A stretch of 54,099 nt of DNA from contig JAFDXI010000167.1 of assembly GCA_018268035.1 (NCBI GenBank), forward strand, positions 1 to 54,099, read 5' to 3'. The translations under genes and the position numbers were made by a program. The stretch is from Bacteroidota bacterium (GTDB lineage Bacteria; Bacteroidota; Bacteroidia; Chitinophagales; Chitinophagaceae). The notes under the pieces were generated by a model. The model saw nothing but the letters and a program-made list of their open reading frames with translations. It did not search any database and had not been told where the DNA came from. Below are positions 1 to 54,099 of this stretch, piece after piece. The stretch's first letter is position 1. Every line of letters starts with the position of its first letter.

Positions 1-105
1 AAGCTGTTCCCTGCCCTTCTCAATCATCTTTGTTGCAGATGCCTTCAAAAACTCAATACTCAAAACATAAAAACGGTCTAAATCCTTTTGAAAAATCTGT
101 CCAGT
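1..105 (-). CDS. possible 5' end of an unknown gene, cut by the left edge
   Basis: One minus-strand frame is open from an in-frame stop at about 106-108 to the left edge. It reads like ordinary protein, with alternating charged and hydrophobic residues ending in KMIEKGREQL. The only candidate starts are a TTG at 61-63 or an ATG at 25-27, so at most about 21 codons are inside the window. It lies just downstream of the M19 peptidase gene in the same direction. No family can be recognised, and an open frame this short could be chance. Confidence 0.2.
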
Positions 106-132
106 TTATCGGGGGCTAAGACAGTAACACAA

Positions 133-1707
133 TTATTTATTATATAAAATCTTCAACCTTCCCATCACAAAATTTTTACCATTATTAAAGAAAAGGTCAT
201 CAGCAAACCTGTTGATGTCAAATCCATTGGGTAATGAGACTTTATCTTTATTTTGTTTTGCAAAATCGGGGAAGTATTTTATGAACTGGTTTTTGAAACT
301 ATCAAGGTCGTTGACTGATGCACAACACCAAACGGGATTGATAATGCCATCGAAATCTGACCCAATGCAGATTTGTGTGAGGGCTTTATTGACATCTGCG
401 GTTTGCCCGGCAATCCTGATGAAATGCAAAATATGCTGCATGAAATGGCAAAGATGATAAAAGCCAAGCTGAGGGTTAACATCACCACCCTGCAAAACTT
501 CAAGCGTGGTGATGCAATAACTGTCGGTCATTTTTTTACCGAGGTAGCGTTTGGTGAGATAAACATCTTTTTCATCATTGGAAATATATTCTTCTTCAAA
601 AGTAAGTTCATCCGCAGTAGGAGTGCGGTTTTCTGCTTCTGAATATCCTAAAATCCTTTTATCCATGTTTAAGCCAATCATGCCACCGCTGTTGAGAATG
701 GCGAGTATATCTTCGTCATATAAATTGATGCTGCTTGGGTTAAAAGCCATCGTAAGGTCGTGCATACTGTAGAGGCGTGGCTTACCCCACAAAATATAGC
801 TGTAATTTTTTCTTCTCACTTTTTGATAACCGATATAATCTGGAATGTCGTTATAAGAAAGCCCTGTAAATCCTGCATGGGTGCATACCAATGGTTGAAG
901 GATATTTTTAAATTCATCCCTTTTGCGGATGTCTTCTATCAACATCCGGCGGGTGGCGAGGCTTTGATGTTTCAGGTCAACAATGATATTATTTTCATAG
1001 CAATGTTTTACAATATCAATACCATCTTGTGAATACCGGTTACCTGTAGGTTTGAAATCATCATTGGATACAAACTGGATGCCGTAAGCCTGGTTGATGA
1101 AAGGGTATTGTTCGAGGTGGGTGATATTGATTAAGATGATGGGATATTTTGCTCTCAACTCATCTAAATTATCGAGGATAGTTTGCTTGCTGATTTTAGT
1201 TTTATCAAGTGTGGGTGAAAGTGAATGGAGACCTTCTACGCTGAAGACAACAAATATTTTTGAAGCATCATTTTCATCAAAGACCACATCTTTTGCAAGC
1301 ACTACTACTTCTCTATCTGTGATGCCAAACCGTTTTGCATTCAACAGCACATCGAGGTCTTCATTAACGAGGTCGGGATATGGTTTCAATGTTCCATCAT
1401 TCATCTTTTTTAATCGTTCAGGGTTCAGATAAACCTGCAGTTTTGTTTGTGATTCTTTTAATATCAGGTCGTTTTCTGTCATTCCGCGTTCAGGCACAAA
1501 TATGGCTGCAACGATGAGGTCAGCTTTATTTTTGTTGAGCATATTGAGGTCGGCTTGTGAACCGAGGATATATTCAAATTCGGTGCACCAGCGCAAGAGC
1601 CAGGGGATTTTTTTTACATCAATATCTATCCAGGGGCTTGTCTTGGCATCAGCTTCGGAGAACATGCATTTTAAAGTTGGATGCACATGAAAATCAAAGT
1701 AAGGCAT
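133..1707 (-). CDS. peptidase M19 (membrane dipeptidase-like) family protein
   Basis: A 524-residue metallo-amidohydrolase of the renal dipeptidase (M19) superfamily, which hydrolyses dipeptides or similar amides using a binuclear metal centre. Expected metal and active-site positions are visible: an N-terminal HVH (His7, His9), an SVEG motif with Glu158, NITH (His197), DLKH (His247), CTHAG (His277) and GSDFDG (Asp451). It is longer than typical M19 enzymes (about 350-420 residues), with extra segments between residues 280 and 400. No signal peptide is seen, so a cytoplasmic location is likely. The start at MPYFDFHVH is supported by the metal motif beginning at residue 7. The true substrate cannot be read from sequence. 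Confidence 0.8.
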   Translation of the reverse strand: MPYFDFHVHPTLKCMFSEADAKTSPWIDIDVKKIPWLLRWCTEFEYILGSQADLNMLNKNKADLIVAAIFVPERGMTENDLILKESQTKLQVYLNPERLKKMNDGTLKPYPDLVNEDLDVLLNAKRFGITDREVVVLAKDVVFDENDASKIFVVFSVEGLHSLSPTLDKTKISKQTILDNLDELRAKYPIILINITHLEQYPFINQAYGIQFVSNDDFKPTGNRYSQDGIDIVKHCYENNIIVDLKHQSLATRRMLIEDIRKRDEFKNILQPLVCTHAGFTGLSYNDIPDYIGYQKVRRKNYSYILWGKPRLYSMHDLTMAFNPSSINLYDEDILAILNSGGMIGLNMDKRILGYSEAENRTPTADELTFEEEYISNDEKDVYLTKRYLGKKMTDSYCITTLEVLQGGDVNPQLGFYHLCHFMQHILHFIRIAGQTADVNKALTQICIGSDFDGIINPVWCCASVNDLDSFKNQFIKYFPDFAKQNKDKVSLPNGFDINRFADDLFFNNGKNFVMGRLKILYNK

Positions 1708-1770
1708 AACAAAAGTTTATGTGATGAAATGGTTAGCATGCAATGAAATTGTTCAGAAAGAAACAACAAG

Positions 1771-2769
1771 TTAATACTTTGCAGAGATATAAACCAATTT
1801 GCAGGGATTGTTGCCCGGTTCACCATCTACAACCAGTAATACACCCTTTCTAAAAGGTACAATACCTTCATAATTATCCTGCCTGCCCAATGATACAAAT
1901 GCCAATGGTTGCCAGTTGAGTTTATTTTGCCTGATGGAAATTTTTATAATCTGGTTAAAACAGGTGTCAATATTTCCGCCATTAGAAAATTGTTTATTCA
2001 CCAGCTCCATATTTGTTCCCTTTAAATAATCATCACGTTCACGGGTATTTGATGACATGGTAAACAACCGGTTGATGCCAATCAATTCTGAGTTGTTGAT
2101 AGCAAATACATCTGTCAGCCTGAAGTATAATGGTCTTTCCCATTGAATGGGTGAAGGCTTACCTTTTAAATCAACACCAACTATAAATGCCCTTGCAGTA
2201 GCAGTGTCTTTATTACATTCAAAGAATGCAATGAGTGAATCTTTGCCTGGTAAATATGCAAGGCTTTCATAACCGGCATTATTAATATTGTATGTGTTAG
2301 GGATATGAATAGTGTCGGATAATAAAAAGATAGTTTTATCTTTTTTATTAATATTGCCTTTGATGATATAACAAAAACTTGTATCAGTTTCGAGTGAAAA
2401 ATAAATGGTATTGTTTTTTATCACACAGGCTTCAATTCCTTCATAGTGTGTTAATAAAACATCACCAATATATAATGAATCTTTTTTGACCCCCTCATGC
2501 CTGATATTTTTTATTGCAAAGGAAGTGTGTTGTGCCAATCTATTTTTTTTAATGGAATGTTGAATGGCTGAAGACTTAATTAAAAAAACAGAATCAATCA
2601 CGTGGTTGTGGTTCTGTGGTATAAGCACAATTTTATTTTTCCAGTTTGCTAATGCTGAAAACTCATATTGATGTGCGGTTAATGCATCGTTGACCTGGAT
2701 TGTATGGTTTGTTTGTGCAGGTAATATAAAATATGTAAACAGCAAAAAAATCAAGAGAGCACTTTTCAT
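1771..2769 (-). CDS. secreted protein of unknown function, possible beta-propeller
   Basis: 332 residues with a clear signal peptide (hydrophobic stretch at residues 3-15 followed by ILPAQT, cleavage near 19). The mature part is beta-rich and contains short repeated segments of the type YEGIEAC, YESLAYLPGKDS and YEGIVPF spaced through the protein. This suggests a beta-propeller such as the esterase-like-phytase or SdiA-regulated type, but that is inference. It is a single gene, 60 nt upstream of the M19 gene in the same direction, so co-transcription is possible. No catalytic residues can be named. Confidence 0.6.
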   Translation of the reverse strand: MKSALLIFLLFTYFILPAQTNHTIQVNDALTAHQYEFSALANWKNKIVLIPQNHNHVIDSVFLIKSSAIQHSIKKNRLAQHTSFAIKNIRHEGVKKDSLYIGDVLLTHYEGIEACVIKNNTIYFSLETDTSFCYIIKGNINKKDKTIFLLSDTIHIPNTYNINNAGYESLAYLPGKDSLIAFFECNKDTATARAFIVGVDLKGKPSPIQWERPLYFRLTDVFAINNSELIGINRLFTMSSNTRERDDYLKGTNMELVNKQFSNGGNIDTCFNQIIKISIRQNKLNWQPLAFVSLGRQDNYEGIVPFRKGVLLVVDGEPGNNPCKLVYISAKY

Positions 2770-3164
2770 TACTGCCGGGCAATTTTAGGGTACAAGGATA
2801 CAACATAAAGGTTTTTTGAAAAAAATTTTATGAACGATAATATGACAATATTTGTTCCTTGATCAATCCGGGATAAATTTTCTGAATCAAAAAAATTTGG
2901 TTTTGGTAAAATGAAATTTATGCAAAATCAGATGCGTTAACTTCCAGAATAAAGCATCGCAAATGCCAAATTGTTAATCAATAGCCGGAACATGAGTATT
3001 TCAAAAACGAAGAGTTTCCCAGCTCATATAATTTCTTTTTTCGTTAGGCAAAATTGTTGTGGAATGGCAATCAAAACCCGTTAATCAAAAACCTTTAAAA
3101 TTTTATTTCAACATCAACATTGTTTATCTTGTGCGCATTAGGCATCTCCAAACCGATTGTTATC
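2770..3164. other. gene-free divergent intergenic region
   Basis: About 395 AT-rich bases between the divergent secreted-protein gene and the DUF5916 gene, so it must hold both promoters. I see no exact TAnnTTTG box on either strand. The nearest is a minus-strand TATCCTTG at about 2805, one mismatch. No convincing ORF, terminator or repeat was found. Confidence 0.5.
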
Positions 3165-5339
3165 TTGAGAAATATTTTTTTACTCTGCTGTATTGTATTC
3201 TTTTTTAATTCTGTCCAGGCACAAAAAAAGAATAGCGATTATCAATTGCATATTCGTAAGGCGAGTTCAGCAATCGTTATAGATGGAGAGATGAATGAAC
3301 AAGCCTGGCAGGAGGCAGATGTTGCTAAAAATTTCTGGCAGATATTACCTATGGATACCAGTCATGCTGCAGTGCCCACTGAAGTGCGGGTGACTTATGA
3401 TAATACCAACCTTTACATCATTGCGATTTGTTATACATCAGGTGACAAACCATATATGGTTGAATCATTGCGGCGCGACTGGAATTTTCTGAAGAATGAT
3501 AATTTTATTTTTTGCATTGACCCATTTGACGACCTCACCAATGGTTTGACTTTTGGTGTTAATGCTGCCGGCGCACAATATGATGGCATGTTATACGAAG
3601 GCGGTTCCAACAATTTAAACTGGGACAACAAATGGAAATCGTCGGTAAAAAATTATCCTGGTAAATATATTTTTGAAGCAGCTATTCCTTTTAAAACCAT
3701 TCGGTACAAAAAAGACAATTTACAGTGGGGGATAAATTTCAGCAGGCTTGATATCAATGTTCCGGAGAAATCGTCATGGGCTCCTGTGCCAAGACAATTT
3801 CCATCTGTATCACTTGCCTATACAGGTGTACTGGTTTGGGATCAGCCACCACCACCACCGGGTTTAAACATATCGTTGATACCTTATGCACTTGCAGGCG
3901 TATCTAAAGATTATGAAAATGATACTAAATCAAAATTTAGAAAAGATATTGGAGGTGATGCAAAAATCGGGTTGACATCATCACTCAATCTTGACCTTAC
4001 AATAAACCCTGATTATTCGCAGGTAGAAGTGGACAGGCAGGTTACTAACCTTGACAGGTATGAATTATTTTTTCCCGAAAAAAGACAGTTTTTTTTAGAA
4101 AACAGTGACCTCTTCGCCAATTTTGGTTACCAGGATATCAGGCCATTTTTTTCACGCAGGATAGGTTTGGATGTGCCGATAAGTTTTGGCGCAAGGTTAA
4201 GTGGCAGCTTAGACAAAAACTGGAGGATTGGTGTGATGGATATGCAAACAAAAAGTGTTGATGAAACTGGTTTGCCTGTGCAAAATTTTGCAGTGATAGC
4301 ATTACAACGCAGGGTATTTTCCAGATCCAATATCCGCTTCCTTTTTGTCAATAAACAATCATTCAATTATGAGCTGCCCAAAGATTCTTCATTGCCTGTA
4401 TATTCTTTATACAACCGCAATGTGGGAGTAGAGTATAACCTGGCATCAGCCAACAATATGTGGACTGGAAAAGCAATGTTGCTGAAATCTTTCAGCCCCG
4501 GTGAAGCAAACAAAGATTTCACTTTTGCAAATGACATACAATACCTCAACCGCAACTGGAAAATTTCATGGCAAAATGAAATAGTAGGAGAAAATTATAA
4601 TGCTGAAGTAGGATATGTGCCCCGCAAAGATTATGTAAAAATCAATCCGGCAATTGCATATTTATTTTTTCCAAAACATGGTTCCATTCTTAGTCATGGG
4701 CCTAAAATTAGTTCCACTTATTTTTTTAATACATCAATGAAACAAACCGATAATGAAAGTTATCTTTCGTATTCCATTAATTTTCGTGACCAAAGCACAG
4801 CCGATGTGTGGGTGTCTTATGATTACGTTCAGTTGTTGCAACCTTTTGATCCCACCAATTCTGATAAAGACACACTGGCTACAGGCACACAACATCGTTG
4901 GAATGCATTTGGCATTGATTATGTTTCCAAACCACAAAGTTTGTTGACGTATGATTTCTCAACACGTATTGGTGGTTATTATGCCGGTGGTTCACGGCAG
5001 AGTTATTCAGGTGATATCGGATACAGGTTCCAGCCTTTCGTTAATGTTTCATTAAGCGCCAGCTATAATCACATAAATCTTCCGGCACCATGGAATGTAT
5101 CTGATTTCTGGCTGGTAGGCCCGCATATAGACGTTACTTTTACAAACAATCTTTATTTTACTACCTTCCTTCAATACAACAGCCAGTTGAATAATATCAA
5201 CCTCAACATGCGTTTGCAATGGCGGTATCAACCTGCTTCAGATTTTTATATTGTTTATACAGACAATTATTATCCTGCTCCATTATCAGTACGCAACAGA
5301 GCTGTAGTATTGAAGTTTACGTACTGGTGGAATTTGTAA
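3165..5339 (+). CDS. DUF5916 outer-membrane protein with N-terminal CBM9-like domain
   Basis: A large secreted protein of a family widespread in Bacteroidota. The frame is open from a TTG at 3120, but a TTG at 3165 gives a compact signal peptide (MRNIFLLCCIVFFF then NSVQAQ), so 3165 is preferred; there is no ATG nearby. An N-terminal family-9 carbohydrate-binding-like domain (about 40-230, including IDGEMNEQAWQEA) is followed by a DUF5916 region (about 245-740) containing LFFPEKRQFFLEN and many alternating aromatic beta strands ending in a Trp-rich terminal strand (TYWWNL), as expected of an outer-membrane beta barrel. The exact function of the family is not known to me. It is a monocistronic gene. 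Confidence 0.75.
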   Translation: MRNIFLLCCIVFFFNSVQAQKKNSDYQLHIRKASSAIVIDGEMNEQAWQEADVAKNFWQILPMDTSHAAVPTEVRVTYDNTNLYIIAICYTSGDKPYMVESLRRDWNFLKNDNFIFCIDPFDDLTNGLTFGVNAAGAQYDGMLYEGGSNNLNWDNKWKSSVKNYPGKYIFEAAIPFKTIRYKKDNLQWGINFSRLDINVPEKSSWAPVPRQFPSVSLAYTGVLVWDQPPPPPGLNISLIPYALAGVSKDYENDTKSKFRKDIGGDAKIGLTSSLNLDLTINPDYSQVEVDRQVTNLDRYELFFPEKRQFFLENSDLFANFGYQDIRPFFSRRIGLDVPISFGARLSGSLDKNWRIGVMDMQTKSVDETGLPVQNFAVIALQRRVFSRSNIRFLFVNKQSFNYELPKDSSLPVYSLYNRNVGVEYNLASANNMWTGKAMLLKSFSPGEANKDFTFANDIQYLNRNWKISWQNEIVGENYNAEVGYVPRKDYVKINPAIAYLFFPKHGSILSHGPKISSTYFFNTSMKQTDNESYLSYSINFRDQSTADVWVSYDYVQLLQPFDPTNSDKDTLATGTQHRWNAFGIDYVSKPQSLLTYDFSTRIGGYYAGGSRQSYSGDIGYRFQPFVNVSLSASYNHINLPAPWNVSDFWLVGPHIDVTFTNNLYFTTFLQYNSQLNNINLNMRLQWRYQPASDFYIVYTDNYYPAPLSVRNRAVVLKFTYWWNL

Positions 5340-5580
5340 CAGGATAATTTGATGAATGATTTTTTTGTGGTGAGAAAAGGCTTTATAATCATTTCCTTGT
5401 TTGGAATATTTATTACAATTAATCAATTGTTGATCAATAATTACAAAATTAACGGTCAGGCCACTGGGCTGTTCTGGTATGATGAATTCATTTGATAAAT
5501 ACAGCAAATGATATTTTATTTACCCAAACAATATAAGCAGATGTTATAGATAAAAATGTTTTATTAAAACAATATTCACC

Positions 5581-6087
5581 TTATGTCATATTTTTTTCAA
5601 TAGTATGTGCCACAGCTTTTAAAAGATTTGCATAGTCCGGAGCTGTGGCATATCCTGCTTTAGCAATAGCATCAATGAAAGCATCAGTATTGCTCTTTAC
5701 GTTTAGTGCATCAACATAACGGGGGTTATTAAGAAAAAAATCAGCATGATCAGTAAAGCTTTGTTCCGGAGTGTCATATTTTCGGAAGTAATCTTTGACT
5801 TTGTATTTAAAATATTTTTTGCCATACCTTATCACAGGTGTGATGCTGATGATTTCAGGGAAATGCAAATCAGCGCGTTGGCTATATTCTGTAGTGGTGA
5901 GCAATTGTTCATTGCCATTTAAACCGTCTGTATCTTTTACTCCAAAAAACATGTTACCTGGAGCAGCTTTGCCCCATCCGCTTTCCAGTGCAGCCTGTGC
6001 CAATATTGCTATTGCACTGATGCCTGTTTTTGCCTCTGTTTCTTTTGCATAAGGCAAATATTCTGTAACGAATTGTTTGGGTGTCAT
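5581..6087 (-). CDS. GH73-type glucosaminidase without signal peptide
   Basis: 168 residues forming essentially one glucosaminidase (GH73, FlgJ/AtlA-like) domain that cleaves the glycan backbone of peptidoglycan. The diagnostic segment AILAQAALESGWG contains the likely catalytic Glu35, and NMFFGVK follows as in the family. No signal peptide, membrane segment or cell-wall-binding module is present, which is unusual for a housekeeping autolysin and resembles phage endolysins or effectors exported by another route. It lies 26 nt downstream of a second peptidoglycan hydrolase in the same direction, so the two are likely co-transcribed. Confidence 0.85.
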   Translation of the reverse strand: MTPKQFVTEYLPYAKETEAKTGISAIAILAQAALESGWGKAAPGNMFFGVKDTDGLNGNEQLLTTTEYSQRADLHFPEIISITPVIRYGKKYFKYKVKDYFRKYDTPEQSFTDHADFFLNNPRYVDALNVKSNTDAFIDAIAKAGYATAPDYANLLKAVAHTIEKNMT

Positions 6088-6113
6088 ATAGTTTTTTTAA
6101 AAGATTGTTTGAA

Positions 6114-7055
6114 TCAAATATCTGATATACCCAATGAATCAAATGTTGCCGGTCCGACAATACCATCCACCTGCAGTTTTTTCTTTTTTTGAAATGCCTT
6201 TACTGCATTGAGTGTGTTATTTCCAAAAACACCATCTTCATCAAGCTTAGGTTTGGCTCCCATTTTATTCAAAGCTTTCTGGATGCTGACAACTGCACTG
6301 CCACTATCACCCTTTTTGATAAATGCACCACTGGTAAATTTTTTGTCAGGAACATTAGGAAGTGAAACTTCTTCCTGTATCATACCCATCACCTCTGGTG
6401 TTACAATACCTGTTGCAGCAATGCCATGTTGCTGTTGAAATGTCTTTACTGCTTTTTCTGTTTCAGAGCCAAAAATGCCATCAACTGTAATAGAAAAATC
6501 AAGATCGTGCAACATCTTCTGCAACATCGTTACATCACTGCCGGCATCACCTTTTGAAAGGTTGTTATCATTCAATGCGGGCAGGCCTTCAACTATTGCA
6601 ATGGGAGTAATAAAAGCTTTAACGAGGCTCCTCTTTCTTTCTCGTAACATTACCTGACCACCATCACTGTCATTGCCTACTGCAGTGTTGCCTTCCCATG
6701 CCTGGAAAACAGTTTTTGCTGTATCCAGCCACTTCACAAATATGCCTGTATGATCACAGGTGCCATTACCTGTCCAGTCATATAAAACTATATCAGCAGG
6801 TTGAGGTTCTTTCACAATCCTGTTATTCCTTTTCCAGAAATTATAGCCTGACTGGCAACTCTGATAACCATTGGGGCTATCAATAGCTTCGAGATGGTGG
6901 CCTGCATGATCATATACCCAGCTTACAAAAATGCAACACCATTTTACTCCATCTAAACCATACCATTTACCATAAATAGTTTTGTTGGAATTTGGAGGAG
7001 ACTCCTTCACACCATTCTGTGATGCGGCAGTGTCAATAATTTTTTGACGTGACAT
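6114..7055 (-). CDS. CHAP-domain peptidoglycan hydrolase with two PG-binding domains
   Basis: 313 residues. An N-terminal CHAP (NlpC/P60-like cysteine amidase/endopeptidase) domain covers about 1-150, with the nucleophile in VKWCCIFVSWV (Cys40) and His102 in CDHTGIF. Two PG_binding_1 repeats follow, at about 167-226 and 247-308, each with a VDGIFG/EDGVFG and AVK(T/A)FQ core. No signal peptide is seen. With the adjacent GH73 enzyme this forms a two-enzyme set able to cut both glycan and peptide bonds of the wall. An endolysin-like origin or release by lysis is possible, but there are no phage structural or integrase genes nearby. Confidence 0.85.
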   Translation of the reverse strand: MSRQKIIDTAASQNGVKESPPNSNKTIYGKWYGLDGVKWCCIFVSWVYDHAGHHLEAIDSPNGYQSCQSGYNFWKRNNRIVKEPQPADIVLYDWTGNGTCDHTGIFVKWLDTAKTVFQAWEGNTAVGNDSDGGQVMLRERKRSLVKAFITPIAIVEGLPALNDNNLSKGDAGSDVTMLQKMLHDLDFSITVDGIFGSETEKAVKTFQQQHGIAATGIVTPEVMGMIQEEVSLPNVPDKKFTSGAFIKKGDSGSAVVSIQKALNKMGAKPKLDEDGVFGNNTLNAVKAFQKKKKLQVDGIVGPATFDSLGISDI

Positions 7056-7239
7056 AGGTTAAATTTTATTGCCTACTCTGAATCCGTTTTCGGCTTACCG
7101 GTGTTGATGAAAAATGTTGAATGAGTTAAAAGAATGTATAATAGTCGCTTTTTAAAATACTTTTGAAAACATTCAACTGTGTTATTAAAGAATTTATTCT
7201 ATCATAAGTTTCATATTGCATTTTATGAATTAAAAATGG

Positions 7240-8403
7240 TTATTTAAACAAACTGAAATTTTCAGGAAATGAAAAATATAAATTCAGGTTGCTGATAAGC
7301 TCAGATCTTTTGGAGCCATCGAGTGCATTTAATATACCCGTTCCAAAATGTAACCATATACTTTTTAAAACTGCAACTTCCAAACCTATTTGTGCATACA
7401 AAGAATTTTGCCTTTCAATTGGATTATCAAGGTTTTGATATTGAGTTTCAATAAACCCTTTCACTCTATTAGCACCTGCATAAAATCTTAGGTTGCCATT
7501 AAATTCATTGTAGAATTTATTATTGGCTCTAATAATATTGTTATTGATGCCAATCAACAACTGCCCCCAGTTATTGTTTCTTCCGGGTTTGAGTGCTGCT
7601 GTTAACCAGAAAGAATGTTTCTGTATCCTTGCATCTGAAATCAAACTATCACCTGATTGTGATAAAAGAGAATATGCAAAATCTATCTTTGATGCATTCC
7701 AGTTTTGTTTTTTATAAGCAACCAAAGCATTTGAGATAATGGTGTCCAGCTCATATCCAACATTTTGTTTTGCCTGGTTTAGTATTGCATCTTTATCCTG
7801 TTGTGATAATGCATCATATTGTTCTATAGTAAGCCCTTTTTGAACAATAATTTCATCCCTGTATTTTTTCCAGCTTATTGTAAACCTGTCCTGTTTATCA
7901 AAAATGTATTTTTTTAAAAAAGCTGTGTCGTTCCTGAAATCACTATTGTCGAGCAATGTTAAATGAATGCCTGCAGCCATACTGTTGGTGTGTGTTTCGT
8001 CATCAGATGCTGTGCCTAAAGATATCCTTAGTTTTGATAAAAATCTTAAACCACTCTTATTTTGATAATCATTTAAAGTGTACCATGGTTTCAGTAATAA
8101 ACCAGGCGCTACTTCGAGTGAAAAGTCTTTAGGTATAATAAAACTTCCGTTGCCTGTGAAATTCCCAAACTGCAATGCGAGATCTTTTGCAGATGAAGGC
8201 CTTAAGATATTGCTCGGGTCTTTTCCTAACGATTTAAATGCAGGATTATCAGGTACAGCAAAATCCAGTTGCACCTGGTCAACTGTACTCTGCTTTGCTT
8301 TTTCCAAATAAAAATTTTGTGGACTATCATCCTGTGCAATTGTTACGATGGGTATGAAAGATAACAGCATCAAAACAATTATATGATACAAGCGTAAATT
8401 CAT
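7240..8403 (-). CDS. exported protein of unknown function
   Basis: 387 residues with a signal peptide (hydrophobic 7-21, then IVTIAQ, cleavage near 23). The C-terminal half shows alternating beta strands with aromatic residues (for example GNLRFYAGA and LNLYFSFPENFSLFK ending in a hydrophobic strand), suggesting an outer-membrane beta-barrel-like fold. A helical segment around 190-240 is rich in Gln and Lys. The ATG overlaps the stop of the upstream gene (ATGA), so the two are translationally coupled. It is not recognised; location in the outer membrane is inference. The pair sits just upstream of the two wall hydrolases in the same direction. Confidence 0.6.
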   Translation of the reverse strand: MNLRLYHIIVLMLLSFIPIVTIAQDDSPQNFYLEKAKQSTVDQVQLDFAVPDNPAFKSLGKDPSNILRPSSAKDLALQFGNFTGNGSFIIPKDFSLEVAPGLLLKPWYTLNDYQNKSGLRFLSKLRISLGTASDDETHTNSMAAGIHLTLLDNSDFRNDTAFLKKYIFDKQDRFTISWKKYRDEIIVQKGLTIEQYDALSQQDKDAILNQAKQNVGYELDTIISNALVAYKKQNWNASKIDFAYSLLSQSGDSLISDARIQKHSFWLTAALKPGRNNNWGQLLIGINNNIIRANNKFYNEFNGNLRFYAGANRVKGFIETQYQNLDNPIERQNSLYAQIGLEVAVLKSIWLHFGTGILNALDGSKRSELISNLNLYFSFPENFSLFK

Positions 8404-8819
8404 ACTATAAGTTTTATAAATGGATCACTCAATTCAGTTTTACCTGCATCAATGATTTTTTGCTCTGTCAGTGTAAATGTTTTCCCGCCAACTTTAAAAC
8501 CATCAGGATTTTCTTCAGACAATAATATACGGCGGCCCTGCCATAACCTGATAGCAACAATTTCTTTTTCTATACTGCCACCAGATGGGTTGTTTAAAGT
8601 TGAAAATACTTCAACAATACGTCCCTCATTTTCTGAAACAGGTGAAGGCAAATCATATTTATCGTCATCTGAGTTTTGATTGTTGCCGGTTTGTTCATCC
8701 TTTTTACTATTGCTGTTTTTTTCCCAGAGGGTATAAACATAACTGGCAGTCAGGTTGCCGAAATACAATATCTCAATACTGATATCTCCGCCCTGCGGAT
8801 CAAATTTTACGTGTATCAT
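8400..8819 (-). CDS. small hypothetical protein, coupled to the next gene
   Basis: 139 residues with no signal peptide and no recognised domain. It contains a polar, low-complexity insert (about residues 36-58, rich in Asn, Asp, Ser and Lys) between two beta-rich parts. Its stop overlaps the start of the exported-protein gene by an ATGA arrangement, which implies coupled translation and a linked role. It is first in the minus-strand group that runs down to the CHAP and GH73 enzymes (gap of 184 nt between 7055 and 7240). No function can be given. Confidence 0.55.
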   Translation of the reverse strand: MIHVKFDPQGGDISIEILYFGNLTASYVYTLWEKNSNSKKDEQTGNNQNSDDDKYDLPSPVSENEGRIVEVFSTLNNPSGGSIEKEIVAIRLWQGRRILLSEENPDGFKVGGKTFTLTEQKIIDAGKTELSDPFIKLIV

Positions 8820-8996
8820 AGAATTAGTTTTATTGTTGAGTGCCCTGTATTTTAATTAAGGCATACAACAATGAAAAAATATTTATAAGGGAGTAGCGGA
8901 AAGCTTTATTTCATAATATAAATGTAAAAAAATATCATGGAGAAATGATAATTTATTTGTGAAGCATTTACAATCTTTATTCAGTTTTTTTGAATG

Positions 8997-9004
8997 TAAA
9001 TTTG
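8997..9004 (+). promoter_or_regulatory. TAnnTTTG -7 box placed for a leaderless transcript
   Basis: TAAATTTG matches the Bacteroidota -7 consensus. The A of the downstream ATG at 9009 is exactly 5 nt after the box G, the same distance as the box-to-RNA-5'-end spacing at rnpB in this window. No clear -33 TTG is seen. Confidence 0.4.
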
Positions 9005-9008
9005 ACTC

Positions 9009-9419
9009 ATGAGAAACTTAGTTAAAGTAATAAGCAATATTGCATTTTTTGTTTTTATGGTAGCCTGCGGTAAACCCAGTTATGCGCCGGCAACCACTGC
9101 ATTGGAAGGTGGACGGGAATTTATTGATGGCTGCCTGAAAGGTGATTTTAGAAAAGCCGGTTTTTATATGATTGATGATGCCGACAATCAAAGTGACCTC
9201 TTAAAAATCAAAAGAGATTACGACTCTAAATCTGCTGATGAAAAACAGAAATATGGCGCTGCATCCATCATCATCAATAGTGATGAAACACTAAATGATA
9301 CAATGCACATCATTAACTATTCCAACTCTTATGATAAAACATCAAGAAAGGTAAAAGTGATAAACCGAAATGGTGCATGGCTGGTTGATTTTAAATATAC
9401 ATTCAACGGAAATCTCTGA
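9009..9419 (+). CDS. DUF4878-like lipoprotein
   Basis: 136 residues. A lipoprotein signal peptide ends in a lipobox with Cys20 (VFMVAC followed by GK). The mature domain (about 30-135) has an NTF2-like pattern: a helix EGGREFIDGCLKGDF followed by strands ending VKVINRNGAWLVDFKY, typical of DUF4878/lumazine-binding-like lipoproteins of Bacteroidota. The function is unknown. It is followed 13 nt later by crcB on the same strand, so the two are probably one operon. Confidence 0.7.
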   Translation: MRNLVKVISNIAFFVFMVACGKPSYAPATTALEGGREFIDGCLKGDFRKAGFYMIDDADNQSDLLKIKRDYDSKSADEKQKYGAASIIINSDETLNDTMHIINYSNSYDKTSRKVKVINRNGAWLVDFKYTFNGNL

Positions 9420-9432
9420 TAAATTTTAATGA

Positions 9433-9807
9433 ATGAAAACAGCTCTGATTGTATTTGCAGGCAGTGGTATAGGTGGCGTGTTGAGATATTGGGTACAAAA
9501 ATCATTTGTTGACATGGGCTATGTCAATTTTCCTACCGGTACATTGATCGTAAATGTTGCAGGATGTTTTTTAATCGGTTTTTTTGGTGCGCTTGCAGAA
9601 AAAGGAAATTTACTTTCAGCTGACTGGAGGCTTGCACTCACTACAGGCTTTTGCGGTGGCTTTACCACATTCAGCACTTTTGCCAATGAAAACATGAACC
9701 TGCTCCGCAATGGTGATTATGTGTATTTCTCAACTTATATTTTACTAAGTATCGTTCTGGGCATTGGCGCAGTAATATTGGGGACAACCTGCATTAAATT
9801 GTTTTAA
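9433..9807 (+). CDS. crcB: fluoride ion channel CrcB/FluC
   Basis: 124 residues with four hydrophobic segments, the full length of a FluC subunit. Family signatures are visible: GSGIGGVLRYW near the N-terminus, the FPTGTLIVN segment with the pore Asn, and GFCGGFTTFSTF carrying the central break and the Phe box residues. FluC dimers export fluoride through the inner membrane. No fluoride riboswitch is visible upstream; the gene seems to be expressed from the promoter of the preceding lipoprotein gene. Confidence 0.93.
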   Translation: MKTALIVFAGSGIGGVLRYWVQKSFVDMGYVNFPTGTLIVNVAGCFLIGFFGALAEKGNLLSADWRLALTTGFCGGFTTFSTFANENMNLLRNGDYVYFSTYILLSIVLGIGAVILGTTCIKLF

Positions 9808-9858
9808 CCCAGGCCTACTTTTATCAGTTTTCTATTTCTGATGATTAACTGCTCATCA

Positions 9859-11220
9859 TTATTCCGAAACAACCACAGTTTTCACGTTCACAAATTCCAT
9901 GATGCCGTGTTTGCTGAGCTCCCTTCCATAACCTGATTTTTTGATACCGCCAAAAGGTAATGCAGGTTCACTTTTTACCATTGAGTTGATAAATACAGAA
10001 CCACTGTTTATTTGCCTTGCCAGGTGTATGCCTTTATCAATATCGTTTGTCCAGATATTGCCACCCAAACCAAAGCGGGATGTATTAGCCAATGCCACTG
10101 CTTCCTGTTCATCTTTTACCTGCATCATACAGAAAACGGGGCCAAATATTTCTTCATCAAATGCAGGCATGCCTGGTTGAATATTTGCCAGTAATGTGGG
10201 TTGATAATTACATCCATTAACCTTACCACCAGAAACTATCTCTGCTCCTTTTTCAACAGACAGCTTTACCTGTTGTTGCAATTTATCTGCAAGATCCAGT
10301 CTTGCCATTGGGCCAATGTTTGTTGAAGCTTCAAAAGGGTTACCTTGTTTCAGCAAACCTATTTCTGATTGTACAGCACCTGTAAATTCATTGATAATTT
10401 TTTCATGAATGAAAAAACGTTTTGCTGCGATGCAACTCTGTCCTGCATTTTGCATGCGGGATTGCACTGCAACTTTTGCTGCTTTTTCAATATCAGCATC
10501 GGGTAAGACAATAAAACAATCGGAGCCGCCAAGTTCCAACACAGATTTTTTTATCTGTGCTGCTGCAATTGCTGCCACACTGCTACCTGCCCTTTCACTG
10601 CCGGTGAGTGAAACAGCCTGAACAATTGAAGACTGCATGATTCTTTCAGTGATATCCACATCAGCAATCAAAGATTGGAACACGCCTGTTGGTGCACCAG
10701 CTTCAATGAAAAGCTTTTCAATTGTAAGTGAACATCCACAAACATTGGGTGCATGTTTTAATAAAACTACATTGCCGGCCATTAATGTGGGTGCAGCAAA
10801 ACGGATTACCTGCCATAGCGGAAAATTCCAGGGCATGATGGCTAAAACCGCACCGATGGGTTCAAACGCAACAAAACTTTTCTTATGTTTTGTCTGAATG
10901 ATTTCATCCTGTAAATACTGTTCTGCATTATCAGCATAATAGTTGCAACCTAATGCACATTTTTCAACTTCGGCAATTGATTCTTTTACAACTTTCCCCA
11001 TTTCATTGGTGATAAGTAGGCCTAATATTTCCTTTCTTTCTAATAATAATGTAGCTACTTTTTTTAAGATTGCTGTCCGTTCTGCAAATGATTGATTGCT
11101 CCATGCAGGAAATGCTTTAGATGAAAGTTGCAAAGCAGCATCAATTGCAGCATCGTTCATTAATGGATATTCGTTGATGATTGTTTGATTGTAGGGAAAT
11201 ATCGATTTAAACGTTTTCAT
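9859..11220 (-). CDS. NAD(P)-dependent succinate-semialdehyde dehydrogenase family protein
   Basis: 453 residues of the aldehyde dehydrogenase superfamily, closest in layout to the short YneI/Sad-type succinate-semialdehyde dehydrogenases. Visible features are PWNFPLWQVIRF (cofactor site), LELGGSD with the general base Glu229, and NAGQSC with the nucleophile Cys263. The start at MKTFKSIF (11220) is chosen over an in-frame upstream start at 11292. The shorter protein has the usual family N-terminus, and the extension would run up to the 3' side of rnpB. Substrate assignment from sequence is only probable. Confidence 0.85.
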   Translation of the reverse strand: MKTFKSIFPYNQTIINEYPLMNDAAIDAALQLSSKAFPAWSNQSFAERTAILKKVATLLLERKEILGLLITNEMGKVVKESIAEVEKCALGCNYYADNAEQYLQDEIIQTKHKKSFVAFEPIGAVLAIMPWNFPLWQVIRFAAPTLMAGNVVLLKHAPNVCGCSLTIEKLFIEAGAPTGVFQSLIADVDITERIMQSSIVQAVSLTGSERAGSSVAAIAAAQIKKSVLELGGSDCFIVLPDADIEKAAKVAVQSRMQNAGQSCIAAKRFFIHEKIINEFTGAVQSEIGLLKQGNPFEASTNIGPMARLDLADKLQQQVKLSVEKGAEIVSGGKVNGCNYQPTLLANIQPGMPAFDEEIFGPVFCMMQVKDEQEAVALANTSRFGLGGNIWTNDIDKGIHLARQINSGSVFINSMVKSEPALPFGGIKKSGYGRELSKHGIMEFVNVKTVVVSE

Positions 11221-11330
11221 AACTGTAAACAATTTTAGAATTTGAGCCTCATGTTTAATGCCTGCACTGCAGATGACGGTAATGCGACGCAACTCAGATG
11301 CCCGGAGTAGAAAAGCCCGGTCTCAAAAAA

Positions 11331-11710
11331 AATGCTACAAATCCCATAAGCCGGATTTTGTTTTATGCTATCATTTATCTGTGCTGCCTACCCCTCCCGT
11401 TGTACATTGCTGTAATAAACTGGCCGCTTACCTGCATTACAGAAAACTGTGGATGCGGCACGGGATATACGTGGCATTGCAGCGCCCAAGGTTTACCCTT
11501 CCGCGTATTGCTACTGCGGAACGTAAGCTCTTACCTTACATTTTCACCTTTTCCCAATTACTTTCATTTTGAAAGTAATTGGGTAGTTATTTTCTGTGGC
11601 ACTTTCTCGCCCCGGTTTTTTCGGGGGCCTTGTTTAACACAAGGTGGGCTGCCATACGCTGTCCGGACTTTCCTCACCATTGCAGGCGCGATAGCTCGGA
11701 TTTGTAGCGG
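11331..11710 (-). ncRNA. rnpB: RNase P RNA, bacterial class A
   Basis: The minus strand carries the universal core: GAGGAAAGTCCGGAC (CR-I, P4 5' side), the AGTGCCACAGAAA region before P12, the GTAAGAGCTTACG-type region, and the 3' ACAAAATCCGGCTTATGG (CR-V, P4 3' side). The P1 helix pairs 11698-11708 with 11334-11344 (GCTACAAATCC with GGATTTGTAGC). P12 is an exceptionally regular hairpin at 11553-11583 with a 14-bp stem and a 3-nt loop. ORFs seen across this interval on the plus strand are spurious. The 5' end is placed by P1 and by the promoter just upstream; the 3' end is accurate to a few bases. Confidence 0.95.
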
Positions 11711-11712
11711 GA

Positions 11713-11720
11713 CAAAGTTA
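11713..11720 (-). promoter_or_regulatory. rnpB -7 promoter box (TAnnTTTG)
   Basis: TAACTTTG on the minus strand. The first P1 base of RNase P RNA lies 5 nt downstream of the box G, as expected for a -7 element. A -33 TTG is not evident. Confidence 0.6.
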
Positions 11721-11901
11721 TGAAACTAAAATTTGCCATTTGGACCTTGCATATTTATTGAAGTGGTATAGTGATAGAAAATATGTTGTATTGATGTTAG
11801 AATTTTTCAAATAAAACGCTGATTATAGTTTAATTTGACTATACAGATTTCTTAATAAGCGAATTGCCTTTTATATAGGTGGAAAGGCTGGTATGATGAA
11901 A

Positions 11902-11929
11902 TAAAAAAGCTACGCATTTAACGTAGCTT
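11902..11929 (-). terminator. intrinsic terminator after tRNA-Gln
   Basis: On the minus strand, AAGCTACG (11922-11929) and CGTAGCTT (11907-11914) form an 8-bp stem with a 7-nt loop, followed by a run of T. It sits 4 nt beyond the tRNA 3' end and would end the secG-tRNA-Gln transcript. Confidence 0.8.
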
Positions 11930-11933
11930 AGGT

Positions 11934-12003
11934 TGCCCGACCTGGATTCGAACCAAGACACTCAGAACCAAAATCTGATGTACTACCCTTATACTATCGG
12001 GCA
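11934..12003 (-). tRNA. tRNA-Gln (anticodon TTG)
   Basis: Cloverleaf on the minus strand: 7-bp acceptor TGCCCGA/TCGGGCA, anticodon stem TCAGA/TCTGA with loop TTTTGGT (anticodon TTG), and T arm with GGTTCGAATCC. CCA is not encoded. The gene starts 13 nt after the secG stop codon and is followed directly by a terminator, so it is likely processed from a secG read-through transcript. Confidence 0.93.
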
Positions 12004-12016
12004 ATGATAAGTAAGA

Positions 12017-12367
12017 TTAATTGTTACTATCCTGTAACTGTAAAGGTGCTGTGCCGGGTGCTGTTTGTTGTTGAGGTGCCGTTACACTTCCCTGTTGGTT
12101 GGTATTGATATTCTGCAATGGGTTGGCATTATTATCTGATACATTAGAAAGAAGTAAAACAGATATTAATGAAAGCACAGTTAAGGCAGAAACAAAAATC
12201 CAGGTGCCTTTTTCAAGCACATCTGTAGTTTGTTTTACACCCATAAACTGGTTATTAAAGCCTGCAATTGAACCACTTAATCCACCACCTTTAGGGTTCT
12301 GCACAAGAATGAGTAATCCAATGATTACACAAATAATTACAATTAATATAAATAGGAGCAATGCCAT
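12017..12367 (-). CDS. secG: preprotein translocase subunit SecG
   Basis: 116 residues with two membrane helices (about 2-22 and 55-75) joined by a loop containing VQNPKGGGLSG, the SecG signature. The C-terminal tail (about 80-116) is polar and rich in Asn, Gln, Pro and Thr, a common extension in Bacteroidota SecG. SecG assists SecYEG-dependent protein export. It follows the TPR gene by 3 nt and precedes tRNA-Gln, in the miaB to secG array. Confidence 0.93.
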   Translation of the reverse strand: MALLLFILIVIICVIIGLLILVQNPKGGGLSGSIAGFNNQFMGVKQTTDVLEKGTWIFVSALTVLSLISVLLLSNVSDNNANPLQNINTNQQGSVTAPQQQTAPGTAPLQLQDSNN

Positions 12368-12370
12368 TTT

Positions 12371-13279
12371 TCAAACTTTTAGTTCCTCAATTTTTGCCGC
12401 AAAATAAGCGGATTTTGAGGGATTAATAAAACTTAATTTTTCATAAATTTCTATGGCCTGTTCAGGTTTGCCCTGTTTTGCTAAAACTTCGGCCATAGTT
12501 TCAGTTACAGTTTCCTGTTGTTCATTTGAAGTTTCAGCCATGTGCTGCACTTTAATTTCGCCTTCCACATCATTGTTTAAACTGGCTGGCGTTGAACCAT
12601 TTTTTTTCATTTGTTTCAGCCAGTCGGTAAAACGCCTGAGCTGTGTGCCCAGCTTATCATTTGCTTTATCTTCTTCCAGCTTGATACCTTGTGAATCAAA
12701 ATAATCTACTCTGTGATAAGGTGTTGTTTCCAATGGTAATTCGGCATTGGCTTCAACCGGTTTGTCCAATGCAGCAGCCTGTTCTTTTAAAATACTGCTT
12801 AGCTTTTCATTGACAGGGAAATCGGCTTCATTATAATTTTCATCAACGGAATCAATTTCACCATCCTCATCTTCAGTATGTATCGCTGCTGGTTCAGTAT
12901 CACTAATTATTTCTGTTGAAGCTATTGAATCTTCTGAATGTACATCTTGTGCGATTTCATCTATTGATGCAGCAGTAGCTTCTTCTTTTGAAATAATTGT
13001 TTCTGAAGCTTTAGCAGTTTGGTTTTTTTCGGTTTGATTTGTTTTTTCATTCAGCATGAACCGGAACCACATTTCATTGGAGAAATGTAAGGCAGCCTGT
13101 CTTAATGCTTTTTCATAATCCGGTTCTTGTGTTTGGTATAACTTTTTTGCGAGTAAAAAATATGCTGCATCAAAATAGGGATGGTCATTCACTAATTGCT
13201 CAAGCTGCTCTGTAGAAACAGTATCTAAAGAATCAGTTTGAAAAAGATGTTGTACAATATTTTCAACGGGTGAATCCAT
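12371..13279 (-). CDS. TPR-like protein of the lptE-secG operon
   Basis: 302 residues. The N-terminal 75 residues are helical with a TPR-like YFDAAYFLLAKKLYQT segment. The middle (about 85-215) is acidic and low complexity, rich in Glu, Asp, Thr and Ser. The C-terminal end (about 260-302) has a classic TPR helix pair, AEVLAKQGKPEQAIEIYEKL. No signal peptide. It lies between lptE and secG with tight spacing, as seen in other Bacteroidota. A scaffolding role in the cytoplasm is plausible but unproven. Confidence 0.7.
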   Translation of the reverse strand: MDSPVENIVQHLFQTDSLDTVSTEQLEQLVNDHPYFDAAYFLLAKKLYQTQEPDYEKALRQAALHFSNEMWFRFMLNEKTNQTEKNQTAKASETIISKEEATAASIDEIAQDVHSEDSIASTEIISDTEPAAIHTEDEDGEIDSVDENYNEADFPVNEKLSSILKEQAAALDKPVEANAELPLETTPYHRVDYFDSQGIKLEEDKANDKLGTQLRRFTDWLKQMKKNGSTPASLNNDVEGEIKVQHMAETSNEQQETVTETMAEVLAKQGKPEQAIEIYEKLSFINPSKSAYFAAKIEELKV

Positions 13280-13311
13280 TCAAATGCTTTATTTGGTGAA
13301 AGTACTATTCT

Positions 13312-13824
13312 CTACCAGTTTGAAAAAATATGGTTGAATATCAGGTCTGTCATCTGGTTAATAATATCCGTTGACAAACTTGATTCAGCCTGTTGCAACG
13401 ATAAGTTGGCAGAGAAATCAAAATCACGGCTGACAGTAAAATTATCTGTTTTGTTATCAACAGTATTTACAAAAGTGATAGATGCTGCAACAGTTAACCT
13501 GTTACCCGAAGATTGTCCATTACTGATGGCAGCCAGTGATACATCATACCTGCTGATATAACCTGTGATAATGTAATTGGCATCATCACTGTTAACCAAT
13601 GTGAGCTTGGTATAACTATTGATTTTTTGTTTTAAGTTATCTGTTAGTCGGGAACTCAGTTGTGGGCTCACATATCTTGCTTTGTTTTCAATAAAGCCCA
13701 CCTTACAGGTTTTTATTTTATTATAATCAACTGACACATCACGGAAAGTATAGATGCCGCAGGATGGACCTGTAATTATCAAAGCCAGCAACAAAAAAAT
13801 AATAAGCCCTGACTGTTTATTCAT
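13312..13824 (-). CDS. lptE: LptE family LPS-assembly lipoprotein
   Basis: About 170 residues. A lipoprotein signal peptide ends at Cys22 (ITGPSC then GIYTF). The mature part starts with a YTF(R)DVS strand and contains LTDNLKQKI and the YIITGYISRYDV strand, matching the Bacteroidota LptE (secretin-like/LptE) family, which plugs LptD in the outer membrane. The ATG at 13824 is preferred over 13833; it overlaps the end of the upstream sigma-54 activator gene by 8 nt, indicating coupling. It is part of the conserved miaB-activator-lptE-TPR-secG array. Confidence 0.85.
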   Translation of the reverse strand: MNKQSGLIIFLLLALIITGPSCGIYTFRDVSVDYNKIKTCKVGFIENKARYVSPQLSSRLTDNLKQKINSYTKLTLVNSDDANYIITGYISRYDVSLAAISNGQSSGNRLTVAASITFVNTVDNKTDNFTVSRDFDFSANLSLQQAESSLSTDIINQMTDLIFNHIFSNW

Positions 13825-15097
13825 TGATGTCATATTCTTTCAGCTTTCTGTATAAAGTTCTTTCACTGATGCCTAAATCCGAAGATGCATCTTTTCTTTT
13901 TCCCCTGTGTTTTTTCAGTGCTTTAATGATGAGCTCTTTTTCTTTATCCATAATGTTCAGTGATTCTTCCACCTCTTCATGTTCCTGAATTTTTTCTGTC
14001 TGGGGTAAAATTACCGGCTGAGCTGAAACCTGTGTATTGACCGGCATTACTGATGTTTGCGGGGTTACAGACATAGCAGATACTATGAACTCAGCGCCAT
14101 TGAGTGCGTGGTCTCTCTGTAATGATTCCGCAGTGTAATTGGCGGCCGTTGTTGCGAGTGCAGGATTTTTCAGAATTTCAAGAAACATCTTTTTCAATTC
14201 TGTTACATCCTTCTTCATATCAAAGAAAAGCTTGTACAAAATTTCCCGCTCATTATTAAACTCACTATTGGCATGATGATGTGCCGGTGACAATATGGGT
14301 AGCCGGTTCATGTTTTTTTCAGGCATGAATTTGTGCAGATCAACTGCTGTAATAAGCTGGTCCTTGCTTAAGACTGATAACTGCTCTGCAATATTCTTTA
14401 ATTCACGCACATTGCCGGGCCAGTTGTAGTTAATTAACATGTTCTTTGCTTCATCATCCAACTGCACTGGTGTTGTCTTGTACCGCTCTGCAAAATCAAC
14501 CACGAATTTTCTGAACAATAAAATAATATCTTCTTTCCTGTCTCTCAAAGGAGGTACACGGATGGGAACAGTGCTTAACCGGTAATAAAGGTCTTCCCGA
14601 AATTTACCGGTTTGTGTAGCATTGAAAAGGTCTTTATTGGTAGCGGCAATTACCCGTACATCTGTTTTTTGTACTTTGGAAGAACCCACCCGGATAAACT
14701 CACCGGTTTCGAGTACCCTTAATAAACGGGCTTGTGTTCCAACGGGCATTTCACCGATTTCATCTAAAAATATGGTGCCACCATTAACTGTTTCAAAATA
14801 ACCTTTACGGCTGTCAACTGCACCGGTAAATGAACCTTTTTCATGACCGAATAATTCAGAGTCTATTGTGCCTTCAGGAATAGCGCCACAGTTGACAGCA
14901 ATAAACGGGTTATGTTTTCTTGATGATAATGAATGTATGATTTGAGAAAATGATTCCTTACCTGAGCCACTTTCACCCATAATTAAAACACTCAGGTCTG
15001 TGGATGCAACTTGTATGGCCACCTGAATGGCATAGTTAAGAGCAGGTGAATTACCAATTATCCCAAACCTGTTTTTTATTGATTGTATTTCTGCCAT
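13817..15097 (-). CDS. sigma-54-dependent transcriptional activator, no receiver domain
   Basis: 426 residues. A sigma-54 interaction AAA+ domain (about 12-250) has Walker A GESGSGKE (41-48), a GSFTGA loop (88-93; the usual GAFTGA with Ala to Ser) and Walker B IFLDEIGEM (about 109-117). A linker at about 270-385 is followed by a Fis-type helix-turn-helix at about 395-422 (SDLGISERTLYRKL). There is no N-terminal sensory or receiver domain beyond some 10 residues, so activity must be set by expression level or a partner. The gene overlaps lptE. It probably drives RpoN-dependent genes; targets are unknown. Confidence 0.9.
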   Translation of the reverse strand: MAEIQSIKNRFGIIGNSPALNYAIQVAIQVASTDLSVLIMGESGSGKESFSQIIHSLSSRKHNPFIAVNCGAIPEGTIDSELFGHEKGSFTGAVDSRKGYFETVNGGTIFLDEIGEMPVGTQARLLRVLETGEFIRVGSSKVQKTDVRVIAATNKDLFNATQTGKFREDLYYRLSTVPIRVPPLRDRKEDIILLFRKFVVDFAERYKTTPVQLDDEAKNMLINYNWPGNVRELKNIAEQLSVLSKDQLITAVDLHKFMPEKNMNRLPILSPAHHHANSEFNNEREILYKLFFDMKKDVTELKKMFLEILKNPALATTAANYTAESLQRDHALNGAEFIVSAMSVTPQTSVMPVNTQVSAQPVILPQTEKIQEHEEVEESLNIMDKEKELIIKALKKHRGKRKDASSDLGISERTLYRKLKEYDINE

Positions 15098-15116
15098 TAT
15101 AATTCTCCTAAACTTT

Positions 15117-15440
15117 TTAATATTGTTCTGTTTCTTCTTTTAATAAGGGTAAATGTTTGCGTACAATTATATATAATCGGTCAGCATCCACAACATCATA
15201 ATCATGAATAATAATATGACGCGTTGCAATAATTCTATTCAGGTTTGTTATGGCCAAACCTGGTTCCAGTTTATTGGCTTTATATAGCGCTTCACCAATG
15301 TTTGACAAACCTCTTTCAACTGCCCATTTATTTTTTAGAACCTTGTAATCTTCAAACAAAAAATCGTCAGCGAAAACTTTAATTTCATCAATTGCCAGCA
15401 ATACATCGGCCAGGTAATTTTTCAGAAGTTTATTTTGCAT
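15117..15440 (-). CDS. hepT: HepT-like HEPN toxin (type VII toxin-antitoxin)
   Basis: About 107-109 residues, an all-helical HEPN (DUF86) protein. The catalytic R-x4-H-x-Y motif is intact in RHIIIHDYD (Arg76, His81, Tyr83 counted from the longer start at 15446), so the nuclease should be active. ATGs at 15446 and 15440 are both possible. It overlaps the upstream mntA-like antitoxin gene and ends 19 nt before the sigma-54 activator. In characterised pairs the antitoxin adenylylates a tyrosine of the HepT motif and so blocks RNase activity; this is known for the family, not shown here. Confidence 0.85.
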   Translation of the reverse strand: MQNKLLKNYLADVLLAIDEIKVFADDFLFEDYKVLKNKWAVERGLSNIGEALYKANKLEPGLAITNLNRIIATRHIIIHDYDVVDADRLYIIVRKHLPLLKEETEQY

Positions 15441-15762
15441 ACACAAGCTGCTTTGATTTTTCCACTTCTGCCTGGAAATATTTATTCCTGAATTCCTGGT
15501 TTGGAATTAAATCAATTTTTCTTTTAAAGAGTGTCTCCGGTTTTTCTTTTAATTCAAAAAAAACAATAAATGGGTCATAAGGCAAAGTGCTTAAATCTGA
15601 ATAATTAAATCCTGTTGTATCAAACTCGTTTAATAAATCTATATCGCTATCATCATTAAAATCATTTCGGGTAGCAGAACCAAACACAAAAAGTTTTTTT
15701 ACATGATGTGTTTTACATAATGCAATTATCTCATTTCTGTATTTTTCAATTACCCTGTTCAT
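15430..15762 (-). CDS. mntA: MntA-like nucleotidyltransferase antitoxin
   Basis: About 110 residues (113 from an alternative ATG at 15771), a minimal nucleotidyltransferase. The GSx10DxD motif is complete (GSATRNDF...DSDID; Gly31, Ser32, Asp43, Asp45 by the longer start) and a third acidic residue lies in KIDLI (Asp88). It overlaps hepT by 11-17 nt in the antitoxin-first order typical of MntA-HepT modules. The start at 15762 is preferred because it leaves a 1-nt gap to the miaB stop rather than an 8-nt overlap, so the module is fused into the miaB operon. Confidence 0.85.
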   Translation of the reverse strand: MNRVIEKYRNEIIALCKTHHVKKLFVFGSATRNDFNDDSDIDLLNEFDTTGFNYSDLSTLPYDPFIVFFELKEKPETLFKRKIDLIPNQEFRNKYFQAEVEKSKQLVYAK

Positions 15763-15763
15763 C

Positions 15764-17209
15764 TTAAACATTTACCACTTCACCAATCAATGTAGCCTGT
15801 GTAAAATCATTTACCCTCACCATTGTATAATCACCTTTTTGAAAATTGTAATTTTCCTTAGGAAAAACAATCACTTTATTTTGTGAGTTTCTGCCCATCC
15901 AGTCTGCATCACTTTTTTTACTGTTGCCTTCAATTAATACTTTGAAAGTTTTACCAACATCTTTTTTATTGCTGTTATAAGAAAGCCTGTTTTGTAATTC
16001 CACAATTTCTTTCAGCCTTGATTTTTTTATTTCTTCAGGCACATCATCAGCATACCTTCTTGCTGCCAGGGTGCCCGGTCTTTCAGAATAAAAAAACATA
16101 TAACTCATATCATAAGCGCTGCTTTCCATTACGCTTAAAGTACCTGCATGGTCTTCATTGGTTTCAGTACAAAAACCTGCAATGATGTCTGAGCTGATAC
16201 CACAATCCGGAATGATTTCCCTGATGCGTTTCACTTTTGCAGTATACCATTCCCGGGTGTAAGTACGGTTCATCAGTTGCAAAATGCGCGTGCTGCCACT
16301 TTGTAATGGCAGGTGGATATAGTTGCAGATGTTTTCATATTTTGCCATTGTAAACAACACTTCGTCCGTTATGTCTTTTGGATGTGATGTGCTGAATCGA
16401 ACCCTTAATTCAGGAGAAATCTGAGCCACTTTTTCCAGCAGTTTTGCAAATGTTACTGGTGTAAATTCTTCATTACTCATTGACGATAATGAATCAGGAA
16501 CATAATAATAACTATCAACATTTTGACCAAGCAATGTTACTTCCCTGTAACCTTGTTCAAATAATTGTCTGGCTTCATTGAGAATAGAATCAACATCACG
16601 GCTGCGCTCTCTGCCTCTTGTAAAAGGAACTACACAAAACGTACACATATTGTTGCAACCTCTCATGATGGAAATAAATGCAGTGACACCATTACTATCG
16701 AGGCGAACGGGTGAAATGTCTGCATAAGTTTCTTCGCGGCTCAGCAATACATTCACTGATTTCTGGCCAGATTCTGCACCATCTATCAACACTGGTAAAG
16801 TACGGTAAGCATCGGGGCCAACAACTATGTCAACCAGTTTTTCTTCTTCTAAAAATTTTGATTTCAACCTTTCAGCCATACAGCCTAACACGCCCACAAG
16901 CAATGAAGGTTTTGCCTGTTTGATTTTTTTAAATTCAGTCAGGCGTTTGCGAACGGTTTGTTCTGCTTTTTCACGGATGGAACAAGTGTTTAGAAAAATA
17001 AGATCGGCTTCTTCATAATTCCTCGTAGCGCCAAAACCTTCACCCTGTAATATGGAAGCCACAATTTCGCTGTCGCTAAAATTCATCTGGCAACCATAGC
17101 TCTCGATATAAAATTTCTTATTATAATCATTTATATCATTTGCAAAAGGTGCATAAGCTTCACCTTGTCTTGACTCGTCGTGCACTTTAGCTGTTATCAA
17201 ATCCTGCAT
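15764..17209 (-). CDS. miaB: tRNA-i6A37 methylthiotransferase MiaB
   Basis: 481 residues from the preferred ATG at 17209. The UPF0004 domain holds the auxiliary cluster cysteines Cys40 ([11 protein letters not shown]), Cys76 (NTCSIRE) and Cys110 (GCMAERLK). The radical-SAM CxxxCxxC is Cys185, Cys189 and Cys192 (CNNMCTFC), and a C-terminal TRAM domain follows. MiaB adds the 2-methylthio group to i6A37 of tRNAs reading UNN codons. An in-frame start at 17248 would lie upstream of the promoter box at 17227-17234 and is rejected. Downstream genes are the TA pair and the activator. Confidence 0.95.
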
Positions 17210-17226
17210 GTAAAAAAATTGGCTTG

Positions 17227-17259
17227 CAAAGATATTGAATAAAGACAAAATGTCAGCAA
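17227..17259 (-). promoter_or_regulatory. miaB promoter (TTG-N22-TAnnTTTG)
   Basis: Minus strand: -7 box TATCTTTG at 17227-17234 and a TTG at 17257-17259 separated by 22 nt. The predicted transcription start near 17222 leaves a leader of about 13 nt before the ATG at 17209. Confidence 0.6.
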
Positions 17260-17294
17260 GACTTAGTTAAGGTTTGGAGGGGAGTTATAAAAAG

Positions 17295-17367
17295 AGCGGA
17301 AGACGGGACTCGAACCCGCCACCTTTAGTTTGGGAAACTAATACTCTACCGGATGAGCTACTTCCGC
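17295..17367 (-). tRNA. tRNA-Gly (anticodon CCC)
   Basis: Minus-strand cloverleaf: acceptor GCGGAAG/CTTCCGC with discriminator T, D arm GTAGCTCATCCGGTAGAG, anticodon stem TTAGT/ACTAA with loop TTCCCAA (anticodon CCC), and T arm GCGGGTTCGAGTCCCGT. CCA is not encoded. It lies between the conserved protein at 17437 and miaB, on the same strand as both. Confidence 0.93.
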
Positions 17368-17436
17368 TTTTAAATTTTTATCAATAAAAGTCCTGTACTA
17401 CAATCATTCTATTAAAAACAGTTTGAATTTCCCTGT

Positions 17437-17952
17437 TTATGCCGGTGCTGTTGTTTTGATTTTTGATTTCAACCAACTTTCACTCACAGGTATCATCCAA
17501 TTATTTTCCAGTTCTTTTTTTGTGGCCACAACATTATTAAAAAATATTGTTTCAGGCGAAATAAAATTATTTTCCAAAGCATAGTTAAACTGCTGTCTTG
17601 GTATTATCTGTACTTTCTCTTTCACCACGAAAGCAAGGTTTTGCCAGTTGAACATTTCAATGCCAAACTGTTTTTCAATATCCTGGATGATGCGGGTAAC
17701 ACTGTCAATGCTGCAACCACTCACACCTGCTGCAGTTTCATCAGCCATCAAAACAATAAACTGACCGAAAAATAAATTTGCATAACCTTTCACCTGGTTG
17801 CCGTGGGCTTTCCAGTTCTTAGCAAGGTCATTTAAAATCTCTTCCAACTGTAATGCTTCATTCACAGTAAATAAGCGGCTTGCCTGGAAAACCCAAACCT
17901 TGGAGGCTTCATTAAAATCTGCAGGCAATAAATGTTTGTATTCAAAATTCAT
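17437..17952 (-). CDS. conserved Bacteroidota protein of unknown function
   Basis: 171 residues, soluble, no signal peptide. The order FQASR, a helix with EEILNDL, W(K)AHG, then FIVLMADE and SGCSIDSVTRII matches a small family found across Bacteroidota. I recall that database entries sometimes call it an ABC transporter ATPase, but no Walker A or signature motif is present, so that name should not be used. The conserved DE...SGCSIDS stretch suggests a catalytic or ligand site. The ATG lies 5 nt past a -7 box, suggesting a leaderless message. Confidence 0.7.
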   Translation of the reverse strand: MNFEYKHLLPADFNEASKVWVFQASRLFTVNEALQLEEILNDLAKNWKAHGNQVKGYANLFFGQFIVLMADETAAGVSGCSIDSVTRIIQDIEKQFGIEMFNWQNLAFVVKEKVQIIPRQQFNYALENNFISPETIFFNNVVATKKELENNWMIPVSESWLKSKIKTTAPA

Positions 17953-17956
17953 GACG

Positions 17957-17964
17957 CAAAATTA
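17957..17964 (-). promoter_or_regulatory. TAnnTTTG -7 box placed for a leaderless transcript
   Basis: TAATTTTG on the minus strand. The A of the ATG (17952) is 5 nt past the box G, the same spacing as from the rnpB box to the RNase P RNA 5' end. No -33 TTG is obvious. Confidence 0.4.
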
Positions 17965-18079
17965 AGGTTCTTGCCGGATGTTTTTAGCAGCCCGTAAAAT
18001 CTGAGATAAGAATGATAATTGTTTTTTTATTTGGACATTTTAAAGAGATTGAATGATTATGTAAACGGAATCAGAAGAT

Positions 18080-20512
18080 TCATCTCTTCCTCTCCACTGC
18101 AGCAATTGCTTTAATGGTTTTAATCACTGAATCAGGCGTCACTGAAATACTGTCTATTCCTTTCTCTACAAGAAATTGTGCAAAGTCGGGAAAGTCAGAT
18201 GGGCCTTGCCCGCAGATACCGACTTTCACTTTATTCTTTTTGGCAGTGTCAATTAAATTCCCAATCAATCTTTTCACTGCCGGGTTGCGTTCATCATACA
18301 AATGTGCCACCAGTGATGAATCCCTGTCGAGGCCAAGCGTGAGTTGTGTCAAATCGTTGGAGCCGATAGAGAAACCATCAATATGTTGTGCAAACTCTTC
18401 AGCCATTAAAATATTGGAAGGTATTTCTGCCATTAAATATATTTCAAGACCGTTGTTGCCTCTTTTTAAACCATATTCTTTCATCACTTCCTGCACTTTC
18501 AATAGTTCTTCAACAGTACGGCAAAACGGCACCATTACCACTACGTTAGTCAGCCCCATTTCCTCTCTTGCTTTTTTGATGGCTTTACATTCGAGGCCAA
18601 ATGCTTTTTTATATGCATCAGAATAATACCTCGAAGCGCCACGCCATCCTATCATCGGGTTTTCTTCTTGAGGTTCAAAATATTTTCCTCCTAACAGGTT
18701 ATAATATTCATTGCTCTTGAAATCTGAAAAACGTACAATGACTTTATTCGGGAAAAATGATGCTGCAATTTTTGCTATGCCATAAGACAGTTTGCTGATA
18801 AAAAAATCTTCTTCATTTTCAAACCCGATTATTTTATGATTGATTTCTTTTGTCAGTTCTTCATCATTCAGTGAATGATGTTGCAACAATGCCAATGGGT
18901 GAATTTGAATATAATTATTAATGATAAATTCTTCTCTTGCCAGCCCCACGCCTTTGTTTGGCAAATGCGAAAATTGGAAACTCATGGATGGCGATGCCAC
19001 GTTCAGCATCAGAGGTGTTTTGATAGCAGGCAGGTCATTTAAATTGTATTCCATTTTTTCAAAAGGGATTGATCCTGCATATACATAACCTGTTTCTCCT
19101 TCGGCACAACTTACAGTAATAAAATTTCCCTGTGCAAGCACATCTGTTGCATTGCCACAACCAACAATAGCCGGCACACCCAACTCACGTGCCACGATGG
19201 CTGCATGACAGGTACGCCCGCCTTTATTAGTTATGATAGCTGAAGATTTTTTCATGATAGGTTCCCAATCGGGGTCTGTCATATCTGTAACCAACACATC
19301 ACCATCTTTAAACTCGTGCCCTTCAATCACACGTTTATCAAGCGAAAAGAAAATATTGACATTGCCTGATGCAATTTTATCTCCAACTGCAATTCCTTTG
19401 ATGATAACCTTGTCGCTTCTGTTCGCATCATTGATGCGGTATTCAGTAATAGTATCAAAATTTTTTTGAGAGTGAATTGTTTCAGGTCTCGCCTGCACAA
19501 TGAAGAGTTCTTTGCTCAATCCATCAATAGCCCACTCCACATCCATCGGTGTCCATTTGTTTTTTAGCTTCGAATAATAATCTTCAATCTTCATCACCCA
19601 GTCTGCCAGCTTCAATGCTGTTTCATCTTTTAAACAAAACCTGTTCTGAAAGCCTTTTTCTGTAGGGATGATTTTTACTCTTTCATCAGTATCATCACCA
19701 TAAACCATCATCTTATCTTTTACACCCATTTTCTTTTCTATGAGTGAAGCAAAACCATCTTTTAGTGTTGGTTTGAAAACAATAAATTCATCTGGTGACA
19801 CCGAACCCTGCACAATCATTTCACCCAAACCATAAGAGCCGTTGATAACAACAGCATCTTTAAAACCACTTTCTGTGTCTATGCTAAATGCAACTCCGGA
19901 AGCGCCAAGATCACTGCGCACCATTTTTTGTATGCACACACTTAATCCAATGCTGAAATGGTCATAACCAAAACTCTGCCTGTAACTGATAGCACGGTCG
20001 GTAAACAATGAAGCAAAACAGTTACGGACAGCATTGATAAGCGAGGCAGGCCCACGGACATTTAGGTAGGTTTCCTGTTGACCGGCAAAAGATGCATCAG
20101 GTAAATCTTCCGCAGTTGCGGATGAACGCACTGCCACATCAGTAACATCCTGGTCATAATTTTTAGAAAGCTTTGTATAAGCATCAATGATTAACTGGCT
20201 CAGGTCTTTGGGAAACCTGCTGTTTTTTATCAGTTGTCTTACCTGCAAACCCCCTCGCCGTAGCGATTCGATTTCATTATAATCTATCTTGTTGATGATT
20301 TTCTTTACCGTATTTTCAAGGTTGTTGAATGCGATAAATTTTTTGTAAGCAGCTACAGTGATTACAAAACCATTCGGAATATTGATGCCAAGACCAGTCA
20401 GGTTTTGGAGCATCTCGCCAAGCGATGCATTTTTGCCACCAACTTTTTCTATATCATTGATACCTACTTTATCAAGGGGAAGGATATACCCGTTTTGCTG
20501 ATGTTCTGTCAT
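18080..20512 (-). CDS. ppsA: phosphoenolpyruvate synthase
   Basis: 810 residues, full length for PEP synthase, which converts pyruvate, ATP and water to PEP, AMP and phosphate in gluconeogenesis. The N-terminal ATP-grasp part carries VGGKNASLGEM and AVRSSATAEDLPDASFAGQQ. The central swivelling domain has the phosphohistidine His436 in GGRTCHAAIVARELG. The C-terminal PEP-utilising TIM barrel has IGSNDLTQLTLGLDRD and the catalytic Cys in KVGICGQGPSD. It is a monocistronic gene with a -7 box 20 nt before the ATG, divergent from the amgK-rapZ fusion gene. Confidence 0.95.
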   Translation of the reverse strand: MTEHQQNGYILPLDKVGINDIEKVGGKNASLGEMLQNLTGLGINIPNGFVITVAAYKKFIAFNNLENTVKKIINKIDYNEIESLRRGGLQVRQLIKNSRFPKDLSQLIIDAYTKLSKNYDQDVTDVAVRSSATAEDLPDASFAGQQETYLNVRGPASLINAVRNCFASLFTDRAISYRQSFGYDHFSIGLSVCIQKMVRSDLGASGVAFSIDTESGFKDAVVINGSYGLGEMIVQGSVSPDEFIVFKPTLKDGFASLIEKKMGVKDKMMVYGDDTDERVKIIPTEKGFQNRFCLKDETALKLADWVMKIEDYYSKLKNKWTPMDVEWAIDGLSKELFIVQARPETIHSQKNFDTITEYRINDANRSDKVIIKGIAVGDKIASGNVNIFFSLDKRVIEGHEFKDGDVLVTDMTDPDWEPIMKKSSAIITNKGGRTCHAAIVARELGVPAIVGCGNATDVLAQGNFITVSCAEGETGYVYAGSIPFEKMEYNLNDLPAIKTPLMLNVASPSMSFQFSHLPNKGVGLAREEFIINNYIQIHPLALLQHHSLNDEELTKEINHKIIGFENEEDFFISKLSYGIAKIAASFFPNKVIVRFSDFKSNEYYNLLGGKYFEPQEENPMIGWRGASRYYSDAYKKAFGLECKAIKKAREEMGLTNVVVMVPFCRTVEELLKVQEVMKEYGLKRGNNGLEIYLMAEIPSNILMAEEFAQHIDGFSIGSNDLTQLTLGLDRDSSLVAHLYDERNPAVKRLIGNLIDTAKKNKVKVGICGQGPSDFPDFAQFLVEKGIDSISVTPDSVIKTIKAIAAVERKR

Positions 20513-20531
20513 AGATTTTTTTTAAGAACTG

Positions 20532-20539
20532 CAAACTTA
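20532..20539 (-). promoter_or_regulatory. ppsA -7 promoter box
   Basis: TAAGTTTG on the minus strand, 20 nt before the ppsA ATG. A TTTTTG at 20555-20560 lies 15 nt upstream and may serve as a closely spaced -33 element. Predicted start near 20527. Confidence 0.5.
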
Positions 20540-20865
20540 CAACCGTTAGTTATTCAAAAAATTACTCGTGTAATAAACACACATTCAAAATGTTGGATTT
20601 TTTTGAAATTAAAAGACCTGTAAGATTTAATCAGATTGAATTAACCTTATTATATATGATGATGAGAAATACACGCCTGAAAATTTATTCCCCTGAAATA
20701 TAAATCCATTCCTATTTTTTTGAAATATAGTATTAAGTAAATACAACTATAGCTTTCTTTAAAAAAGTTTATGCCATCTTTTTATTTTGATGTTTTTTTT
20801 AAAGATGGAAAATGCAGGCGAAAGGATATTACAACTACTTTTAACCCCTAATCTTGCTATGATTC
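20540..20865. other. gene-free divergent region between ppsA and the amgK-rapZ gene
   Basis: About 325 AT-rich bases. It contains the upstream part of the ppsA promoter. For the plus-strand gene, TAATCTTG at 20849-20856 (one mismatch to TAnnTTTG) sits 10 nt before the ATG. I see no ORF, hairpin or repeat in the rest. Confidence 0.5.
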
Positions 20866-22356
20866 ATGAAGATAATTATTGATAATATAACAACGCTTTT
20901 TACTGACTATAAAAAGCTACCACCTGACCGAATAGAACAGTTACCCCGTAGTGGCAGCGACAGGATTTATTTTCGGATTTTTTGTGGTGATGAAAGTTTT
21001 ATTGCAACATATAACCTCAACGTAAAAGAGAATAAAACATTCATCGCTTTCAGCCGGCATTTCAAAGAAAAAGGTTTGCCTGTACCTGAGATTTTAGCTG
21101 TCAATGAGGAAGTGACTTTATATATCCAGGAAGACCTGGGTACAAGCTGCCTGCTGGATTTTCTTGAAAAAGAAAATTTTTCAGCACATGTTTTTGAATT
21201 GTATAAAAAAAGCCTTGAGCAATTAGCTCGATTGCAAGTGTTGGGTGATAAGGATATGGATTATGAATATTGCCTTACCGCAAAAAAATTCGGCAAACAG
21301 GCTATCATGAGCGACTTGTTGTATTTTAAATATTATTTTTTAGATACGTTGCAATTGCCTTATGACAAACAGGTGCTGATGGATGATTTTGAAGCCCTTG
21401 CCAGCTACCTCACCAAAACGGAGTATAAATATTTTATGTTCCGCGACTTTCAAAGCAGGAACATCATTGTCAATAATGAAGAAGTTTTTTTTATTGACTT
21501 CCAGGGCGGCATGAAAGGCGCTTTGCAATATGATGTGGCCAGTTTGTTATGGCAGGCAAAAGCTCAGTTGAGCGATGAATGGAAAAATGATTTATTACAA
21601 TATTATCTTGATGTGATTGATGGTTTGCTTGCTCATCCTGTTGACAGGCATATTTTCACCGGCCAGTTTGATGGATATGTTTTAATACGCATGTTGCAGG
21701 TGTTGGGCGCTTATGGTTTCAGGGGCCTGTTTGAACGCAAAGCCTATTTTCTCACCAGCATTCCTATCGCATTAAAAAACCTCGAAACATTTTTACAAAA
21801 CAATCGTGTTGGTATTGTAACACCTGAATTGACCAGGATGTTAAAAGCCATCACCAATGAAACTATTATACATCGTTTTGAACCGGTGCAGGCAAATGAA
21901 AATTCTCCGCTTGTTGTAACCATCATCAGCTTTTCATACAAGAAAGGCATACCGGTAGATGAGAGTGGCAATGGCGGTGGTTTTGTATTTGATTGCCGTG
22001 GCATGTACAATCCAGGAAGGTTTGAAGATTTTAAAACGCTCACAGGTCTGGATAAAAAAGTAATTGATTTTTTAGTGCAGCAAACGAAAATGAATGAGTT
22101 CCTGAATGGTGTGTATGACCTCGTTGATATTTCTGTTGAAGATTATCTGAAGCGAGGCTTCAGCAACCTGATGGTGAGTTTTGGATGTACAGGCGGACAG
22201 CACAGGAGTGTGTATGCTGCTGAACAAACTGCTGCCCATCTCATCAATAAATATAAAGTGAAAGTAAAACTCAGTCACCTGAACAAAGAAAATTGGGTTT
22301 TGCCTCCGGCACAAAAAGATGAATCAATCAATTCACCGGATTTTATCAAATCATAA
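20866..22356 (+). CDS. AmgK-like sugar kinase fused to RapZ C-terminal domain
   Basis: 496 residues with two modules. Residues about 1-330 are an aminoglycoside-phosphotransferase-fold kinase of the AmgK (anomeric MurNAc/GlcNAc kinase) type: a catalytic-loop equivalent FRDFQSRN (193-199; Arg replaces the usual His), the metal motif IDFQGG (210-215) and YDVASLL. Residues about 348-480 match the C-terminal domain of the RNase adaptor RapZ, with FSYKKGIPVD, FDCRGMYNPGR, TGLDKKVIDFL and GCTGGQHRSVYAAEQ (440-453). The RapZ N-terminal P-loop domain is absent. The stop overlaps the MurU-like gene start (TAATG). It likely phosphorylates amino sugars from cell-wall turnover; the RapZ part may sense GlcN6P-like ligands. 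Confidence 0.85.
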   Translation: MKIIIDNITTLFTDYKKLPPDRIEQLPRSGSDRIYFRIFCGDESFIATYNLNVKENKTFIAFSRHFKEKGLPVPEILAVNEEVTLYIQEDLGTSCLLDFLEKENFSAHVFELYKKSLEQLARLQVLGDKDMDYEYCLTAKKFGKQAIMSDLLYFKYYFLDTLQLPYDKQVLMDDFEALASYLTKTEYKYFMFRDFQSRNIIVNNEEVFFIDFQGGMKGALQYDVASLLWQAKAQLSDEWKNDLLQYYLDVIDGLLAHPVDRHIFTGQFDGYVLIRMLQVLGAYGFRGLFERKAYFLTSIPIALKNLETFLQNNRVGIVTPELTRMLKAITNETIIHRFEPVQANENSPLVVTIISFSYKKGIPVDESGNGGGFVFDCRGMYNPGRFEDFKTLTGLDKKVIDFLVQQTKMNEFLNGVYDLVDISVEDYLKRGFSNLMVSFGCTGGQHRSVYAAEQTAAHLINKYKVKVKLSHLNKENWVLPPAQKDESINSPDFIKS

Positions 22357-23123
22357 TGAAAAATAAACAAGCAAGTGAAAATGCACCGGCAGGGTATGTA
22401 AAGAAAGCTATGTTGCTTGCTGCAGGTTTTGGTACACGTTTGAAACCATTTACTGATCATCACCCTAAAGCATTGGCGCAGGTGAATGGGAAAACGCTTT
22501 TGCAGCGCAATATCGAATACCTGCAACGGTATGGTATTTACGATGTAATTGTCAATGTGCATCATTTTGCAGAACAGATTATTCAGGCCATCAGTGAAAA
22601 TGAAGGGTGGGGTAGTAGTGTATCTATCTCTGATGAAACAGATGCAATCCTGGAAACCGGCGGTGGGCTGAAAAGAGCTGCCTGGTTTTTTAATGATGCG
22701 GATGATTTTGTGTTGATGAATGTGGATATTTTAACTGATTTAGCATTGGATGAAATGATAGCATTTCATTTATCAAAAAAGCCCTTGGCCACATTGGCAA
22801 CTATCGGGAGGGAAACGTCGCGGTATTTTTTATTTGATGAAAACAATACGCTGTGTGGGTGGAAAAATATTAAAACCGGTGATGAAAAAATAATGCGCAG
22901 CAACTCAGTTATAACACCGAAAGCATTTAGTGGTTTGCATATTATCAGCAATGAAATTTTTTTGCTGATGCAACAAAAGGAAATAAAATTTTCTATGGTT
23001 GATGTGTATTTATCTTTATGTGTTCAACATGATATCCTTTCTTTTAATCATTCAGGTTCAAAGTTGATAGATGTTGGAAAACCGGAAAGTTTACAGATCG
23101 CTAATAACATCTTTCGTGAATGA
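22356..23123 (+). CDS. murU: MurU-like sugar-1-phosphate nucleotidyltransferase
   Basis: 255 residues with a Rossmann-like nucleotidyltransferase fold. Visible features are the N-terminal LLAAGFGTRLKPFT and PKAL, the LETGGGLK segment and the LMNVDILTD metal-site segment, in the order found in MurNAc-1-phosphate uridylyltransferase (MurU). Together with the preceding AmgK-like kinase it would complete the anomeric recycling route giving UDP-MurNAc or a related UDP/NDP sugar while bypassing de novo synthesis. Coupled to the kinase gene by a 1-nt stop/start overlap. Substrate choice is inferred from context; other hexose-1-phosphate substrates are possible. Confidence 0.8.
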   Translation: MKNKQASENAPAGYVKKAMLLAAGFGTRLKPFTDHHPKALAQVNGKTLLQRNIEYLQRYGIYDVIVNVHHFAEQIIQAISENEGWGSSVSISDETDAILETGGGLKRAAWFFNDADDFVLMNVDILTDLALDEMIAFHLSKKPLATLATIGRETSRYFLFDENNTLCGWKNIKTGDEKIMRSNSVITPKAFSGLHIISNEIFLLMQQKEIKFSMVDVYLSLCVQHDILSFNHSGSKLIDVGKPESLQIANNIFRE

Positions 23124-23174
23124 TTGCAAATACGTTAAACCTCTGTGCCTTTAATCTTACAGAGCTAAAATTGT

Positions 23175-23182
23175 TATATTTG
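23175..23182 (+). promoter_or_regulatory. -7 box upstream of a short terminated leader
   Basis: TATATTTG matches TAnnTTTG exactly; predicted start near 23187. The transcript would meet the intrinsic terminator at 23234-23261 after about 75 nt, well before the polysaccharide export gene. No good -33 box is seen. Confidence 0.4.
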
Positions 23183-23233
23183 CAGCCTTTATAGCCCTCA
23201 TTTAATGAGTTTATCAGTGTTCATACCATAACG

Positions 23234-23261
23234 CCTTCCAGATATGCTGAAGGCTTTTTTA
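23234..23261 (+). terminator. intrinsic terminator or attenuator ahead of the polysaccharide operon
   Basis: GCCTTC(C)AG and CTGAAGGC form a stem with a 5-nt loop and one bulge, followed by a T tract. It follows murU by 110 nt and precedes the export gene by about 55 nt. It may simply end the amgK-murU transcript, or act on the short RNA from the 23175 promoter. Confidence 0.75.
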
Positions 23262-23298
23262 TTTCAACACTGTAACTCAGGGGGCGAAGCCATATATT

Positions 23299-23306
23299 TA
23301 CATTTG
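23299..23306 (+). promoter_or_regulatory. probable -7 box of the polysaccharide operon
   Basis: TACATTTG, an exact TAnnTTTG match downstream of the terminator. Predicted start near 23311, so the mRNA would begin 5 nt before the first ATG (23316) or about 29 nt before the ATG at 23340. Confidence 0.4.
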
Positions 23307-23315
23307 TAAGATTCT

Positions 23316-25778
23316 ATGCAGATACACAAAAAATCAATAATGCGTTTTATCAGCCTGCTCTTCTTTTTTGTTTTTGTTGCTATTTCAGGCGCTCATGCAC
23401 AAACTATTTTGAGTGGGTATGACCTTAGCTCTGTAAAAGTAGATCAGCTCAGTGATGCACAAATATTAAAGCTGAAGCAACAGTTAAATGCTTCCGGTAT
23501 TTCTGAAGACCAGGCTGAAAAAATTGCTATTGCTAAAGGGATGTCAGTTACTGAAGTACAAAAACTGAGGGCAAGGTTGCAACAGGTGCAAATTACTTCC
23601 ACTCAAAACAATCCTAATCTTGCTAATCAGCAATCCAACCAGTTCGGCGAAAATCGGAATGATTCAACTATTAACCGGTATCTCAGTGATACGATAGCAA
23701 GAAAACCATTGATTAACCCACGTATTTTTGGCGCTGAATTATTTAATAACCCTGCGCTTAATTTTCAACCGGAAATACCTGTGGCTACTCCTTTAAATTA
23801 TATTATTGGCCCCGGCGATCAGCTCAATATTAATGTATATGGTGTCCAGGAAACTACTATACCAGTAACAGTTTCGCCGGAAGGCAACATCATAATACCC
23901 AATGTGGGGCAAATGCAGGTATCGGGTTCCAGTATTGAATCAATTACTCAGCGCATCAAAACTCAAATGGGCAATACTGCTTATCCCACATTGCGTTCCG
24001 GCGCTTCAAAAATTAGTATAACTGTAGGTCAGATCAAAAGTATCAGCATCACAGTTATTGGCAGTAATAAACCCGGCAATTATACAGTGCCCTCATTGGC
24101 AACAGCTTTCAACGCATTATTTGCAGCAGGTGGGCCTTCAGAGTTTGGAAGCTTTAGAAATATTGAGTTGATAAGAAATAATAAATTGTTTAAAAAAATT
24201 GATCTCTATCATTTTCTTGTGAATGGTGACCAGAGTGATAATGTAACACTGCAAAACAATGATGTGATAAAGATTCCTTCCTATACTGCCAAAGTAATAA
24301 TAGATGGTTATGTAAAACGCCCGGGTATTTATGAAATGTTGCCTGGTGAAACGCTTCAAAATCTTTTGAGTTATTGTTCAGGGTTTACAGACAGTGCTTA
24401 TACTTCATCAGTAAAAATTGTGCAGTTTACAGGTAAAGAATTAAGTGTGAAAGATGTGGCTGTTGCTGATTTTACTAATTATCAAATGCAGGGTGGCGAT
24501 AGCGTAATCGTAAGCAGGATTTTAAACAGGTTTGCCAACAGAATTTCTTTGACCGGTGCAGTATATAGAGAAGGCATGTATGAACTAACAGATGGAATGA
24601 CGGTCAAAGACCTGATAAAAAAAGCTGATGGCTTGCGGGAAGATGCTTTTATAAAAAGGGCACAGATTTTCAGGTTGAATAAAGACCTTACCAAAGAAAT
24701 CCTTTCTTTCAACCCATCTGATACCATTGCTGAGGCAGGCATACTTTTACAAAGAGAAGACTCGGTAGTAATTACTTCAGTACTTGATTTGAAAGACCAG
24801 TATTTTATTTCTGTATTGGGTGAAGTAAGAGACCCTGGTTATTATGATTACCGCGACAGTATTACTTTAAAAGATGTGATCCTGCAAGCAGGTGGATTTA
24901 CTGATGCAGCATATCCTGAAAGAATTGAAGTGGCAAGATTGATACGCCGCGATACATTAACATCGGAAGATGTAAGAGCAAGTATGATTATTCATGTCAA
25001 CGGATTGAATGATTTAGGAACCCCACAAAAAAATATTACACTGCAACCTTCAGATATTGTAACTATAAAACGAAAGCCTGGTTATATGGCATTTCAATCA
25101 ATTACTGTTTCAGGACAGTTTCAATATCCAGGCCCTTATGTGTTGGAAAAAAGAGAAGAACGTGTCAGTGATATTATCAAACGTGCAGGTGGTTTCACTC
25201 CTGAAGCTTACCTGGAAGGCGCATATATCAAACGCAGCAATTTTGATGATAAAGACAACATAGCAAGGCAACAGGTAGTATCTAATATCGGCCAGCAACT
25301 CAATGATTCCAGCAATGTGCTTTTGCAACAACAGCAAAAAAGACAATATGACCAGATACCTCTTGATATAAAAAGTATCCTTGCTCGTCCCGGATCACCT
25401 GAGGATGTTGTGCTGAGTGCAGGAGATGAATTAATAGTGCCCAAATACAATGCTCAGGTTAAAATCAGTGGCAGTGTTTTATTCCCTACACAAATCCCAT
25501 ACAATGAAAAGTATAACATCAATGATTATATTTCTGCTGCAGGTGGGTTTGCTGAAAACGGCAGAAAGAATAAAACATATATTGTTTATGCTAATGGTAA
25601 AGCGGCAGCAACGAAGAGTTTTTTATTCTTCAGAAATCAGCCAGAAGTATTGCCAGGCGCTGAAATTATTGTACCTGAAAAAGAACAAAAACAAAAACTC
25701 TCTACACCAGAATTTATTGGCATAGCCAGCGCTGTTGCTTCATTGGCAGGTGTTGTAATTGCAATTCTGAAATTATAA
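23316..25778 (+). CDS. Wza-like polysaccharide export outer-membrane protein, about six SLBB domains
   Basis: 820 residues. A signal peptide (MRFISLLFFFVFVAISGAHA) begins at an internal ATG (23340), which may be the true start; the ATG at 23316 adds eight residues. After a helical, Gln-rich segment (about 35-105), the poly_export domain begins at about 160 (YIIGPGDQLNINVYG). It is followed by about six SLBB beta-grasp repeats, each opening with a G(x)V(x)(x)PG(x)Y-like strand. The protein ends with a hydrophobic helix (about 797-818, FIGIASAVASLAGVVIAI). It should form the outer-membrane/periplasmic export channel of a Wzx/Wzy-type glycan system. First gene of the 17-kb operon. Confidence 0.88.
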   Translation: MQIHKKSIMRFISLLFFFVFVAISGAHAQTILSGYDLSSVKVDQLSDAQILKLKQQLNASGISEDQAEKIAIAKGMSVTEVQKLRARLQQVQITSTQNNPNLANQQSNQFGENRNDSTINRYLSDTIARKPLINPRIFGAELFNNPALNFQPEIPVATPLNYIIGPGDQLNINVYGVQETTIPVTVSPEGNIIIPNVGQMQVSGSSIESITQRIKTQMGNTAYPTLRSGASKISITVGQIKSISITVIGSNKPGNYTVPSLATAFNALFAAGGPSEFGSFRNIELIRNNKLFKKIDLYHFLVNGDQSDNVTLQNNDVIKIPSYTAKVIIDGYVKRPGIYEMLPGETLQNLLSYCSGFTDSAYTSSVKIVQFTGKELSVKDVAVADFTNYQMQGGDSVIVSRILNRFANRISLTGAVYREGMYELTDGMTVKDLIKKADGLREDAFIKRAQIFRLNKDLTKEILSFNPSDTIAEAGILLQREDSVVITSVLDLKDQYFISVLGEVRDPGYYDYRDSITLKDVILQAGGFTDAAYPERIEVARLIRRDTLTSEDVRASMIIHVNGLNDLGTPQKNITLQPSDIVTIKRKPGYMAFQSITVSGQFQYPGPYVLEKREERVSDIIKRAGGFTPEAYLEGAYIKRSNFDDKDNIARQQVVSNIGQQLNDSSNVLLQQQQKRQYDQIPLDIKSILARPGSPEDVVLSAGDELIVPKYNAQVKISGSVLFPTQIPYNEKYNINDYISAAGGFAENGRKNKTYIVYANGKAAATKSFLFFRNQPEVLPGAEIIVPEKEQKQKLSTPEFIGIASAVASLAGVVIAILKL

Positions 25779-25808
25779 AAAAAAAAATTTCTAAAACCGA
25801 TTTTATCA

Positions 25809-26849
25809 ATGGCCGACAAGGATGATATATCGTTAAAAGAGGTAGTGCACATTCTACATGATTGGATCAAATACCTGCTTTCCAAATGGATGATTATTTT
25901 GATAGTGGGAATTCTCTCAGGTGTATTAGGAATTGTGTATGCATTTTTTTCGAAACCAAAATATGAAGCTGCTCTAAGTTTTATTTTGGCAAATTCAAAT
26001 GAAAACAGTTCAGGTATTATGGGGCTTGCCAGCCAGTTTGGTATTGATTTGAGTGGTGATAATAATGACGTATTTACCGGTAATAACATTATAGCATTGA
26101 TGAAGTCGAGGCGTATGGTACAACAGGCTTTATTGAAAAAACCAGAAGGCAGTAATTTATCGCTTTTAAATATTTATTGCAAAGAAAATAAACTGGATGA
26201 AGCCTGGAAAAAAGATGAACGTATGGCTAAAGTTTATCCCTTCCCCAATTCGGCTTCACAAATGACAGGCTTACAAGATAGCCTGTTCAGGGATATTTAT
26301 GATAACGTGCAGAAAAGTCTGCTCGATGTATCAATGCCTGATAAAGACAAAAGCATTTATACAGTTGTAACCTCTTCAACCAACGAAAAATTTTCTTATT
26401 ATCTTACTACTTACCTCGTGGATGTAACATCTGCTTTTTATATCAGCACAAAGACAAGTGTTGCACAGCAAAACCTCGACATGCTACAGCATGAAGCTGA
26501 TAGCCTGCGCAATTTATTAGGTAATACAATCACTGCTGCTGCTGCGCAAACTGATGTAACATTTAATTTAAACCCTGCCTACCAGGTGCAACGTTCTGCT
26601 GCACAGCAAAGCCAGGTAAGCGCTTCTGCATTGGGGCAGGCTTATGGGCAAGTGTTGCAAAACCTGGAACTCGCAAAAATTTCCCTGCAAAAAGAAACAC
26701 CACTCTACCAGATTGTGGATGTACCCCAATTGCCATTAGTGATGCAGAAAAAAAGCAAGCTGATATATTTAATCATTGGCGGCATTTTAGGAGGCATTGT
26801 TATCTGCGGGTTTTTGATTGTGAAACGCGTTTTATCAAACCTGAAATAA
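25809..26849 (+). CDS. Wzz-like chain-length determinant / polysaccharide co-polymerase
   Basis: 346 residues with a transmembrane helix near each end (about 30-50 and 320-340) and a large periplasmic region between them, containing coiled-coil-prone Gln/Ala-rich helices (about 225-295). A proline-rich strand (IVDVPQLPLV) precedes the second helix, as in Wzz/PCP proteins. There is no cytoplasmic BY-kinase domain, so it is a PCP-1 or PCP-2b-like form. It follows the export protein by 30 nt and overlaps the next gene by 1 nt (TAATG). Confidence 0.82.
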   Translation: MADKDDISLKEVVHILHDWIKYLLSKWMIILIVGILSGVLGIVYAFFSKPKYEAALSFILANSNENSSGIMGLASQFGIDLSGDNNDVFTGNNIIALMKSRRMVQQALLKKPEGSNLSLLNIYCKENKLDEAWKKDERMAKVYPFPNSASQMTGLQDSLFRDIYDNVQKSLLDVSMPDKDKSIYTVVTSSTNEKFSYYLTTYLVDVTSAFYISTKTSVAQQNLDMLQHEADSLRNLLGNTITAAAAQTDVTFNLNPAYQVQRSAAQQSQVSASALGQAYGQVLQNLELAKISLQKETPLYQIVDVPQLPLVMQKKSKLIYLIIGGILGGIVICGFLIVKRVLSNLK

Positions 26850-28027
26850 TGAAGAAAGAAACAATTGTTTATACCGCGGGCACGTGGGATATGTTTCATA
26901 TCGGTCACCTGAATATTTTTAAAAAGTCAAAAGAGTTAGGAACAAAACTGGTAGTGGGCGTGAGCACTGATGAATTAGTGGCTTCCTATAAAGTAGCGCC
27001 ACCGGTGATACCTTATAAAGACAGGGTGGAAGTGGTGAAAAGTTGCAAGTATGTTGATGAAGTGGTGAAGCAATCAAAGCTCATGGACATAAATCAACTG
27101 AAAGAAATAAAACCAGACATCATTACCATTGGAGATGACTGGAAAACAAAATACCTGGAAGGATTGGTGTGGGCAAAAAATCAACCCAACATCAAAGTGG
27201 TTTACCTGGAATATACCAGCCGTATCAGTTCAACACAGATTAAGGATACTATAAAAGCAGGTTGGCAGGTTGACAAGAATATTATTGCTGCCAATCAAAA
27301 TGGTTTGTTTGGAAAAAATGTTTTGATAACCGGTGCAAGTTCAGGCATTGGCGCTGCTATTGCTGAATGTTTTGCAAAGGCTGGAAGCAATATCGGCATA
27401 CATTATTCTTCGAATGATGATGGAGCTTCATCAATGAAAAAAAAGTTATCAAAATTTACTGAAGTAAAACTTTATAAGAAAGATTTTAATGATTCATCAA
27501 TAAACCTGGTCAACCAGTTTGTAAAAGATTTTGGTTCTATTGATATCCTCATTAATAATGCCGGGACTATGTCACCGGTATCAATTTTTGATTTAGACAG
27601 CCATGAATTTAACCGTGTTTTTGACGTGAACACAAGGGCGCCTTTTCTTTTGGCAAAAGATGCATTTTTACACATGAAAGAAAAAAAATACGGCAGGATA
27701 ATAAACATCAGTTCTTTTGTGATTAACTATGGCATGGGTAGAAATAATTCGATTCAATATGCAGCCAGTAAAGCATCTCTTGAGACATTGACAAAAGGCC
27801 TTGCACGCATGGGCGCTGAACATAATATTTTGGTGAATGCCATCCGTCCAGGTGTTATCATGACAGCCATGCAGGAAAACAGGAAGGATTTAAAAGAACG
27901 GATAAAACTGATACCTGTAAAAAGAATGGGTAAGCCTGAAGACATTGCAGAAATGTGTATCCATCTTTGTTCTGATAAAGGAAGTTTCATAACCGGTGAA
28001 GTAATCAGTATTGCTGGTGGAGAATAA
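26849..28027 (+). CDS. fusion of TagD-like cytidylyltransferase and SDR oxidoreductase
   Basis: 392 residues. Residues 1-140 are a glycerol-3-phosphate cytidylyltransferase-like domain: AGTWDMFHIGH with the HIGH-type motif (17-20), PYKDRVEVVKS, and RISSTQIK (125-132), matching the RTxGISTT region of TagD. Residues about 153-392 are a classical short-chain dehydrogenase: TGASSGIG (161-168), NNAG (236-239) and catalytic Ser288, Tyr304 and Lys308 (YAASK). Both halves look intact. The arrangement predicts one protein that reduces a phosphorylated or free keto sugar and activates the polyol phosphate as a CDP derivative (compare CDP-ribitol synthase, built from different domains). The TagF-like gene two positions downstream is the expected user. 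Confidence 0.85.
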   Translation: MKKETIVYTAGTWDMFHIGHLNIFKKSKELGTKLVVGVSTDELVASYKVAPPVIPYKDRVEVVKSCKYVDEVVKQSKLMDINQLKEIKPDIITIGDDWKTKYLEGLVWAKNQPNIKVVYLEYTSRISSTQIKDTIKAGWQVDKNIIAANQNGLFGKNVLITGASSGIGAAIAECFAKAGSNIGIHYSSNDDGASSMKKKLSKFTEVKLYKKDFNDSSINLVNQFVKDFGSIDILINNAGTMSPVSIFDLDSHEFNRVFDVNTRAPFLLAKDAFLHMKEKKYGRIINISSFVINYGMGRNNSIQYAASKASLETLTKGLARMGAEHNILVNAIRPGVIMTAMQENRKDLKERIKLIPVKRMGKPEDIAEMCIHLCSDKGSFITGEVISIAGGE

Positions 28028-28028
28028 A

Positions 28029-29282
28029 ATGATGCTTCAGAAAATAAAGCATCCGCTGGTAGGCAATTTTTTTTCGCTTGTATTGTTGCAATGCGTGAAT
28101 TATGCCCTTCCGCTGATAACTGTTCCCTATTTATTCAGGGTATTAAATGTTTCCAATTATGGTTTGATAAATTTCGCCAATGCCTTCATCCAGTATTTTA
28201 TGGTGTTTACTGATTTTGGCTACAATCTCTCTGCCGTAAAACTGGTGGCTGAAAACAGGGGTGATACCCATAAGCTGTCTGATATTTTCAACCGTGTAAT
28301 GTTTTCAAAATTTTTATTGCTGTTGATTGGCCTTGTGGTCATGTTATCTGTCGTTTTTTATTTTGATAAATTCTCTTCAGATAAAACTTTATATATTTTA
28401 AGTTACGGAATGGTATTGGGCAGTGTGTTGTTCCCGGTCTGGTTTTTTATGGGTATGGAAAAAATGAAATTCATCACCATCATCACCATCATCACCAGGT
28501 CGCTGGCGCTTATTCCGATTTTTGTTTTTGTAAAAAAGAGCGATGATTATTTATTGGTGCCATTAATTAATTCAGCAGGCGCTATCTTGTCTGGCATCAT
28601 TGGAATAGTAGTCGTTAAAAAAGTATTCAAATTAAAATATGCTGTCCCTACTTTTAAAGAAATGATGCATTCATTAAAAGACAGTTCGCAATATTTTCTT
28701 TCACGTGTTTCTGTTTCGGTCTATACCATCAGCAATGTGTTTACACTTGGCTTGTTTAGCAACACAACAATGGTGGGTTATTACAGTGCGGCCGAAAAAT
28801 TGTTTTTAGCTTTACAAAATGCCTATGTGCCTGTCAACAATAGCCTCTATCCTTACATGACCAAAACAAAAAATGTAACAGTATATAAAAAGATATTTTC
28901 ATTTTTAACTATTGCCAACACATTGCTGATTATCGGTATGCTCTTTTATACGAATGATATCATTTACCTTATCTATAAAATCACTGATAAAGAAAGTATC
29001 ATTGTTTTGCAGTTGTTACTTGTCGCCTGTTTGTTAATCATTCCTTCAATACTGTTGGGCTATCCTTTTTTAGGGGCAATGGGTTATTCAAAATATACTA
29101 ACAAATCCGTTATCACTTCTTCCATCTTCCATTTGTGTGGGTTATTTTTCCTTGTTCTTACCAATCAACTCAGCATTTATACCGTTGCAGGCATGCTCAT
29201 CATAACAGAAGGCGTTGTGTGTGGTATCCGTGCCTGGGGCGCTTATAAATTCAAATTGTTTAAACCGATTAAAACCACCTGA
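28029..29282 (+). CDS. Wzx-type polysaccharide flippase
   Basis: 418 residues and about 12 hydrophobic segments, typical of MATE/MOP-superfamily oligosaccharide flippases. The N-terminus contains PLITVPYLFRVLNVSNYGLINFANA, the family hallmark, here split for reading. The ATG at 28029, one base after the preceding stop, is chosen over an upstream in-frame TTG. It should move undecaprenyl-linked repeat units across the inner membrane. A 9-bp tandem repeat (about 28472-28497) is read as Ile-Thr-Ile repeats near residue 150. Confidence 0.88.
   Translation: MMLQKIKHPLVGNFFSLVLLQCVNYALPLITVPYLFRVLNVSNYGLINFANAFIQYFMVFTDFGYNLSAVKLVAENRGDTHKLSDIFNRVMFSKFLLLLIGLVVMLSVVFYFDKFSSDKTLYILSYGMVLGSVLFPVWFFMGMEKMKFITIITIITRSLALIPIFVFVKKSDDYLLVPLINSAGAILSGIIGIVVVKKVFKLKYAVPTFKEMMHSLKDSSQYFLSRVSVSVYTISNVFTLGLFSNTTMVGYYSAAEKLFLALQNAYVPVNNSLYPYMTKTKNVTVYKKIFSFLTIANTLLIIGMLFYTNDIIYLIYKITDKESIIVLQLLLVACLLIIPSILLGYPFLGAMGYSKYTNKSVITSSIFHLCGLFFLVLTNQLSIYTVAGMLIITEGVVCGIRAWGAYKFKLFKPIKTT
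28472..28497 (+). repeat. 9-bp tandem repeat inside the flippase gene
   Basis: Nearly three copies of CATCACCAT. In the flippase frame it reads as Ile-Thr-Ile steps within a membrane segment; unit length is a multiple of three, so copy-number change would keep the frame. Confidence 0.8.
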
Positions 29283-29287
29283 ATTTT

Positions 29288-30496
29288 TTGGCAGCAATAA
29301 GGACATTGCTCATTTATATTTTTTATTACATCGCTTTCCTGTTGCCACGCAATAAGAAGTTGTGGTTATACAGTAGCCTGAACGGGAAATTCATTGATAA
29401 CTCAAAATACTTTTTCCTGTTTGCACAGGAACATTGTAAAGATGTACGTCATGTCTGGATTTCTGATTCTGAAGACACGATTAAATTTCTTCGTCAGAAA
29501 GGGTTTGAAGCCTATCATCTTGATTCAACAAAAGCTAAAAAACTTTCACTGCGTGCAGGCGCTTTTATTTACAGCAGCCATATCACTTCCATTTGTAATG
29601 CTGCTTTTGCCGGTGGCGCTTTCAGGTTTAATTTATGGCACGGCATCCCTTTGAAAAAAATTGAATACGACATTCGTAAAGGCCCACTACGTTATTTATA
29701 CAATCCTGCAGGGTTCAGAGAATGGTGGAAACGTTTCTGCACCTCGCCTGATTTAATCCGCCGCAATGATGCAGTGCTTACCACATCACAAGAGCTGATA
29801 GAAATATTCAGCAGTGCATTTAAACTTCCCCCTTCAAAAATTTTTATTGGCCAATACCCACGGTTGATGCCTTTTAGCTGGAACAAACAGCAATTGCAAC
29901 AACACATTGAACAATTGGAAAATCCTGCCATGCTGGATGCCATCAGCCAGTTTAAAAATTTTTCTTCAGTAATAATTTATATGCCCACCTGGCGGGATGA
30001 TAACCCCGCATTCATTAATGAAGCTATCCCTGATTTTAAGATGCTGGATGAAACATGCAGGCAAAAGAATATTTTATTCGTATTGAAGCTGCACGTGAAC
30101 ACGGTTTTCAATTCAGATATCAGCGGTTATAAAAATATCCTGTTGCTCAACAACAACCTTGACATGTATCCTTTACTGCCTTTCTCTACAACTCTACTGA
30201 CTGATTATTCTTCCATATTTTTTGATTACGCTGTTTTAAACAGGAGAATTATTTTTTATCCTTTTGACCTGGCTCAATATCAATCAAAAAGCAGGGAGTT
30301 GTATTTTGATTTTGCAACAATAACAAAAGGTGAAACAGTCGCATATACTTTTGATGAACTATTGGAAACAATTGCAGGCGATGATTCAAAACCTGTTGAA
30401 GCGCCTGGCTACAAAAAATTTGTGAACGAGGGTTTTGATTATGATGCTGAAATAAATTTTGTAAGACATAAACTGGGTTTTAAAGAAAATGACTGA
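29288..30496 (+). CDS. TagF/TagB-like CDP-glycerol (alditol) phosphotransferase
   Basis: 402 residues. A hydrophobic N-terminal segment (about 6-20) is followed by a GT-B-like fold with motifs of the CDP-glycerol glycerophosphotransferase family: NLWHGIPLKKI (His118), PTWRDD in the C-terminal half and LLTDYSSIFFDYA, which binds the CDP donor in TagF. No ATG exists near the 5' end; a TTG at 29288 is assumed. Enzymes of this family add or polymerise glycerol- or ribitol-phosphate on a glycan. The cytidylyltransferase-SDR fusion upstream would supply the donor. It overlaps the next glycosyltransferase gene by 8 nt. Confidence 0.85.
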   Translation: MAAIRTLLIYIFYYIAFLLPRNKKLWLYSSLNGKFIDNSKYFFLFAQEHCKDVRHVWISDSEDTIKFLRQKGFEAYHLDSTKAKKLSLRAGAFIYSSHITSICNAAFAGGAFRFNLWHGIPLKKIEYDIRKGPLRYLYNPAGFREWWKRFCTSPDLIRRNDAVLTTSQELIEIFSSAFKLPPSKIFIGQYPRLMPFSWNKQQLQQHIEQLENPAMLDAISQFKNFSSVIIYMPTWRDDNPAFINEAIPDFKMLDETCRQKNILFVLKLHVNTVFNSDISGYKNILLLNNNLDMYPLLPFSTTLLTDYSSIFFDYAVLNRRIIFYPFDLAQYQSKSRELYFDFATITKGETVAYTFDELLETIAGDDSKPVEAPGYKKFVNEGFDYDAEINFVRHKLGFKEND

Positions 30497-31481
30497 TTCA
30501 ACCAACCCATTGGTTTCTGTAATCATTCCATGTTATAATGCTGCAAAGTTTTTAGACAAAGCAGTGCAGTCCGTCATGCAACAGACTTATTCAAACCTTG
30601 AAATAATTATTGTAAATGATTGCTCTGCCGATAACAGTGCTTTGATAATTGAACAACTCCAGAAACAGGATAACAGGATTGTTGTTTTAAATAATGCTGA
30701 AAACCTCGGCATTTCAAAAACACTGAATAAAGCAATTGAAAACTGTACTGGAAAATATATTGCCCGCATGGATGCAGATGATATATGTTTTCCTGACCGT
30801 ATAAAAAAACAGGTGGATTTTCTTGAACAAAATCCGGGCATTGCAATTTGTGGTGGCAGCTTTATAAAAATTAATGAAGATGGCAACAAAACAGGAGATG
30901 TAAAATTTCCGCGTGGTAATGACATTTTAAAAGCGGAGTTATTGTTTTATTGCCCATTCGCACATCCGACTATGATGATGCGTAAACAGATGTTGAAAGA
31001 TGTTGGTTTATACAAAGACATGGCGCCTGCAGAAGATTATGAATTGTGGTTAAGCATTGCAGAAAAATTTAAAGTGGATAACCTGCCTGATTACCTGATT
31101 TACTATCGCATGCATGGCAGCAGTATCTCTGCCAACCGTGGAGATAAATTGATAACCATGTTGCAAAAGATTACCAGGATGCACCTGCAGTCATCAGGCT
31201 TTGCAGAGAATTTTCTTTCATATCATTTGAAATTTTTAGAAGGTACCTGGTATAGAAAAACTTCTGTGGGAGAATTGAACAAGATAAAATTTTGGAAAAA
31301 AGAATTATTGCAAATACACAACAGCAGCAAAGTAGTTGAAAAAGTTTTTGATAAATATATTTCACTGGCTATGCTGAGTATTTTAAAAAGTAAAACAAAT
31401 TCACTACAGGTGAAAATAAAAGCGGCAGCAAAACTTTTAACCATCAATCCATTTATCACCATCAAACATTTTAACAGGTAG
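30489..31481 (+). CDS. glycosyltransferase family 2
   Basis: 330 residues with a GT-A fold. The N-terminus VSVIIPCYNAAKFLDKAVQSV, the IVNDCSADNS loop and the metal-binding MDADD (about 93-97) are diagnostic, and the acceptor-side AEDYELWL (about 180) contains the ED catalytic motif. The C-terminal 100 residues are helical and basic. It probably adds one sugar to the lipid-linked repeat on the cytoplasmic face. Specificity cannot be read. The start overlaps the TagF-like gene. Confidence 0.88.
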   Translation: MTDSTNPLVSVIIPCYNAAKFLDKAVQSVMQQTYSNLEIIIVNDCSADNSALIIEQLQKQDNRIVVLNNAENLGISKTLNKAIENCTGKYIARMDADDICFPDRIKKQVDFLEQNPGIAICGGSFIKINEDGNKTGDVKFPRGNDILKAELLFYCPFAHPTMMMRKQMLKDVGLYKDMAPAEDYELWLSIAEKFKVDNLPDYLIYYRMHGSSISANRGDKLITMLQKITRMHLQSSGFAENFLSYHLKFLEGTWYRKTSVGELNKIKFWKKELLQIHNSSKVVEKVFDKYISLAMLSILKSKTNSLQVKIKAAAKLLTINPFITIKHFNR

Positions 31482-32627
31482 ATGAAAATAATGTTGGTGG
31501 CAGATATGTTGGGTTATGGTGGCAGGGAAAAAGTGGTGATTGACCTTGCCAATGGCCTTTGTGCACAGGGGCATGAAGTGTTGTTGGTTACCTTGTCTCA
31601 TGATCAAAATGAACAGGCGCATTTATTAAATGGTGTCATAAAATTTTTTCAACTCCCGGCAACATATCAAAGCCTGGGCGGTATAAAAGCTATAGGCGCC
31701 TGGATCAAATGCCTCCCCGCTTTTATCAAATTATTGAAAGCAGAAAAGCCGGACATTGTACATACACATGTTTTTTTTCAGCGTCTGTTGCTGGCTGCTG
31801 TTGCCATAAAGTTTTCAGGCATAAAAGCGCGGCATTACCACACCATCCACACTTCGGGTTTGTTTTATAAGGAAACGGGTTTTATTAATCATATCAGGTT
31901 GCAGACAGAAAGGCTGGCAGTGAAAATGAACAGGGCTTTTTTGATTGCCATTTCTAAAGAAGTGTATGAAAATATTGCGAAGCCATTCAAAAGATCTGCA
32001 GCAGGAATTGCACTCATCTACAATGGTGTGGATGACAAACAATTTGACTATAGCCTGAAGGGAAAAGTGAGTAGAACATTATTTGGGCTGGATGAAAATA
32101 AACTGGTGGTTACTTACCTGGCGAGGATAACGGAAGGCAAAGACCATATCACTTTGTTGAAAGCCTGGAAAATGGTTGCACCACAAGCGCCACGTGCAAT
32201 ACTTTGCCTGGCAGGTGATGGTGAGTTGAAACTTGCAACACAGGAATTTTGCCGGCGGGAAAACCTGGAACAGCAGGTGGTTTTTTTGGGAACGGTGAAA
32301 GATGTCCCAAAACTTTTGGCAGTAACGGACGTTGCAGTTTTCACTTCTTTGTTTGAAGGGTTTGGCATTGCAGTATTTGAGCAGATGCTGATGAAAATCC
32401 CGATGGTGTCCACCAACATCCGGCCTGTCAGCGATTTTATTTTGCCAAACGAAAATGGTTTTCTTTTTGCGCCCGGCGATGCCACTGCGCTTGCTACATT
32501 CATTATACGGCTCATCAATGACGGCTCTTTGCGGGAAAGAATAGGAGGGGCCGGGTATAAAACAGCGCAACAATTTTCAATGGAAAAAATGATCAGGAAA
32601 CACGAAGAAGCGTATGCCGCGGTTTAA
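31482..32627 (+). CDS. glycosyltransferase family 4
   Basis: 381 residues with a GT-B fold. N-terminal GYGGREKVVIDLANGL (nucleotide-sugar/acceptor loop) and DIVHTHVFFQRLL are followed by a C-terminal donor domain with YLARITEGKDHITLLKAW, CLAGDGEL and the EFGFGI-like SLFEGFGIAVFEQM (the E-x7-E motif). It is retained on the cytoplasmic side; the donor is not known. The ATG follows immediately after the preceding TAG stop, and its end overlaps the polymerase gene by 14 nt. Confidence 0.88.
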   Translation: MKIMLVADMLGYGGREKVVIDLANGLCAQGHEVLLVTLSHDQNEQAHLLNGVIKFFQLPATYQSLGGIKAIGAWIKCLPAFIKLLKAEKPDIVHTHVFFQRLLLAAVAIKFSGIKARHYHTIHTSGLFYKETGFINHIRLQTERLAVKMNRAFLIAISKEVYENIAKPFKRSAAGIALIYNGVDDKQFDYSLKGKVSRTLFGLDENKLVVTYLARITEGKDHITLLKAWKMVAPQAPRAILCLAGDGELKLATQEFCRRENLEQQVVFLGTVKDVPKLLAVTDVAVFTSLFEGFGIAVFEQMLMKIPMVSTNIRPVSDFILPNENGFLFAPGDATALATFIIRLINDGSLRERIGGAGYKTAQQFSMEKMIRKHEEAYAAV

Positions 32628-33948
32628 GCCTGTAAAGTTTATTGAAAAGATACTGTTGTTTATCTGTTTCTTTTTTTACCTGTACCCGGTGCAGTTTCTG
32701 TATATGCCTGTATCCACGCGCTTGTTGCTTGCTTTCACCGGTTTGATTGTTTTGGTTTTCACAGTTACCAAGCAGGCGAATGAGGCCAAAGATATTTTTA
32801 TCAGCAAAAACTTCATCCGCTACCTGCTGGCTTTTGCTGCCATCATCTTTATTTCAGCAGTCAGCATCATCATCAATGGCACTACCGATATGGAGTTTAT
32901 CAAATATCCCTTATCGCTTGTTTTTATTTTGCTGGCAGGTTACCTGCTGCATTTTTTAACCAGGAAGGTGTATGGGAAAATCAATTATATCGTTATCCTT
33001 GATTTTATTATCGCTGCGGTATTGGTGCAGGTGTTGATTGCCCTGCTGGCTTTTATGATACCTGCTTTTAGTGAGGCGTTGCTGCATATCCAGAATTTCA
33101 GTTCTCTGGAAGCTTCCAAGCTGGAATCCACTACGGGCTTCAGGCTGAACGGTTTTGGGTCAACATTTTTTGGCGCCGGTGTGATTAACGGATTTGCTTT
33201 GCTGAGCATTGCAGTGATGGTGAAGCAACCCAAAATTTCCGGGAGGCGCATCCTCTATCTTTCTTTTGCGTTTGTGGCCATACTTGCATTGGGCGCCATG
33301 ATGGCCAGGACAACACTGGTGGGTGGGTTAATGGGTATTTTATTTTTATTCATACCCAAAACATCCATCAGCAAACGCATGCTGAAGATCAAAACAAAAT
33401 TTTTTGCCTATATGCTTTTGATCCCGTCAGCCATTATCGTTATCGTATTTGCGCTGTTCCCGTCATTGGCAGAAAGTATTGAAAATGCTGCGGCCTTCGG
33501 TTTTGAAATGTTTGTCAATTATTCCGAAACAGGCAGTTTCAGCACTGCCTCCACAGATATTTTGGAAAATATGTATGTGTTTCCGGACAACGCCAAAACC
33601 TATATTATTGGCGATGGCCATTATTATATCAAACCCGGCGACCCTGCTTATGGATATTATAAAGGCACAGATGTTGGTTACCTTAGGTTGATATATTATT
33701 TTGGTATTGCAGGGCTGCTTATTTATTTGATGTTGCAATACACTGCGGTGATCAATGCCTTGAAAAATAACCCCGGCGATAATGTATTTCGCATATATAT
33801 TTTATTTGTTTTTGTTCTTTTGCTCATCAATAATTTAAAAGGGTTTACTGACTTGTTTTTTTTGATCAATCTTTTTGCTTTTACTGCCATTCAGTCCCAG
33901 CGCCCTAAAAGTGAAAACAGCCCGCTTTTTGCGCCCGGCATCCAATAA
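32614..33948 (+). CDS. Wzy-like O-antigen polymerase/ligase
   Basis: 444 residues, about 10-12 membrane helices, and one large periplasmic loop (about 280-350) containing GDGHYYIKPGDPAYGYY. The helix following it (YLRLIYYFGIAGLLIY) and MARTTLVGGL before it match the O-antigen ligase/polymerase (PF04932-type) family. It likely joins repeat units in the periplasm. As usual, members are recognised mainly by topology and context. It sits between two glycosyltransferase genes. Confidence 0.8.
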   Translation: MPRFKPVKFIEKILLFICFFFYLYPVQFLYMPVSTRLLLAFTGLIVLVFTVTKQANEAKDIFISKNFIRYLLAFAAIIFISAVSIIINGTTDMEFIKYPLSLVFILLAGYLLHFLTRKVYGKINYIVILDFIIAAVLVQVLIALLAFMIPAFSEALLHIQNFSSLEASKLESTTGFRLNGFGSTFFGAGVINGFALLSIAVMVKQPKISGRRILYLSFAFVAILALGAMMARTTLVGGLMGILFLFIPKTSISKRMLKIKTKFFAYMLLIPSAIIVIVFALFPSLAESIENAAAFGFEMFVNYSETGSFSTASTDILENMYVFPDNAKTYIIGDGHYYIKPGDPAYGYYKGTDVGYLRLIYYFGIAGLLIYLMLQYTAVINALKNNPGDNVFRIYILFVFVLLLINNLKGFTDLFFLINLFAFTAIQSQRPKSENSPLFAPGIQ

Positions 33949-33956
33949 TATTCATT

Positions 33957-35087
33957 TTGCAGACAACTAAAGAAAACATAGTTATTGTAACTGCGTACCC
34001 GGTCAATAACCTTACTGCCGGCCAGGGAAATTTGAATAGGATTGCCGACGGTTTGATCTCCCGGGGTTTTACAATAAGCCTTGTTTGCTTTTCTTACCCG
34101 GGCCACACTATTGAAAGGCCGGAAAGGTTTGAAGAAATTTTATTTATCCGCCAGGAAAGGCCACAACGTTTTTTGTATGCATTGTTACTGGGATTTTTTT
34201 TCCCGCTTTTTACCGTCCGGTTTTCTTTCAGGGCATTATTTTTTATCAGGAAAAGGAGCCGGGATGCGAAACTTATTTTTTTGGACTACAGCCAGGTGTT
34301 CATTTATGCTTTGTTCCTGAAAAAGGTGAGACAAAAAATTTGCATGTTTGCGCATGATGTCATTTATCAAAAATATACACGGGTTTTTAAAAACAAGTGG
34401 TATGGGCCAATGGCAATGCGATATATACAATATACCGAAAAAACCATGTTGCACCAAAGTGATAATATCAGTGTGCTCTCATTTAAAGATAAATTGCTTT
34501 TGAATGAAAATTATGCGATCAATCCTGTGGTGAGTATTTTAAAACGAAGATTTACTCCCGGGCCTCTGATGAATTCGAAGATTGATTTGAACCATTTTGT
34601 ATTTCTTGGTGCATGGAACAGGGATGAAAACCTGGACGGGCTGAAATGGTTTATAGAAAATGTGTATCCATCATTGCCCCGGCAATTTTTGTTTACTATA
34701 GTTGGGCCTGGTATTAAAGAGGCATTTAAAAATAATTTACCTCCGGCATTTAAAGCTGTTGGTTTTGTGGATGACCTTGCCCTTGTTTTACAATCTTCTT
34801 CGGCTTTGATCTCTCCATTGTTTTTGGGTGCCGGAATAAAATTTAAAGTTTTAGACGCTTTTAAGAATGGTTGCAGGGTAATTGGCACGGATATTTCATT
34901 TGAAGGCATAGAAATTGAAACCAGTGATATTTTGCTGAAAGCAAATGCCGCAGAAGAATTTGTTAAGCAGATACATTACTGTTCACAAACCGGGTACGAT
35001 CCTGAAAATATCACGGATTTGTTGTGTCAATTTATCAACCGGTTTGATGATACGCTTGAATGGATAATTAGAAAGGCTACATCCTGA
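33957..35087 (+). CDS. glycosyltransferase family 1/4-like
   Basis: 376 residues, GT-B like. The N-terminal half contains NLTAGQGNLNRIADGL and an amphipathic or hydrophobic segment (about 60-80) that may touch the membrane. The C-terminal half has LGAWNRDENLDGLKWFI, FTIVGPG and ISPLFLGAGIKFKVLDAFKNG, typical donor-site stretches of this family. No ATG is available; TTG at 33957 is assumed, 8 nt after the polymerase stop. The donor and acceptor are unknown. Confidence 0.82.
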   Translation: MQTTKENIVIVTAYPVNNLTAGQGNLNRIADGLISRGFTISLVCFSYPGHTIERPERFEEILFIRQERPQRFLYALLLGFFFPLFTVRFSFRALFFIRKRSRDAKLIFLDYSQVFIYALFLKKVRQKICMFAHDVIYQKYTRVFKNKWYGPMAMRYIQYTEKTMLHQSDNISVLSFKDKLLLNENYAINPVVSILKRRFTPGPLMNSKIDLNHFVFLGAWNRDENLDGLKWFIENVYPSLPRQFLFTIVGPGIKEAFKNNLPPAFKAVGFVDDLALVLQSSSALISPLFLGAGIKFKVLDAFKNGCRVIGTDISFEGIEIETSDILLKANAAEEFVKQIHYCSQTGYDPENITDLLCQFINRFDDTLEWIIRKATS

Positions 35088-35091
35088 AATT

Positions 35092-37314
35092 ATGAAACAA
35101 CAGTTTACTATAATTATATTCCTGCTGGCGAATGCACTAACTCTTCAGTCTTGCAATGCGCAAAAGCTTGTCCTGGCTTCCAATGGCAACACAGATTATT
35201 CCATTGTAACAACCGGAGACCCTAAAGAAAATGCGGGTGCAACAATTCTCAGTGAGAATCTCAAAAAAATATCAGGCGCTGATTTTAACATTACCCAAAA
35301 TGAAAACGGCAACTCCATTTTTGTGTTATCAGCAGCAGCAGCCCAAAAAAAATTATCACTTCCGGCTTCGGCATTACCCGGTGAGGAAGGCGTGTCCATT
35401 CAAGTGACGGGCAAAAACATTTTTATAATTGGCGGAACCGGTAATGGCATCAAAAATGCGGTGTATGAATTTCTTGAAAAATATCTTGGCTGCCGTTATT
35501 TTACGGCTGATGCCGTTTTCCTGCCGCAAAACAAAAACATCTCCATCGCTGACAATATCCATTATGTTTATACACCTGTGATCAAATACAGGTATGTATT
35601 TTTCGGGCCTGCTTTCAAAGGTGATTATGCCGGGTGGAATAAATTGCAAAATGTTTCCGGCATGGTGAAAACGCCACCTGTTTTCGGGCTGTGGGTACAC
35701 TCCATGCTCAGCCTGGTGCCACCTCAAAAATATTTCGCTACGCATCCTGAATATTATGCATTAAGAAACGGTAAGCGCACCAAAACACAATTGGACCTGA
35801 CCAATCCTGATGTGCTGCGCATAGCAAAACAATCGCTGGATTCTATTATCAGAAAAAACCCGCAGGCAACAATTTTTTCAGTAAGTCAGATGGATAATAA
35901 TGGTTATTGCGAATGTGATAACTGTAAAAGAAAAGCTGCTGAAACGGGAAGCCAGAGTGGAGTGATCATAAATTTTGTAAACCAGTTGGCGGCAGCATTT
36001 CCTGATAAAATCATTTCAACACTGGCATATAATTACAGCCGTTCTGCTCCCACCAATATTCAACCTGCAAAGAATGTAAATATTATGTTTTGTGCTTCAG
36101 GTGCCAACCACAGCATGCCCTATAATGCTGAAAAGACATCTGGTTCTGTTTATTCAGATCTGAATGCATGGAGTAAACTCACTAATAATATTTTTTTCTG
36201 GGATTACCTTGTTGACTTCCGTCATTTGTTTTTACCATTTCCAAATTATCATGCACTGCAACCCAATATTCAATTGCTTGCTTCTAATAAAGTGTATTAT
36301 ACATTTCAGCAGGGCTGGGCATATAATGGCAGCGATATGCCTGAATTAAAAACTTATCTTTTATCACAGCTTTTATGGAACCCGGATATTGATATCAAAT
36401 CAACACAAAATGAATTCATCAATTTTTATTATGGTGATGCCGCACCTTATATTTCAAAATATGTGAATGCATTGACGGCTTATGTGCAGACACACACTGT
36501 TCAATTAAAAACTGGTGATGCTCCTCTTGATCATGTCAATGATTATTTGTCTCCTGAACAATTGAAAATTTACCAACAATATTTTGCTGATGCAAAAAAT
36601 GCTGCAGCTGGAAATGAAGTTTATCTGCTGCGTGTACAAAAAGCAGAACAATCTATCCGTTATGCAATCTTAGATGGCATCAGTAAAACAGATACCAGTG
36701 CTGCCAATATTTCTTTATATAAAAATATGCTGGGTGAGTTTAAAAATGTAGCCGGCACAACAGGTGCAGACAGGGTGAGTGAAGGTGATTTTCCACTGAA
36801 AGATTTTGTTACAGACCAGGTCAATTACCAGGACAATAAGCTGGTGAGAAATTTAGCTTCAAGAGCGACAGCTGTTATAACAAATCCTGCATCATACAAG
36901 TTAAGTAACCTGAATACACTATTTGATAAAGTCAAAGCCAATAAAACGATAGATGAAAAATGGGTGGCTTTTCAGGAGAAGACTGTTGAACTGGTGATTG
37001 ATTTGAAAAAAGAGATAAAATTTGATTCCGTTACGGCAACCTTTATGCATAACCCGGCATTCAAAGTGCAACTGCCCGCCTATTTAAAATGTGCCATTTC
37101 AGATGACGGAAAAAATTTTAAAGATATAGGCGTTGCCAAAAATACCTGGGCAGGATTGGGCGTGAATGAAGAGCTGAAGACATTTACCATTCATGCACCT
37201 GCGCAAACCGGCGCCCGCTACCTGCAATTAACTTTTACCATGGTAAATTCGCCTAATATTACAGGCGACGACCTGCCGCAGTCAATGTTGTGTGATGAAA
37301 TAACCGTACTCTAA
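35092..37314 (+). CDS. DUF4838 glycoside-hydrolase-like lipoprotein
   Basis: 740 residues. A lipoprotein signal ends at Cys21 (TLQSC then NAQ). An alpha-glucuronidase-like or GH20b-like N-terminal domain (about 25-140) is followed by the DUF4838 barrel (about 165-450), including a CECDNCKRKA cysteine cluster. A C-terminal beta-sandwich (about 600-740) resembles discoidin/F5-8 carbohydrate-binding modules. The family is predicted to hydrolyse glycans, but I know of no defined substrate. Its placement inside the biosynthetic operon (5 and 12 nt from its neighbours) suggests it trims or releases the very polysaccharide made here, on the outer-membrane surface. Confidence 0.8.
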   Translation: MKQQFTIIIFLLANALTLQSCNAQKLVLASNGNTDYSIVTTGDPKENAGATILSENLKKISGADFNITQNENGNSIFVLSAAAAQKKLSLPASALPGEEGVSIQVTGKNIFIIGGTGNGIKNAVYEFLEKYLGCRYFTADAVFLPQNKNISIADNIHYVYTPVIKYRYVFFGPAFKGDYAGWNKLQNVSGMVKTPPVFGLWVHSMLSLVPPQKYFATHPEYYALRNGKRTKTQLDLTNPDVLRIAKQSLDSIIRKNPQATIFSVSQMDNNGYCECDNCKRKAAETGSQSGVIINFVNQLAAAFPDKIISTLAYNYSRSAPTNIQPAKNVNIMFCASGANHSMPYNAEKTSGSVYSDLNAWSKLTNNIFFWDYLVDFRHLFLPFPNYHALQPNIQLLASNKVYYTFQQGWAYNGSDMPELKTYLLSQLLWNPDIDIKSTQNEFINFYYGDAAPYISKYVNALTAYVQTHTVQLKTGDAPLDHVNDYLSPEQLKIYQQYFADAKNAAAGNEVYLLRVQKAEQSIRYAILDGISKTDTSAANISLYKNMLGEFKNVAGTTGADRVSEGDFPLKDFVTDQVNYQDNKLVRNLASRATAVITNPASYKLSNLNTLFDKVKANKTIDEKWVAFQEKTVELVIDLKKEIKFDSVTATFMHNPAFKVQLPAYLKCAISDDGKNFKDIGVAKNTWAGLGVNEELKTFTIHAPAQTGARYLQLTFTMVNSPNITGDDLPQSMLCDEITVL

Positions 37315-37325
37315 ATTTAATTTTC

Positions 37326-38165
37326 GTGGTTGACCTTTCTATTTCAGTTGTACTATATAAAAATGATGGGCAGCAGCTGCAGCAATTGCTGAATTGTTTT
37401 CTTCCCCTGAAATTGTCTCACCGCATTTATTTTATTGATAATTCGCCAACAGATGAATTGAAAAACCTGGCAGCGGCGAACGCAGTTCAATATATTTTCA
37501 ACAATAAAAATATTGGTTACGGCAGTGCACATAATATTGCTTTGAGGAAGTCAATTAATGAATCTCTTTATCACCTTGTTTTAAACCCTGATGTTGAGTT
37601 TAACCCGGGAACAATTGATGATATCTTTATTTTTATGGAACAAAATAGAGATGTTGGTCAACTTATGCCGAAGGTTTTTTATAAAAATGGTGAATTGCAA
37701 AAGCTTTGTAACCCTTTGCCAGTACCAGTTAATTTAATTGGCAGGCGTTTTTTTAAAAATTCATCCTGGACAAAGAAAATGAATGATGAATATGAAATGA
37801 ACGGTTTTGATTATGATTATATATTAAATGTGCCCAATCTTTCAGGTTGTTTTATGTTTTTGCGTTGCACCTCACTACAGCAAAGCGGCCTCTTTGATGA
37901 AAGGTATTTTATGTATATGGAAGATATTGATTTGTGCAGGCGGATACATGCTGTTGCCAAAACAATATTTTATCCTGATGTAAGTATTGTACATGGTTTT
38001 GAAAAAGAATCATATTCAAATAATAAACTTCTCTGTCACCATATTGTTTCTGCTTTCAGGTATTTCAATAAATGGGGATGGATTTGGGATAAGCAAAGGG
38101 ATGAATTTAATAGCAGGCTTTTTGAAGAACTTGAAAAATATTCAATGTCAGTTTCAGCCGAGTAA
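37326..38165 (+). CDS. rhamnosyltransferase-like glycosyltransferase family 2
   Basis: 279 residues. LSISVVLYKNDGQQLQQLL, IDNSPTDEL, NIGYGSAHNIAL and LNPDVEF are hallmarks of the WbbL/RfbF-like rhamnosyltransferase subgroup, and MYMEDIDLCRRI is the typical acceptor/catalytic segment. It starts with GTG at 37326; no ATG is nearby. It stands directly before rfbBCA, which fits a dTDP-rhamnose or other dTDP-6-deoxyhexose donor, although the last rhamnose enzyme RfbD is not in the window. Confidence 0.85.
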   Translation: MVDLSISVVLYKNDGQQLQQLLNCFLPLKLSHRIYFIDNSPTDELKNLAAANAVQYIFNNKNIGYGSAHNIALRKSINESLYHLVLNPDVEFNPGTIDDIFIFMEQNRDVGQLMPKVFYKNGELQKLCNPLPVPVNLIGRRFFKNSSWTKKMNDEYEMNGFDYDYILNVPNLSGCFMFLRCTSLQQSGLFDERYFMYMEDIDLCRRIHAVAKTIFYPDVSIVHGFEKESYSNNKLLCHHIVSAFRYFNKWGWIWDKQRDEFNSRLFEELEKYSMSVSAE

Positions 38166-38235
38166 ATGATAATTTCATTCGCAGAAAAAAAAGCAGCGTT
38201 GGCGATACCATGTTTTTTCATTTCATTAAAAAATA

Positions 38236-38249
38236 TAGGTTTGCAAACC
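38236..38249 (+). promoter_or_regulatory. rfbBCA -7 box overlapped by a perfect palindrome
   Basis: TAGGTTTG (38236-38243) matches TAnnTTTG. It overlaps a perfect 12-bp palindrome GGTTTGCAAACC (38238-38249) that would straddle the predicted start near 38248. This may be an internal promoter with an operator, 35 nt before rfbB. Confidence 0.45.
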
Positions 38250-38282
38250 AGTATTTTTTAAAAAACATTTTTCAATTAACAA

Positions 38283-39338
38283 ATGAATAAAAATATTTTA
38301 ATCACCGGTGGTGCTGGATTTATCGGATCGCATGTGGTGCGGTTGATGGTGAACAAATACCCGCAGTATAAAATAATTAACCTGGATGCACTCACTTATG
38401 CAGGCAACCTGGAAAATTTAAAGGATATTGAAAGTGCACCGAACTATAATTTTGAACATGTCAATATTTTAGAGCTTGACATGCTGATAAATGTTTTTGA
38501 ACAGCATGATATTACTGATGTCATCCATCTTGCGGCTGAAAGTCATGTGGATCGCTCCATACTTTCACCGATGGATTTTATCTATACCAATATTGTAGGC
38601 ACTATAAATCTTTTAACTGTTGCAAAAAATTATTGGAGCACAGACCTGAATAATCATCGTTTCCATCATGTGTCCACCGATGAAGTGTATGGTACCTTAG
38701 GTGCAGAAGGTTTTTTTACTGAGTCCACAGCTTACGCACCTAATTCACCTTATTCAGCCAGCAAAGCTTCATCAGATCATTTTGTGCGGGCTTATGGTGA
38801 AACATTTCATATCCCTTATGTGATCACCAACTGTTCCAATAATTATGGGCCTAATCATTTTCCTGAAAAATTAATACCTCTATTTATTAATAATATTATT
38901 CATAAAAAACCTTTGCCTGTTTATGGTAAAGGTGAAAATACAAGGGACTGGTTGTATGTAATTGATCATGCCCGTGCAATAGATTTGGTTTTTCATGAAG
39001 GCAACAATGGTGAACATTATAATGTTGGCGGATTTAATGAATGGAAAAATATTGACCTTGTAAAGTTGTTGTGTAAACTGATGGATGAAAAACTACAACG
39101 CACTGCAGGAGAGAGTGAAAAGCTGATTACTTATGTAAAAGACAGGCCAGGCCATGATTTGAGATATGCTATTGATGCCTCAAAAATCAATAAAGAACTG
39201 GGATGGGAACCAACAGTAACTTTTGAAGAGGGTTTAAGTGCAACAATAGACTGGTATTTGCAAAATGAAGAATGGTTGAATCATGTAACCAGTGGAGCCT
39301 ATCAAAATTATTATACAGAACAATACGATAACAGGTAA
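38283..39338 (+). CDS. rfbB: dTDP-glucose 4,6-dehydratase
   Basis: 351 residues, an extended SDR. Visible are TGGAGFIGSHVVR (NAD binding), STDEVYG with the catalytic Thr-Asp-Glu, and YSASKASSDH with the Tyr-x3-Lys pair, plus NNYGPNHFPEK, which is specific for the RmlB/RfbB family. It makes dTDP-4-keto-6-deoxyglucose. It follows a 117-nt gap with a possible internal promoter and overlaps rfbC by 1 nt. Confidence 0.95.
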   Translation: MNKNILITGGAGFIGSHVVRLMVNKYPQYKIINLDALTYAGNLENLKDIESAPNYNFEHVNILELDMLINVFEQHDITDVIHLAAESHVDRSILSPMDFIYTNIVGTINLLTVAKNYWSTDLNNHRFHHVSTDEVYGTLGAEGFFTESTAYAPNSPYSASKASSDHFVRAYGETFHIPYVITNCSNNYGPNHFPEKLIPLFINNIIHKKPLPVYGKGENTRDWLYVIDHARAIDLVFHEGNNGEHYNVGGFNEWKNIDLVKLLCKLMDEKLQRTAGESEKLITYVKDRPGHDLRYAIDASKINKELGWEPTVTFEEGLSATIDWYLQNEEWLNHVTSGAYQNYYTEQYDNR

Positions 39339-39889
39339 TGAAAATTGAATCCACGCCACTTGCTGGCTGTTACATCATACACGATACAGTATTTAAAGAT
39401 AGCCGCGGATATTTTTTTGAGAGTTTTAATGCACAAAAGTTTGAAGCATTAACTGGTATCGCTACCCCATTTGTGCAGGACAACCAATCAGCATCAACCA
39501 GAGGTGTATTGCGTGGGTTGCACATGCAGATAGGAGTACATGCACAGGCAAAACTGGTGCGTGTTTTAGAAGGCAGTGTTTTGGATGTGGCGGTTGATCT
39601 TAGAAAATATTCTCCTACGTTTGGTAAAAGTTTTTCGATAGAACTTACCGGCGATAATCAAAAACAGTTTTATATACCACGTGGTTTTGCTCATGGTTTT
39701 GTAGTGTTGAGTGATGTAGCTGTATTTTTTTATAAATGTGATAATTTATATAACAAAGATTCAGAGCTGGGGATAATGTATAATGATCCCGGTTTAAATA
39801 TTAACTGGCAATTGCCAGAGTCATCATTGATTCTTTCAGATAAAGACAAAAAAAATTTTCATCTTGCAGATGTTTTACATCGCTTATAA
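39338..39889 (+). CDS. rfbC: dTDP-4-dehydrorhamnose 3,5-epimerase
   Basis: 183 residues, the usual length of RmlC. The cupin shows DSRGYFFESF, the catalytic His in LRGLHMQ and FYIPRGFAHGFVVLSD, followed by the YKCDNLYNKDSE substrate-lid segment. It epimerises C3 and C5 of dTDP-4-keto-6-deoxyglucose. The start overlaps the rfbB stop; rfbA follows after 9 nt. Confidence 0.95.
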   Translation: MKIESTPLAGCYIIHDTVFKDSRGYFFESFNAQKFEALTGIATPFVQDNQSASTRGVLRGLHMQIGVHAQAKLVRVLEGSVLDVAVDLRKYSPTFGKSFSIELTGDNQKQFYIPRGFAHGFVVLSDVAVFFYKCDNLYNKDSELGIMYNDPGLNINWQLPESSLILSDKDKKNFHLADVLHRL

Positions 39890-39898
39890 ATTCAACAG

Positions 39899-40759
39899 AT
39901 GAAGGGAATAATTTTAGCAGGCGGCTCAGGTACCAGGTTGTATCCAATCACCAAAGGTATCAGCAAACAAATTATGCCTGTGTATGATAAACCAATGATC
40001 TATTACCCGCTTTCGGTTTTGATGTTGGCAGGTATCAATGAAATATTAATCATCACTACACCTGATGATGCAGCACAGTTTAAAAGGTTATTGGGCACTG
40101 GTGAAGAATTAGGTTGTGTGTTTTCTTATGCAGTACAGGAAAAACCCAATGGGCTTGCACAGGCTTTTGTGATTGGTGAAGAATTTATAGGGAAAGAAAA
40201 AGTAGCGTTGATTTTGGGTGATAATATTTTTTACGGTTCAGGTTTCAGTAAGCTGGTGCAATCATTCAATGATATAAATGGTGCAGCAATTTTTGCGTAT
40301 GAAGTGAACGACCCTGAAAGATATGGTGTGGTAGAGTTTGATGCCAATTTTAAAGCATTGTCTATAGAAGAAAAACCAAAACAACCTAAATCAAATTATG
40401 CAGTACCGGGTTTATATTTTTATGATAATGATGTCATCAACATTGCAAAAAATATTCAGCCATCACCAAGAGGTGAATATGAAATTACAGATGTCAACAG
40501 GGTTTATTTGAAAAAGGGAAAATTAAATGTTGGTGTAATGAACCGTGGTGTTGCCTGGCTGGATACCGGTACATTTGATTCTTTGGCTGATGCCAGTGAA
40601 TTTGTAAAAGTGATTGAGAAAAGACAATCACAAAAAATAGGATGTATTGAAGAAGTAGCTTTTAGAATGGGTTTTATCAATCATGCACAGTTATTGAAAT
40701 TAGCTGAGTATTATTCTAAAAGTGGTTATGGTGAATACCTTAAAAAAATTAAACCTTAG
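39899..40759 (+). CDS. rfbA: glucose-1-phosphate thymidylyltransferase
   Basis: 286 residues, full length for RmlA. The pyrophosphorylase signature [14 protein letters not shown] with [16 protein letters not shown] is intact, along with LGDNIFYG (metal site) and the YEITDVN region. It makes dTDP-glucose and is usually feedback-inhibited by dTDP-rhamnose. It is the last gene of the operon, followed by a strong bidirectional terminator. rfbD, needed for dTDP-rhamnose, is not in the window. Confidence 0.95.
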
Positions 40760-40782
40760 AGGAAAAATATTTTTTATAAACA

Positions 40783-40817
40783 CAAAAAAAATCCCGCTAT
40801 TCAGCGGGATTTTTTTT
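40783..40817. terminator. bidirectional intrinsic terminator
   Basis: ATCCCGCT (40791-40798) and AGCGGGAT (40803-40810) form an 8-bp stem with a 4-nt loop, flanked by an A run on the left and a T run on the right. It serves rfbA on the plus strand and the histone-like gene on the minus strand. Confidence 0.9.
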
Positions 40818-40818
40818 A

Positions 40819-41220
40819 TTATGAATTTGAGCTTTCATTTTCTGGAGCTGCAGGTTCACTCTGCATGGGTGCAGGTTGAGGTTCTGGTGCTGGTGCAGTT
40901 ACAGGTGTTGGCGCTGCTTTTTTCATTGCAGGTTTTTTAGGTGCCGATTTCTTCGCTGCTTTTTTAGGAGCTGCTTTCTTCGCTTTCTTCTTAATCACCG
41001 CTTTTTTAGGTGCCGCTTTTTTTGCTGCCTTTTTGGGAGCTGCTTTTTTTATTACTTTCTTCGCAGCTTTCTTAACCGCTTTCTTCGCTACTTTTTTAGG
41101 TGCTACTTTTTTTGCCGCCTTTTTAGGTGAAGATTTTTTTACTGCTTTTTTTGCAGCTTTTTTAGGTGCAGCTTTTTTGATTGCTTTTTTTGCTGCGGCT
41201 TTTTTATTTGCCTTTGCCAT
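40819..41220 (-). CDS. histone H1-like Lys/Ala-rich DNA-binding protein
   Basis: 133 residues. About the first 100 consist of repeated Lys-Ala-Ala-Pro-Lys-Lys-type units (AAPKKAAKKA, AVKKAAKKV), as in eukaryotic H1 tails, chlamydial Hc1 and AlgP. The last 30 residues are acidic and rich in Pro, Glu and Ser (APAPEPQPAPMQSE). No globular domain is present. It probably coats or condenses DNA, or binds RNA. It converges on rfbA and shares its terminator; a -7 box lies 60 nt upstream. Plus-strand frames here are shadows of the repeat. Confidence 0.8.
   Translation of the reverse strand: MAKANKKAAAKKAIKKAAPKKAAKKAVKKSSPKKAAKKVAPKKVAKKAVKKAAKKVIKKAAPKKAAKKAAPKKAVIKKKAKKAAPKKAAKKSAPKKPAMKKAAPTPVTAPAPEPQPAPMQSEPAAPENESSNS
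40930..41215 (-). repeat. degenerate tandem repeats encoding Lys/Ala-rich units
   Basis: Imperfect repeats of AAAGCAGC- and CCTAAAAAAGC-like units, read on the minus strand, build the Lys/Ala tail of the histone-like protein. Such tracts are prone to length variation between strains. Confidence 0.6.
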
Positions 41221-41279
41221 GGTTTGAAATTTTCTTTTTTGAAAAATGAGTTGTTAAGTTAAATATGTTTTATAAATAT

Positions 41280-41287
41280 CAAACATA
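41280..41287 (-). promoter_or_regulatory. -7 box of the histone-like gene
   Basis: TATGTTTG on the minus strand, exact TAnnTTTG match. Predicted start near 41275 gives a leader of about 55 nt. No clear -33 element. Confidence 0.4.
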
Positions 41288-41447
41288 AGTCAAAGAAAAT
41301 TTTTTAAAAAAAATTTGAATGGTTAATTCAGTTAAAAATTTTACAAGGGAATACCGGCTTTGAAAACTCAAAACAAAGTTCAAATTTTGCCCATTGAGCT
41401 CATTTCTGCACATCCCTTTTGTGGCTGTTTTTATTTTCGTCCTCCTA

Positions 41448-42263
41448 TTAATTATGGCTGTTGCCTGAGAAGAAACTGTCCACTCTGGTATTGAATTCAT
41501 CTTTATGTTCCTGCAGGGTGGCATGGCCTGAATTAGAGACAATCCATAGTGTTGCTCCTGGGATATTTCTTGCAATTAGAGTAGTGTGGGGCACAGGAAT
41601 CAAATCGTGGTCACCGCCAATAATCAATGCCGGACAGTGGATAGTATGCAGTGAAGCCAGACTGATATGTGGCTGGGTGTAATCAAGCAGGAACATTTTC
41701 CAATCATTTTTTTCTTTGGCTGTTGTGAAATGCTTATTGACTGAGCTATCATAAGTATGTTGCATATCAATCCAAAGTGAGGGGATAAGTGCAGTAGAAT
41801 CCGGCCAGAGATTTGCTCCTGTTGAAGCGAATTTTTTCACTTTCTCCGGGTGGCGGATGGCTAACAAAATTGCGTTAATGCCGCCATCGCTCCATCCCAA
41901 AACATAAGCTGATGGAATATGCAGCGTATCCAGCAAATCAGCAAAATCATCAGCCATCATTTCAAAACTCAACGAATCTTTTGTATCAACAGACCTGCCC
42001 TGGCTACGGCTGTCAACAGCAACGACTTGATATTTTCTTGAGAAATATGGTATGTTATCTGTAAAAGCACTGATGTTGCCACCATTGCCATGAATCATGA
42101 GTAATGGTTCACCTTTGCCATAGATTTCACAATATAATTTAATCCCGCGGATGGAATAATATTTCCCTGCAGCAGCATTGTTGCCATAATTAATTTTCTC
42201 CTGGCTATATGCAGCAGTAATGAGCAGGTTAAGTAAAATGTAGATGATTGAAGAACGCATCAT
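41448..42263 (-). CDS. secreted alpha/beta-fold hydrolase
   Basis: 271 residues with a signal peptide (hydrophobic 5-18, then TAAYSQ). The alpha/beta hydrolase fold has the oxyanion segment MIHGNGG, the nucleophile elbow LGWSDGG (Ser125), and later GGDHD (acid) and NSGHA (His) completing a triad. It probably hydrolyses an ester or a related bond in the periplasm; the substrate is unknown. ATG codons at 42263 and 42260 are equivalent. It is divergent from the small gene at 42338. Confidence 0.82.
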   Translation of the reverse strand: MMRSSIIYILLNLLITAAYSQEKINYGNNAAAGKYYSIRGIKLYCEIYGKGEPLLMIHGNGGNISAFTDNIPYFSRKYQVVAVDSRSQGRSVDTKDSLSFEMMADDFADLLDTLHIPSAYVLGWSDGGINAILLAIRHPEKVKKFASTGANLWPDSTALIPSLWIDMQHTYDSSVNKHFTTAKEKNDWKMFLLDYTQPHISLASLHTIHCPALIIGGDHDLIPVPHTTLIARNIPGATLWIVSNSGHATLQEHKDEFNTRVDSFFSGNSHN

Positions 42264-42337
42264 GCAATTTAATTGAAGAATTTGTCAAAAGCATAATCCT
42301 TGGTTGTTGCTTTGAATTATTTTTACAAACAACATTT

Positions 42338-42772
42338 ATGCAACTAAATAAAAAAACATCGGATCCGGATATTATCAATGAAGTGTTGGAAGCCTGCATT
42401 TTAGCTTATCCTGTTTCATCGTTTATTATCAGCATTTATCAGCAATACCAGAAACGGGGCAGCCTGAGCAAAAAACAATTGCAGGGTCTGTTGGGTAAAG
42501 CTTCAAAAATACCAGATCTGCCTCATGCAAAACTGGCAACCCTTGAAGCGGTCATTAAGAAAATGCCAAACCGTTTTAAATCGGAGCTGCCTGAAAATAA
42601 ACCTTTATATGAAAAAGATGCTGTTGCAGCCACAATGATTGAAACTATTCTTGCGAAATACCCCCAACATAAAAGGGTGTTGTTTCTTAAGTCAAAATAT
42701 GACAATAATCAACCTTTATCACCACAGGAAATAGATGAACTAAAGAAATTTAAGCAGGTATTGAAATTGTAA
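42338..42772 (+). CDS. small protein with a duplicated YP...LSxxQ motif
   Basis: 144 residues from the ATG at 42338. An in-frame start at 42248 would overlap the divergent hydrolase gene and adds a Cys-rich, unlikely N-terminus. Two copies of one pattern are visible: ILAYP...FIISIYQQY...GSLSKKQLQGL (about 15-55) and ILAKYP...VLFLKSKY...QPLSPQEIDEL (about 100-140). Similar Y-x-LSxxQ-L segments occur at the ends of some DNA-repair and phage proteins. The role is unknown. An intrinsic terminator overlaps its stop. Confidence 0.6.
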   Translation: MQLNKKTSDPDIINEVLEACILAYPVSSFIISIYQQYQKRGSLSKKQLQGLLGKASKIPDLPHAKLATLEAVIKKMPNRFKSELPENKPLYEKDAVAATMIETILAKYPQHKRVLFLKSKYDNNQPLSPQEIDELKKFKQVLKL

Positions 42773-42800
42773 CTGTTGATGATACACAGTTAATTTTTTT
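42771..42800 (+). terminator. intrinsic terminator
   Basis: AACTGT (42771-42776) pairs with ACAGTT (42786-42791) around a 9-nt loop, followed by AATTTTTTT. It overlaps the stop codon of the small duplicated-motif gene. Confidence 0.55.
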
Positions 42801-42856
42801 GACGAATTCTTCCATTTAAAAAGTCAATTATAAAAATATGCTGATTAATTTGCCGC

Positions 42857-43693
42857 ATGGCTTTATTTACAACAGCATTAAACTCGGGAAGCAATGGTAA
42901 TTGTTATTATGTAGGCAATAACATAGAAGCGGTACTCATTGACGCGGGCATCTCCTGCAGGGAAACAGAAAAAAGAATGTTGCGTCTTGGTTTATCAATA
43001 AAAAAAGTGAAGGCAATTTTTATATCACACGAACATGACGATCATATCAATGGTGCTAAAGTATTATCTCAAAAGCACCAGCTTCCTGTGTATATCACTA
43101 AAACTACTTTGCAGAATTGCAGGTTTAATTTGCCGAATGAAATGGTGCATCATTTTACTGACAATGATCAGGTAAACATTGGCAACCTCACAGTTTCTGC
43201 ATTTTCAAAGCTGCACGATGCAAGTGACCCACATAGTTTTACAGTTAAGGATAACGAAGGTGTATGTGTAGGTATTTTTACTGATATTGGTAAAGCCTGC
43301 GAACAGGTAATTTTCCATTTTAAACAATGCCATGCAGCTTATCTTGAAGCTAATTATGATTCCGCCATGCTTGATAAAGGCAATTATCCCTATCATTTGA
43401 AAAGAAGAATTAGTGGCGGCAATGGCCATCTATCCAATGCACAGGCGCTTGAATTATTCAAGAGGCACCGTTCAGATAAACTTAGTCATTTGATTCTTTC
43501 GCATCTTTCAAAAAATAACAATTCGCCGGAATTAGTCGAAAATACTTTTGCTGACCATGCTGGCACAACAAAAATTATTGTCGCAAGCCGTTTTAAAGAA
43601 ACAGAAGTATTTCAGATAATCCATACACCGGCTGCCAACGAAAATGATTTTTACAAACCCGCAAAAGAGCAGTCGAGCCTTTTTAAAGAATAA
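42857..43693 (+). CDS. YycJ/WalJ-like metallo-beta-lactamase-fold hydrolase
   Basis: 278 residues. The metallo-beta-lactamase motif is ISHEHDDH (about 55-62), with further ligands in KLHDASD and in HLSKNN near the C-terminal third. GSNGNCYYVG at the N-terminus is characteristic of the YycJ/VicX subgroup, nucleases linked to DNA repair and the WalRK regulon in Firmicutes. In Bacteroidota it is a stand-alone housekeeping gene. It is convergent with proC. Confidence 0.85.
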   Translation: MALFTTALNSGSNGNCYYVGNNIEAVLIDAGISCRETEKRMLRLGLSIKKVKAIFISHEHDDHINGAKVLSQKHQLPVYITKTTLQNCRFNLPNEMVHHFTDNDQVNIGNLTVSAFSKLHDASDPHSFTVKDNEGVCVGIFTDIGKACEQVIFHFKQCHAAYLEANYDSAMLDKGNYPYHLKRRISGGNGHLSNAQALELFKRHRSDKLSHLILSHLSKNNNSPELVENTFADHAGTTKIIVASRFKETEVFQIIHTPAANENDFYKPAKEQSSLFKE

Positions 43694-43798
43694 CTGATTG
43701 CAGAAAGGAAGATGATTCAAATTTTTTTTTACTGCTGCGTTATAGAGCAACATATAAAATCTTTAATCAAACTTCAATTGGATAAAGGCTTTTAAATA

Positions 43799-44599
43799 CT
43801 ACATATCATTGATTATTTTTTTATAGCTGGTTACTACACCTTTGATTAATGAAGAGCTGAAGCCTTGGTGTTCCATTTCGTTCAAACCTGCTATGGTGCA
43901 ACCTTTGGGTGTAGTTACTTTATCTATTTCCTGTTCGGGATGGGTGTGTTTAATGAGCAATAATTCTGCAGCGCCTTTCACAGTTTGTGCTGCAATTAAT
44001 GAAGCAGTTTTTGCATCAAAACCAATTTCAATTCCACCCTGGATATTAGCGCGGATATAGCGCATGGCATAAGCTGTGCCGCATGCGCCAAGCACAGTGG
44101 CAGCATCCATCAGTTTCTCTTCAATAAAGACTACTTTACCCAGTTGGTTAAAAAGGTCTTCCACAAATTGTGTTTGTTCATTATTAGCGCCATGACTGCA
44201 GATGCAGGTGATGCTTTGCTGGATGGCAATGGCTGTATTAGGCATTGCGCGGAATATTGTGAAATCAGTGCCGATGACCTCCTGTATATCTTTTATCCAA
44301 ACACCTGTCATTACACTGATGACCTGGTGTTGTAAGGGATTAAGTACATCTTTGAGTTGTAATAAAATATCTTTAACCTGGAAAGGTTTTACTGCGAGTA
44401 TTATCCATTTAGCATAACGAAGAGCATCAGCATTATTGTTGCTGATCATTACTCCTCTTTCTTCCAGCGATCGTAAGGTAGAAATATTACGTTTGGTAAT
44501 AATGATATGCTGAGGTTTGGCAAACCTGCTGCTGATGAGGCCTTCTGCAATGGCTGAACCCAGGTTGCCACCGCCGATAATGGCTATTTTATCTTTCAT
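43799..44599 (-). CDS. proC: pyrroline-5-carboxylate reductase
   Basis: 266 residues from the ATG at 44599 (MKDKIAIIGGGNLGSAIAEGL), the normal ProC length. An upstream in-frame start at 44716 would add a Phe/Tyr-rich extension not found in the family. The Rossmann motif GGGNLG, the VKPFQ segment and the C-terminal VTTPKGCTIAGLNEME (the TSPGGTT-like signature) are present. It catalyses the last step of proline synthesis. Confidence 0.93.
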   Translation of the reverse strand: MKDKIAIIGGGNLGSAIAEGLISSRFAKPQHIIITKRNISTLRSLEERGVMISNNNADALRYAKWIILAVKPFQVKDILLQLKDVLNPLQHQVISVMTGVWIKDIQEVIGTDFTIFRAMPNTAIAIQQSITCICSHGANNEQTQFVEDLFNQLGKVVFIEEKLMDAATVLGACGTAYAMRYIRANIQGGIEIGFDAKTASLIAAQTVKGAAELLLIKHTHPEQEIDKVTTPKGCTIAGLNEMEHQGFSSSLIKGVVTSYKKIINDM

Positions 44600-44700
44600 A
44601 ATGATTGAGTTGAAATTATATAAGCACTTATATAATTTGAAATAAAAAAAAATACTTGCTTCTGACTGCAACAATACTGATTCTGCTGAATATTTAAAAC

Positions 44701-44729
44701 AAAAAAGCCACTCCATGTTTTGAAGCGGC
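44701..44729 (-). terminator. intrinsic terminator of glnN
   Basis: On the minus strand, GCCGCTTC (44722-44729) and GGAGTGGC (44707-44714) form an 8-bp stem with G-T pairs and a 7-nt loop, followed by six T. It lies 25 nt past the glnN stop. Confidence 0.75.
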
Positions 44730-44753
44730 CTTTATTGAATAAATATAACCCCG

Positions 44754-46946
44754 CTACCTCAAGAATAACAACTCTCTGTATTTCGGTAATGTCCAGTTAT
44801 TATCGTTCACTAAGGTTTCCAACTTGTCCGCATGATAACGTATTTCATCAAAGAATTTTTCTTTGACGTCGCTGCAATAGGTAATTGCTTTGGTTCGTGT
44901 ATCTTCAATGTTATTTGCAATTTTCCTGTGTTCAACCAGCTCGTTTACTTTGGTATAAACCTGTTGCAGGTGTTTTGAAATTTTATTGATGATTGCAATT
45001 TGTCCTGCATAAGAAGACTCAGGCAATCCAGCTTCTTTCAACCCACGGATATTTTGCAACAACAGGTTCTGGTATTCAATAGCAGAAGGAATAATATGAT
45101 TGATGGCCAGGTCGCCCATTACCCTTGCTTCTATCTGTACTTTTTTGATATATTTCTCCAGCTCTATTTCGTGTCGTGCTTCCAATTCAGAATGCGTATA
45201 AACCTTGTTATTTTCAAACAGGTGTTTTGCTTTATCTGAAATCATTGCATCTAAAGCCAAAGGAGTAGTGCGTACGTTTGGCAGGCCACGGCGTTCTGCT
45301 TCATGATGCCATTCTTCACTATAGCCATCACCTTCGAATAACACCTTTTTACTTTCAACAATATATTTCTGGATAGTATGCATGATGGCGATTTCTTTCT
45401 TTTCGCCTTTTTCAATCAGTGCATCCACATCTTTTTTAAATTGTTTCAAAGTTTCAGCCATGATCGTATTTAATGCAATCATTGCATTGGCACAATTGGC
45501 AGTAGAACCAACAGCACGAAACTCAAATTTGTTACCAGTGAATGCAAAAGGTGATGTGCGGTTGCGGTCTGTGTTATCAAGCAATAATTCTGGTATGCTT
45601 CTGTGCAGGTCAAGTTTTAAAATTGCTTCATCCTGTTCATCAAATTTATCACCAACCCTTGTTTCAATATCATTTAAGACATTGTTGAGATATTCCCCGA
45701 TAAACACAGAGATGATAGCAGGCGGCGCTTCATTGGCACCTAACCTGTGGTCGTTTCCGGCAGATGCAATGGCAGCTCTTAAAACATCTGAATAATCATG
45801 AACAGCTTTAATGGTATTGACAAAAAATGTAAGGAACATTAAATTGGTCTTTGGTGTTTTACCTGGTGCTAATAAATTAACACCTGTATCAGTAGCCATA
45901 CTCCAGTTATTATGTTTACCATTACCATTGATGCCTGCAAAAGGTTTCTCATGCAACAATACCCTGAGGTTGTGCCTGCGTGCCACACGATCCATGACAT
46001 CCATGAGTAATGTATTATGATCTACTGCGATGTTAACATCTTCAAAGATGGGGGCGCATTCATATTGCGAAGGCGCTACTTCATTATGCCTTGTACGTAA
46101 TGGGATGCCAAGTTTATAGCTTTCTGTTTCAAAGTCACGCATGAAAGCATAAACCCTTTCAGGAATAGAACCAAAATAATGGTCTTCCAATTGTTGGCCT
46201 TTTGCCGGTGCAGCGCCATATACTGTTCTGCCGGTTAACACGATATCCGGCCTTGCATTGGCAAGTCCTTCATCAATTACAAAATATTCCTGTTCCCAAC
46301 CCAAAGTGGGAGTAACACGGGTAACATTACGATCGAAGTAGTTGCAAACATCAACTGCTGATTTATTCAAAGCTTCAAGCGCTTTCAACAAAGGCGCTTT
46401 ATAGTCAAGTGATTCACCGGTGTAAGACACAAAAATAGTAGGAATGCAAAGTGTCCTGCCATCGCCTGTTTCCATAATAAAGGGTGGTGAAGAAGGATCC
46501 CAGGCAGTGTAACCCCTTGCTTCAAAAGTTGCCCTTAAGCCACCACTTGGAAAAGATGATGCATCAGGCTCTTGTTGTATCAAAGCAGCGCCATCAAATT
46601 CTTCAAGCGGCGAACCATCACTTTTTAAAGTGAAGAATGAATCATGTTTTTCTGCTGTAGTGCCTGTCAAAGGTTGAAACCAGTGTGTGAAGTGGGTAAC
46701 ACCTTTGCTCTCTGCCCATGAACGGATGCCTGATGCAACCTGGCTGGCTATGGAGCGGTCAATTTTTTTAGCTTCTTTAATGCTTGCTGATAAGCTTTTA
46801 TATGCTTCCTCGCTTAAAAACTTGCGGGCTGTTTTTAGAATAAAAACATTCTCCCCAAAAATTGCAGTTATTTTGGTGGGCATATCTGATATGTCCTGCC
46901 CCGCATCTTTGCTGAGGTTATGTATAGCCTGGAATCTTAATGACAT
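44754..46946 (-). CDS. glnN: glutamine synthetase type III
   Basis: 730 residues, the large GSIII form of Bacteroidota and cyanobacteria. Family signatures include PTLGWEQEYFVID, RHNEVAPSQYECAPIFE, EKPFAGINGNGKHNNWS and NRTSPFAFTGNKFEFRAVGS, here shortened. The ATG at 46946 (MSLRFQAIHNL) is preferred to 46967 because it matches the family N-terminus. It assimilates ammonium into glutamine. No neighbouring regulator is present; the 600-bp upstream gap presumably carries its promoter. Confidence 0.95.
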   Translation of the reverse strand: MSLRFQAIHNLSKDAGQDISDMPTKITAIFGENVFILKTARKFLSEEAYKSLSASIKEAKKIDRSIASQVASGIRSWAESKGVTHFTHWFQPLTGTTAEKHDSFFTLKSDGSPLEEFDGAALIQQEPDASSFPSGGLRATFEARGYTAWDPSSPPFIMETGDGRTLCIPTIFVSYTGESLDYKAPLLKALEALNKSAVDVCNYFDRNVTRVTPTLGWEQEYFVIDEGLANARPDIVLTGRTVYGAAPAKGQQLEDHYFGSIPERVYAFMRDFETESYKLGIPLRTRHNEVAPSQYECAPIFEDVNIAVDHNTLLMDVMDRVARRHNLRVLLHEKPFAGINGNGKHNNWSMATDTGVNLLAPGKTPKTNLMFLTFFVNTIKAVHDYSDVLRAAIASAGNDHRLGANEAPPAIISVFIGEYLNNVLNDIETRVGDKFDEQDEAILKLDLHRSIPELLLDNTDRNRTSPFAFTGNKFEFRAVGSTANCANAMIALNTIMAETLKQFKKDVDALIEKGEKKEIAIMHTIQKYIVESKKVLFEGDGYSEEWHHEAERRGLPNVRTTPLALDAMISDKAKHLFENNKVYTHSELEARHEIELEKYIKKVQIEARVMGDLAINHIIPSAIEYQNLLLQNIRGLKEAGLPESSYAGQIAIINKISKHLQQVYTKVNELVEHRKIANNIEDTRTKAITYCSDVKEKFFDEIRYHADKLETLVNDNNWTLPKYRELLFLR

Positions 46947-47564
46947 AGAAAAATAAATTTTTAGCAAAAAAAGTGAATTATTTGCACAGATGATTTAAAA
47001 AACTTCTGTTTTATTTATTTTTTTTAAACTTTTTCTGAACAGGATATAAACATTTGGCCAAATTTTAATTAATAATAAATATTAATAACTATTTATATAT
47101 AATTTGCATATTAGCTTTGTTGAATCTTTTTCCCGGATTTTTATTTATTGTTTCAAAATATGTCGGTTTCAACTGACGGGTTAAATGCGTAACTTATTTT
47201 CCTGCAATGCTATAAATTTAGTTAGTTGATATCCGGTTTAGTCTTGAATTTTGAAATAATTGAAATGAAAAGATTTTGTAGATAATCAAAACCTGTTTGT
47301 CTTTTCGTCAAAACGAGTAGTAACTAAATAACATAAAATGTATCGTATAAATAAAATAGATGCTGAAAAATACAGCTGAGCAAACCATAGTAGTAAGGAT
47401 ATAAAATCAGCAAAACCTTAATAGCTTATTTTACTCACAAAATGATGGAAAACCATCTATTTGAATACAACCTGACTAAAGAAAAATTATCCGGGTTGTA
47501 AAAAAATTAAATTAAAAAATGTATTAAAGGCAATATGTTGTAATTAAAACCTGCTTCATTTTTC
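46947..47564. other. long AT-rich region without a recognised gene
   Basis: About 618 bases between lysC and glnN, both on the minus strand. It should hold the glnN promoter and the lysC 3' end. I see no ORF above 25 codons with coding character, no exact TAnnTTTG box on the minus strand and no strong hairpin. A weak ACAACC/GGTTGT inverted repeat near 47467-47501 has a large loop. Confidence 0.5.
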
Positions 47565-48887
47565 TTACTCCAATCCAAACACACCCACATTAATCAGTTG
47601 TAAGGCTTTTTGTTTGTTGTCAGTTGAAATCAACAATGAAATATTGTGGTTGCTACCACCATAACTCACCATTCTAACCGGTATATCTTTTAATGAAGAA
47701 AAAATCTTTTCAAGAATGTAAGGTGATTCTGCAATTTCATTTCCAACAATTGAAATAATGGTTTGATTGGTATCGGTTTCAACATTACCTAATGGTTCGA
47801 GTTCTTTGATGATTTGTTGCAAATTGGTGGAGTCATCTATTGTTACAGAAACGGCCACTTCAGAAGTGGTGATCATATCAATTGGTGTTTTATATTTTTC
47901 AAACACTTCAAAAATGCGGCGCAGGAAACCATAAGCCAATAACATCCTGCTACTTTTTATTTTAATAGCATTGATATTATCTTTTGCAGCAACAGCTTTC
48001 ACGCCAACACTCATTGCAGCTTGTGTAATGGTTGTACCCGCTGCAGATGGTTCCATTGTATTCAGGAGTTTTACAGGAATATTGTAAGTACGTGCAGGCC
48101 AGATGCAGGCAGGATGTAAAATCTTTGCACCGAAATATGCCAACTCTGCAGCCTCATCAAAGCTGAGATGCTCAACCGGAATTGTTTTATTTACAATGCG
48201 TGGATCATTGTTATGCATGCCGTTGATATCTGTCCATATTTCACAAACATCTGCCTGTATTGCCGCAGCAACCAATGATGCTGTATAGTCACTACCCCCA
48301 CGTTTTAAATTGTCCACTTCACCTCTTACGTTACGGCAGATATACCCTTGTGTGATAAATAATTTCTTGTCTTCGTGTTGTTGCAATAGTTGGCTCAGCT
48401 TCACTTTAATGCTGCCAATTTGTGGTTCTTCTGATGCATCAATACTCATAAATTCCAGGGCGGGCAACAATACATGGTCAATATTTTTTTCTTCGAGAAA
48501 TACACTGAATAGTTTTGTGCTCAACAATTCACCCTGGGCAAGGATATCTTTATTCAAAGCTTCACTAAATGATATTTTAAGAATGATATGTAAAAATTCG
48601 AAATGCTCAGATACGATTGCATTTGCTTTTTGTCTTGCATCTTCAGTTTGCACAAGAGTTTGTACGAATTCCCTGTAATGTTTTTCAAGATCGTCAATCT
48701 TTTTTCCTGCGCCTTTCCTGTCGCCTTCTGCAATTGCATTACTGATATTTACCAAAGCATTGGTAGTACCACTAAGTGCACTTAACACAACAATGGTAGG
48801 TGTATTTTCTACTGTGATTAATCCAAGTACCTGGTTCATCCTCTGTGGCGTTCCAACACTGGTGCCACCAAATTTCATTACTTTCAT
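47565..48887 (-). CDS. lysC: aspartate kinase, monofunctional
   Basis: 440 residues. The N-terminal kinase domain begins MKVMKFGGTSVG, with the aspartate-binding GGSDYTASL and the FGAKILHP segment. Two C-terminal ACT domains (about 310-440) have VSVTIDDS and ISIVGNEIAES, implying allosteric control by lysine and/or threonine. It makes aspartyl phosphate for Lys, Thr, Met and DAP synthesis. It is separate from homoserine dehydrogenase. A -7 box lies 46 nt upstream of the ATG. Confidence 0.93.
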   Translation of the reverse strand: MKVMKFGGTSVGTPQRMNQVLGLITVENTPTIVVLSALSGTTNALVNISNAIAEGDRKGAGKKIDDLEKHYREFVQTLVQTEDARQKANAIVSEHFEFLHIILKISFSEALNKDILAQGELLSTKLFSVFLEEKNIDHVLLPALEFMSIDASEEPQIGSIKVKLSQLLQQHEDKKLFITQGYICRNVRGEVDNLKRGGSDYTASLVAAAIQADVCEIWTDINGMHNNDPRIVNKTIPVEHLSFDEAAELAYFGAKILHPACIWPARTYNIPVKLLNTMEPSAAGTTITQAAMSVGVKAVAAKDNINAIKIKSSRMLLAYGFLRRIFEVFEKYKTPIDMITTSEVAVSVTIDDSTNLQQIIKELEPLGNVETDTNQTIISIVGNEIAESPYILEKIFSSLKDIPVRMVSYGGSNHNISLLISTDNKQKALQLINVGVFGLE

Positions 48888-48932
48888 ATTTGTGACGATC
48901 TGTTACAGATCAATTTTTTATTTAAAAGTGTG

Positions 48933-48940
48933 CAAAAGTA
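48933..48940 (-). promoter_or_regulatory. lysC -7 promoter box
   Basis: TACTTTTG on the minus strand matches TAnnTTTG. Predicted start near 48928, giving a leader of about 41 nt before the lysC ATG. Confidence 0.45.
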
Positions 48941-48952
48941 AATAGTAAAAAA

Positions 48953-49432
48953 TTAAAGTAGCTTGTTTTGAATCTGCTCATATTCTTCATCAATTAAAAG
49001 ATCGTTACCATCTGCAGCCGTAGTAGCCAGCTCATCACAACGGTTGTTATAAATATTCTCAGCATGGCCTTTTACCCAAACAAATTTGATTGTAAAATTT
49101 TTTGCAAGGCGGTAATATTCCAACCACAGGTCTTTATTTTTTTTGCCACCTTTAAAATTTGTTTTTACCCAATTGTCGAGCCATTTTTTTTCAACTGAGT
49201 TAATCACATACTGGCTGTCAGAATAAATAGTTACGCTGATATGATGTTTAGTTAATACTTTCAATGCATTGATTACAGCCATCAGTTCCATCCTGTTATT
49301 TGTGGTTAGCCTGTAACCGGCAGAAAGCTCTTTTGATTTAGTACCATACATTAAAATGGCACCATAACCACCGGGGCCGGGGTTGCCACGGGCTGCGCCA
49401 TCAGTATAAATAATCAATTGATTTGTTATCAT
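48953..49432 (-). CDS. rnhA: ribonuclease HI
   Basis: 159 residues from the ATG at 49432. All RNase HI motifs are present: YTDGAARGNPGPGG (first Asp), NNRMELMAV (Glu), YSDSQYVINS (Asp) and VKGHAENIYNNRCDELA (His and last Asp). It degrades the RNA strand of RNA-DNA hybrids. The ATG overlaps the phzF-like stop (ATGA), so the two are translationally coupled; an alternative start at 49444 is less likely. Confidence 0.95.
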   Translation of the reverse strand: MITNQLIIYTDGAARGNPGPGGYGAILMYGTKSKELSAGYRLTTNNRMELMAVINALKVLTKHHISVTIYSDSQYVINSVEKKWLDNWVKTNFKGGKKNKDLWLEYYRLAKNFTIKFVWVKGHAENIYNNRCDELATTAADGNDLLIDEEYEQIQNKLL

Positions 49433-50220
49433 AAGATAGTGCATTCTCTTTTTAGGTAAGTTATTGCCTGTCCGCTCATCAGCACCCTGTCATTGTTTAA
49501 TTCACAATCAAGGAGACCAATGCTTTTTGAAAGTTGTATGGCTTTAAGATTTTTTTTGTTTAATTTTTTTGCCCAATAAGGAACCAACATTGTGTGGGCA
49601 GAACCGGTAACCGGATCTTCATTTACACCGCTTTGTGGATAGAAACAACGTGAGACAAAGTCAGAAACATTACCGGGAGCAGTTGTTACAACACCTCTTG
49701 CTTTTACTTTTTTTAGTTCAGAAAAGTTTGGTTGCAAATCCTCAATTTGTTTTTGAGTTTCGAATACTACCATATAATCAAACGAAGAATTGAAAACCTG
49801 TCCTTCTTTTACACCTAAGCCTTCCAGTAACCCTACAGGAGTTTCTGTTACTGACTGTGGTGGGTTTCCTGGAAAATCAAGCGTATAAACATCTTCTTCC
49901 TTTTTTGCAACGGTGAGCAACCCGCTTTTTGATTCAAATTTTATCTCAGGTAAACTGTATCCTAACTCAGAATAAAAAATATGGGCGCTGGCCAATGTAG
50001 CATGGCCACAAAGCTTTCCTTCAGTTGATGGAGTAAACCAACGAATATGATAATGATCCCCTTCACGCACTATAAATGCTGTTTCAGAAAGATTGTTTTG
50101 TGTGGCCAGGCTTTGCATGGTTTTATCTGCCAGCCATGAATCCAATGGGCAAACTGCCGCAGGGTTTCCGCCAAAGATATTTCCCGAAAAAGCATTTGCT
50201 ATATAGACTGGTAATTTCAT
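49429..50220 (-). CDS. PhzF-family isomerase-like protein
   Basis: 263 residues, full length for the PhzF/diaminopimelate-epimerase-like fold. N-terminal AFSGNIFGGNPAAVC and NLSETAF with the catalytic Glu46 match the family, as does the second-domain GVNEDPVTGSAH. Outside phenazine producers these proteins have mostly unknown substrates, and no phenazine genes are near. It is coupled to rnhA by an overlapping stop/start. Confidence 0.85.
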   Translation of the reverse strand: MKLPVYIANAFSGNIFGGNPAAVCPLDSWLADKTMQSLATQNNLSETAFIVREGDHYHIRWFTPSTEGKLCGHATLASAHIFYSELGYSLPEIKFESKSGLLTVAKKEEDVYTLDFPGNPPQSVTETPVGLLEGLGVKEGQVFNSSFDYMVVFETQKQIEDLQPNFSELKKVKARGVVTTAPGNVSDFVSRCFYPQSGVNEDPVTGSAHTMLVPYWAKKLNKKNLKAIQLSKSIGLLDCELNNDRVLMSGQAITYLKRECTIL

Positions 50221-50576
50221 TTAAACATTGATTGTATTTTTCTATTTCCCTTTTCAGCACATATAATGTTTGCTGGAATAATTTCAATTTTTAGATGTTG
50301 CAAAAATGGGGTTTATCTGAAAATTAATGCCAATTGTAAAAAAATCGTTAATGAAAAATTTTTTTTTATACCTGATTAAACCAAAGAACTTTGCTGAAGT
50401 CTATCTTCCACTTTAGCGAAAAATAACAACTTAAAAATATTCGAACTTTTGCAGCAGGGTTAAATCAGGGTGGCCAGCGGGATGCGGTCACCCTTCTTTT
50501 TTGTAAAAAAAATGTGAACTGAATTTTTATAGAGATATTAATTAGTTTTATTCCCCATCTTTTGTCTTTTTCTTTC
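50221..50576. other. gene-free region with an orphan terminator hairpin
   Basis: About 356 bases upstream of the phzF-like gene (minus) and downstream of the DUF3592-like gene (minus). It must carry the phzF promoter. The only distinct element is a plus-strand hairpin with a T tract at 50468-50502. No ORF is seen. Confidence 0.5.
50468..50502 (+). terminator. orphan plus-strand intrinsic terminator
   Basis: GGGTGGCC (50468-50475) and GGTCACCC (50486-50493) form an 8-bp GC-rich stem with a 10-nt loop (one G-T pair), followed by TTCTTTTTT. No plus-strand gene precedes it; a weak AACTTTTG box at 50444-50451 could start an RNA of only about 50 nt. Confidence 0.6.
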
Positions 50577-50984
50577 CTACATTTCTTTCTGTTCCCTTAA
50601 AGCTTCCGGTGAGGGGGAAGATGTGATTGCCTTAGCTGCATATAGAAATACTACCGGAATGAATATTGAAGCAAGTATTTCGTCCCATTGTATCCAATAT
50701 CCCCACCAACTATAAACTGCTGCCTTAGAAGGGTTAGATGTTTCAAAAATCACCTTTACTGTTTCACCATCTTTAAAATTCCTAAAGAGATAATTTGTAT
50801 TGGCAGCATATTCAACTTTATCATAGTTGTAAAATGCTTTTGCTTCAGTTGTAGTAGTGGCGCTGTCTTTTACAAAATGTATGGTTGCAGTTGTTATTTG
50901 GCCATCCTGGAAATCGGGGTGCCGGGTAAACAACACATACAATGCAAAACATATTATATAAACCGGGATAATAACTTTAAGCAA
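50577..50984 (-). CDS. DUF3592-like membrane protein
   Basis: 135 residues with two membrane helices (about 2-18 and 105-122). The segment between them, about 30-100, is beta-rich with TTATIHFVKDSA, NYLFRNFKDGETVKVIFETSNP and a final WWGYWI. This matches DUF3592-type proteins, in which a short beta domain sits between two helices. The function is unknown. It is downstream of ilvA by 49 nt on the same strand, so it may be co-transcribed. Confidence 0.65.
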   Translation of the reverse strand: MLKVIIPVYIICFALYVLFTRHPDFQDGQITTATIHFVKDSATTTTEAKAFYNYDKVEYAANTNYLFRNFKDGETVKVIFETSNPSKAAVYSWWGYWIQWDEILASIFIPVVFLYAAKAITSSPSPEALREQKEM

Positions 50985-51033
50985 AATTTTAATTTAAGCA
51001 GCGAAGATAAGTCCTGATATTTTTGAAAAATAT

Positions 51034-52317
51034 TTATACCACGTATCCAAACATGTTATCATCTTTTTTAAGTTCGGTATAATTGATGTTTGATTTTTTC
51101 AGCTTGATGAGTAGTTTATTGTAGTCTTCTTTTCTTTTTAATTCAATTCCCACCAATGCAGGGCCGGTTTCCTTATTATGTTTTTGAAAATATTCAAACC
51201 GGGTGATGTCATCATCTGGCCCAAGCACATTGGTTACAAATTCTTTTAAAGCGCCGGGCCTTTGAGCAAAGCGGATAAGGAAATAATGTTTCAACCCTTC
51301 ATATTGCAGGGATCGCTCTTTTATTTCCTGCATCCTGTCAATATCATTATTGCCGCCACTCACTACACAAACAATGTTTTTGCCTTTTATTTCTTTGGCA
51401 AAATTATCCAATGCACTTACAGTAAGAGCGCCTGCTGGCTCAGCCACTATAGCATCTTCGGTATATAATTTCAGGATAGTGGAACACACTTTACCTTCCG
51501 GCACCAATACCAGGTCGTCCAATACTTCATGGCAAATAACGCTTGTAATATCACCACTGCGTTTTACAGCTGCGCCATCTACAAATGTGTCAATTGTTTC
51601 GAGTGTTACAGGTTTACCTGCTTTGAAAGCATTGTACATGGATGGTGAGCCTTCTGGTTCTACACCGATAATTTTTGTTTTTGGAAAACAGGCTTTAAAA
51701 TATGTACCAACACCTGAAGCTAAACCGCCGCCGCCAACAGGTAGCAATAAAAAGTCTATGCCTGCATCAACAGTATTGGCTGGTGATACAACAGGAAATT
51801 GTTCAGCAATTTCAACACCAACTGTTGCCTGCCCCTCTATCACTTTGTAGTCATCAAATGCAGGTATAAATGTCATCCCATGTTCTTTGGTAAATTGTTT
51901 GGCTGCTGCAGCACATTCATCATAATTATCACCTGACAATTTTATTTCGATATGGTTTTCACCAAACATTTTTGTCTGGTTAATTTTTTGATTGGGTGTT
52001 ATTACCGGCATAAAAACAACACCTTTCACATTGAGTTTATTACAACTGTAAGCAAAGCCCTGTGCGTGATTGCCTGCACTGGCACATACTACTCCTTTTT
52101 CTAATTTCTTTGTATCAAGACTGCTGATCATGTTGTAAGCGCCACGTAATTTATAAGAACGTACAACCTGTAAATCTTCCCTTTTTAAAAAAACGTTGCA
52201 TTTGTATTTTCTCGAAAGGCTCCTGTTTAGTTGCAATGGTGTTTTTATGACAACGCCTATCAAACGTTCCATTGCTGCATCATAATCAAGTTTATTTTTT
52301 TTGGTGGTTGTACTCAT
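51034..52317 (-). CDS. ilvA: threonine dehydratase (threonine ammonia-lyase)
   Basis: 427 residues. The PLP domain has the Schiff-base Lys56 in RSYKLRGAYN, the phosphate-binding VGGGGLASGVG loop, and SGGNND near the end of the catalytic part. A C-terminal ACT-like domain (about 340-427) suggests isoleucine/valine control. It makes 2-oxobutanoate for isoleucine synthesis. ilvC lies upstream on the same strand with a terminator between, so ilvA probably has its own promoter. Confidence 0.93.
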   Translation of the reverse strand: MSTTTKKNKLDYDAAMERLIGVVIKTPLQLNRSLSRKYKCNVFLKREDLQVVRSYKLRGAYNMISSLDTKKLEKGVVCASAGNHAQGFAYSCNKLNVKGVVFMPVITPNQKINQTKMFGENHIEIKLSGDNYDECAAAAKQFTKEHGMTFIPAFDDYKVIEGQATVGVEIAEQFPVVSPANTVDAGIDFLLLPVGGGGLASGVGTYFKACFPKTKIIGVEPEGSPSMYNAFKAGKPVTLETIDTFVDGAAVKRSGDITSVICHEVLDDLVLVPEGKVCSTILKLYTEDAIVAEPAGALTVSALDNFAKEIKGKNIVCVVSGGNNDIDRMQEIKERSLQYEGLKHYFLIRFAQRPGALKEFVTNVLGPDDDITRFEYFQKHNKETGPALVGIELKRKEDYNKLLIKLKKSNINYTELKKDDNMFGYVV

Positions 52318-52620
52318 TTCTAATTTCAGGATTTTTTAATGCTTAAGCTCATCATAATTTAATTAAATATTTTTTTTCGATGAGTTTTTTTTACAGGCGT
52401 ATTTAAATTAAATACAGTTTCAATCATTATTCAATTATCATAAATATTTTCATCATAACATGGTGGGTAATCGTTGATGTTTTGTTTACCATTGTTGAAA
52501 TTATTTTGAATTAGTGTCATCAATTTCTGGATAGATTTCAAATAATTTCATCAATGAATCATATAAATGATATTAGATTATTCTAAATGGGATTTCAACT
52601 TTTTTGCCTGACACTTTAAA
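52318..52620. other. leader region upstream of ilvA
   Basis: About 300 AT-rich bases between ilvC and ilvA. On the minus strand it holds a 21-codon ORF at 52427-52492 with several Ile, Val and Thr codons, then a 7-bp inverted repeat (52399-52415) and a CTCATC/GATGAG repeat (52348-52384). No U-tract terminator follows on the minus strand, so attenuation is only a suggestion. No exact TAnnTTTG box is seen. Confidence 0.3.
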
Positions 52621-52649
52621 AGAAGAAAACGCATAAATTATTTTATGCG
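52621..52649 (-). terminator. ilvC intrinsic terminator
   Basis: CGCATAAA and TTTATGCG (52630-52649) form an 8-bp stem with a 4-nt loop, followed on the minus strand by TTTTCTTCT. It begins 16 nt past the ilvC stop. The plus strand also has a T-rich tail, so it may work both ways. Confidence 0.75.
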
Positions 52650-52665
52650 CTTTTCTTTTATTTGC

Positions 52666-53718
52666 TTATACAGCCTGGTTCTCAGGTCTTAAACTTCTAA
52701 CCGTTTTACCGGCCTGCCACATTTCACTTTCACGTAATTCTTTAAGTTCCTCATTCAGTTTTTCACGATAGTCTGGTTGTGAATTTGAATCAATGGAACG
52801 CTGGCTTTCTTTGCCTGCTGCCACACTTTCATATAATTCTTTAAACACAGGTGCTGTTGCATCTCTGAATTTTTTCCACCAGTCTAATGCACCACGTTGT
52901 GCTGTGGTAGAACAATTCGCATACATCCAGTCCATGCCATTTTCAGCAACTAATGGCATTAATGATTGAGTGAGCTCTTCCACTGTTTCATTGAATGCTT
53001 CAGAAGGGGAGTGGCCTTTATCGCGCAATACCTGATATTGTGCTGCAAAGATGCCCTGGATAGCGCCCATCAATGTGCCGCGTTCTCCGGTCAAATCAGA
53101 ATATACTTCCCGTTTAAAATCTGTTTCAAATAAATATCCACTTCCTACGGCAATGCCCAAAGCGATAACACGGTCTTTTGCTTTTCCGGTTGCGTCCTGG
53201 AAAATGGCGAATGAGCTGTTTAGTCCACGTCCCTGTAAAAACATTCTTCTCAATGAAGTGCCTGAACCTTTTGGCGCCACTAAAAATACATCCACATCTG
53301 AAGGAGGTATAATACCTGTCTGCTCATTAAAAGTGATGCCAAAGCCATGGGAAAAATATAATGCTTTCCCTGGTGTCAAATGTTTTTTTACTGTGGGCCA
53401 TAATTGAATTTGAGCTGCATCACTAAGCAGGTAACAAATAATGGTACCGCGTTGCAATGCTTCTTCAATTTCAAATAATGTTTCTCCTGGTACAAAGCCA
53501 TCTGCAACAGCTTTATCCCATGTCTTTGAATTTTTTCTCTGGCCAACAATTACATTGATACCATTGTCGCGCTGGTTCATTGCCTGGCCCGGGCCCTGTA
53601 CACCATAGCCTATTACTGCTACGGTTTCATTTTTTAATATTTCCTGCGCTTTGCTGAGCGGGAATTCTTCACGTGTCACAACGTTTTCTTCTACTCCGCC
53701 AAAATTTAGTTTTGCCAT
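52666..53718 (-). CDS. ilvC: ketol-acid reductoisomerase
   Basis: 350 residues. The Rossmann motif is GYGVQGPGQAMNQRDNG, a Bacteroidota variant of the usual GYGSQGHAHALNLRDSG; the cofactor loop follows as GQRKNSK. The knotted C-terminal domain keeps DLTGERGTLMGAI and the EELTQSLMPLVAENG segment with metal-site Glu residues. It catalyses the second common step of valine and isoleucine synthesis. It is preceded 39 nt upstream by a VOC-family gene and followed by a terminator and ilvA. Confidence 0.95.
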   Translation of the reverse strand: MAKLNFGGVEENVVTREEFPLSKAQEILKNETVAVIGYGVQGPGQAMNQRDNGINVIVGQRKNSKTWDKAVADGFVPGETLFEIEEALQRGTIICYLLSDAAQIQLWPTVKKHLTPGKALYFSHGFGITFNEQTGIIPPSDVDVFLVAPKGSGTSLRRMFLQGRGLNSSFAIFQDATGKAKDRVIALGIAVGSGYLFETDFKREVYSDLTGERGTLMGAIQGIFAAQYQVLRDKGHSPSEAFNETVEELTQSLMPLVAENGMDWMYANCSTTAQRGALDWWKKFRDATAPVFKELYESVAAGKESQRSIDSNSQPDYREKLNEELKELRESEMWQAGKTVRSLRPENQAV

Positions 53719-53757
53719 TTTTTGAATTAAAAATTAAAAATTAAAAAATTAAAGAAA

Positions 53758-54099
53758 TCAGTTTTCAGGTTCAGGTAATTTTTCATTAAAAGATATTCTG
53801 TTGTTGAATGGGTCATTCACAGTAAACTCCAGCGTACCATAAAAACTTTTTCCCAAACCCGGTCTGTTGTATTTATATTTTTTGTTGATAAGCTCCTGGT
53901 GATATGCTCCCACGCCGGTACACCAGATAAAAACATGCGTACCCGGTGTGCCATCACCATGATGTTCACTGAGATGAAGTGTAATTCCATCTCTTGAAAC
54001 TTCCATATACACCGGGGTGTTTTCTTCAAAATAATGCTCCCATTCAATTTTAAAACTAAGCCAGTCAACATAAAATTCAACTGCTTTGTTATAATCAAA
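53758..54099 (-). CDS. VOC/glyoxalase-fold protein, 5' end cut by the window
   Basis: 113 codons to the right edge with no start in the window. The frame reads FDYNKAVEFYVDWLSFKI at the edge, then VYMEVSRDGITLHLSEHHGDG and a C-terminal FTVNDPFNNRISF, the pattern of the second beta-alpha-beta unit of glyoxalase/bleomycin-resistance (VOC) proteins. The first few dozen residues are missing. The substrate is unknown. It ends 39 nt before ilvC on the same strand and may be in its operon. Confidence 0.75.
   Translation of the reverse strand, partial: FDYNKAVEFYVDWLSFKIEWEHYFEENTPVYMEVSRDGITLHLSEHHGDGTPGTHVFIWCTGVGAYHQELINKKYKYNRPGLGKSFYGTLEFTVNDPFNNRISFNEKLPEPEN

Follow-up and report, generated by a model that had tools for sequence, protein, structure and literature searches.

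A Cytidylyltransferase-SDR Fusion in a Polysaccharide Operon

The window is the whole stretch of DNA analyzed, 54,099 nucleotides of a contig from a bacterium of the family Chitinophagaceae. It carries a tight polysaccharide operon in which a single gene, encoding a cytidylyltransferase (CT) domain joined to a short-chain dehydrogenase (SDR) domain, is accompanied by genes for Wzz, Wzx and a CDP-glycerol glycerophosphotransferase-family protein (GPT) (Table 1). The wzz stop codon overlaps the ATG of the fusion gene (TAATG), one base separates the fusion stop codon from an ATG of wzx, and the GPT gene is the second gene downstream of the fusion.

Table 1. Features of the fusion gene and its operon. 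Positions are those of the window; aa, amino acids.
Feature	Position	Strand	Remarks
Wza-like polysaccharide export protein	23316..25778	+	SLBB, Poly_export
Wzz-like chain-length protein	25809..26849	+	PF02706
CT-SDR fusion gene, 392 aa	26849..28027	+	single uninterrupted ORF
CT domain, PF01467, aa 8-136	26870..27256	+	HIGH, GDDW, YTSRISST
Inter-domain linker, aa 137-152	27257..27304	+	coding-like codon usage; overlaps low-confidence model stretch 127-142 in part
Classical SDR domain, aa 153-392	27305..28024	+	Asn261/Ser289/Tyr304/Lys308
Wzx-like flippase	28029..29282	+	PF01943
GPT	29288..30496	+	PF04464, E = 1.7e-48
GT2 glycosyltransferase	30489..31481	+	domain search
GT4 glycosyltransferase	31482..32627	+	domain search
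Polytopic membrane protein, Wzy-like by inspection	32614..33948	+	no Pfam match; putative assignment
GT4-like glycosyltransferase	33957..35087	+	domain search
Three genes, rmlB-/rmlC-/rmlA-like	38283..40759	+	GDP_Man_Dehyd/Epimerase, dTDP_sugar_isom, NTP_transferase; putative gene names

The initial annotation had described this gene as a CT fused to an SDR, and the reading frame bears this out. Pfam assigns residues 8-132 to CTP_transf_like (PF01467, E = 2.3e-20), residues 162-391 to adh_short_C2 (E = 6e-50) and residues 156-346 to adh_short (E = 2.4e-44). The ORF is continuous through both halves and the linker contains no stop codon. Codon usage in the linker scores 0.39 bits/codon in frame versus 0.02 and -0.85 in the other frames (n = 15 codons); the CT and SDR parts score 0.30 and 0.38 bits/codon. 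An AlphaFold2 model calculated from a 23-row alignment has a mean pLDDT of 86 and a pTM of 0.67, with pLDDT below 50 in two stretches (residues 127-142 and 294-299). At the level of sequence the single-chain fusion is real, and it is known from one assembly.

No second single-chain PF01467-SDR protein was present among the sets and listings examined. A search with the whole fusion, dominated by the SDR half, gave no other full-length match among the matches listed, and a whole-protein scan of viral contigs gave no relative. A literature search for a glycerol-3-phosphate cytidylyltransferase fused to a short-chain dehydrogenase returned no relevant report. The earlier description of the fusion as new-looking holds for the collections scanned and is limited to them.

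The Cytidylyltransferase Half

The CT half retains H17 and H20 of the HIGH motif, and its C-terminal motif stretch is EYTSRISSTQIK. This region reads YTSRISST rather than the TagD motif RTxGISTT, placing Tyr122 at the position of TagD Arg113 and Arg125 at that of Gly116. The TagD Lys46 position is Ala50 in the fusion and Val or Met in its sister clade. TagD Arg113 is described as essential (PMC8262930). A tyrosine occupies this position in 95 of the 121 aligned rows, including the fusion and Fom1, and Tyr122 is therefore read as a clade trait and not as damage; a broken or dead CT was ruled out on these grounds.

With the GCT equivalog model TIGR01518 the CT half reaches 87 bits, short of the 165.4-bit cut-off, and slightly less (80.5 bits) against the RfaE adenylyltransferase model. 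In the CT tree it groups with aminotransferase-linked CTs (support 99/99). Members of this sister clade have class V aminotransferases and a protein of the PF04464 type as neighbours, which suggests an amino-alcohol phosphate as a possible substrate there. The Fom1-type CTs branch in a clade of their own (100/100). A phosphonate substrate (HEP/AEP) made in this genome was considered and rejected as unlikely because none of the three PF13714 loci of the window's genome carries the PEP-mutase motif EDKxxxxxNS, which is present in two control loci (L249 and L035).

The SDR Half

The SDR half retains TGASSGIG, NNAG and the Asn261-Ser289-Tyr304-Lys308 residues of a classical SDR. The initial claim that both halves keep full catalytic motifs thus stands for HIGH, TGASSGIG and Ser-Tyr-Lys and is qualified by Tyr122 where TagD has its essential arginine. 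Strand beta-2 does not end in an acidic residue, which points to NADPH as the probable cofactor. The reductase half carries SDR-type domains only, outside the PF13685 fold (EgsA/AraM), and a PDB fold search gave only SDRs among the 50 matches listed. Membership of so broad a fold family does not specify the substrate. The relatives seen are FabG-like SDRs with at most 41% identity, and the score against the NCBIfam FabG model TIGR01830 is 192.7 bits, below the 297.75-bit cut-off. The SDR tree places the fusion outside the FabG-like group with weak resolution and flags it as a long branch, and such a branch can be kept out of a supported clade in error. A recent copy of another SDR in the genome was rejected as its source; the best of 23 other matches is 36% identical. 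The genome also encodes a GpsA-type PF01210 protein, which would already cover plain sn-glycerol-3-phosphate without a further reductase, and none of its proteins matches PF13685 above the cut-off.

A Syntenic Locus with a Glycerol-1-phosphate Dehydrogenase-like Reductase

A matching operon segment (L242) was located in genome G043, from the same family as the window's genome; the draft is 83% complete and the contig 5.7 kb long. Its Wzx is 65% identical to that of the window; its Wzz (58% over 305 aa) and GT2 (57% over 193 aa) copies are both cut by a contig end. The place of the fusion is taken by two genes, a CT (36% identical) and a separate PF13685 reductase. The best NCBIfam model for this reductase is NAD(P)-dependent glycerol-1-phosphate dehydrogenase (G1PDH; E = 1.8e-62), a match that falls short of the model's equivalog cut-off. 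Because CT and G1PDH-like genes fill the fusion's place in a syntenic locus, the SDR half looks like a non-homologous replacement of the G1PDH-like reductase. Its likeness to glycerol-1-phosphate dehydrogenase (EgsA/AraM) is one of operon position, an analogy and not homology.

The CT and G1PDH-like cassette occurs again in genome G227 (PF01467, PF13685; CT 64% and reductase 52% identical to those of L242), apparently within a further polysaccharide locus. Like the fusion, these pairs combine a CT with a small-polyol-phosphate-type reductase, in the same operon place in G043. They differ in being two genes, in having a PF13685 reductase unrelated to the SDR, and in their CTs, which are 34-36% identical to that of the fusion. 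A GPT of the window's type is rare, with matches at E <= 1e-30 in 2 of 394 family genomes. These are the window's own and G043, and in each a CT and a reductase lie next to the GPT gene. With only 51% identity between them, the two GPTs could differ in the donor that they use. Three plasmid regions that carry G1PDH-like genes were also inspected. In one, a gene of the phosphocholine cytidylyltransferase family and a CDP-alcohol phosphotransferase gene lie alongside; the other two have no cytidylyltransferase.

Separate CT and SDR Genes Elsewhere

Neighbouring CT and SDR genes are found repeatedly alongside transferases of CDP-alcohol-using families. In Bacteroidales the recurring gene order is CT, SDR and CDP-OH_P_transf, and 3 of 80 CT loci on viral contigs hold DUF2284, SDR, CT and LicD genes together. 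In Candidatus Symbiothrix (Bacteroidota; L134), PF04464, CT and SDR are three adjacent genes. All three families thus adjoin one another within a polysaccharide locus there, but as separate genes with a CT and an SDR from other clades than the fusion's. The exception is L051, where an adjacent CT and SDR have no CDP-alcohol transferase in the 3.4 kb covered; this CT, preceded by a PfkB-type kinase, is probably of the HldE type.

An origin of the fusion by joining of the Bacteroidales pair was rejected. The CT tree is firmly against it, with the pair's CTs grouped apart from the fusion CT (100/98). The SDR tree is against it less firmly, since the 100/99 clade of the pair's SDRs (28-29% identical to the fusion SDR) leaves out what is flagged as a long branch.

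Proposed Function

The fusion is probably a bifunctional CDP-alditol synthase, most likely converting dihydroxyacetone phosphate (DHAP) through a glycerol phosphate to CDP-glycerol that feeds the GPT. For the substrate, product, cofactor, order of steps and user of the product, we infer the following scheme. The SDR half would reduce a small keto-phosphate with NADPH, most likely DHAP to a glycerol phosphate, and the HxGH CT half would couple the reduced product to CTP to give CDP-glycerol or a close CDP-alditol. Alternatively, the CTP step may come first and the CDP-ketone would then be reduced, the order found in C. jejuni HS:5. As the likely user of the product, the GPT would pass the polyol phosphate on to the repeat unit. 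The initial proposal of a CDP-alditol route in one chain gains from the two domains, the downstream GPT, and the L242 and L134 loci. Against a glycerol phosphate as the substrate stand the CT's score below the GCT cut-off and the aminotransferases beside its sister clade.

A narrower version is offered tentatively: the SDR half may be a new SDR-type glycerol-phosphate dehydrogenase that replaced the archaeal-type G1PDH-like enzyme seen in L242. The fusion would then make sn-1 (or sn-2) CDP-glycerol from DHAP and would have evolved independently of the reductase-cytidylyltransferase fusion of Bcs1. The literature retrieved on CDP-2-glycerol and glycerol-2-phosphate contained, in the portions available, nothing beyond annotation of pneumococcal gtp1-3.

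The same bifunctional logic could hold with another alditol, perhaps a longer one: pentulose-5-phosphate to CDP-ribitol, for instance, or another C4-C6 CDP-alditol. This reading partly overlaps the preferred one. The Bcs1/Acs1 logic would accommodate it, the CT pocket departs from TagD, and PF04464 includes TarL (ribitol-phosphate polymerase), which matches the GPT weakly (6.4e-15). However, TarF outscores TarL on the GPT (4.3e-26, both far below cut-off) and the syntenic replacement in L242 is G1PDH-like, making a different alditol unlikely. Less probable again is that the SDR serves another precursor, such as a nucleotide sugar, and that the fusion merely co-localizes enzymes of the polymer pathway, the CT making CDP-X from an ordinary metabolite. 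The absence of a close and informative relative among the FabG-like SDRs seen and the GpsA-type protein would suit this arrangement; the exchanged slot in L242, where a CT is paired with a small-polyol-phosphate-type reductase, argues against it.

An assembly or sequencing artefact, in which loss of a stop codon merged two adjacent genes, is very unlikely. The fusion comes from one assembly with no second fused homologue found in the sets scanned, translation of an SDR could begin at an internal TTG at 27305, and adjacent CT and SDR genes in G629 and G1044 match the fusion over residues 2-391 with one in-frame stop inside. Against this stand the coding-like codon usage of the stop-free linker and the tight operon junctions at both ends of the gene. 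The most improbable reading, a joined Bacteroidales pair of mostly lipid-type operons whose SDR would take a lipid substrate such as a ketosphingoid base, could draw on the G629 and G1044 pairs and on BT_0972, an SDR described as a 3-ketosphinganine reductase (PMC9278070) and a possible orthologue of the pair SDRs, but both trees speak against it and L134, a pair of the same clade, sits with a PF04464 gene in a polysaccharide locus and not in a lipid operon.

Implications and Comparison with Known Systems

If the fusion is a CDP-alditol synthase, the joining of reduction and cytidylylation in one chain would have evolved more than once, here with a non-homologous cytidylyltransferase, and the SDR half would be a candidate SDR-type glycerol-phosphate dehydrogenase. 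Polysaccharide loci would then swap whole CDP-alcohol-making cassettes (a CT plus an aminotransferase, G1PDH-like enzyme, PEP mutase or SDR) while retaining the flippase and transferase, and CDP-alditol chemistry would be predictable from cassette content.

In the capsule locus of C. jejuni, HS5.18 and HS5.17 are described as a PF01128 CT and a PF01370 reductase for CDP-6-D-glucitol (PMC10918830). They resemble the fusion in pairing a CT with an SDR-superfamily reductase for a CDP-alditol and differ in being two proteins of other families, with activation before reduction. The contrast that the initial annotation drew with IspD-type analogues is upheld by this pair, as the fusion CT belongs to PF01467. 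The fusion shares PF01467, HxGH, GDDW, the S-T/S-T tail and a PF04464 protein in the same operon with TagD/TarD/GCT; it differs at the Arg113, Gly116 and Lys46 positions, in its score under the GCT cut-off and in being fused to an SDR. Fom1 of the fosfomycin pathway likewise has a PF01467 domain in which the Arg113 position is Tyr, and this domain stands N-terminal to a second pathway enzyme in the same chain. Its partner is a PEP mutase, a domain for which Pfam gave no match in the fusion, and its CT lies in a separate clade.

Bcs1/Acs1 of Haemophilus influenzae is reportedly a bifunctional CDP-ribitol synthase with an IspD-type CT and an SDR-type reductase in one chain. The fusion has the same reported order, CT N-terminal and SDR C-terminal, and is predicted, like Bcs1, to make a CDP-alditol for a polyol-phosphate polymer. 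The two differ in their CTs, IspD-type in Bcs1 and PF01467 in the fusion, which has no PF01128 match at E <= 0.001; the CT half is therefore of another superfamily. The fusion would follow Bcs1/Acs1-like logic with a CT of a different superfamily.

A single frame encodes a cytidylyltransferase and a dehydrogenase

The initial annotation proposed a cytidylyltransferase (CT) and a short-chain dehydrogenase/reductase (SDR) in one chain, and this is borne out by a single open frame of 392 codons with both Pfam domains and a coding-like linker. Codon usage, scored after training on 22 window genes, gave the linker (15 codons counted) 0.39 bits/codon in frame versus 0.30 for the CT part and 0.38 for the SDR part, and its scores in the shifted frames were below the in-frame value. 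The gene is packed tightly between its neighbors: the wzz stop overlaps the fusion ATG (TAATG), and one base separates the fusion stop from an ATG of wzx. An AlphaFold2 model built on a 23-row alignment has a mean pLDDT of 86 and a pTM of 0.67, with pLDDT <50 at residues 127-142 and 294-299. Because of the open frame, the linker, the junctions, and the model, the gene is best read as a genuine fusion, known from one assembly. As that is the only assembly available, two genes joined by a lost stop codon are a residual alternative, which we consider very improbable.

Coordinates and domain matches of the fusion and related features
Feature	Location	Strand	Match
Fusion ORF	window 26849-28027	+	
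CT domain	fusion aa 8-132		PF01467, Pfam E 2.3e-20
SDR domains	fusion aa 156-391		Pfam, E down to 6e-50
GPT (CDP-glycerol glycerophosphotransferase family)			PF04464, E 1.7e-48
AmgK-like/RapZ fusion and MurU-like gene	window 20866-23123		NCBIfam, below cut-off
Lysine/alanine-rich AKKA-repeat protein	window 40819-41220	-	histone H1-like by inspection
PF04464, CT, and SDR genes (Candidatus Symbiothrix)	L134 2679-5183		
CT-PEP mutase module (genome G711)	L249 5759-10295		

Unlike reductases occupy the same operon slot

The operon runs consecutively through Wzz (PF02706), the fusion, Wzx (PF01943), GPT, GT2, and GT4, with a Wza-like export protein (SLBB, Poly_export) upstream and three genes with rmlB-, rmlC-, and rmlA-like domains downstream. 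Beside it lies a second unusual fusion, an AmgK-like APH kinase joined to a RapZ C-terminal domain and directly followed by a MurU-like nucleotidyltransferase.

The window's GPT type was found at E ≤ 1e-30 in two of 394 family genomes, the window's own and G043, an 83% complete draft. The corresponding segment of G043 is a 5.7-kb contig (L242) that shares 58% (Wzz), 65% (Wzx), 51% (GPT), and 57% (GT2) identity with the window, Wzz and GT2 being partial and cut by the contig ends. In the slot between Wzz and Wzx that the fusion fills in the window, L242 has separate CT and reductase genes. The CT (142 aa) is 36% identical to the fusion CT. The reductase (357 aa; PF13685, E 3.7e-29) has NAD(P)-dependent glycerol-1-phosphate dehydrogenase (G1PDH) as its best NCBIfam model (E 1.8e-62, 211 bits versus a cut-off of 413) and no meaningful similarity to the fusion SDR. 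Genome G227 carries a CT (PF01467) and G1PDH-like (PF13685) pair, 64% and 52% identical to that of L242, apparently within a different polysaccharide locus. We interpret these gene contents as the swapping of a CT-reductase cassette in which the reductases differ in kind, and the fusion SDR therefore probably performs the reductase step.

Catalytic residues and ancestry of the two halves

The claim that both halves keep full catalytic motifs holds for the SDR, which carries TGASSGIG, NNAG, Asn261, Ser289, Tyr304, and Lys308 in invariant alignment columns. The identity of this half to the six FabG-like SDRs aligned with it is 38-40%, and it probably uses NADPH because no acidic residue follows strand β2. 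The CT retains HIGH (H17, H20), Lys48, and GDDW, and the RISSTQIK cited initially is part of EYTSRISSTQIK. The claim is inexact for the CT: Arg113 of TagD, described as essential in PMC8262930, aligns with Tyr122; TagD Gly116 and Lys46 align with Arg125 and Ala50. Tyrosine occupies the Arg113 position in 95 of 121 rows, Fom1 and the fusion included, of an alignment with some near-duplicate rows (the CT frames from L030-L146 whose E is below 1e-12, together with TagD and Fom1), so Tyr122 is a clade property. The nearest Bacteroidales CTs have Val or Met at the Lys46 position versus Ala in the fusion. The fusion CT scores 87 bits against TIGR01518 (cut-off 165.4) and 80.5 bits against the RfaE domain model; it is TagD-like and at most a putative glycerol-3-phosphate cytidylyltransferase.

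In a 61-row tree the fusion CT groups with Bacteroidales CTs (99/99), apart from the L242/L248 pair, TagD, Fom1, and the CTs of adjacent CT/SDR pairs (L033, L063, L118, and L134), which form their own group (100/98). In a 33-row SDR tree whose bootstrap had not settled, the fusion SDR falls in no supported group, and the SDRs of CT/SDR pairs plus one viral-contig SDR form a separate clade (100/99), although the fusion SDR was marked as a long branch, and such a branch may be wrongly kept out of a supported clade. Given these placements, the fusion probably did not arise by joining one of those CT/SDR pairs. The sister CT clade adjoins a class V aminotransferase in 10 of the best 80 genome_contigs loci, together with a PF04464-type protein; its member on a short contig, L071, lacks the aminotransferase. 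The closest NCBIfam model of this enzyme, below cut-off, is 2-aminoethylphosphonate aminotransferase, and the product of these CTs may be a CDP-amino-alcohol, for example CDP-serinol or CDP-ethanolamine. The clade's Bacteroidales loci are L067-L070, L072-L077, and L060; L074 also has a LicD gene.

The single-chain arrangement is apparently rare

A CT-only query found relatives at E ≤ 0.001 in 252 of 395 phylum genomes. Among 30 phylum loci examined, only the window's own had an SDR in the CT ORF, and the nearest relative (56% identity) is a stand-alone gene. At E ≤ 1e-14 the CT query matched 14 of 394 family genomes, and no SDR shared the CT frame in the five family loci examined besides the window's. 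Several long frames among the family matches listed are sized like CT-PEP mutase proteins; the PEP-mutase motif was looked for, and found, in L249 (G711) and L035. The genus set (8 genomes) gave six other matches, all 26-28% identical. The whole-protein query (E ≤ 1e-44, with scoring of four candidates in each genome) matched 5 of 395 class genomes. Besides the window, residues 2-391 were covered only in G629 and G1044, each with one internal stop marking two adjacent genes; G343 and G417 matched the SDR half only. Single-chain CT-SDR proteins were absent from the best 80 genome_contigs CT loci, from 80 viral-contig CT loci, and from the 15 plasmid matches listed among at least 29 with 80% query coverage; none of 240 phage records had such coverage. 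The open-access literature searched yielded no published account. The fusion is thus apparently rare. The initial annotation's description of it as new-looking stands in the sets scanned; uniqueness is countered by giant-virus proteins of 585-635 aa in the BFVD viral fold library (A0A1V0SGE7, A0A3G5A578, and A0A1V0SKJ3), named cytidylyltransferase, dehydrogenase, or oxidoreductase, which align to the fusion model over 378-486 columns and are possible analogous fusions.

CT and SDR genes also occur side by side. The polysaccharide locus of Candidatus Symbiothrix (L134), where a PF04464, a CT, and an SDR gene stand consecutively, is a split counterpart of the window arrangement with a CT and SDR from other clades. 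L063 and L118 combine CT and SDR with a CDP-alcohol phosphotransferase, which is also matched in L033, L312, and L313. In the Bacteroidales loci L063, L118, L312, and L313 the operon order is CT, SDR, CDP-alcohol phosphotransferase, and lysophospholipid acyltransferase. DUF2284, SDR, CT, and LicD-family genes cluster in 3 of the 80 viral-contig CT loci (L161, L162, and L164), which suggests a surface-modification module on phage-like elements. Most CT-SDR associations seen therefore accompany a transferase family that uses CDP-alcohols. The exception is L051, whose 3.4 kb of available sequence places a PfkB-type kinase, a CT that is probably HldE-type, an SDR, and what by inspection is an ABC-type ATPase next to each other. 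As background, three SDR queries matched near the CT in 2 of the best 80 genome_contigs loci, L118 and L134.

Proposed reaction and relation to known enzymes

The contextual evidence that the fusion is a CDP-alditol synthase is good. In the favored route, the SDR half would reduce DHAP to glycerol phosphate and the CT half would convert this to CDP-glycerol. Because the window's genome carries a GpsA-type protein (PF01210), the cell presumably does not need the fusion to obtain sn-glycerol-3-phosphate, a hint that a different configuration or a different polyol is involved. No PF13685 protein over cut-off was found in this genome. Pentulose phosphates or other substrates are possible. Phosphonate substrates are unlikely because the PEP-mutase motif is absent from all three PF13714 loci of the genome.

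The H. influenzae CDP-ribitol synthase Bcs1/Acs1 uses ribulose-5-phosphate. PMC10918830 writes xylulose 5-phosphate instead, cites as reference 48 a work on this enzyme whose title puts reduction first, and describes activation first in C. jejuni HS:5, with the CDP-ketose then reduced. The fusion could follow either order. PF01467 fusions as such are known, since 23.6% of PEP mutases carry this domain according to PMC6697681. G711 has a likely hydroxyethylphosphonate surface module in which a CT-PEP mutase fusion is followed by a phosphonopyruvate decarboxylase-like TPP enzyme, an iron alcohol dehydrogenase, and a protein that matches PF04464 weakly. The fusion would work like Bcs1/Acs1, yet it is no member of that family: as initially proposed, its CT is of the HxGH type (PF01467) rather than the IspD type (PF01128). 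It is best read as a real and apparently rare domain fusion.
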